From: a virus
DNA length: 31,962 bases
Reading direction: 5' to 3' (one strand)
Virus record (IMG/VR): IMGVR_UViG_3300009086_000060
Span: 1-31,962 of that record
Under the pieces are notes generated by a model that worked only from the letters and a program-made list of their open reading frames with translations, was not told where the DNA came from and did not search any database. The translations under genes and the position numbers were made by a program. Shown piece after piece: positions 1 to 31,962 of this stretch (its first letter is position 1; every line of letters begins with the position of its first letter).

Positions 1-3000
1 GCTTATTGTTAGATTTAGATGTAAAAGTAATTTTAAATAATAATATTCAAAAGAAAGATTTACATTATACAATAGACATTATTAATGATGTAGCATTTAT
101 AAGATTTGAAAATGATTTATCTGTAGATGACGTTTTACAATTAAATTGTTATAGTTCTGCAACTGCAAATAGTAACGGCTATTATGAGCTTGCTCATAAC
201 TTAGAAAGAAATCCATTAAACGATGATATGGCAAGCTTTACTTTAGGTGAAGTTATTGATCATGTTGGTACTATTGTACAAAACACTAACCAATATAACG
301 GTAATGTATACCCTGGATCAAGCAACTTGCGAGATTTAGGCGATGTTGATAGATTTGGTACTAGATTTGTAAAACATAGTGGCCCTATCAATTTACCATT
401 ATTCCATATTACTAATAAAGAAGCAAATGTAGTAAAGGCTATAAGATATTCTAGATTAGAATATGCAAAATTTAAAAGATTGTTTTTACAAACTGCAAAT
501 AATTTAGGTTATGACGGTCCAGTAAAACAGACTGTAGATAAAATATTCTCTACTATAAATGCAGAAAAAAATGACAGTATGCCATTTTATTTTACAGATA
601 TGGTACCGGTATCAGGATACTTACGTACTGAACATAATGTAAGATCAAGCGATACAAATTATTATGCACTAAATGAAATTTTTAGTATAACATCGTTAAC
701 TGAAAAAGCAGTGTTAGTATACCTTAATGGATTACAATTAACACATGGTAAAGATTATACATTTAACGATGAAGGTTTTGTTAATATTACAGCTACTAAA
801 ACACCAGGCGATATTATTGAAATCTATGAATATGAATCAACTGATGGATGCTATGTTCCAGCAACTCCAACTAAGTTAGGTTTATACCCTAAGTACCAGC
901 CTAAGATTTTTACTGATAATACATACATTGAACCAGTAACAATGATTCAAGGACACGACGGAAGTATTGTTAAAGCATATGACGATTTTAGAGATGATTT
1001 AATATTAGAACTAGAATTAAGAATTTTTAATAATTTAAAACAAGCGTATAATACTAACCTACTAGACATACATGATTTTATTGGCGGCGAATATAGAGAT
1101 ACTAAGTTTACTAAAAAAGCTATAGACAAATCTTATACTGCTGACTTTATACAATGGACTACACTTGCTGGTAATCCTGATTATACTTCAAATGAATATT
1201 ATACTGAAGGTAATAGTTTTACATATAATTACAAAACTATGATTTCACCACAAGGTAATCAGTTACCAGGTTGGTGGAGACAGGTTTATATACAAGCATA
1301 TGATACTGATCGTCCTCACACACACCCTTGGGAAATGTTAGGATTTACAATAGAACCAAAATGGTGGAAAGATGAATACGGTCCTTCACCATATACTAGA
1401 AGTAACACATTACTTTGGGAAGATTTACAAAACGGTATAATTAGAGATCCGTCTTCCGCAATAAAATCAAATAAAAAATATTCAAGACCTGGGCTAGTAA
1501 ACCATATTCCTGTAGATGACACAGGAGTATTATTAAGTCCATTAGAAAGTAACTTTGCACAAAATTATGTTGCTGGTCCTACAAAAGAATTATTTGGATA
1601 TGGTGATGGCAACCCAGCAGAAACAGCATGGAGAAAATCAGCTGAATATCCGTTTGCGGTGTTACTAAGTTGGGTATTAAATCAACCTGCTAAAGTACTA
1701 GGTATAGGCTTTGACATTAGTCGTATCAAACGTGATTTAGTTGGAAACCTAGTATCAACAAAAACTAATAACTGTATTAGATTAAAAGATATTGTATTTC
1801 CTAATACAGTAAAAGATAATACCCGTCAGACAACTAGCGGATTAGTAAATTTTGTTTATAATTATCTTGCAAGTAATACTACTTCAAATTATAAATCATA
1901 TCAAAATTTAATATCAAATATTAATAATAGAATATCTTTAAAAGTAGGCGGATTTACTGAGCAAGAAAAATTTAAATTAATACTAGATTCACGTACACCT
2001 TTAAATAAAGGAAATGTATTTGTCCCGCAAGAAAACTATAAAGTATTTTTAAATAGCAGCTCACCTGTTACTACGATAAGTTATAGCGGAGTTATAGTTG
2101 AAAAACAGTCTAACGGATTTATTATTAGAGGATATGATAGAGAAAAAGCAACTTTTGAGTACAAACAACCATTTGTAAGAGCAAATGATCCTAGTATTAA
2201 CATAGGCGGCATAAGCGAAACATTTGTTGAGTGGAGTGAAAGAAAACAGTATGTTAAATCACAAAATGTTAGATTTTCTGGATCATTTTATAGATGTAAA
2301 GAAAGTCATGTAAGTGGAACTACGATAGATGTAGAAAAGTTTCAACAGATTGCAACACTTCCACTTATAGGAGGTAGCTCTGCAATACTTAGAAGAGAGT
2401 TTACAACACGTGAGTTATCTATACCTTACGGAACATTACTAAAAACTCGACAAGAAGTAATTGACTTTTTACTAGGATACGAAGCAAGCCTAGTTGAAAA
2501 AGGATTTGAGTTTAACTATTACAATGATGAGCTTAGTCAAGTGTCAAATTGGAGCTTGTCTGTAAAAGAATTCTTATTTTGGACTACACAGAATTGGGCA
2601 GCTGGATCAGTTCTGTCATTAAGCCCAGCAGCTTCTGAAATAACATTTTCAAAAGATTATTGTGTAGTTGACGATATATTTGATAAGTTTTACGATTACT
2701 CGTTGTTTAAATCAGACGGTACAAGACTTGACAAATCGTTTACTAGTATTGTAAGAGATAACCAAAATACTTTTGGAATATTACCAAAGAATACGCAAGA
2801 CGGCATTTATCATATAAAATTACCACTTGTTCAAAAAGAACATGTAGTTTTACTAGATAACGAAACAGTATTCGGCGATGTAATTTATGATCAACCTGCA
2901 GGTTATAGACAAGAGCGTATTAAAGTTGTTGGATATAAAAGCGACGGCTGGACAGGCGGCTTAAACATCCCTGGATTTGTTTATGACGAAGCTATTGTAG

Positions 3001-6000
3001 ATGAGTGGACAAGTTACAAAGATTACTCTATTGGCTCATTAGTAAAATATAAAGAATTTTATTATGTAAGCACAATTGATCTTACTGGAGTTGAAAAATT
3101 TAATGAAAATGACTGGGAGCGTTTAGATGAACGTCCTCAGCCAAAGATGTATCCTAACTTTGATTATCGAATTAATCAGTTTGCAGACTTTTATGATTTA
3201 GATAGTGATAACTTTGATGTTGAGCAACAAAAACATGCACAGCATTTAATTGGCTACCAAAAAAGACAATACCTACAAAATATCATTAACGATGACGTAA
3301 GCCAATATAAATTTTATCAAGGAATGATTCAAGATAAAGGTACTATAAATTCTTTAGATAAGTTATTTGATGCGCTGAGTAGTGCAGATAAAGATAGTAT
3401 AGACTTTTATGAAGAATGGGCTATTAGAGCAGGTCAGTACGGTGCTACTGATAACTTTAATGAAGTTGAATTTATTATCGACGAAGACAAAATTAAAATA
3501 GATCCGACTACGGTACAACTAGTAAAAAGTATACCAGCAAATGATACAGACGATATTTACAAAATTATACCAAATGATGTTTATTACAGGCCTAAAGATT
3601 ATAACCATAAGCCTTTCCCAACAACAAATGCACCCCATATTGGTGTTAAGACTTCGGGATATGTAAATGACAAAGATGTTGTATACAAAGTAAAAATTAA
3701 AGCAGATTTACTTCAAAGTCTTCCTAGCTCAATTGGAATTAGTGATTATGTATGGATAACTGGAACTACAGAAGACTGGGACGTACTACAACATATCACT
3801 ACAGATTACCACGTAACATCAATTGAAGGATTTACTGAACTAGTTGATGCAATTGATCGCAGTGCTAGTCCAGCTGTTAAAATTACATTTGATAGAACTA
3901 CTAATTTTATTCCTGGTGATATTGTTGGCTTACAACAAGTTGGTAATGGTAACTGGGGTTTTTATCAAATAGAAGAAATTAATAATACAGTTGCAATTGC
4001 AAGCGTACAAGACAGAACATTAGTTAATGATTCTGAAAACTTAAACGGATATGTAAGTATTCTTAGAAGTGTTAGAGCTTCGTCATTAGATGAAGCAAAC
4101 TTAATTTTAGAAAAATTTAAATTACATGACCAAGTAATTTGGTTAGACGGCACATCTAATAATGACTGGAAAGTTATAAAGAGGCAAGAAACGTTTACTG
4201 ATTATAATGTAATTGACAATCCGTACTTGGTTGCTACCGAAACTAACTTTAGCAATAGTATGGCAACTAGTTTAGGAAATACAAACTTATTAGTTGGCGA
4301 CGAGACAGTAGAAGACGGTGTTGTGCATTTCTATTCAAGAGCAAGCAGTTCAAATAATTTAAGAAATATGGGTGAGCTTACTCCTGAAACATCGGCAGTA
4401 TTTGGGATTAGTGTTACTAATGCAAATCCAGGAGTAGTTACAGCAACAGACCATAACTTACAATCAGGAGAGTTAGTAAGATTTAAAGAAGTTTCTGGAA
4501 TGACTGCGCTAAACAATCTTGAATTTTACGCAAACGTAATTAATGAAAATACTATCTCAATGTACAGTGACGTCGGATTAACACAATCTATTGATACTAC
4601 ATCATATGGCACATTTATAAGTGGGCTTATACTTAAATCCAACGGCTATAGTTTAAAATCAAACTTTGGTCATGATGTTGCAATCAGCCCGGATGGTAAG
4701 TTAGCAGTAGTTGGTGCACCAAATGCAACTAACATTTCAGATAATATCAAAGGTGATTTTAGAGAAGCTGGACCTGTTGGAGTTGCAGATGCTGAATATA
4801 AGACAGGTGACATTGTTAAATATAATGAAAATTATTGGAAAGCAGTAAGAAATATTCCTGCTGAAAATAATGCAATAGAATTTAGTACATTTGACAGTTA
4901 TGCATTTTTTGAAGAAACTATACAACCTTTACCTGAAACGTTAGTAATTAATTTTCCTTTAAAAGATGACGGTATTACAGTTGATCAACTTGGATCTTTT
5001 GAACAAAAAGAAATTGTAAACGTACAGTCTAATAATGTATCAGCTATCGTTGAAGATATACAAATTATACTTAATGGTTCTGGTAACAAAGTTGGCGAAC
5101 GTTTAACACTATCATCACCGACTGGAGACATACAACAAGGTGATCAAATAGTAGGTAAAGAATCAGGTGCTTCAGGTATAATTAATACTTTAGAAGAAGC
5201 TGCACCAGTTAACATTAATAGCAGACAACTTACATTGATATTACAAGGTAATCCTTATTTGCCAAATAGTGTAACTGATCATATTCTTGTAAGAGCTCCA
5301 TTAGATCAATACAGGGCAACAAAACCTCAAGATAAGATAGTACTTGGCTGGAATCGTTATACAGGATTTAATAGAGCATCTGATCAATATACAAGTACTG
5401 AATTATTTACTAATAGTATTTCATTAAACAATACTGGACAACCAGACAGTAATAACAAAACATACGTTGCACCAAGATCTAGTTTTATTAATAATGAACA
5501 TGAAATAATACATAAAGTTGATCATGTACTTTACATTGTAAATCCGTTAATTGTACCAGAAGTAAATGATACTGTTGATTGCTCTACTGGATCTGCAAAA
5601 GTTGTAAAGGTAATTTCTAAAGTAGACAGATTGGTAGTTTATATAACAGAAACTAATGGATTTTTCCCAACAGATTCTACAGTATCGCTAGAAAGTGTTG
5701 TTATTGGTGATTACACTCAACCAAACAATACGACAAATAACGGCTTAGGCGGCTTTTGGTATATAGCAGCAGAAGCTGACGGTTACTATAATGGTAACGA
5801 ATTTTCAGATCTAAGTAAATTTGGAATACCTGCGTATGGCTTAGTATATAAAGATGTACTAGTATATGACGAAACTAATGATAGCTATAGTAGTACTAAC
5901 AGATTTTACTACAATAGTTTAGATAATGTCGGAGCAACACCAAATAAAGAACCTGGACATTTACAAATACTTTCACATAGAGGCGATGCATACGATGCAG

Positions 6001-9000
6001 TTTCAGGTGTAAGAGATATTAAAGACAGCAGATGGATAATTAGAGCTCCTGCTGCTGCGTCCTTTAGTGAAGACGACGAGTTTAGAGTTTGGATTAATAC
6101 TGAAGAAGGAATTAACGATTTATCTAAATTAGATGGTCAAACAGGTAATCAAGTTGTACTTAAAGTAAACAACAATGAGCATAATGATTTGCCTCATATA
6201 GTAAATGATATTTGGGACGGATATATTGATATCTTATTAACAGCAAAACAAACTGCTGACATTGATGTACCAAGTGACATTGATACTGATATAAGTGATT
6301 ATTTTGAACCTAGTGTAGGTGATTATATCGAAGACGGCGTTACAGGCGCTAGAGCTCAAGTTGTACATTACATTAAAAGAAATATTGCTGATGTAAGAGT
6401 ATATGTTAAAGATATTACAATTACAAATACAGGATTTCAAAATAGAAATGATATTAGGGTTGATTTTACGCCGTATAGTTTAGGGCGTAGACCAATGGGT
6501 CAAATACAAAAAGTAAGTATTGCAGGCACAGGACATGATTCATCTTTAGGCAAATTCTTAGTCGTAACTGCAAGTTCAGCACCTAAGTTTTATGATAGTT
6601 TAGAAAACCCAGCTGGATATACACCTGAAAATTACTTTAATTCTAATCCTAGTTTGTTTACGTTTGATCCACATCCTGATAGTTATGGTTCAACAGACGC
6701 TACTAAAGATTTAAATGTATTTGGTTATATAAACAAAGAATATTGGATATATTCTGAAAAAACAGACGAAGCAGGAGCAACCCTATCTGCTAGTTATCCT
6801 GCTTCAACAAACAGAGATTGGACATTAACAAACAATATTCCTATAATTGGTACTGGAACTTCAGGATTTTATAATAATTCTGGTGTGTTTATGGTATACA
6901 CTAAAGCAGGAACAGAATGGCAACGTCGAGGAACGTATACAGTTCCGGTTACAACTAATAATGCAGAATATAATCCTGCAAGTCCTCAAACTACAGTTGA
7001 GCAATTAGGTAAGCAAGTTGAAATAAGCCAAGAAAAAGATTTGTATAGAATATTTGTAAGTTCTAAAGATAAAGTTTTTGTTATTAAACACGGTGTTGAC
7101 AATAATGATATAGAATATAATTTTGCGTTAGACATTGATAATAGATATAGAGGAACGTATAGTACATTAGTTCCTTATGCAAAAGACGAAATTGTATTGT
7201 TTGAAGGAAATTTATATCAGTCTAAAACTTTTAGTTTTGCAGTTCCAACAACTAATACTAATAATTGGATACTACTTGATCAAAACATACAAAACAATTT
7301 CTTTGTACCTAATACAAACGTTGGTAACATATATTCAGATACGTTGTTTGATAGTGTAGATACTGTACTAGACTTTAGTAAAGATATGGCAGTAAGTGAA
7401 GATGGTCAAGTACTAGTTATAAGTATACAAACTAATACTACATCGGATGCAGATAATAAAGTTGTAATTTATAGATTAAATTCAGAAGGTAGATATATTT
7501 GGAGCCAAACACTTGTTGCACCAACAAGTAATACACAATGGGCATCAAGTATCGATGTTACTCCTAATGGTAATACACTAGTTGTTGGAGATCCCGGAAA
7601 TGACGATAACGGATATGATACCGGTAAAGTATATGTTTACACTCGCATTGGTACAAGTTTCGTACTTACTGACACATTAATTGGAAACGAAACTGAATTA
7701 GCAAGAAAGTTTGGTACAAAAGTAAGTGCTACAGAAGATATCATTGCTATATCATCGTTCAACGGAGATATAACAGCTAATACTACATATGATGATGATA
7801 CGACAATACTTGATAATAGATTTACTAAATTTGTTAATACTCAAATTGATAGCGGAAGTGTTACACTTTACGAAAAATTTGATAACGGGTATATATTTGC
7901 TGAAGAGCTAGAATATAGTAATATAAAATCTAGCAGATTTGCTGAAACTTTATTAATAAACAGAAATCATATTTACGTAGGCTGTGCAGGACAACCTGCA
8001 TCAGAAGATGTAATAAACGATGGACAAGTTATTAATTATATTTCACCAAAAGGAACAAAATCTTGGAATGTTATCCGCTCAGCTAATCCAGTTGTTGATA
8101 CAACTAAAATTAGAAAAGTATTCTTATACAATAGAAAAACTGGACAGCTAGTTAAAAATCTAGACTATGTTGATATACATCAAGGAAAAATTCCAGGTCC
8201 TGCAGAACAAGAATTAACTTTTAAAAGTTCTATTGATCTTGCAAAATATAATGTTACTTCTGATATTAATATATTTAATGATACTGATAATTGGGAATCT
8301 AATTATGTAGGAAAATTATGGTGGGACATTAGTACCGCTAGATTCCATAACCATTACCAAGGAGAGCCATTAGAGCAAGCACAAACATGGCACTCAATGA
8401 TTAGTACATATTCTATAGATGTGTATGAATGGGTAGAAAGTAGTTTATTACCTTCAGAATGGGACGCACAGGCCGATACACCAGAAGGGTATGCTAAAGG
8501 AATAAGTGGACAAACAAAATACAGTGATGCTGCTTACTCACAAAAATTAACATATGATAATGTTAGTAAATCTTTTGGCACAAAGTATTTTTATTGGGTT
8601 AAAAACAAACTAACTATACCTAGCGATCAAAGTAGAACTATAAGTGCTGGTCAAGTATCTTCGTTAATAGGAAATCCAAAAGCTCAAGGATATCAATTTG
8701 CAGCATTATTAAGTAATGATAGATTTGTGTTATATAATTGTCAAAGTCTTTTCAAAGACGATGATATTGTATTGCATGTTGATTATTATACACTTGATAA
8801 TCAAGAACAGAATATACATACACAGTATCAATTAATATCACAAGGATTAGAAACTAGTGAACCGTCTGCTGAAATATCACAAAAATGGATAGACAGTTTA
8901 GTAGGATACGATGTCCAAGGACGTCATGTTCCAGACAACGATTTAACAGTTAGAGAAAAGTACGGAATAAACTATCAGCCAAGACAAAGTTGGTTTATTA

Positions 9001-12000
9001 ATAGACATGAGGCTTTAAAACAAGTTGTCGAAAGAGCAAATTCTGTATTAAAAGAAAATATTATAGTTGATGATTTTGATTTTACAAGATTGACAAGTAA
9101 AGATACTCCACCTAGCACATATAAAAGAGAATACGATGTTGTAATTGATACAATTGATGATTTACAATTTGTTGGAACAGCAAAGGCAAGACCTGCGATT
9201 GTTGATTTAATAGTTAATGAAGGTGTTGTTACTAGGGCTCGAATACTAGATAGAGGCAGATCGTACAAAGATATTAACGGTACACTTAAAGGACCGTCGT
9301 ATAATATTGTAGGTGCAGGATCAGATTTAGAAATTGCTACTACAATTAATAATATTGACGGCAGTCTAGCATCGATAGAGATTTTAAATGGCGGCACAAA
9401 TTTTGAAGATACTACTCAGTTATTATTTAGAAAGTTACGTGTACTAGTTAATAATGACGAAACAGCAAACGGACGTTGGTCAATATATGAGTGGAATCAT
9501 ATAGATTTAATATGGGAAAGAGTACAAGTACAGTCTTATAATACTGGTAATTATTGGAACTATACAAATTGGTTTGCAGCAGGTTACAATCAATTTACAA
9601 CTATAAACCATTTAGTTTCACAAAGTTATGAACTAGAAAACGTTGACGATAGAATCGGAGATATAACTAAGATTAGTAACATTGGTTCCGGCGGTTGGTT
9701 ATTATTACAGAAGACTGCTGACACAGGCAGTAGAAATTACACTGACGATTATACTACAATTGGTCGTGAAAATGGAACGATTGAAATTGATCCAGCTGTT
9801 TATACAGTTTCAACTAATGCATCGGGATTTGATAGTTTTACATTCGACGGCAACTTTTATGATAATGAACCAAATGTTGAAATTAGAAACATATTAGATG
9901 CACTAAGGTATGATATTTTAGTAGATAATTTAAGATCTGAGTATAATGAATTATTTTTCAGCAGTATACGTTATGTACTAAGTGAGCAACCTAATGTAGA
10001 TTGGGTATTCAAAACTAGTTTTGTTAAAGCAAAACACAATGTAGGTGAATTAAGAGAAGACATTACATTTAACAACGATAACTTACCAAGCTATAATGAG
10101 TATATTGAGGAAGTAAAACCTTATAAAACAAATATTAGAGAATATCTAAGTTCTTATGAAAGAACTGACAATACTAATACTCTTACATCAGATTTTGATG
10201 TACCGCCGATTTATCAAGACGGTAAAATAGTTCCCAGCAATTTAAAAGTTAGAGGTAATCAATTTATTGGATCTGAAGGAAGATTTAATGAATACCCTGA
10301 TAAGAATTGGTATGATAATGCAGGTTATAAAATTACTTCGGTAGAAATTTATGATGGCGGCAACAGTTACACTTATCCACCTAAGGTGATCTTTGAAGGT
10401 GGCGGCGGCACAGGTGCAGTAGCTCATTCATATATTGCTAGAGGAAAAGTTAATAAAATTGAAATAACTAATCCTGGCAGCGGCTATACTAGTGCTCCAA
10501 CAGTAATTTTAGAAGGTAGTGTTCAAGATGGCGGAGAAACTGCTATTGCTACTGCAATATTAGGCGAAACACTCACAAAAACAATGCATGTTGCAATGAA
10601 GTTTGATAGAACGTCAAAAACTTTTGTATATAACGTATTGCCTGAAATAGAAACATTTACCGGTACTGCTGCAAAATTAGTATTTGATTTAAAATATCCA
10701 ATGGATCTTAGAACTAATAAACTTGAGATTATTATAGACGGAGAAAAACAATTAAGAAGTCAGTACACATATGAAAACGTAAAAGATACTACTAAATCCT
10801 ATACTAGATCGTTAGGACGTATTAATTTTGTAACTCCCCCTGCACTTAACAGTGTAATAACTGTAAGTTATTCTAAAGATGTTAGCATGTTAAATGCAGC
10901 TGATAGAGTAACTAATTTTTACGACCCAACTACAGGTATGTTAGGCGCTGAATTATCACAAGTTATGACAGGTATTGATTTTGGCGGTGTTGAAGTACGT
11001 AGCTTTGATTTTGATACTGAGTCAGGATGGGACACTGATGGATGGTTTACAACACCATGGGACACATATGATAATACATATGAAGATCATGTTTTTTATG
11101 CAGACGGTACAACTATTATAATTGAGTTAGATAGTGCATTAGAAGACGGTGTTACATACAATATATACAGAAATGGTGTTAGAATAGATGATTCTAATTA
11201 CCCAGCTAATCCTACAAATCCTAATGCTATTATGACTTCGATTGTAGGAGACGGCCAACAAACGTTGATAAATCTCGCAGAATTAGGTATAGATCTAAAT
11301 ACTGACGATATCTTAATTGTACGCAAAATTACAAGTGAAGGTACAGTAAATCCTGATACTGATAGTTATGATACACAACTTAGTGGCGGCCAATTAAATT
11401 ATGGTAATGCCGGCGGAACAGCTTCTGAAGATATTATAGTAGACGGAGACTTATTTGTAACTCCGAACAACGCAGCTGGCACTGAAGAACTAGTTGCAGG
11501 ACAAGTACTAGATACAGTAGATATAAAAGTATTTGAAAGACCAGGTACTGGCACAGGACAAATATATAGCCAAAACTTTATTACAGACGGCACAACAGTT
11601 TATGATTTAGTAATACAACCAAATAGTCCTGATGCAGTTATTGTTAAGATTAACTCTAATATAGTCCATGACTATACTATAGATCTTAAACAGAATACAT
11701 TAACGTTTACATCAGCACCTACTGTAGATCAACTATTAACAATTTTAACAATTGGTAAAAACGGACAAAATATATTAGATATTGACTCTCACGTTGCTGA
11801 CGGTAGTACTACTATTTTTGAAACAAGTGTTGCATGGCAAGATGATCTTCAAATTGTTACTACAATAGACGGAGAAGCACATTCACCAGAAGCAGTAAAT
11901 GCACGTAAGAGTGCTAATAATCGAGTAGAGTTTGAATTTACAGTTAGTACAGAAGCAGGCTCCACACTAGAGTATGAAATTTATAGTAACAAAGATGAAA

Positions 12001-13454
12001 TTAATTATAGTAAAGTTGCTAAATCTGTATTAGTAGCAACAGGCGGCACTAAAACATATACGTTACCTGTAACTCCGTTGTATAGTAAGCCTGAAGGATT
12101 TTATACAATAGTTGAAGTTGACAATAAAGTGTTAATGCCAGGATATAGTAGACAGTTTACTATAGACAGCCCGTTAACAAGAGAATATGAATTTGAAAAA
12201 TTCCAAGTAGCAGTATCTACATTACAACCGTCATTACTTAAAGTTTATCTCAACGATACATTATTAAACCAGGGAACACAATATCTTGTAAACATTGGTA
12301 ATTCAAGTATTATACTTGATCCGGGTATATTAAAATTAGGTGATAAGCTCGAGTTGTTTACAATGGATTTAGCTGATTACATAATTGAAGGTAATGTGTT
12401 AACATTTACAGATAACTTTGCTGGACCACAACAAGACGATATAATTAATGTTTACACATTTAGTAATCACGGTGTTAACGAAATAGAAAGATATTCGTAT
12501 ACAGCGTTAGCACGTAGTAGTTTAACTGTAGGAACAGATGAGTTTACTCGCTTCCATAGTATTTTAGGAGGTAAGATTAGACTTAATGATCCTGCTATAG
12601 CATCGCAGTACGTTTGGACAATTATAAACGGTGAACTATTACAACCAAATGTTGATTATTCATTAAGTGATGACAAACAGCATGTAATACTTAATACCCA
12701 ATTAACAGAAAATGACACTGTAGATGTTATACATTTCTCAGCTCCATTATCTACACCTAAAATTGCATGGAGACAGTTCCAAGACATATTAAACAGAAAT
12801 ATGTATAAGAGACTAGACAATGCGTTAAATATAACTTTACAAACAGATTTACTTAACGATGATTTGCGTATTAATGTAGTAGATACATCGCAATTACCTG
12901 ATCCAGACAGACGTAATAATATTCCAGGTGTTGTTTTCATTAATGGCGAAAGAATAGAATATCTTGTAAAAGATAATAATTTGTTAAGACAGTTGCGTAG
13001 AGGTACATTAGGTACAGGTATTAAAGATATACATTATGCTGGTACAAAAATTGAACCAGCAGGTAGAGAGAAAAATATTCCGTATGCTGACAAAACGCAT
13101 GTACAAAATTTTATTGCAACACAGGGTCAAACAAATTTTGAATTAGACTTTGTACCGAATAGTGTAAATGAATTTGAAGTATTTGCAGCTGGTAAACGGT
13201 TAAGAAAAACAGCATTAGAAAAATTTGTAATAGGATCAGAATTAGATTCGCCCGAAGGCGATATAACACTTGCTCCTGAATTTACATTATCGGGTAGTAC
13301 ATTAGTACTTTTAACCCCAATTGAAGAAGATAAACGAGTAACAATAATTAGAAAAACAGGTCAAATATGGGGTCCAACAGGAACTCCTATAAAAGACTTA
13401 CAAAATGACATTGGAAATTTCTTGCGCGGAAGCATAAGTGAATTACCTGAATAA
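1..13454 (+). CDS. Giant modular virion structural protein (baseplate/tail-fibre region), 5'-truncated
   Basis: The reading frame is open from the left edge, so the TTG at base 6 is unlikely to be the start and the N-terminus is missing. About 4,482 residues are visible, numbered here from that TTG. Modules seen: a NPLN..FTLGEV segment near 69-83; four modules of the form W/Y..G..V.Y.G..Y...W at about 743, 1001, 1596 and 2385, like small chitin-binding (CBM5/12-type) folds; FG-GAP-like repeats at 1554-1574, 2459-2473, 2513-2530, 2568-2587 and 2643-2662; Gly-rich GSGYTSAPTV-type repeats near 3446-3510 with a weaker copy near 3080-3140; many short beta modules from about 3530 to the end; and a LRRGTLGT motif at 4330-4337. 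No enzyme motif was recognised. Proteins of this size and make-up occur in marine T4-like phages next to baseplate genes, and the downstream tail-fibre genes fit that place. Assignment to a particular T4 gp number is not supported. Confidence 0.85.
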   Translation, partial: LLLDLDVKVILNNNIQKKDLHYTIDIINDVAFIRFENDLSVDDVLQLNCYSSATANSNGYYELAHNLERNPLNDDMASFTLGEVIDHVGTIVQNTNQYNGNVYPGSSNLRDLGDVDRFGTRFVKHSGPINLPLFHITNKEANVVKAIRYSRLEYAKFKRLFLQTANNLGYDGPVKQTVDKIFSTINAEKNDSMPFYFTDMVPVSGYLRTEHNVRSSDTNYYALNEIFSITSLTEKAVLVYLNGLQLTHGKDYTFNDEGFVNITATKTPGDIIEIYEYESTDGCYVPATPTKLGLYPKYQPKIFTDNTYIEPVTMIQGHDGSIVKAYDDFRDDLILELELRIFNNLKQAYNTNLLDIHDFIGGEYRDTKFTKKAIDKSYTADFIQWTTLAGNPDYTSNEYYTEGNSFTYNYKTMISPQGNQLPGWWRQVYIQAYDTDRPHTHPWEMLGFTIEPKWWKDEYGPSPYTRSNTLLWEDLQNGIIRDPSSAIKSNKKYSRPGLVNHIPVDDTGVLLSPLESNFAQNYVAGPTKELFGYGDGNPAETAWRKSAEYPFAVLLSWVLNQPAKVLGIGFDISRIKRDLVGNLVSTKTNNCIRLKDIVFPNTVKDNTRQTTSGLVNFVYNYLASNTTSNYKSYQNLISNINNRISLKVGGFTEQEKFKLILDSRTPLNKGNVFVPQENYKVFLNSSSPVTTISYSGVIVEKQSNGFIIRGYDREKATFEYKQPFVRANDPSINIGGISETFVEWSERKQYVKSQNVRFSGSFYRCKESHVSGTTIDVEKFQQIATLPLIGGSSAILRREFTTRELSIPYGTLLKTRQEVIDFLLGYEASLVEKGFEFNYYNDELSQVSNWSLSVKEFLFWTTQNWAAGSVLSLSPAASEITFSKDYCVVDDIFDKFYDYSLFKSDGTRLDKSFTSIVRDNQNTFGILPKNTQDGIYHIKLPLVQKEHVVLLDNETVFGDVIYDQPAGYRQERIKVVGYKSDGWTGGLNIPGFVYDEAIVDEWTSYKDYSIGSLVKYKEFYYVSTIDLTGVEKFNENDWERLDERPQPKMYPNFDYRINQFADFYDLDSDNFDVEQQKHAQHLIGYQKRQYLQNIINDDVSQYKFYQGMIQDKGTINSLDKLFDALSSADKDSIDFYEEWAIRAGQYGATDNFNEVEFIIDEDKIKIDPTTVQLVKSIPANDTDDIYKIIPNDVYYRPKDYNHKPFPTTNAPHIGVKTSGYVNDKDVVYKVKIKADLLQSLPSSIGISDYVWITGTTEDWDVLQHITTDYHVTSIEGFTELVDAIDRSASPAVKITFDRTTNFIPGDIVGLQQVGNGNWGFYQIEEINNTVAIASVQDRTLVNDSENLNGYVSILRSVRASSLDEANLILEKFKLHDQVIWLDGTSNNDWKVIKRQETFTDYNVIDNPYLVATETNFSNSMATSLGNTNLLVGDETVEDGVVHFYSRASSSNNLRNMGELTPETSAVFGISVTNANPGVVTATDHNLQSGELVRFKEVSGMTALNNLEFYANVINENTISMYSDVGLTQSIDTTSYGTFISGLILKSNGYSLKSNFGHDVAISPDGKLAVVGAPNATNISDNIKGDFREAGPVGVADAEYKTGDIVKYNENYWKAVRNIPAENNAIEFSTFDSYAFFEETIQPLPETLVINFPLKDDGITVDQLGSFEQKEIVNVQSNNVSAIVEDIQIILNGSGNKVGERLTLSSPTGDIQQGDQIVGKESGASGIINTLEEAAPVNINSRQLTLILQGNPYLPNSVTDHILVRAPLDQYRATKPQDKIVLGWNRYTGFNRASDQYTSTELFTNSISLNNTGQPDSNNKTYVAPRSSFINNEHEIIHKVDHVLYIVNPLIVPEVNDTVDCSTGSAKVVKVISKVDRLVVYITETNGFFPTDSTVSLESVVIGDYTQPNNTTNNGLGGFWYIAAEADGYYNGNEFSDLSKFGIPAYGLVYKDVLVYDETNDSYSSTNRFYYNSLDNVGATPNKEPGHLQILSHRGDAYDAVSGVRDIKDSRWIIRAPAAASFSEDDEFRVWINTEEGINDLSKLDGQTGNQVVLKVNNNEHNDLPHIVNDIWDGYIDILLTAKQTADIDVPSDIDTDISDYFEPSVGDYIEDGVTGARAQVVHYIKRNIADVRVYVKDITITNTGFQNRNDIRVDFTPYSLGRRPMGQIQKVSIAGTGHDSSLGKFLVVTASSAPKFYDSLENPAGYTPENYFNSNPSLFTFDPHPDSYGSTDATKDLNVFGYINKEYWIYSEKTDEAGATLSASYPASTNRDWTLTNNIPIIGTGTSGFYNNSGVFMVYTKAGTEWQRRGTYTVPVTTNNAEYNPASPQTTVEQLGKQVEISQEKDLYRIFVSSKDKVFVIKHGVDNNDIEYNFALDIDNRYRGTYSTLVPYAKDEIVLFEGNLYQSKTFSFAVPTTNTNNWILLDQNIQNNFFVPNTNVGNIYSDTLFDSVDTVLDFSKDMAVSEDGQVLVISIQTNTTSDADNKVVIYRLNSEGRYIWSQTLVAPTSNTQWASSIDVTPNGNTLVVGDPGNDDNGYDTGKVYVYTRIGTSFVLTDTLIGNETELARKFGTKVSATEDIIAISSFNGDITANTTYDDDTTILDNRFTKFVNTQIDSGSVTLYEKFDNGYIFAEELEYSNIKSSRFAETLLINRNHIYVGCAGQPASEDVINDGQVINYISPKGTKSWNVIRSANPVVDTTKIRKVFLYNRKTGQLVKNLDYVDIHQGKIPGPAEQELTFKSSIDLAKYNVTSDINIFNDTDNWESNYVGKLWWDISTARFHNHYQGEPLEQAQTWHSMISTYSIDVYEWVESSLLPSEWDAQADTPEGYAKGISGQTKYSDAAYSQKLTYDNVSKSFGTKYFYWVKNKLTIPSDQSRTISAGQVSSLIGNPKAQGYQFAALLSNDRFVLYNCQSLFKDDDIVLHVDYYTLDNQEQNIHTQYQLISQGLETSEPSAEISQKWIDSLVGYDVQGRHVPDNDLTVREKYGINYQPRQSWFINRHEALKQVVERANSVLKENIIVDDFDFTRLTSKDTPPSTYKREYDVVIDTIDDLQFVGTAKARPAIVDLIVNEGVVTRARILDRGRSYKDINGTLKGPSYNIVGAGSDLEIATTINNIDGSLASIEILNGGTNFEDTTQLLFRKLRVLVNNDETANGRWSIYEWNHIDLIWERVQVQSYNTGNYWNYTNWFAAGYNQFTTINHLVSQSYELENVDDRIGDITKISNIGSGGWLLLQKTADTGSRNYTDDYTTIGRENGTIEIDPAVYTVSTNASGFDSFTFDGNFYDNEPNVEIRNILDALRYDILVDNLRSEYNELFFSSIRYVLSEQPNVDWVFKTSFVKAKHNVGELREDITFNNDNLPSYNEYIEEVKPYKTNIREYLSSYERTDNTNTLTSDFDVPPIYQDGKIVPSNLKVRGNQFIGSEGRFNEYPDKNWYDNAGYKITSVEIYDGGNSYTYPPKVIFEGGGGTGAVAHSYIARGKVNKIEITNPGSGYTSAPTVILEGSVQDGGETAIATAILGETLTKTMHVAMKFDRTSKTFVYNVLPEIETFTGTAAKLVFDLKYPMDLRTNKLEIIIDGEKQLRSQYTYENVKDTTKSYTRSLGRINFVTPPALNSVITVSYSKDVSMLNAADRVTNFYDPTTGMLGAELSQVMTGIDFGGVEVRSFDFDTESGWDTDGWFTTPWDTYDNTYEDHVFYADGTTIIIELDSALEDGVTYNIYRNGVRIDDSNYPANPTNPNAIMTSIVGDGQQTLINLAELGIDLNTDDILIVRKITSEGTVNPDTDSYDTQLSGGQLNYGNAGGTASEDIIVDGDLFVTPNNAAGTEELVAGQVLDTVDIKVFERPGTGTGQIYSQNFITDGTTVYDLVIQPNSPDAVIVKINSNIVHDYTIDLKQNTLTFTSAPTVDQLLTILTIGKNGQNILDIDSHVADGSTTIFETSVAWQDDLQIVTTIDGEAHSPEAVNARKSANNRVEFEFTVSTEAGSTLEYEIYSNKDEINYSKVAKSVLVATGGTKTYTLPVTPLYSKPEGFYTIVEVDNKVLMPGYSRQFTIDSPLTREYEFEKFQVAVSTLQPSLLKVYLNDTLLNQGTQYLVNIGNSSIILDPGILKLGDKLELFTMDLADYIIEGNVLTFTDNFAGPQQDDIINVYTFSNHGVNEIERYSYTALARSSLTVGTDEFTRFHSILGGKIRLNDPAIASQYVWTIINGELLQPNVDYSLSDDKQHVILNTQLTENDTVDVIHFSAPLSTPKIAWRQFQDILNRNMYKRLDNALNITLQTDLLNDDLRINVVDTSQLPDPDRRNNIPGVVFINGERIEYLVKDNNLLRQLRRGTLGTGIKDIHYAGTKIEPAGREKNIPYADKTHVQNFIATQGQTNFELDFVPNSVNEFEVFAAGKRLRKTALEKFVIGSELDSPEGDITLAPEFTLSGSTLVLLTPIEEDKRVTIIRKTGQIWGPTGTPIKDLQNDIGNFLRGSISELPE

Positions 13455-13457
13455 ATA
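13450..13457 (+). promoter_or_regulatory. T4-type late promoter core
   Basis: AATAAATA fits the NATAAATA late-promoter core of T4-like phages. It overlaps the stop codon of the giant gene and sits 31 bases before the next ATG. Two more copies sit in the other large gaps of the structural block, which makes chance less likely in this AT-rich sequence. Confidence 0.55.
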
Positions 13458-13480
13458 CACTAGCAGGAGTAAACAAACTA

Positions 13481-14092
13481 ATGATTAATGAAAACAGTGG
13501 CGTATATTTACAAGGACATATAAAGATTCACAATCCTGAATCTGGTGAAGTTTTTGTAGACAAAAAGAACGCAATACATTACGAAAATATGAGTATTGCA
13601 TTAGCAGAGAGTTTGGGCAATTCAGGACAAGGCCCAATCGCAGAGATGAGCTTTGGTAATGGCGGTACAAATGTTGACCCAACCGGAATTATTACATATT
13701 TGACACCAAATAGTACCGGCACAAATGCAGGATTATATAACCAAACATTTACAAAAATTGTAGATGATAGAAATAAGAATAATATTGATCCTACTAGAAA
13801 CAAAATTGAAACTAGACACTTAAATGGTACAAACTATACTGATATTTTAGTTACATGTTTACTTGATTATGGTGAACCAGATGGACAAGATGCTTTTGAT
13901 ACTGCCACTGATCAAGATGCGCTTTATGTCTTTGACGAATTAGGATTACGTTCTACAAGTTCTACAGGAAGTTTAGGCGGAGGTAGACTGCTTACCCACG
14001 TTGTTTTTCATCCTGTACAAAAATCATTAAACAGACTTATACAAATTGATTATACTGTTAGAGTGCAAAGTCTAAGCGGAGGTAATTCGTAA
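13481..14092 (+). CDS. Small putative virion structural protein (203 aa)
   Basis: A 203-residue protein with no recognised catalytic motif and no membrane segment or signal peptide. It is rich in Gly, Asn, Thr and Asp, with predicted beta character. A glycine-rich stretch (SLGGGRLL) near residue 165 precedes a C-terminal beta segment. The start is supported by GCAGGAGT about 10 bases upstream. The stop overlaps the next gene as TAATG, implying translational coupling with the collar-domain fibre gene. Its place between the giant structural gene and the tail fibres suggests a baseplate, connector or fibre-associated role. I do not recognise the family. That the product is structural is an inference from position and composition. 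Confidence 0.7.
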   Translation: MINENSGVYLQGHIKIHNPESGEVFVDKKNAIHYENMSIALAESLGNSGQGPIAEMSFGNGGTNVDPTGIITYLTPNSTGTNAGLYNQTFTKIVDDRNKNNIDPTRNKIETRHLNGTNYTDILVTCLLDYGEPDGQDAFDTATDQDALYVFDELGLRSTSSTGSLGGGRLLTHVVFHPVQKSLNRLIQIDYTVRVQSLSGGNS

Positions 14093-16182
14093 TGCCTTAT
14101 ACCGTTAGATTTACTGACAACATTAATAAGGGTGAGCTCATTGTTGAAGACAGAGAAATTAATACTGATACAAGTTTAAGATTTCCTGGAAAACAAAGTA
14201 CAAGTTACGGCCAAGATATTGCTGAAAACTTTTTACACTTATTAGAAAACTTTGCTGCACCAAATCCACCAGCTAATCCTGCTGAAGGACAAGTTTGGTA
14301 TGATAATTCGACAACTGTTAATCAACTTAAAGTTTATGATGGAACAAACTGGGTTGCAAGCGGCGGTGTTAAAAAAGGTAATAATCAACCTGATATAGAT
14401 ACTAGTATCAAAGGCGACCTTTGGGTTGATACTGCTAACCAACAATTATATCTTAATAATGGCGGAGCATGGATATTAGTAGGACCTGAATTTAGTCAAG
14501 GGCTTGCTACAGGTGTAAGAGCAGAGCAAATTTTAGGAACAGATGACCGATTATACACAATATTAAGAATTGAAGTTGATAATAATCCAGTAGCAATTGT
14601 TTCGCAACAAGGATTTACACCAAAAGTTACAATTAGAGGATTTACAAAATTAAGTCCTGGGTACAATTTAAGCACAAGAAATTTTGAAAATGGTGTACCT
14701 AAATACAACGGTATTGCACAAAGTGCAGAATCTCTTGTTATAAGCAATTCTAATGTTCCTGCTGAAAATTTCCTTAGAGGAGATGTTAACAGCACAAGTA
14801 CTAGTACCTTGAAAATCAAGAATAACCAAGGTATTACTGTAGGTGAAAACGGACAAGTTACTATAGGCGCAGCAAATGATCGTGCTTTGATACGAAATAA
14901 CTTTACAGGTGCAAGTATAGACGTACAACTTAAAGAAGCGTCAGGTAATTACAAAACTATAATTCGAACAATTAATGATTCTGTAGGTATTGCTAATGAA
15001 GATCCGCAAGCAACTTTAGATGTTTCGGGAGATTTAAAGGTTTTAACTAATGTTAGTATTTCTGGAACAGACGATGCTGACGTACTATTTAATGATGATT
15101 ATTCCTCAGGAGCATTAGTGTTAGCTGGCGGCGCAAGCATTGCAGGTAATATGAAAGTAGCAGGAGATACAACATTTGCATCACAGATAAAAGTTGCAGG
15201 TAACATATCTACTGATCCTGATTTAGATGCTGCTAGTCTTCCTACTTTAACTGGATTTAGTTTAATCGAAGCAACTAGATTCTCAGGAGTATTTGACGGT
15301 ACATTTGAAGGTACAGTTACAGGTGCTTCGTCAGAGGCATCAAAACTAACAAACGCAACTGAATTTAGGATGTTAGGTGATGTTAGTTCTGAATCGTTTA
15401 CATTTGACGGAGCAGGATCGCTTATTAAAACATTTACTACAAGTATTGCTCCAGGATTTGTTTCTGATAAACCACTGACAGATACAGTTGAAACTAGTGA
15501 CGAAATATTAATTAATAGAGTAGTAGGAGATCAAGACGGTCTACATAGGATTACACAAGCTAATCTTATTTCTACTGTACCAAGAAATCCTGTTGGTATG
15601 ATTGTTCCATTTGCTGGATTAATAGCTCCAGCGGGATGGTTAATTTGCGATGGTAGAGAAATACAAATACAAGTATACCAAGAATTATTTAGTATTATAC
15701 AATATAATTTTAAAGATGCAAGTCAGCTAGTAAATTCTTTAGCAACACATTTTGCATTACCAGATTTTAGAGGAAGATTTTTACTAGGTGCAGATACAAT
15801 GGGCGGCGTCCCGGCACAAACAACACAGAATGTTGCTGCAAGTTTTGTAGGCGGAAAAGCAGGCACTGAGAGTAAAACAATTAAGAAAAATAACTTACCT
15901 GCACACGAACACAGTTTAGTTTCACCGGGCGGCATACAACATTATGCTATTAGAGATGATTTACCGGCTGAAGAGGATCAAAGTAATAACGTTCCGTCAT
16001 TAAGTATACCAACAGGTGCAGAAAACGTAAGTGGTATACCATCATCAGGTCAAATCCGAGGCGGCGGTATAGATGCTAATGATCAATATAACACTGTAGA
16101 TAACGAACTCGTAGGTAGAAACTTAGATATTATGCCTCCCTATGCAACTGTTAATTATATTATATTTGCAAACAAGGAATAA
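14092..16182 (+). CDS. Tail-fibre protein with phage tail-collar domain (696 aa)
   Basis: Residues 1-180 form the N-terminal module shared with the next two genes. It has two GQVWYD / GDLWVD..N..LY motifs (about 65-75 and 107-120), each followed by a W near a Gly-Pro. The middle (about 250-480) looks like repetitive beta stalk (ATLDVSGDLKV and similar). The C-terminus is a phage tail-collar domain: NPVGMIVPFAG...PAGWLICDG starts at 499, PDFRGRFLLGAD lies at 557-568, and the protein ends in PPYATVNYIIFA. Collar domains occur in T4 gp12 and related short or distal tail fibres that contact the host surface. The ATG overlaps the upstream stop, and a GGAGG at 14078-14082 supports it. It is probably a trimeric fibre acting in adsorption. 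The family assignment is firm; which fibre it is remains uncertain. Confidence 0.88.
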   Translation: MPYTVRFTDNINKGELIVEDREINTDTSLRFPGKQSTSYGQDIAENFLHLLENFAAPNPPANPAEGQVWYDNSTTVNQLKVYDGTNWVASGGVKKGNNQPDIDTSIKGDLWVDTANQQLYLNNGGAWILVGPEFSQGLATGVRAEQILGTDDRLYTILRIEVDNNPVAIVSQQGFTPKVTIRGFTKLSPGYNLSTRNFENGVPKYNGIAQSAESLVISNSNVPAENFLRGDVNSTSTSTLKIKNNQGITVGENGQVTIGAANDRALIRNNFTGASIDVQLKEASGNYKTIIRTINDSVGIANEDPQATLDVSGDLKVLTNVSISGTDDADVLFNDDYSSGALVLAGGASIAGNMKVAGDTTFASQIKVAGNISTDPDLDAASLPTLTGFSLIEATRFSGVFDGTFEGTVTGASSEASKLTNATEFRMLGDVSSESFTFDGAGSLIKTFTTSIAPGFVSDKPLTDTVETSDEILINRVVGDQDGLHRITQANLISTVPRNPVGMIVPFAGLIAPAGWLICDGREIQIQVYQELFSIIQYNFKDASQLVNSLATHFALPDFRGRFLLGADTMGGVPAQTTQNVAASFVGGKAGTESKTIKKNNLPAHEHSLVSPGGIQHYAIRDDLPAEEDQSNNVPSLSIPTGAENVSGIPSSGQIRGGGIDANDQYNTVDNELVGRNLDIMPPYATVNYIIFANKE

Positions 16183-16192
16183 GGAAAAATAA

Positions 16193-18049
16193 ATGGCATA
16201 TCAAGTAAACAAAACAGACGGTACACTACTTGTAGATTTAATCGACGGGATTATTGATACAAGTACTACAGATTTAAGTTTAGTAGGTAGAAACTACAAA
16301 GGATATGGTGAATCTTTCAATGAAAACTTTGTAAAACTTTTAGAAAATTTTTCTAATCCAAACGAACCAGTAAGTCCAATACAAGGACAACTTTGGTATG
16401 ATACTAGCGAAAACAAACTTAAAATTTATGACGGAACAGTATTTCAAAGTGCTGCGGGTAGTTACATCAGTAACTTACAACCTAGCGGTGCTATACAAGG
16501 AGATACTTGGTACGATACAACAAAAAATCAATTTTACTTATACTCTGGTTTAGAGTGGACATTAATAGGTCCATCTTATACTAAAAATCAAGGGCAAACA
16601 GGTGTATTTGCAGACACTATATTTGATAGCGGACTACGAGGACGCACAGTATTAAAACTTTTTGTAAACAATTCCTTACAAGCAGTAATAAGTGCAGGCA
16701 CAGACTTCAATCCTAACCCTTTACCTGGAAACATAATTTCTGAATTAGTAACAGAGTCTAATCCTGCAGGAACTATTAAACGTGGAGTAAATATTCTTCC
16801 TAGTACTAGTGACACAATTGATGATTTTAAGTTTAGAGGAACATCTCTTAACTCTGAAAATTTAGTTAGTGCTGTAGGAGAAATTATTCCTGAATCTAGA
16901 CTGTTGAAGAATGACGAAAATGGAGTAATTCAAGGTAGTTTAGAACTGCAATCAAGCCAAGGATTAACAGTAGGTGTTAACGGCGAAACAACACATGTTA
17001 TTGAAAATGGTTATACTATACGAAATACTAGAGCAAATCAAGATTTTAATATTGTAGTTAACTCTAGTGGCGGCGTGTTAACATCTTTAAGTCAGTCAAA
17101 CGCATTAACTATTAAATCTAACACACAACGAGTTGGTATTTTTAACGGTAATCCTAGCTATAACTTAGATGTTACTGGAGACGTGCGTGTTACTGGAAAC
17201 TTAACAGTTGAAGGCGATAGCGTAACAACTAATGTCGAAACTGTAGAAGTTGAGGACAAAAACATTGTACTTGGTAACGTTACTACTCCTACAGATCTTA
17301 CAGCAGCAGATGGCGGCATTACGTTAAAAGGTGCTACTGACAAAACTTTTAATTGGGTAAACGGCAGCGATAGTTGGACGTCAAGTGAAAATATTGATTT
17401 AGCAAACAATAAATCTTACAAAATTAATAATGTTAATATTTTATCACAAACAACAATAGCAAGTAGTGTTGTTAACAGTAATCTACAAAACTTAGGCACA
17501 CTAACACAACTAAATGTTGACACTACTAGAATAGACGGAAGTACACTGTCAAGATCGTCTGGTACAGGATTTACAATAAACGTAGGCGGCGACATTGATG
17601 TTTCTGCTAGTAAAATTACAAATTTATTAACACCAACAGCCGGTGCAGACGCAACTAATAAAACCTACGTAGATACACAAAACTTAACACAGCGAATTAT
17701 ATTTGGACTTGATACAACAGGTTGGGCATCAACAACAAACGATCAGATAATTTTATTGCTAACTAATTTATATCCTGTGGCACAAGTAAACAACGGTAAA
17801 CAAGCAAGAGTAGCTTGTACATTCTATGGTAACCAAACTACTGATCCGATAAACATATCAGGATCTACAGTAGTAAGTACTGTAGATGTTGAGCCTGTAG
17901 GTGGCGCAGGAAGTCCAGTTACAGTAGTACAAGGTATTACATTACCAAATTCACTTACAACAGCAGTAACGCTAGTAGTTTCACGAGAAACTAGAGCATT
18001 TATTGTTGCTAACGGAGTATGGACAGTAGATGCAAGTCCTAGTCCATAA
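16193..18049 (+). CDS. Tail-fibre-like structural protein, second paralogue (618 aa)
   Basis: The N-terminal ~180 residues repeat the module of the preceding gene: NENFVKLLENF, GQLWYDTSENKLKIYDG, then GDTWYDTTKNQFYLY. At about 320-430 there is a segment of the type GDVRVTGNLTVEGD...EVEDKNIVLG...ADGGITLKG, a stalk domain I associate with marine T4-like phage fibres. Near 480 a T..ADATNKTYVD motif, common in phage fibre stalks, leads into a C-terminal ~130-residue beta domain of unknown type that ends without a collar domain. AAGGA at 16181-16185 supports the ATG, with only 10 bases separating it from the previous stop. It is probably co-transcribed with the collar-domain gene. Its distinct tip domain suggests a different ligand or a different fibre segment. 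Confidence 0.82.
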   Translation: MAYQVNKTDGTLLVDLIDGIIDTSTTDLSLVGRNYKGYGESFNENFVKLLENFSNPNEPVSPIQGQLWYDTSENKLKIYDGTVFQSAAGSYISNLQPSGAIQGDTWYDTTKNQFYLYSGLEWTLIGPSYTKNQGQTGVFADTIFDSGLRGRTVLKLFVNNSLQAVISAGTDFNPNPLPGNIISELVTESNPAGTIKRGVNILPSTSDTIDDFKFRGTSLNSENLVSAVGEIIPESRLLKNDENGVIQGSLELQSSQGLTVGVNGETTHVIENGYTIRNTRANQDFNIVVNSSGGVLTSLSQSNALTIKSNTQRVGIFNGNPSYNLDVTGDVRVTGNLTVEGDSVTTNVETVEVEDKNIVLGNVTTPTDLTAADGGITLKGATDKTFNWVNGSDSWTSSENIDLANNKSYKINNVNILSQTTIASSVVNSNLQNLGTLTQLNVDTTRIDGSTLSRSSGTGFTINVGGDIDVSASKITNLLTPTAGADATNKTYVDTQNLTQRIIFGLDTTGWASTTNDQIILLLTNLYPVAQVNNGKQARVACTFYGNQTTDPINISGSTVVSTVDVEPVGGAGSPVTVVQGITLPNSLTTAVTLVVSRETRAFIVANGVWTVDASPSP

Positions 18050-18051
18050 TG

Positions 18052-18059
18052 AATAAATA
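18052..18059 (+). promoter_or_regulatory. T4-type late promoter core
   Basis: AATAAATA lies in the 41-base gap between two tail-fibre genes, 39 bases before the ATG at 18091. It matches the NATAAATA core also found at 13450 and 19595. Confidence 0.55.
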
Positions 18060-18090
18060 TACATAGTAAACATATTAGGGGAAGCACGAA

Positions 18091-19575
18091 ATGGCTTATC
18101 AAATTGATAGATTTAACAGGACACCACTTGTTACAGTTCAAGACGGTACTTTGGATGAAACAACAGATATAAAATTTGTTGGTAAAAACTACGCTGGATA
18201 CGGCGAAATACACAATGAAAACTTTTTGTTTTTATTAGAAAATTTTGCAGGAGCAAATGAGCCACCTAAACCATTAAGCGGTCAAGTTTGGTATGATAGC
18301 TCTAGCGATAAAATGAAGTTTAGAGATGGTAACAGCAGTTGGAGAACAATTGGTGGTTCTCAGACAAGTTCTACACAACCGACAGGACTTGCACAAGGTG
18401 ATTTTTGGTGGGATACTGCTAACGATCAGTTATATGTTTACAACAGTACAGAATTTATTTTAATTGGTCCACAAGGAGCAGGCGAAAATACTACTCAAAT
18501 GGTTAGTAAAACTGTTTTAGATACTTCAGATATAGCCAAAGCAGTAATTATTTCGACTGTAAATAATGTTCCAATTTCTGTATTCTCCCCTGATACATTT
18601 ACAATTAAAAACGTTGCTGGAAATACCATTGATGGATTTACTGTAGTAAGACAAGGTATTACATTACGTGATTCAGATGGTGCTACAGGCGAAACTACTT
18701 CGGCATATAGATTCCACGGTACAGCAACTGATACTGATAGATTACAAGGTTTATCAGCATCAAGTTTTGTACAATCTGGAGATCCAACATTTGATCAACT
18801 TATTGAAGCATCACAAGGAATGATTATAGACGGAGTGTTTAGTTTAACTACTGAAGCTGGCGCCGCAAATGATACAGGCGTACTTAAAAACACTAGTGGC
18901 GCTTCTAACGAAATTAAATTTATAACACAAAATGCATCAAGCAACAATGTACATTCTTTAACAATAACAAGTGCTGGATTAACACCTGCTGTTACTGAAA
19001 CATTTAATATAGGTGAAACTAACTTAAAATTTGATGAAGTACATGCAGTTTCGTTTAAGGGCATTGCAGATAATGCAAATCAATTACGTAACGGGAATAC
19101 AGGTAGTGCTTATACATATGCTTCTGAATCATCTACAGGTGGCACAATTGCAATTAGAACAGCCGACAATAAAATACTTGCAGATGTATTTGAAGGTGTA
19201 GCAACAAGTGCTAGATTTGCTGACTTGGCAGAGAAATATACTACTGGAGAAACACATCCAGTAGGAACAGTTATGCACGTATGCGAAGATGTCGCACATG
19301 AAATTGCTCCGTGTTTACTAGATAGTTTTCCAGTAGGCGTTATATCAGAAAATCCTGCTTATTTAATGAATAGCGAATCAAGCGGACAAGCAATTGCGTT
19401 AGAAGGACGTGTTCCGGTAAGATGTATTGGCGAAGTTCGAAAAGGTCAAATTGTCTATGTAGATGCTGATGGTACTGCTAGTACTAAGTATAATGGAAAT
19501 CCTAGAGTTGGTGTTGCATTAGAAACCAGTTTAGATATAGCTGAAAAGCTAGTTGAGTGTATTTTAAAGTTATAA
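18091..19575 (+). CDS. Tail-fibre-like structural protein, third paralogue (494 aa)
   Basis: The N-terminal module again matches the two upstream genes: MAYQ start, NENFLFLLENFAG, GQVWYDSSSDKMKF, then GDFWWDTANDQLYVY. A shorter middle leads to a C-terminal domain from residue 377 to the end that begins ADLAEKYTTGETHPVGTV and contains GVISENPAYLMN, ALEGRVPVRCIGEVRKGQ and GVALE. C-terminal domains of this kind occur on marine phage structural proteins and recall, without proving, the self-cleaving or chaperone-type ends (Peptidase_G2-like) of some fibres and spikes. The start is preceded by AGGGGAAG, and a late-promoter core lies just upstream. A role in the tail or fibre is likely; cleavage of the C-terminus is only a possibility. 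Confidence 0.8.
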   Translation: MAYQIDRFNRTPLVTVQDGTLDETTDIKFVGKNYAGYGEIHNENFLFLLENFAGANEPPKPLSGQVWYDSSSDKMKFRDGNSSWRTIGGSQTSSTQPTGLAQGDFWWDTANDQLYVYNSTEFILIGPQGAGENTTQMVSKTVLDTSDIAKAVIISTVNNVPISVFSPDTFTIKNVAGNTIDGFTVVRQGITLRDSDGATGETTSAYRFHGTATDTDRLQGLSASSFVQSGDPTFDQLIEASQGMIIDGVFSLTTEAGAANDTGVLKNTSGASNEIKFITQNASSNNVHSLTITSAGLTPAVTETFNIGETNLKFDEVHAVSFKGIADNANQLRNGNTGSAYTYASESSTGGTIAIRTADNKILADVFEGVATSARFADLAEKYTTGETHPVGTVMHVCEDVAHEIAPCLLDSFPVGVISENPAYLMNSESSGQAIALEGRVPVRCIGEVRKGQIVYVDADGTASTKYNGNPRVGVALETSLDIAEKLVECILKL

Positions 19576-19594
19576 ATTTGACAGACTAGTTTTT

Positions 19595-19602
19595 GATAAA
19601 TA
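19595..19602 (+). promoter_or_regulatory. T4-type late promoter core
   Basis: GATAAATA lies in the 66-base gap before the ATG at 19642, 47 bases upstream of it. It matches NATAAATA. The gap holds no convincing terminator hairpin. Confidence 0.55.
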
Positions 19603-19641
19603 CTCATAGTAAGGTGATAACCGAATTTATGAGGACGACCA

Positions 19642-22419
19642 ATGGCAATAGCAGCTGATAGTATCATTGATGCAGATGATTATAACGGAATTAGAAATAA
19701 GATTATAAAAGTTTTGAGCGACGACGGCGCTGATCAAAAGATCGGCTATGGTCGTGCTGTATCTAGTTCTGCTAGAAGCGAAGGAGATATTATCTCTTCG
19801 GCTGATATGACAGCATTATATAACGACTTAGAACTTATTAAAGAACATCAAAATGGTTTTGCTGAATCAGACCCTTCATTTGGTTGGTCACCTACACTTA
19901 GTTTAAACGCTCCATCAGCAGTTGAAATTATTGGCGCAGATGCTTCGATAGATGTAACTGACGGTACAACTGATGATGACGAAGGATTTTTAGACTTTTC
20001 GGCAGTTGCTACTGATATACTTACTTTTGCAAATAATTTCCCTACAAGTTTTCCGGGGGCTGGAAGCTTCACAGTTGACGGATTAGTTTCAGATACAAGA
20101 ACACCGGACTGGAACGGAACTGTCTCGCATACAACTACAGTAAATTTTCCCAATGCTGATGCACGTAGATATTTTTTCAATGCAGGTGGACGTATTAGAT
20201 TCACTGCAAGTTTAACAGGCGGTAACAGTGTTGCAGGTGACCAAACTCAAACTTATCCAGATAGTCCTGCATACCAAAAAGATGAAATTTGGCAAACTAT
20301 GCTTAATGTAATGTCTAATATTGATTTTGGAAGAGACGGAACAACCCAACCAAACTCAGCTTCGGGTACTCCGGCTACTGCAATTGGCAATTATCAACTA
20401 ACAAATACAGATCAAACTATTTTTACAAAAAACGGTAGCGGAGTTTATTCTGAAAACTATTATCAAATTAAAGCAAGAAATGTGTCTACTAAAAGTATTA
20501 GATTTACAGTTTCGTTTGTTGATGCAGATCTCGGAGATGATAGAAATGCTGATGCATATAATTACCAAACTGACGAAAATGTTACAGGTACTGTTACTAG
20601 TGTTGTACAAAGTGTAACACCTAGTGCATTTTTAGGAATACCTGAACCTAGTGCTACAGAAGATTTAACACTTGACGGTTCAACGCCTACAAGTTATACA
20701 TTAAGCACAAATAATTCAGCAGTTGACGAAGGCCAACAATTTATAATTACTCTTGATACAACTAATGTTCCAAACGGAACATTAGTACCTTACACAATTA
20801 CAGGAGTTACAACAGCTGATATAAACGCTGCCAGCCTAACTGGCTCATTTAATATACAAGGTAACACACGGGCATTAACTTTCACAGCCACAGCAGATGC
20901 TGCCGGTAATGAAGGCGACGAAATTTTTAGTTTAACATTAGACAACGGATTTGGAGGCACAGCAGAGGTTACAATTACTGATACAACAGTTTTATCTAGT
21001 TCTGAAAACTTCCCTTCAACAATTCCACACACTGGATGGGGAGTAATAACGCATTTTGTTGATAGCACTAATACAACAGCACGAGCAACTGCTGATGTTA
21101 CTATAACAAATGATAATGCAAATAGTAGAATTGCTATAACTTCAAGAACATTTACTAATATTGCAACTCCACCTACAGATTTTACAGGGTATATTAACTA
21201 TGTAGGAGTTGGAACAGTTACTATCGAAGCTAGATATACAGTAACAGTTATGACATCTAACCAGCAAGATGGTAGTAGAACACCTGCTAACCTTTCAACA
21301 CCTTCAAATTGGTATACATTAGCAGACGGTGCATCAAGAACATTTGATTGGATTGCCGAAGATACTAGTGCTGCTTCTAGTACTAGGGGATTAACTAGCG
21401 GGTCTGATGTAGTGTTTGAAGTTAAAATAACAGATGATAACGGTACATTTATACGATCTTCTAGTGGTAATACTGTAACTCTAGAAGCCCAGTATGTGGA
21501 AACAGCACAAGAAATTAATTCATTATGGTTTGCTGATGACGACAGTAATGAAAATACTATCGACGGAACCGAGCGTATTGGATTTACATTGAATACAGAC
21601 GGAACTACTGATCGATATCTATTAATATATAATAATAGCAATTATTCAATTACACCGAGTACTACCGCAGGCACTCCGTGGTTACCAACACTAATTCAAA
21701 GCGCAGATGCTGGAGATAACTGGCAAGTTATGATTACATCAGTATCAAATTCAAATAGTAATCTTTATACATCTACATCAGATCCTTTTGGAACGTGGAT
21801 TACAATGACTGATCCTATTACAGTTTATGCCGCTGACACCGCAACAGGTGAACTTGGGAATTCAGAACTTAATTTAAAAATTCGTAGATCAGGATCAGCA
21901 ACTAATGATGTTAATGAAGCAATTATTTTAAAACAAGATTTAACAACTGCTGCTGACCCAGTTTCGATTGATGGTAATTTAAATGCTACTGCAGATAGTA
22001 ATGGTTTGGGTGGATCGTGTAGCGCAAGCTTGTATTGGAATGCCACTGCAAACGGCGCTCTAGATATTGGTAAAGTATCCACTAGAGGGTTCGGTAATCC
22101 TGGGTCAAACACCCCAGAAGTAACTTGGTTAAACTCAGGCAGTGCTTCGGACTATGAAGTTAGGTTTACATACACAGTAACTATAACTGCCGGCGGCGAT
22201 ACCAACGGATCTTATACTAATACCGTTTCCTTTAATGGATCATTACCTGTATCCGGAACTTGGTATCCTGCAGAAAATTCCCATAAACTAAACGTTAATG
22301 ATTCAGGCACAAGTCCAAGTTCGTCAATTATTGCTGGCACTGTTGATATTCGTCAACAAAGCACCGGAACAATTTTAGCTACAAAAGGTTTTGGACTTAC
22401 CGCAAACAATGATCCGTAA
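19642..22419 (+). CDS. Putative virion structural/adhesin protein with Calx-beta-like domain (925 aa)
   Basis: Residues 1-330 form a module shared with the next gene: SSADMTALYNDLELIKEHQ near 53-70, KDEIWQTMLN at 213, then SGVYSENYYQIKA and DADLGDD...DENVTGTVT. Residues about 360-440 resemble a Calx-beta domain (VDEGQQFIITLDTTN...EGDEIFSLTLDN). Such domains are common in extracellular adhesins and phage fibres. The rest is repetitive Ig-like beta sequence, including a Trp-containing block near 530-600 and a C-terminal block (LGGSCSASLYW to the end). No catalytic motif, signal peptide or membrane segment is visible. GAGG at 19631-19634 supports the ATG. The protein is likely displayed on the virion, perhaps as a second fibre or a decoration protein; the exact role is unknown. 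Confidence 0.75.
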   Translation: MAIAADSIIDADDYNGIRNKIIKVLSDDGADQKIGYGRAVSSSARSEGDIISSADMTALYNDLELIKEHQNGFAESDPSFGWSPTLSLNAPSAVEIIGADASIDVTDGTTDDDEGFLDFSAVATDILTFANNFPTSFPGAGSFTVDGLVSDTRTPDWNGTVSHTTTVNFPNADARRYFFNAGGRIRFTASLTGGNSVAGDQTQTYPDSPAYQKDEIWQTMLNVMSNIDFGRDGTTQPNSASGTPATAIGNYQLTNTDQTIFTKNGSGVYSENYYQIKARNVSTKSIRFTVSFVDADLGDDRNADAYNYQTDENVTGTVTSVVQSVTPSAFLGIPEPSATEDLTLDGSTPTSYTLSTNNSAVDEGQQFIITLDTTNVPNGTLVPYTITGVTTADINAASLTGSFNIQGNTRALTFTATADAAGNEGDEIFSLTLDNGFGGTAEVTITDTTVLSSSENFPSTIPHTGWGVITHFVDSTNTTARATADVTITNDNANSRIAITSRTFTNIATPPTDFTGYINYVGVGTVTIEARYTVTVMTSNQQDGSRTPANLSTPSNWYTLADGASRTFDWIAEDTSAASSTRGLTSGSDVVFEVKITDDNGTFIRSSSGNTVTLEAQYVETAQEINSLWFADDDSNENTIDGTERIGFTLNTDGTTDRYLLIYNNSNYSITPSTTAGTPWLPTLIQSADAGDNWQVMITSVSNSNSNLYTSTSDPFGTWITMTDPITVYAADTATGELGNSELNLKIRRSGSATNDVNEAIILKQDLTTAADPVSIDGNLNATADSNGLGGSCSASLYWNATANGALDIGKVSTRGFGNPGSNTPEVTWLNSGSASDYEVRFTYTVTITAGGDTNGSYTNTVSFNGSLPVSGTWYPAENSHKLNVNDSGTSPSSSIIAGTVDIRQQSTGTILATKGFGLTANNDP

Positions 22420-22435
22420 ATTAGAGAGAAAATAA

Positions 22436-23479
22436 ATGGCAGCACAAGTAGATCAAATAATTACAGCAAGTTCGTTTAATGCTATTCGAAGTAAAGCAAA
22501 TCGTATTCTCGGATCTGGCGACAGCGGAACTAGAGGCTACGGAATTCCACTAGAAAGCTCAACTAAAGTTGACAACGACATTATACAAGCAAGTGATATG
22601 CAGGCTTTATATAACGACCTTGTTAAAGCTAGACAACATCAAGTTGGTATCCCAGTAACTTGGTCAAACGCCACAGACGGATTAAGTTCACCGTCTACTG
22701 GTGAACTTGTGGGTGTTTTTGCAGCTGACGTAGGTCCAGGTGGGAACAGCACTAGTGCTACTGCAACATCTGATTTAGATGAAGGATTTTTAGATTTTGA
22801 AAATGCAGCTAATGATATTGAAAGTGGTAAATTCTTAGTCGGAGCAGGACAGTCTGAAATATCTACACTTGCTACAAATGCTAGAGTTACTAACTGGAAC
22901 GGTTCGCTTACATTTGGATTTACGCTTACTTGGGAAAATTTTGAAGAAAGACGATTTTGGTTTAATTCTGGAGGGTATATTACAATTGCTAGTAATTTAG
23001 CAGGCGGCACCTCGATTCCAGGAAATGAAGTAAATACTCCTCCGGCTACCAAAGACGAAATATGGCAAACAATGCTTAATAATATGGGAACATACAAAAT
23101 TAGTGTATCTGGAAGTGAAGTTGTAGCAGGCACTGCAACAATAAATTCAGGAGTCAGCGGAATTTACTCTGATACTTCTAATGCCACTGATTGGTCAGCA
23201 TATAATAATTCTAATAGACTTACTGTTATGTCTAAATCCGGAACTGGAATATATAGCGAAAATGAATTTAAAATAGAAGCATGGCAAACTAATACTAATT
23301 CAATAAGATTTTTATTAACATATAGTGATAACGATATCGGAGACGATGTAGATGGTGATGAATATTCAAATCCTGTAGATGAAAATGTTACAGGCACAAT
23401 AACCGCAGTAGTAACAGCAAGAACAGCAACCGGATTAGGCAAAGAGTATCCTGCATTAACTATAAACGATGAATTTTAG
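22436..23479 (+). CDS. Short paralogue of the preceding structural protein (347 aa)
   Basis: Nearly the whole protein corresponds to residues 1-330 of its upstream neighbour. Shared landmarks are SSFNAIRSKANRIL near the N-terminus, SDMQALYNDLVKARQHQ, DEGFLDFENA, KDEIWQTMLN at 206, SGTGIYSENEFKIEAWQ, and DNDIGDDVDGDE...DENVTGTIT. It lacks the Calx-beta and Ig-like extensions and ends in a short unrelated tail. A 16-base gap and AGAGAG before the ATG suggest co-transcription with the longer gene. The pair probably arose by tandem duplication, with either loss or gain of the extension. A virion role is inferred from position and paralogy. It is the last gene of the structural block; the host-type promoter starts four bases after its stop. 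Confidence 0.75.
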   Translation: MAAQVDQIITASSFNAIRSKANRILGSGDSGTRGYGIPLESSTKVDNDIIQASDMQALYNDLVKARQHQVGIPVTWSNATDGLSSPSTGELVGVFAADVGPGGNSTSATATSDLDEGFLDFENAANDIESGKFLVGAGQSEISTLATNARVTNWNGSLTFGFTLTWENFEERRFWFNSGGYITIASNLAGGTSIPGNEVNTPPATKDEIWQTMLNNMGTYKISVSGSEVVAGTATINSGVSGIYSDTSNATDWSAYNNSNRLTVMSKSGTGIYSENEFKIEAWQTNTNSIRFLLTYSDNDIGDDVDGDEYSNPVDENVTGTITAVVTARTATGLGKEYPALTINDEF

Positions 23480-23482
23480 GAC

Positions 23483-23511
23483 TTGACAACTTCTTAATTA
23501 TACTGTATAAT
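23483..23511 (+). promoter_or_regulatory. Sigma70-type promoter (early-type)
   Basis: TTGACA at 23483-23488 and TATAAT at 23506-23511 are both perfect consensus and are separated by 17 bp. Transcription would start near 23518, about 16 bases before the GTG at 23534. Host sigma70-type promoters drive early genes in T4-like phages. None this good was noticed in the structural block. It is the only clear promoter for the glycosyltransferase/radical SAM cassette. Confidence 0.8.
23497..23511 (+). promoter_or_regulatory. 15-bp palindrome covering the -10 box (possible operator)
   Basis: ATTATACTGTATAAT is a perfect inverted repeat with 7-bp arms around one central T. It contains the whole -10 element. 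A dimeric repressor bound here would block the promoter. AT-rich sequence makes such palindromes easier to get by chance, so this is tentative. Confidence 0.3.
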
Positions 23512-23522
23512 ATGTAATTATT

Positions 23523-23527
23523 AGGAG
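23523..23527 (+). promoter_or_regulatory. Ribosome binding site that fixes a GTG start
   Basis: AGGAG lies 6 bases before the GTG at 23534. The first in-frame ATG is codon 15 (23576) and has no comparable site, so GTG is preferred. Confidence 0.7.
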
Positions 23528-23533
23528 AGTTTC

Positions 23534-23881
23534 GTGGACGAAAAACTATCAAAAGCATTAGATTTCAGTAATGTAATGCTAACTCATCAAGCACAAAAAA
23601 ACAATCTAAAAGAGCAATACTATGCTAGTATTGACACGTATCATAATGGATCAAAATTTCTAGCAACTCCTGCATTAATTTCTTTTTGTACATCGTTACT
23701 ACAACTTAAACAAGAAACTGCAATACTAATAGATTGTAACGATTTGCCGTGTAATATTGAAAATCTTAAACAGTTTACAGATGAGTTAGTTGATTGTTAT
23801 GCAACAGCTACAAACGTATACCTAAATGAATATAATAATATAAAAGTAAAACGGTCTATAACGGATATTATTAATGACTAA
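23534..23881 (+). CDS. Small protein of unknown function heading the cassette (115 aa)
   Basis: A 115-residue protein with a GTG start, placed directly behind the sigma70-type promoter with a strong ribosome binding site. It looks mostly helical: an N-terminal charged helix (DEKLSKALDF...HQAQKNNLKEQYY), a middle LLQLKQETAILIDCNDLP with Cys74 and Cys79, and a Lys/Ile-rich end. There is no signal peptide, membrane segment or known motif. Its stop overlaps the next start by 8 bases, so it is translationally coupled to the first glycosyltransferase-like gene. As the first and strongest-initiated gene it could be a regulator, an accessory subunit or a substrate for the downstream enzymes. None of these can be chosen from sequence alone. 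Confidence 0.7.
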   Translation: MDEKLSKALDFSNVMLTHQAQKNNLKEQYYASIDTYHNGSKFLATPALISFCTSLLQLKQETAILIDCNDLPCNIENLKQFTDELVDCYATATNVYLNEYNNIKVKRSITDIIND

Positions 23882-24722
23882 TGGATGTTTATTATTTGCA
23901 TACAATAATGGATTATTTGATTATATTATGCAGGCAGATTTTCTAGCCGCTAGAATAAAAAAACATTTAGATATACCTACATCAATTGTTACAAGTGATG
24001 TTGAATACGCTAATACTTTTACAAATTTTGATAAGGTAATATATAAACCTAATTCAAGTTCTAACAAAAGAAAGTTTCACTGCGGAGCGTTTTATAATAA
24101 ATCCGCAGCGTTTAAAAATGATACAAGAGTTTATGCGTACGAACTTTCGCCTTATGATAAAACATTATTACTAGATACAGATTATATTATATCTAATGAT
24201 AGTTTTAAAAATTGTTTTCAAGTAAACGATGATTTTCTAATTTATAAAGACGCTACTAATATTAATACACAGTTTTCTAAAACAACTGAGTTTAGTAAAA
24301 TTAGTGATACAAGTATAGATTTTTATTGGGCTACGTGTGTATATTTTACAAAAACAGAACGTAACAAAATCTTTTTTGATCTTCTCCAACATATACAAGA
24401 AAATTGGCATCATTATAAATCTGTTTATAGATTAAGTTATATTACATATAGAAACGATTTTGCTTTTAGTATTGCTATACATATAATGAACGGATTTCAA
24501 CAAGGGTCATTTGCAAAACAAATGCCGGGTAAAAAATATTATATTACCGACAGAGATCACTGCCATAAAATTGATGATAATAATCTTACTTTCTTGCTTG
24601 AAAAGAAAACACATCCTGGAGAATATTTCCTATCTAAAACAAAAAATATAAATGTGCATGTAATGAATAAGTTTAGTTTGGGAGAATTGTTAAATGAATT
24701 TTACAATGTTAGCTCAGAATAG
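23874..24722 (+). CDS. Glycosyltransferase-like protein, DTD type (282 aa)
   Basis: The N-terminal half has GT-A-like features: an initial beta strand and helix (GCLLFAYNNG), SIVTSDVEY around 38-45, and a hydrophobic strand ending in the acidic motif LLLDTDYII, with DTD at 101-103. In GT-A enzymes this acidic motif binds the metal and the nucleotide-sugar. The downstream gene has the matching segment VVIDTDMLI, so the two are probably distant paralogues. The C-terminal half is less clear, with aromatic segments such as FYWATCVYF near 150 and a Lys/His-rich stretch near 222-245. No membrane anchor is seen, so it should act in the cytoplasm. The donor and acceptor are unknown. The start overlaps the upstream stop by 8 bases and has only a weak ribosome binding site, which is consistent with coupling. 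The glycosyltransferase assignment is from motif and context, not from a search. Confidence 0.65.
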   Translation: MTNGCLLFAYNNGLFDYIMQADFLAARIKKHLDIPTSIVTSDVEYANTFTNFDKVIYKPNSSSNKRKFHCGAFYNKSAAFKNDTRVYAYELSPYDKTLLLDTDYIISNDSFKNCFQVNDDFLIYKDATNINTQFSKTTEFSKISDTSIDFYWATCVYFTKTERNKIFFDLLQHIQENWHHYKSVYRLSYITYRNDFAFSIAIHIMNGFQQGSFAKQMPGKKYYITDRDHCHKIDDNNLTFLLEKKTHPGEYFLSKTKNINVHVMNKFSLGELLNEFYNVSSE

Positions 24723-25524
24723 TACGGACGTAGATTACGTACAACAAGCATGTGTTTCTGCAATGAGTATAAGACATACAAACCCTACAAGTAAGATCTG
24801 TTTAATTACTAATGACGCAGTTCCAAGTAAGTACAAAGAACTATTTGATGCAGTAGTAGAAATTCCATGGGGAGACTCTGCTCACAAATATGAATGGAAA
24901 ATACATAACAGATTTAAGATTATTCATGCATGTCCTTTTAGCGACACTGTTGTTATTGATACTGACATGCTAATACTAAATGATCTTTCTAACTGGCAAA
25001 CACATTTTGAAAAGTATGACTTTTGGATATGTAATAACGTAAAAACATATCGCAACGAGATAGTTAATAATCAGTTTTATAGAAAAAAATTAAATAAATT
25101 TAAACTTCCTAATGTGTATTACGGACTGCATTATTTTAAAAAGTCTAAATTTGCATACGAATTTTATGGATTGCTAGATATTATTGTTAATAATTATAGC
25201 GACTTTTTTAATCTGCATAATATGAATTTACAAAATTTTGCAAGTATGGATATTAGTAGTAGTCTTGCTACAGCAATATTAGATTGTGAATCTGTTATTA
25301 CTAATAATAGTCACTATGCACCTATGTTTACTCATATGAAGGCAAACATACAAAATTGGCAAGGACTAAAAGATAGTTGGCAAAAAGAAGTTGGCACTTA
25401 TCTAACAGATGATGCACAACTATATGTTGGCAATTACAAACAAAGTAATATATTTCATTATACAGAAGATGATTTTATTACAAGTGATGTAATTAACACA
25501 TATGAAAAAATAATTGGAATTTAG
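24694..25524 (+). CDS. Glycosyltransferase-like protein, GT8-like DTD type (276 aa)
   Basis: The fold pattern fits a GT-A glycosyltransferase: CVSAMSIRHTNP and KICLITND (residues 20-41) at the N-terminus, EIPWGD near 56-61, KYEWKIHNRFKI near 65-76, then VVIDTDMLI with DTD at 89-91. The NRFKI followed by a D.D strand is reminiscent of GT8-type enzymes. The C-terminal half contains GLHYFKKSKFAYEFY near 143 and a late His-rich part (HYAPMFTHMKANIQNW near 207). It starts 29 bases inside the upstream gene, supported by GGAGA at 24681-24685, and ends directly against the next ATG. It is likely cytoplasmic and likely transfers sugar from a nucleotide donor. The substrate is unknown, and the family assignment should be tested by profile search. 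Confidence 0.68.
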   Translation: MNFTMLAQNSTDVDYVQQACVSAMSIRHTNPTSKICLITNDAVPSKYKELFDAVVEIPWGDSAHKYEWKIHNRFKIIHACPFSDTVVIDTDMLILNDLSNWQTHFEKYDFWICNNVKTYRNEIVNNQFYRKKLNKFKLPNVYYGLHYFKKSKFAYEFYGLLDIIVNNYSDFFNLHNMNLQNFASMDISSSLATAILDCESVITNNSHYAPMFTHMKANIQNWQGLKDSWQKEVGTYLTDDAQLYVGNYKQSNIFHYTEDDFITSDVINTYEKIIGI

Positions 25525-26130
25525 ATGCGATTTAAAATACCTAAAACAAAAAAAACTGAGCCATTATATTATAAGGTATATTACGAAAAAGCCACTGGTC
25601 AAATTATTTCTATTTCAATTAAAGACAAGCCGTCTTTAGATACTCATTTTACAACTACGTTTAACGAAGTATGCGAATTTATAGACGGAACTAAAAGTTT
25701 AATTAATTATAAAGTTACATACGATTTACAAAAAGCAAAATTCCATATTGTACATAAAGATGATAAGATTGTATTAGATGTAGATAATCTAATACATAAA
25801 ATTACCCAGTCTGGTCCAGCACAACTATGTATTATAAAGGATAATATATTAAACGAATGGCAACTACACCTTGATCTTAACTTAACAGCAAAAAATAATA
25901 TTAATAATGCTGGAGTTTTAGACGAAATATTATGGTTTAGTATAACACAAGAAAATAATCCAAATATACTATACAGACATTTCTCAGCTAGTATGCACGA
26001 ACTTATAAATGAGCAAACTATGTCTTTTAAATTTTTAAATCACAAGGAAACAGATGTAACCAAATACAGTATATATACTAATAAGAGACTAGTATCCTAT
26101 TCTAAAAGAGAAATACATGAGCCAAATTAA
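25525..26130 (+). CDS. Beta-rich protein of unknown function within the cassette (201 aa)
   Basis: A 201-residue protein whose ATG follows the previous stop without a gap. It has alternating hydrophobic and polar segments typical of beta sheets (YYKVYYEKATGQIISISI near 15-32, CIIKDNILNEWQLHLDL near 101-117, EILWFSI near 134-140). There are only two cysteines (51 and 101), and no catalytic motif, membrane segment or signal peptide is visible. The phrase YYEKATGQI resembles short conserved motifs in small proteins of marine phages, but I cannot name a family. Its constant tight spacing between glycosyltransferase-like genes suggests that it works with them, for instance as an accessory or acceptor-binding subunit. 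That is inference. The stop overlaps the next start by 14 bases. Confidence 0.68.
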   Translation: MRFKIPKTKKTEPLYYKVYYEKATGQIISISIKDKPSLDTHFTTTFNEVCEFIDGTKSLINYKVTYDLQKAKFHIVHKDDKIVLDVDNLIHKITQSGPAQLCIIKDNILNEWQLHLDLNLTAKNNINNAGVLDEILWFSITQENNPNILYRHFSASMHELINEQTMSFKFLNHKETDVTKYSIYTNKRLVSYSKREIHEPN

Positions 26131-27043
26131 AATTTTAGATTATGACATTATATATTTGTCGTACGATGAACCAAATGCTGATAAAAACTATGCAGATTTA
26201 TTAACTAAAGTGCCATGGGCAAAACGTGTACACGGTGTAGAAGGAAGTGACGCTGCACACAAAGCATGTGCAAAATTATCAGAGACAGATAGATTTATTA
26301 CAGTTGATGGTGACAATATTGTACATCCTAAGTTTTTTACACAAGTGCTAGATCTCTCTAAGCATCCTAATTTAGAAAATAGTGTAATAAGTTGGTGTGG
26401 CAAAAATATTATTAATGGGTTAATGTACGGCAACGGTGGGTTAAAGTGCTGGCCAAAGAATTATGTGTTGAATATGAAAACACATGAAAATGCTGATCCA
26501 AATAATTTGCAAGCACAGGTAGACTTTTGTTGGGATCTAGAATACATACAGCAAAATAGTTGGTATAGTGATGTGTATAATAACGCAACACCACATCAAG
26601 CATGGCGAGCTGGATTTAGAGAGGGTGTTAAAATGGCACTTGACCAAGGTATAAAACCTACTAAAGATGATTTTTTACGAGGGCATTGGAAAAACTTACA
26701 TCGACTGTGGATATGGCTTATGGTTGGTGCAGATGTTGACAACGGTAAATGGGCAATCTATGGCGCCCGTGAAGGCCTGTACAAAACAATGTGTACTGAT
26801 TGGGATTTTGTAAATGTAAGAGATTTTGAATATCTTAATCGCATGTGGAACGAAGTTGAACCAACAGTATCAATGAATGGATTAGAAGAGTCGATTGAAG
26901 ATTACGGTATTAAACTTATTAACGAACTTGAGATTCCTATTGCTGAAGAATGCCTAAATGCACAGCAAAGTAAATTCTTTAAAACAGTATATCAGAATCC
27001 TAGTAGAAATCCTCAACAGCAGTTTATAATTGATCCAGAATGA
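26117..27043 (+). CDS. Glycosyltransferase-like protein, DGD type (308 aa)
   Basis: The N-terminal core has YDIIYLSYDEPNADKNY (9-25), KRVHGVEGSDAAHKACAKL (36-54) and a strand ending in FITVDGDNIV with DGD at 64-66, which fits a GT-A metal and nucleotide-sugar site. Further landmarks are a YGNGGLK segment near 103-109, AWRAGFREG in the middle, and GKWAIYGAREG near 210-221. All are matched one by one in the truncated gene at the right edge of the window, so the two are paralogues. This copy lacks the ~100-residue N-terminal extension of that gene. Its start overlaps the upstream stop by 14 bases, and its stop overlaps the next start (ATGA). It probably acts in the cytoplasm on a nucleotide-sugar. 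It could also be a non-transferring nucleotide-sugar-binding fold, since no search was possible. Confidence 0.62.
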   Translation: MSQIKILDYDIIYLSYDEPNADKNYADLLTKVPWAKRVHGVEGSDAAHKACAKLSETDRFITVDGDNIVHPKFFTQVLDLSKHPNLENSVISWCGKNIINGLMYGNGGLKCWPKNYVLNMKTHENADPNNLQAQVDFCWDLEYIQQNSWYSDVYNNATPHQAWRAGFREGVKMALDQGIKPTKDDFLRGHWKNLHRLWIWLMVGADVDNGKWAIYGAREGLYKTMCTDWDFVNVRDFEYLNRMWNEVEPTVSMNGLEESIEDYGIKLINELEIPIAEECLNAQQSKFFKTVYQNPSRNPQQQFIIDPE

Positions 27044-28452
27044 GCAAAGACCAGAGAGGTGACGAAGTTGAACTACTTAAAGGAAAATACCAAAGCGTAT
27101 ACTTCGAAAGTAGTAAACAATTATTAGAAGGACTTAACAGTGTAAGTCCTAGTTTCTGTTTAGCTAAATGGTATAGTGTTAGTTTACATTTACCAACCGG
27201 TAGAACACATAGTTGTTATCATCCTCCTAGCCATCATATTCCTTTAGAAGAACTTGCTGCATCGCCTGACGCACTACACAACACACAGCATAAAAAAGAA
27301 CAACGTACTAAAATGCTTAAAGGCGAACGACCTAAAGAGTGCGAGTTTTGTTGGGCATTAGAAGACCAAGGTAATATGAGCGACAGAGCATATCGTAGTA
27401 AAGACGTTTACGAGCCCGATCTTATTGAAGCAGCACAAATAGAAGAAAACCCAAAGCCTAGATACTTAGAAGTAAACTTTAATCAAGCATGCAATCTTAA
27501 ATGTGCGTATTGCAGCCCTCATTTAAGTACAGAATGGCATAAAGAAGTAAAACAACACGGTGCTTATGAACTAATACATGGTAACCATAATGATCCTCGA
27601 TGGGTTGAACGCATGGGTATTAATAACTCACCAGAAAGTCCTTATGTAAAAGCTTTTTGGGAATGGCTTCCTGATGTATATTCTACACTAAAAACATTCC
27701 GAATGACAGGCGGCGAGCCTCTAATGGATAAAAACACATTTCGAGTGTTTGACTACGTAAAAAATAATCCACATAATAGTTTACAATTATCGATTACTAG
27801 TAATTGTTGTCCGCCTAAGAATCAATGGCAAAGATTTATGGATGATTTAGACAGTGTAACTGATAACGTAGATCATTTTATGTTATACTGTAGTCTAGAT
27901 AGTTGGGGAACACAAGCAGAATATATTCGTAATGGGCTAGACTTTGATATACTGTATAAAAATATACGAGAATACCTTACAAAAGGCAAAAATCACAGCC
28001 TTACATTTATTATAACTGCTAATTTACTAAGTTTACCTGGCTGGACAGAATATATAAAAAATATACTTGCATTGCGCAAAGAATTTAATACCGATAGGCA
28101 GTTAATTTGGTTAGATACTCCTATGCTACATGATCCTAAGTGGATGAGTATGCAACTAGCAAATGAGCATATGCTAACACCATTACTAGAAAGCATACAG
28201 TTTATGGAAGCAAACCCTGAAACTACTGTAAATAGGTATCAAGGATTTAAAGATTTTGAAGTTGATAAAGTCAGAAGACTTTATGAATGGGCAAACCAAC
28301 CATTAAATACAGTTGAAGAAATACAAGCAAAAATAAATTTCTATCTGTTTTTCAACGAACATGATAGAAGACGAAATACAAACTTACTAGAAACATTTCC
28401 TAGTCTTCAAGACTTTTATAACCAATGTAGAGAACAATATGAGCAGAGATAA
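27040..28452 (+). CDS. Radical SAM enzyme with N-terminal cysteine (twitch-like) module, copy 1 (470 aa)
   Basis: The radical SAM core shows the CxxxCxxC iron-sulfur motif at Cys151, Cys155 and Cys158 (NQACNLKCAYCSP), followed by TGGEP at 223-227 for SAM binding. Ahead of the core is an unusual N-terminal module with Cys40, Cys59, Cys101 and Cys104 in the contexts FCLAKW, HSCYHP and ECEFCWALED. Its four cysteines could hold an extra iron-sulfur cluster. This matches the layout called N-terminal twitch-domain radical SAM proteins. The protein ends with FFNEHDRRRNTNLLETFP near 433-450, shared with the next gene. Such enzymes cleave SAM to a 5'-deoxyadenosyl radical and modify peptides, sugars or other substrates; the substrate here is unknown. 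The ATG overlaps the upstream stop. It is a clear paralogue of the gene that follows. Confidence 0.85.
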   Translation: MSKDQRGDEVELLKGKYQSVYFESSKQLLEGLNSVSPSFCLAKWYSVSLHLPTGRTHSCYHPPSHHIPLEELAASPDALHNTQHKKEQRTKMLKGERPKECEFCWALEDQGNMSDRAYRSKDVYEPDLIEAAQIEENPKPRYLEVNFNQACNLKCAYCSPHLSTEWHKEVKQHGAYELIHGNHNDPRWVERMGINNSPESPYVKAFWEWLPDVYSTLKTFRMTGGEPLMDKNTFRVFDYVKNNPHNSLQLSITSNCCPPKNQWQRFMDDLDSVTDNVDHFMLYCSLDSWGTQAEYIRNGLDFDILYKNIREYLTKGKNHSLTFIITANLLSLPGWTEYIKNILALRKEFNTDRQLIWLDTPMLHDPKWMSMQLANEHMLTPLLESIQFMEANPETTVNRYQGFKDFEVDKVRRLYEWANQPLNTVEEIQAKINFYLFFNEHDRRRNTNLLETFPSLQDFYNQCREQYEQR

Positions 28453-29791
28453 ACGAGTAGATGAAGTAAAAGACAGACTAAACAAAGTAGGCTGCGGCTT
28501 TTGCACACAAAAATGGCTACATGAGACACTTTATCTTCATACTGGTGACAATCACAGTTGTTATCATCCGCGACCACATCATATTCCATTGGTAGAAATA
28601 CAAGATAATCCAAGTGCTTTACATAATACAAAATGGAAAAAGCAACAACGTAAAACTATGTTAGAAGGTGGCCGACCAGACGAATGTTACTATTGCTGGA
28701 ATATCGAAGACTTGCCTGGAGAACACCTTAGCGATAGGCATTTTCATAGTGCTAGTAGTTATGCAGAACCTATGATTGAAACACTTGCTGATATGCCTTG
28801 GAATAAAGATATAAATCCAAGATATTTAGAAGTTAGTTTTGGCAATGGTTGTAATTATCGTTGTGGATATTGTTCGCCGCAAGCTAGTACGCTATGGATG
28901 GACGAAATTAAAAAACATGGTAATTATGATTTAACATATAATCAATACGGTATTGACTTTTTAGAACACGGCACATACTATGGTCCTAAAGATGATAATC
29001 CTTATGTAGAAGCATTTTGGAAATGGTGGCCAAGTTTGCGTAAAGACCTTTGGACATTACGCATTACAGGAGGAGAGCCTCTAATGAATCCTGGTTCTAT
29101 GCAGTTTTTAGATTTACTAGAAAAAGAACCTGCTCCGCAACTAGAAATTAGTCTTAATAGTAACCTAGGAGTTACAACAAATAAAATAGATAAGTTTTAT
29201 GATAGAATAGACTCTTTAGTAGAACATAAAAAAATTAAACAGTTTAGTTTGTTTACAAGCATAGATACATGGGGTCCACAAGCAGAATATATGCGGACTG
29301 GTATGAACTTAGTACATTGGGAACGTAACTTAAAAGAAGCAATGCGTAGAGGATTTCAAGTAAATCTAATGTGTACTTTTAATGTCTTGTGTGTTACTAA
29401 CTTTAAAAGTTTATTAGAGAAAGTTTTAGAATGGCGAGAAGAGTTTGGCAAAGATGCTATTGGGTTTGATACACCGTATCTAAAAGAACCACATCATTGG
29501 ATGATTAATATTCTACCTGAAAGTTTCAATTCGTACATGGACGAAACATTAGAGTTTATTGACTCACACGGCGATAAATTTAAACCTAGCGAATATGAAA
29601 AATTTAAACGTGTTACAAATTTTATGAGAGAAAATCCAATTGACCCGTTAAAAATACAAAAAGGACGACGAGACTTTTATAGTTTTTTTAATGAAAATGA
29701 TAAACGTGTTGGACTAAATTTGTTAGAAGTATTTCCTGAATATACAGAATTTTACAATTACTGTAAACAAGTTTATGAAAATTACGGATAG
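28439..29791 (+). CDS. Radical SAM enzyme with N-terminal cysteine (twitch-like) module, copy 2 (450 aa)
   Basis: The CxxxCxxC motif lies at Cys138, Cys142 and Cys145 (NGCNYRCGYCSP), with TGGEP at 210-214. The N-terminal module has Cys22, Cys41, Cys83 and Cys86, with the same spacing as the upstream paralogue (18, 41 and 2 residues between them), plus an extra Cys19. Contexts match: FCTQKW, HSCYHP and ECYYCWNIED. The C-terminal FFNENDKRVGLNLLEVFP is also shared. The exact conservation of spacing while the rest has drifted suggests that both copies are active and hold a second cluster. The ATG overlaps the upstream stop by 14 bases and has AGAGAA before it. A substrate different from copy 1, or action as a paired complex, would explain keeping both. 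This is inference. Confidence 0.85.
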   Translation: MSRDKRVDEVKDRLNKVGCGFCTQKWLHETLYLHTGDNHSCYHPRPHHIPLVEIQDNPSALHNTKWKKQQRKTMLEGGRPDECYYCWNIEDLPGEHLSDRHFHSASSYAEPMIETLADMPWNKDINPRYLEVSFGNGCNYRCGYCSPQASTLWMDEIKKHGNYDLTYNQYGIDFLEHGTYYGPKDDNPYVEAFWKWWPSLRKDLWTLRITGGEPLMNPGSMQFLDLLEKEPAPQLEISLNSNLGVTTNKIDKFYDRIDSLVEHKKIKQFSLFTSIDTWGPQAEYMRTGMNLVHWERNLKEAMRRGFQVNLMCTFNVLCVTNFKSLLEKVLEWREEFGKDAIGFDTPYLKEPHHWMINILPESFNSYMDETLEFIDSHGDKFKPSEYEKFKRVTNFMRENPIDPLKIQKGRRDFYSFFNENDKRVGLNLLEVFPEYTEFYNYCKQVYENYG

Positions 29792-29796
29792 TACAA

Positions 29797-31023
29797 ATGT
29801 GGTCAGATAAAAATACTGTACAGATACATATGGAACTTACTAATGCATGTAATGCTGCATGTCCCATGTGTGTAAGATTCCATAATAACAGTCCGTTGAC
29901 AAGACCTGATTTAGAAATAGGTCAAATTACATTAGAGTTATTTAAAAAGTATATTCCTAACGATATATTAACACAAATAAATTTAATAATGTTTTGCGGT
30001 GTTCACGGCGATCCAGGTGTTGCTAGAGACACATACGAAATCTGTAAACATATTGCAGAAACATCGCCCAACACAAACATTATGATGAATTCTAATGGTG
30101 GCATGCGAACTCCAAGCTGGTGGTCTAAAATGGGTAAATTATTTTCAAAAAAGAAACACTGGCTAATGACATTTAGTATAGACGGACTTGAAAATAGTAA
30201 TCATTTATATCGTAGGAATGTTGAATGGAATAAATTAGAAGCAAATGTTAAAGCATTTACTCAACATAATCCAAGAAGTGCTTGGGATTTTTTAATTTTT
30301 GCACATAACGAACATCAACTTGAAGAAGCTAAAGCTCGCTGTAAAGAATTTAATATTACAGAATTTATTCCTAAAAAAGCACTAGGTGTAGACAACGGTG
30401 TTTCGCTAAAACGATTACCGGCATTAACTAAAGATGGCGAATTAGATTATTATATTGATGCTCCGTTAGATCCTAAGAATAGGAATTTAGAAAATCCAAC
30501 TGGTCCTGTAGAAGAACATTATCAATCTTTTGATAAAACTGATTATTATCTTAATAAAAAGAAAAAACATTTATCTATTAATTATTACCAAACACAAGTT
30601 GTAAAAGTGTATGATAATATTGATGACACTAAATGGGATAATGTAGAAATTAATTGTAAAAGTCATAAAACTTTTGGTACTGAAATATTTATAGATAATT
30701 TTGGGCGTGTAATGCCGTGTTGTTATGTAGGAACACACTTAAACGGCACATATACAAGTACTGAAAGTATGCAACTACATAAGGCACTAAATGATTATGG
30801 CTGGGAAAAGTTTGATCTTAACTTAAAACCATTAACTGAAATTTTATCAGAAGGACATTTAAATCGTGTGTTTGCCGATACTTGGAATTTAGAAAGTGTA
30901 AAGTGCGGCAAGATGGCATTTTGTGCAGACACTTGTGGTAAAAATTCTTCTCTTGATAGAATCTTCACTCATGAGGATATTGAAGATGCTACAAGATTTA
31001 ATTTACGGAATACAGATGTATGA
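29797..31023 (+). CDS. SPASM-type radical SAM enzyme (408 aa)
   Basis: The core begins almost at the N-terminus: VQIHMELTNACNAACPMC, with Cys18, Cys22 and Cys25 forming CxxxCxxC. In place of GGEP there is FCGVHGDPG at 66-74, a common variant in SPASM-type enzymes. Near 126-130 FSIDG matches a conserved core strand. The C-terminal part has a SPASM-like cysteine cluster: Cys287, Cys308 and Cys309 (RVMPCCYVG), Cys370, Cys376 and Cys380. The SPASM domain normally binds auxiliary iron-sulfur clusters in enzymes that modify peptides, sugars or proteins. It follows the previous stop by five bases and overlaps the next start by eight. It is not closely similar to the two upstream radical SAM genes, so the cassette holds two types of this enzyme. 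The substrate is unknown. Confidence 0.85.
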   Translation: MWSDKNTVQIHMELTNACNAACPMCVRFHNNSPLTRPDLEIGQITLELFKKYIPNDILTQINLIMFCGVHGDPGVARDTYEICKHIAETSPNTNIMMNSNGGMRTPSWWSKMGKLFSKKKHWLMTFSIDGLENSNHLYRRNVEWNKLEANVKAFTQHNPRSAWDFLIFAHNEHQLEEAKARCKEFNITEFIPKKALGVDNGVSLKRLPALTKDGELDYYIDAPLDPKNRNLENPTGPVEEHYQSFDKTDYYLNKKKKHLSINYYQTQVVKVYDNIDDTKWDNVEINCKSHKTFGTEIFIDNFGRVMPCCYVGTHLNGTYTSTESMQLHKALNDYGWEKFDLNLKPLTEILSEGHLNRVFADTWNLESVKCGKMAFCADTCGKNSSLDRIFTHEDIEDATRFNLRNTDV

Positions 31024-31962
31024 TATATTTTACATAGGTGATAACTCACCGCATCCTAATGCTAAACATGCTGATAGCTACGAGCATGCGAAGTCTATGT
31101 CGATGACTAAAATGTTTTGGTTAGTTTGGAAAGACTTACACGTCTTAGATAGCTTTGATTTTTTATATAAAGCAGACAACTTTAGTCTTGATGTTACACA
31201 TGTTTTTCGTAATGGCAATCATTATGACGGTGTAACGTTATTCAGTAAATCTTCACCAGTCTCAAAACGTGAAATAGATTATCGATTCTATGCAAGTAAA
31301 AAAGAATTAGAAATCACAGCATCAATGCCTAGTATGTACGACATTGTGTTTATTAGTTACAACGAACCAACAGCAGACGACAATTTTAAAGCCCTACAAC
31401 AACGTTTTCCAAGAGCAAAGCGAGTACATGGTGTAAAAGGCATACATCAAGCACACATAGCTGCTGCAAAGCTCTGTGACACCGATATGTTTTGGATCGT
31501 AGACGGTGATGCTGTTATAGTAGATGAATTTAATTTTGATTATCAAGTACCTAAATGGAATCACGATCATGTATTTGTGTGGCGAGCAAAAAATCCTATT
31601 AATGATATGGTATACGGCTACGGCGGTGTAAAATTATTTCCAACAAGACTCACCATTGACATGGATGTTACTAAACCGGATATGACTACAAGTATTAGTA
31701 GTAAATTTAATGCTATAAAGGAAGTATCAAATATTACATCATTTAATACAGGAGAGTTTGAAACATGGAAAGGCGCATTTAGGGAATGTACAAAACTTTC
31801 TAGTAAAGTAATTGATAGGCAAAAGAACGAAGAAACAGATAATCGTCTTCAAATTTGGACAACCATTGGAAAAGATCGCCCTTATGGAGAGTATGCTATT
31901 AGAGGTGCAAGAGCAGGCGCAGCATATGGAGCAGCAAATCAAGGCAACACCGAAGCGCTCAA
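31016..31962 (+). CDS. Larger glycosyltransferase-like protein, DGD type, truncated at the window edge
   Basis: The frame runs from ATG at 31016, eight bases inside the upstream gene, to the right edge, giving 315 complete codons with no stop. Residues 1-100 form an extra N-terminal domain (YDIFYIGDN, MFWLVWKDLHVLDSFDFLYK, THVFRNGNHYDGVTLFSK, REIDYRFY). Residues from 107 repeat the fold of the gene at 26117: YDIVFISYNEPTADDNF, AKRVHGVKGIHQAHIAAAKL, WIVDGDAVIVDEF (DGD at 163-165), YGYGGVKLFPT, WKGAFRECTK and GEYAIRGARAG. The core is therefore GT-A-like, with a probable metal-binding DGD. The extra domain may give acceptor specificity. The N-terminal domain also ends in K..EI..RFY, which looks conserved. 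Donor, acceptor and C-terminus are unknown. The closeness to the upstream gene suggests the operon continues to the right. Confidence 0.72.
   Translation, partial: MYDIFYIGDNSPHPNAKHADSYEHAKSMSMTKMFWLVWKDLHVLDSFDFLYKADNFSLDVTHVFRNGNHYDGVTLFSKSSPVSKREIDYRFYASKKELEITASMPSMYDIVFISYNEPTADDNFKALQQRFPRAKRVHGVKGIHQAHIAAAKLCDTDMFWIVDGDAVIVDEFNFDYQVPKWNHDHVFVWRAKNPINDMVYGYGGVKLFPTRLTIDMDVTKPDMTTSISSKFNAIKEVSNITSFNTGEFETWKGAFRECTKLSSKVIDRQKNEETDNRLQIWTTIGKDRPYGEYAIRGARAGAAYGAANQGNTEAL

Follow-up and report, generated by a model that had tools for sequence, protein, structure and literature searches.

In an uncultured giant phage from an aquatic habitat, nine closely spaced genes combining glycosyltransferase (GT)-like proteins with radical SAM (rSAM) enzymes lie directly behind the tail fiber genes, raising the question of what these enzymes make and to which molecule they attach it. 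The cassette probably builds an unusual modified sugar and attaches it either to the phage tail or to the host surface. The window, i.e., the whole stretch of DNA analyzed, is the exact full IMG/VR record IMGVR_UViG_3300009086_000060 (31,962 bases), the end of which falls inside the ninth gene, g9; since the contig end cuts the cassette, nine genes represent a minimum. The phage belongs to the Atu_ph07/PA5oct/RaK2 jumbo-phage group. Its tail module matched PHROG 10938 (8e-135), PHROG 11259 (4e-71), and tail collar families, with homologues present in Atu_ph07, Phosso, and PA5oct, and the homologue of the F-type fiber is gp360 of PA5oct (E 5.5e-40), which is annotated as detected by mass spectrometry.

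TABLE 1 Positions and main characteristics of the features in the window
Feature	Position	Strand	Remarks
Tail module	3..19575	+	4483-aa structural protein, gp204 family, three P-type fiber/collar proteins
Two F-type fiber proteins	19642..23479	+	925 and 347 aa; directly 5′ of the cassette, position conserved
Sigma-70 promoter	23483..23511	+	TTGACA-17 bp-TATAAT; gap between last fiber gene and g1; 12/12 consensus matches
g1	23534..23881	+	115 aa, mostly helical; first cassette gene without exception
g2, GT8-like glycosyltransferase	23874..24722	+	D101-T-D103; homology to g3
g3, GT8-like glycosyltransferase	24694..25524	+	D89-T-D91; glycogenin-1 profile match
g4	25525..26130	+	201 aa, beta-rich; AlphaFold2 model pLDDT 91.3
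g5, divergent GT-A-like	26117..27043	+	D64-G-D66; most conserved core gene
g6, N-twitch rSAM	27040..28452	+	Core rSAM; NF033640 317 bits
g7, N-twitch rSAM	28439..29791	+	NF033640 314 bits; PF04055 39 bits
g8, rSAM with SPASM-like C-terminal Cys set	29797..31023	+	CNAACPMC; PHROG radical SAM 6e-15
g9, two-domain g5 relative, second DGD copy	31028..31962	+	VDGDA motif; truncated by contig end

Gene content of the cassette

The first-pass annotation had described nine packed or overlapping genes beside the receptor-binding genes, and the nine open reading frames between 23534 and 31962, their spacing, and their adjacency to the fibers were all confirmed for this contig-truncated set. Overlaps of 8 nt (g1/g2), 29 nt (g2/g3), 14 nt (g4/g5), 4 nt (g5/g6), and 14 nt (g6/g7) were found, g3 and g4 abut, and gaps of 5 and 4 nt separate g7 from g8 and g8 from g9, respectively. 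The start of g9 is most likely the ATG at 31028 rather than the GTG at 30923.

The aspartate motifs read earlier as DTD, DTD, DGD, and DGD are indeed carried by g2, g3, g5, and g9. The g2 and g3 proteins are homologous (hhalign 99.9%, E 7e-31), and the DxD of g2 is invariant among 32 aligned sequences. Profile comparison matched g3 to glycogenin-1 (E 5.7e-6) and g2 weakly to glycogenin (E 0.008), while members of the g3 family matched PF11051 (6.6e-5) and, in 1 of 30 members, PF01501 (0.004). Homology and the DxD motif thus place g2 and g3 in GT8, the window proteins themselves scoring below the Pfam cut-off. For g5, of which D64 and D66 are invariant in 33 sequences, Foldseek ranked GT-A enzymes first (prob 0.99, E 1e-4) with an AlphaFold model of pLDDT 87.8, but at a TM score of only 0.25 to 0.35; the top matches were SunS/ThuS, WrtF, and HddC, and a glycosyltransferase of phage Che8 was among the best viral matches. 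The g5 and g9 families are homologous to each other (hhalign E 9e-41), and in larger relatives the frame carrying the second g5 match is mostly 650 to 860 aa long. Pfam matches of both proteins were weak, with no named GT family above the cut-off. The proposed glycosyltransferase nature of the four proteins was supported, for g2 and g3 by the glycogenin matches and their mutual homology, for g5 by fold ranking at a TM of about 0.3, and for g9 by its kinship with g5.

Three rSAM enzymes of two types, as annotated, were recovered. Both g6 and g7 lie above the curated cut-off of NF033640 (170 bits). In 59 non-redundant relatives of g6, seven cysteines are near-invariant (C40, C59, C101, C104, and C151-x3-C155-x2-C158), which corresponds to the N-twitch pattern of a CxxxCxxC motif plus an N-terminal four-Cys auxiliary site. 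At 52.8 bits, g8 fell below the NF033640 cut-off and was rejected as an N-twitch member; it represents the other, SPASM-type class with a C-terminal Cys set, and C18, C22, C25, C287, C308, C309, C376, and C380 are invariant in 32 relatives. The PF04055 cut-off was passed by g7 alone; nonetheless, CxxxCxxC occurs in g6, g7, and g8, and it is invariant among the relatives of g6 and among those of g8.

The two remaining proteins, g1 and g4, had been left without a family, and every family search here agreed. The g1 protein is kept in relatives with invariant F42, D67, and P72, and it gave no convincing family or PDB match, as searches against PDB and PHROG returned chance-level matches only. Likewise, PDB and fold searches with g4, the fastest-diverging core gene, yielded chance-level matches and no confident PDB match.

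No membrane segment was predicted in g1 to g5, g8, or g9 across 148 loci, the one multi-span open reading frame lying downstream, and hence the core holds no flippase- or polymerase-type protein. An O-antigen-converting Gtr-type system was accordingly rejected, since neither a GtrA flippase nor a polytopic GT is present and the core is devoid of multi-span membrane proteins.

A fixed core at the head of a variable island

Three contig sets, one selected with a late cassette gene, one with g3, and one with an upstream tail gene, showed the same fixed order in IMG/VR: tail fibers, g1, g2, g3, g4, g5, and rSAM, almost without variation. Among the 62 contigs chosen solely by the upstream tail gene that also carry the fiber gene, 47 continue into g1, 15 stop at the fiber, and none deviates. 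The arrangement is shared by considerably more than 100 contigs and is not due to chance. The fixed set comprises g1 to g5 plus the first rSAM gene (g6 is nearly always there), while g7, g8, and g9 are variable, and a block of g6/g7/g8-type rSAM genes stands beside other genes, without g1 to g5, in 12 of 80 loci chosen by g7. The idea that all nine genes form an indivisible unit was therefore rejected; the single unit proposed earlier survives for the six-gene core and fails for the complete trio of rSAM genes.

Although phage genomes are compact, the related records, 165 to 275 kb in size, each retain 4 to 19 rSAM genes, mostly within the island, along with GTs beside the fibers. Extended islands carry UDP-sugar dehydrogenase, NAD epimerase, and carbamoyltransferase genes, and SGNH and methyltransferase-like genes are frequent. 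On contigs assigned to Bdellovibrionales, relatives of g5, g9, and the rSAM genes occur among GT2 genes, as in cell-surface glycan loci. No isolate with the cassette was found, as tblastn of g1, g4-type, g5, and F sequences against 50,697 phage records produced no match; in the same records, g7 matched Vibrio phages K566/K567 only (23%).

A promoter between the fibers and the cassette

The sigma-70 promoter preceding g1 (Table 1) recurs in relatives, where at least 10 of 12 consensus positions were matched in 56 of 73 non-redundant fiber-g1 gaps, 55 of these 56 with a spacing of 17. Its mean score was 10.52 compared with 8.12 (SD, 0.09) in dinucleotide shuffles, and the same consensus precedes a QueE-like gene. 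A search for the T4-type late promoter (TATAAATA) found none on the plus strand. With a conserved sigma-70 promoter of its own, coexpression of the cassette with the fibers cannot be assumed, and the promoter sequence suggests that the cassette is transcribed separately from the late fiber genes. In addition, g1 to g4 diverge together (r, 0.80 to 0.92) more closely than they do with the fiber (r, 0.56 to 0.77). The separate promoter and this pattern of codivergence point to a self-contained biosynthetic unit.

Comparison with known phage systems

The presence of GT and rSAM genes in phage host-recognition islands has already been published. In pelagimyophages, GT8-type GTs and rSAM cassettes lie beside the tail fibers in a host recognition cluster, the glycosyltransferases of which were read as remodeling the host surface (PMC7029224). 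The present island resembles that cluster as a large fiber-adjacent assembly of both enzyme classes. However, the pelagimyophage cluster is hypervariable and lies between VrlC and gp14 of T4-like phages (PMC7029224), whereas the island described here, in Atu_ph07/PA5oct-type jumbo phages, has a fixed six-gene core and its own promoter, and only its periphery varies; hypervariable, nonsyntenic content was not found, as the core order is almost invariant. Many rSAM genes in a single marine phage are also known from the T4-like environmental genome TARA_ERS488813_N000010, whose 12 rSAM genes were discussed in terms of Fe-S cluster metabolism, with no conserved GT core in the part of that account consulted (PMC5332604). 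In the mycobacteriophages Che8 and Corndog, phage-encoded GTs have been established to glycosylate the phage's own virion (Freeman 2023, cited in PMC12363180); there, however, the capsid rather than a fiber is glycosylated, and the sections consulted report no rSAM enzymes (PMC12363180). The NF033640 members g6 and g7 are here fixed in a tail-adjacent phage cassette. The fixed core, the promoter, and the g5 family appear to be new.

In the rhizobial jumbo phages Atu_ph07 and Phosso, an rSAM cassette likewise lies 3′ of gp204 and follows the same P-type fiber gene. Theirs differs in containing a SPASM rSAM, a cupin/JmjC-like protein, and a tail-like protein with a conserved CHxSCHxSCHxSRSRR tip, and in lacking g1 to g5. 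The CHxS-tip proteins are gp170 of Atu_ph07 and Phosso 289. Homology between F and the CHxS tail-like protein was rejected, as the hhalign comparison was not significant.

A candidate glycan pathway and its possible acceptor

We read the cassette as one glycan-modifying biosynthetic unit, with a probability of roughly 75%. The nine genes would be the conserved first part of an extensive biosynthetic island in an aquatic jumbo-phage lineage, in which g2, g3, g5/g9, and the rSAM enzymes would act in one pathway that builds and transfers a chemically unusual sugar and is probably transcribed early by the host polymerase. The GTs may transfer this sugar, which rSAM, methyltransferase, dehydrogenase, epimerase, aminotransferase, and carbamoyltransferase genes of the wider island could tailor. 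Since the core enzymes are all soluble, the acceptor should be accessible from the cytosol. The likeliest candidate would be the phage's own tail fiber or adhesin (F or P proteins), encoded next door, in which case virions would leave with a decorated receptor-binding apparatus.

As the target, we slightly favor the phage fiber over the host surface, although taken alone the fiber falls somewhat short of an even chance. The fixed order behind the fibers, the GT8-like g2 and g3, the proximity of g5 to SunS/ThuS and the Che8 GT, the sugar genes, the lack of predicted membrane segments, and the precedent of virion glycosylation in Che8 and Corndog count for it, and by analogy the CHxS cassette suggests that rSAM enzymes at a tail-adjacent site can act on tail proteins. 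The separate promoter, the weaker codivergence with the fiber, the GT2 neighbors on the Bdellovibrionales-assigned contigs, PA5oct, which has an F-type fiber without any cassette, and the failure to find a shared modification motif in the Cys-poor F proteins count against it. Some of these points fit early remodeling of the host surface (the LPS core or another envelope glycan) that excludes competing phages or protects the infected cell, a rival we consider plausible at about one chance in three. The promoter is of host type and shares its consensus with that of the QueE-like gene, GT8 is a typical LPS family, such a role was proposed for pelagimyophages (PMC7029224), the chromosome-type relatives sit among GT2 genes, a weak match to a TMEM260-like O-mannosyltransferase was obtained, and the island often holds SGNH and methyltransferase-like genes. 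Yet the core is without a membrane GT, flippase, or polymerase, it is preserved rigidly throughout a large lineage while surface-switching genes are usually host-variable, the cassette is always tied to the tail module, and an investment of up to 19 rSAM genes is very large.

Twitch and SPASM rSAM enzymes frequently act on peptides, and the best PDB matches of g5 are glycopeptide S-glycosyltransferases. The substrate of the rSAM enzymes might be a peptide or protein, the fiber or g1/g4, that receives a RiPP-like cross-link, epimer, or hydroxylation before the GTs glycosylate it, and the CHxS cassette of sister phages is of such a kind. This is improbable: in the window clade, no precursor was found whose tip is conserved and rich in Cys or Ser, and CHxS occurs at none of the loci; the C termini of F are dissimilar, and Cys is nearly absent. 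For the same clade, a RiPP system was rejected since the search for a precursor carrying a conserved core peptide beside the maturase found none, a candidate existing in other phages. Hypermodification of DNA or the nucleotide pool, for which phages are known to use GTs and rSAM enzymes, would accord with the QueE-like gene that relatives carry elsewhere. It is very improbable, as the cassette has no DNA-modifying GT, TET, or thymidylate-synthase-like gene, its GT8-like GTs resemble protein, lipid, and sugar transferases, and sugar-nucleotide genes accompany it.

In its most specific form, the fiber reading describes an early pathway for an rSAM-modified sugar, with g5/g9 as a new GT-A-like family, that decorates the phage's own receptor-binding fibers and would be paralleled by a putatively rSAM-modified fiber-tip peptide (CHxS) in other phages; this full combination is tentative and, on balance, unlikely. 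On the fiber, the product would make chemical modification a further means, beside those already known, by which phages adjust receptor binding; a product on the host would place the island among the largest superinfection-exclusion pathways known. In either case, the conserved six-gene core is a small, expressible set in which to search for the substrate of the N-twitch rSAM family and for that of the new glycosyltransferase-like family.

Some residues conserved in F (e.g., Y273 and N276) are missing from the F protein of PA5oct, which is a single outgroup.

Gene content and conservation of the cassette

The window comprises the complete IMG/VR record (31,962 bases, 34% GC), and all its real genes lie on the + strand. 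The 4483-aa structural protein and the small tail protein S have relatives in Agrobacterium phage Atu_ph07, Sinorhizobium phage Phosso, Pseudomonas phage PA5oct and the enterobacterial RaK2/Munch-like jumbo phages, indicating that the window is a fragment of a jumbo phage of the same wide group.

Features of the window and of related cassette loci
Feature	Position	Strand	Remark
4483-aa structural protein	first in window	+	5' end open
Tail protein S, 203 aa, gp204 family	after 4483-aa protein	+	
P-type fibre/collar proteins (three)	after S	+	
F-type fibre proteins (two)	after P-type proteins	+	
Perfect sigma-70 consensus, TTGACA-17-TATAAT	23483-23511		fibre-g1 gap, between tail module and cassette
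Cassette genes g1-g9	23534-31962, after F-type proteins	+	record end falls inside g9
CHxS cassette, locus L084	21909-28647		
CHxS cassette, locus L085	14866-23015		
Vibrio phage K566, locus L089	10042-21010		

Constancy of the core (g1-g5 and the first radical SAM [rSAM] gene, g6) was read from IMG/VR contigs chosen by g7, by g3 and by S, all three selections being nearest relatives by construction. With g7, g1-g2-g3 occurred in order in 49 of 80 contigs, and the rSAM genes had other surroundings in 12; with g3 (best 80 of more than 585), the three genes were adjacent in 76, the other four comprising three that stop at the contig end and one with an insertion. Among the best 80 of about 600 contigs chosen by S, 62 contained both S and the F-type fibre genes; 47 of these ran into g1, 15 stopped at the fibre genes and none deviated. 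More distant members were sampled only through the S protein of Phosso, and the core was present in 1 of these 16 contigs (L283) and not shown by the other 15. These data indicated that the core is a fixed feature of one lineage, its sister lineages lacking it or having other genes in its place. At the sensitivity used, no phage in the INPHARED collection was found to carry it.

A conserved promoter precedes g1

While cassette genes are separated by gaps of about -4 nt, the fibre-g1 gap measures about 56 nt and contains the consensus promoter. Over 73 non-redundant fibre-g1 gaps, the best promoter match averaged 10.52/12, versus 8.12 (sd 0.09) for dinucleotide shuffles; 56 gaps reached at least 10/12, with a spacing of exactly 17 in 55 of them (16 and 18 were also allowed). 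Perfect promoters just before + strand genes at 240 loci preceded g1 (29), g9 (10) and F-type fibre genes (7), and none preceded S or P-type genes. On the other strand, a QueE-like gene follows the same consensus. This conservation suggests that unmodified host polymerase probably reads the cassette from the predicted promoter, and we infer that transcription is most likely early. Read-through from the tail operon is possible, since no terminator was predicted in the window's fibre-g1 gap. Pairwise distances of g1-g4 correlated at 0.80-0.92 among themselves versus 0.56-0.77 with the adjacent fibre.

Predicted functions of the cassette proteins

The g2 and g3 families are paralogous (hhalign E 7e-31); the g3 profile matched glycogenin-1 (5.7e-6), and single g3-family members matched Mannosyl_trans3 and Glyco_transf_8, from which both are assigned as glycosyltransferase family 8 (GT8)-like. 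The g5 protein, for which no Pfam family was found, shares 45-76% identity with 32 relatives, among which the DGD motif is conserved. Its predicted structure is confident (pLDDT 87.8), and the closest solved structures are GT-A-type enzymes, SunS/ThuS first, with low TM-scores, so that only part of the fold is comparable, probably the nucleotide-binding half. The second domain of g9 is a g5 relative (E 9e-41).

Both g6 and g7 are members of the N-twitch rSAM family NF033640. Of the seven cysteines kept in g6, three belong to the SAM cluster site, and the other four, N-terminal, would fit a second cluster. The rSAM enzyme g8 is of another type, with a conserved, SPASM-like C-terminal cysteine set. 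Family, PDB and fold searches found no recognisable relatives of g1 and g4 outside the cassette.

The wider island

Each large related record (165-275 kb) carries 4-19 rSAM genes, most of them in the tens of kilobases that follow g5. Accompanying genes encode a UDP-sugar dehydrogenase, an NAD epimerase, a carbamoyltransferase, SGNH-like proteins and an AMP-ligase; others are, by eye, methyltransferase-like, 2OG-oxygenase-like and DegT-type aminotransferase-like. The window is only the start of such an island. A phage host-recognition island with glycosyltransferases and rSAM cassettes is already published (PMC7029224), and PMC5332604 reports 12 rSAM genes in one T4-like phage. Such islands are known; in the literature searched, with subscription journals and preprints outside the search, we found neither the fixed core and its promoter nor the g5 family or CHxS cassette described.

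In phage records of 200,843 and 236,366 bases (L308-L311), islands spanning tens of kilobases combine many rSAM genes with numerous genes for apparent 2OG-Fe(II) oxygenases, with PP-loop ATPase genes, and with amidinotransferase-like and aminotransferase-like genes, an apparent natural-product-like gene cluster in a phage. In the isolate Vibrio phage K566 (255 kb), a possible laboratory model, rSAM genes of the g6/g7 kind alternate with genes for GT8 and GT4-like enzymes and for a small, structural-looking protein. In four phage contigs (L060, L062, L080, L082) the rSAM block is preceded by genes that by eye encode curli-like proteins (CsgG-like and curlin-like), an arrangement likewise described in pelagimyophages.

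A different rSAM cassette in sister phages

At the same site, Atu_ph07 and Phosso carry a cassette of a cupin/JmjC-like protein, a SPASM rSAM with peptide maturases among its relatives, a tail-like protein whose C-terminus reads CHSSCHASCHNSRSRR or CHTSCHASCHSSRSRR, and more rSAMs. A DNA-pattern search of IMG/VR for this CHxS tip returned 16 stretches, of which 15 encode such a tail-like protein, one being Atu_ph07 itself; an rSAM gene adjoins in most, and several also have a P-type fibre gene. The tip is near-identical, whereas the remainder of the protein diverges. Judged by these features, the cassette looks like an rSAM modification of a fibre-tip peptide, RiPP-type, on a virion protein. 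Although not homologous to g1-g5, the cassette shows that rSAM cassettes have settled behind this P-type fibre gene more than once. At loci L084, L085 and L292-L307, wherever it is encoded, the tail-like protein ends in [VI]CHxSCHxSCHxSRSRR and neighbours SPASM rSAM and cupin/2OG-oxygenase-like genes, behind a P-type fibre gene in several contigs.

Possible acceptors

The GT8-like pair, the GT-A-like enzyme, the rSAM enzymes, a core in which no membrane proteins were predicted and the sugar-nucleotide genes nearby together point to a pathway in which a modified sugar would be synthesised and then transferred in the cytosol. As acceptor we tentatively place the phage fibre (probability about 0.42) slightly ahead of the host surface, considering the fixed position of the cassette, the solubility of every part, and two precedents, the CHxS cassette and the glycosylated virions of Che8 and Corndog (PMC12363180). 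Transfer to the host surface is a plausible and only slightly weaker candidate, favoured by the cassette's separate promoter, the co-divergence of g1-g4 among themselves, the abundance of GT2 genes around relatives on contigs assigned to Bdellovibrionales, and published opinion on pelagimyophages (PMC7029224).

Cellular relatives

Relatives of g5, g9 and the N-twitch rSAM occur on five contigs assigned to Bdellovibrionales and relatives (L179, L183, L189, L192, L193); on L192 they lie amid GT2 genes, with QueC-like and Asp/Asn hydroxylase-like genes. Roseobacter genomes (Cribrihabitans, Ruegeria and Tateyamaria; L184-L186, L188, L191) each encode a single g5 relative of 35-38% identity, adjoining a conserved small gene without assigned function.
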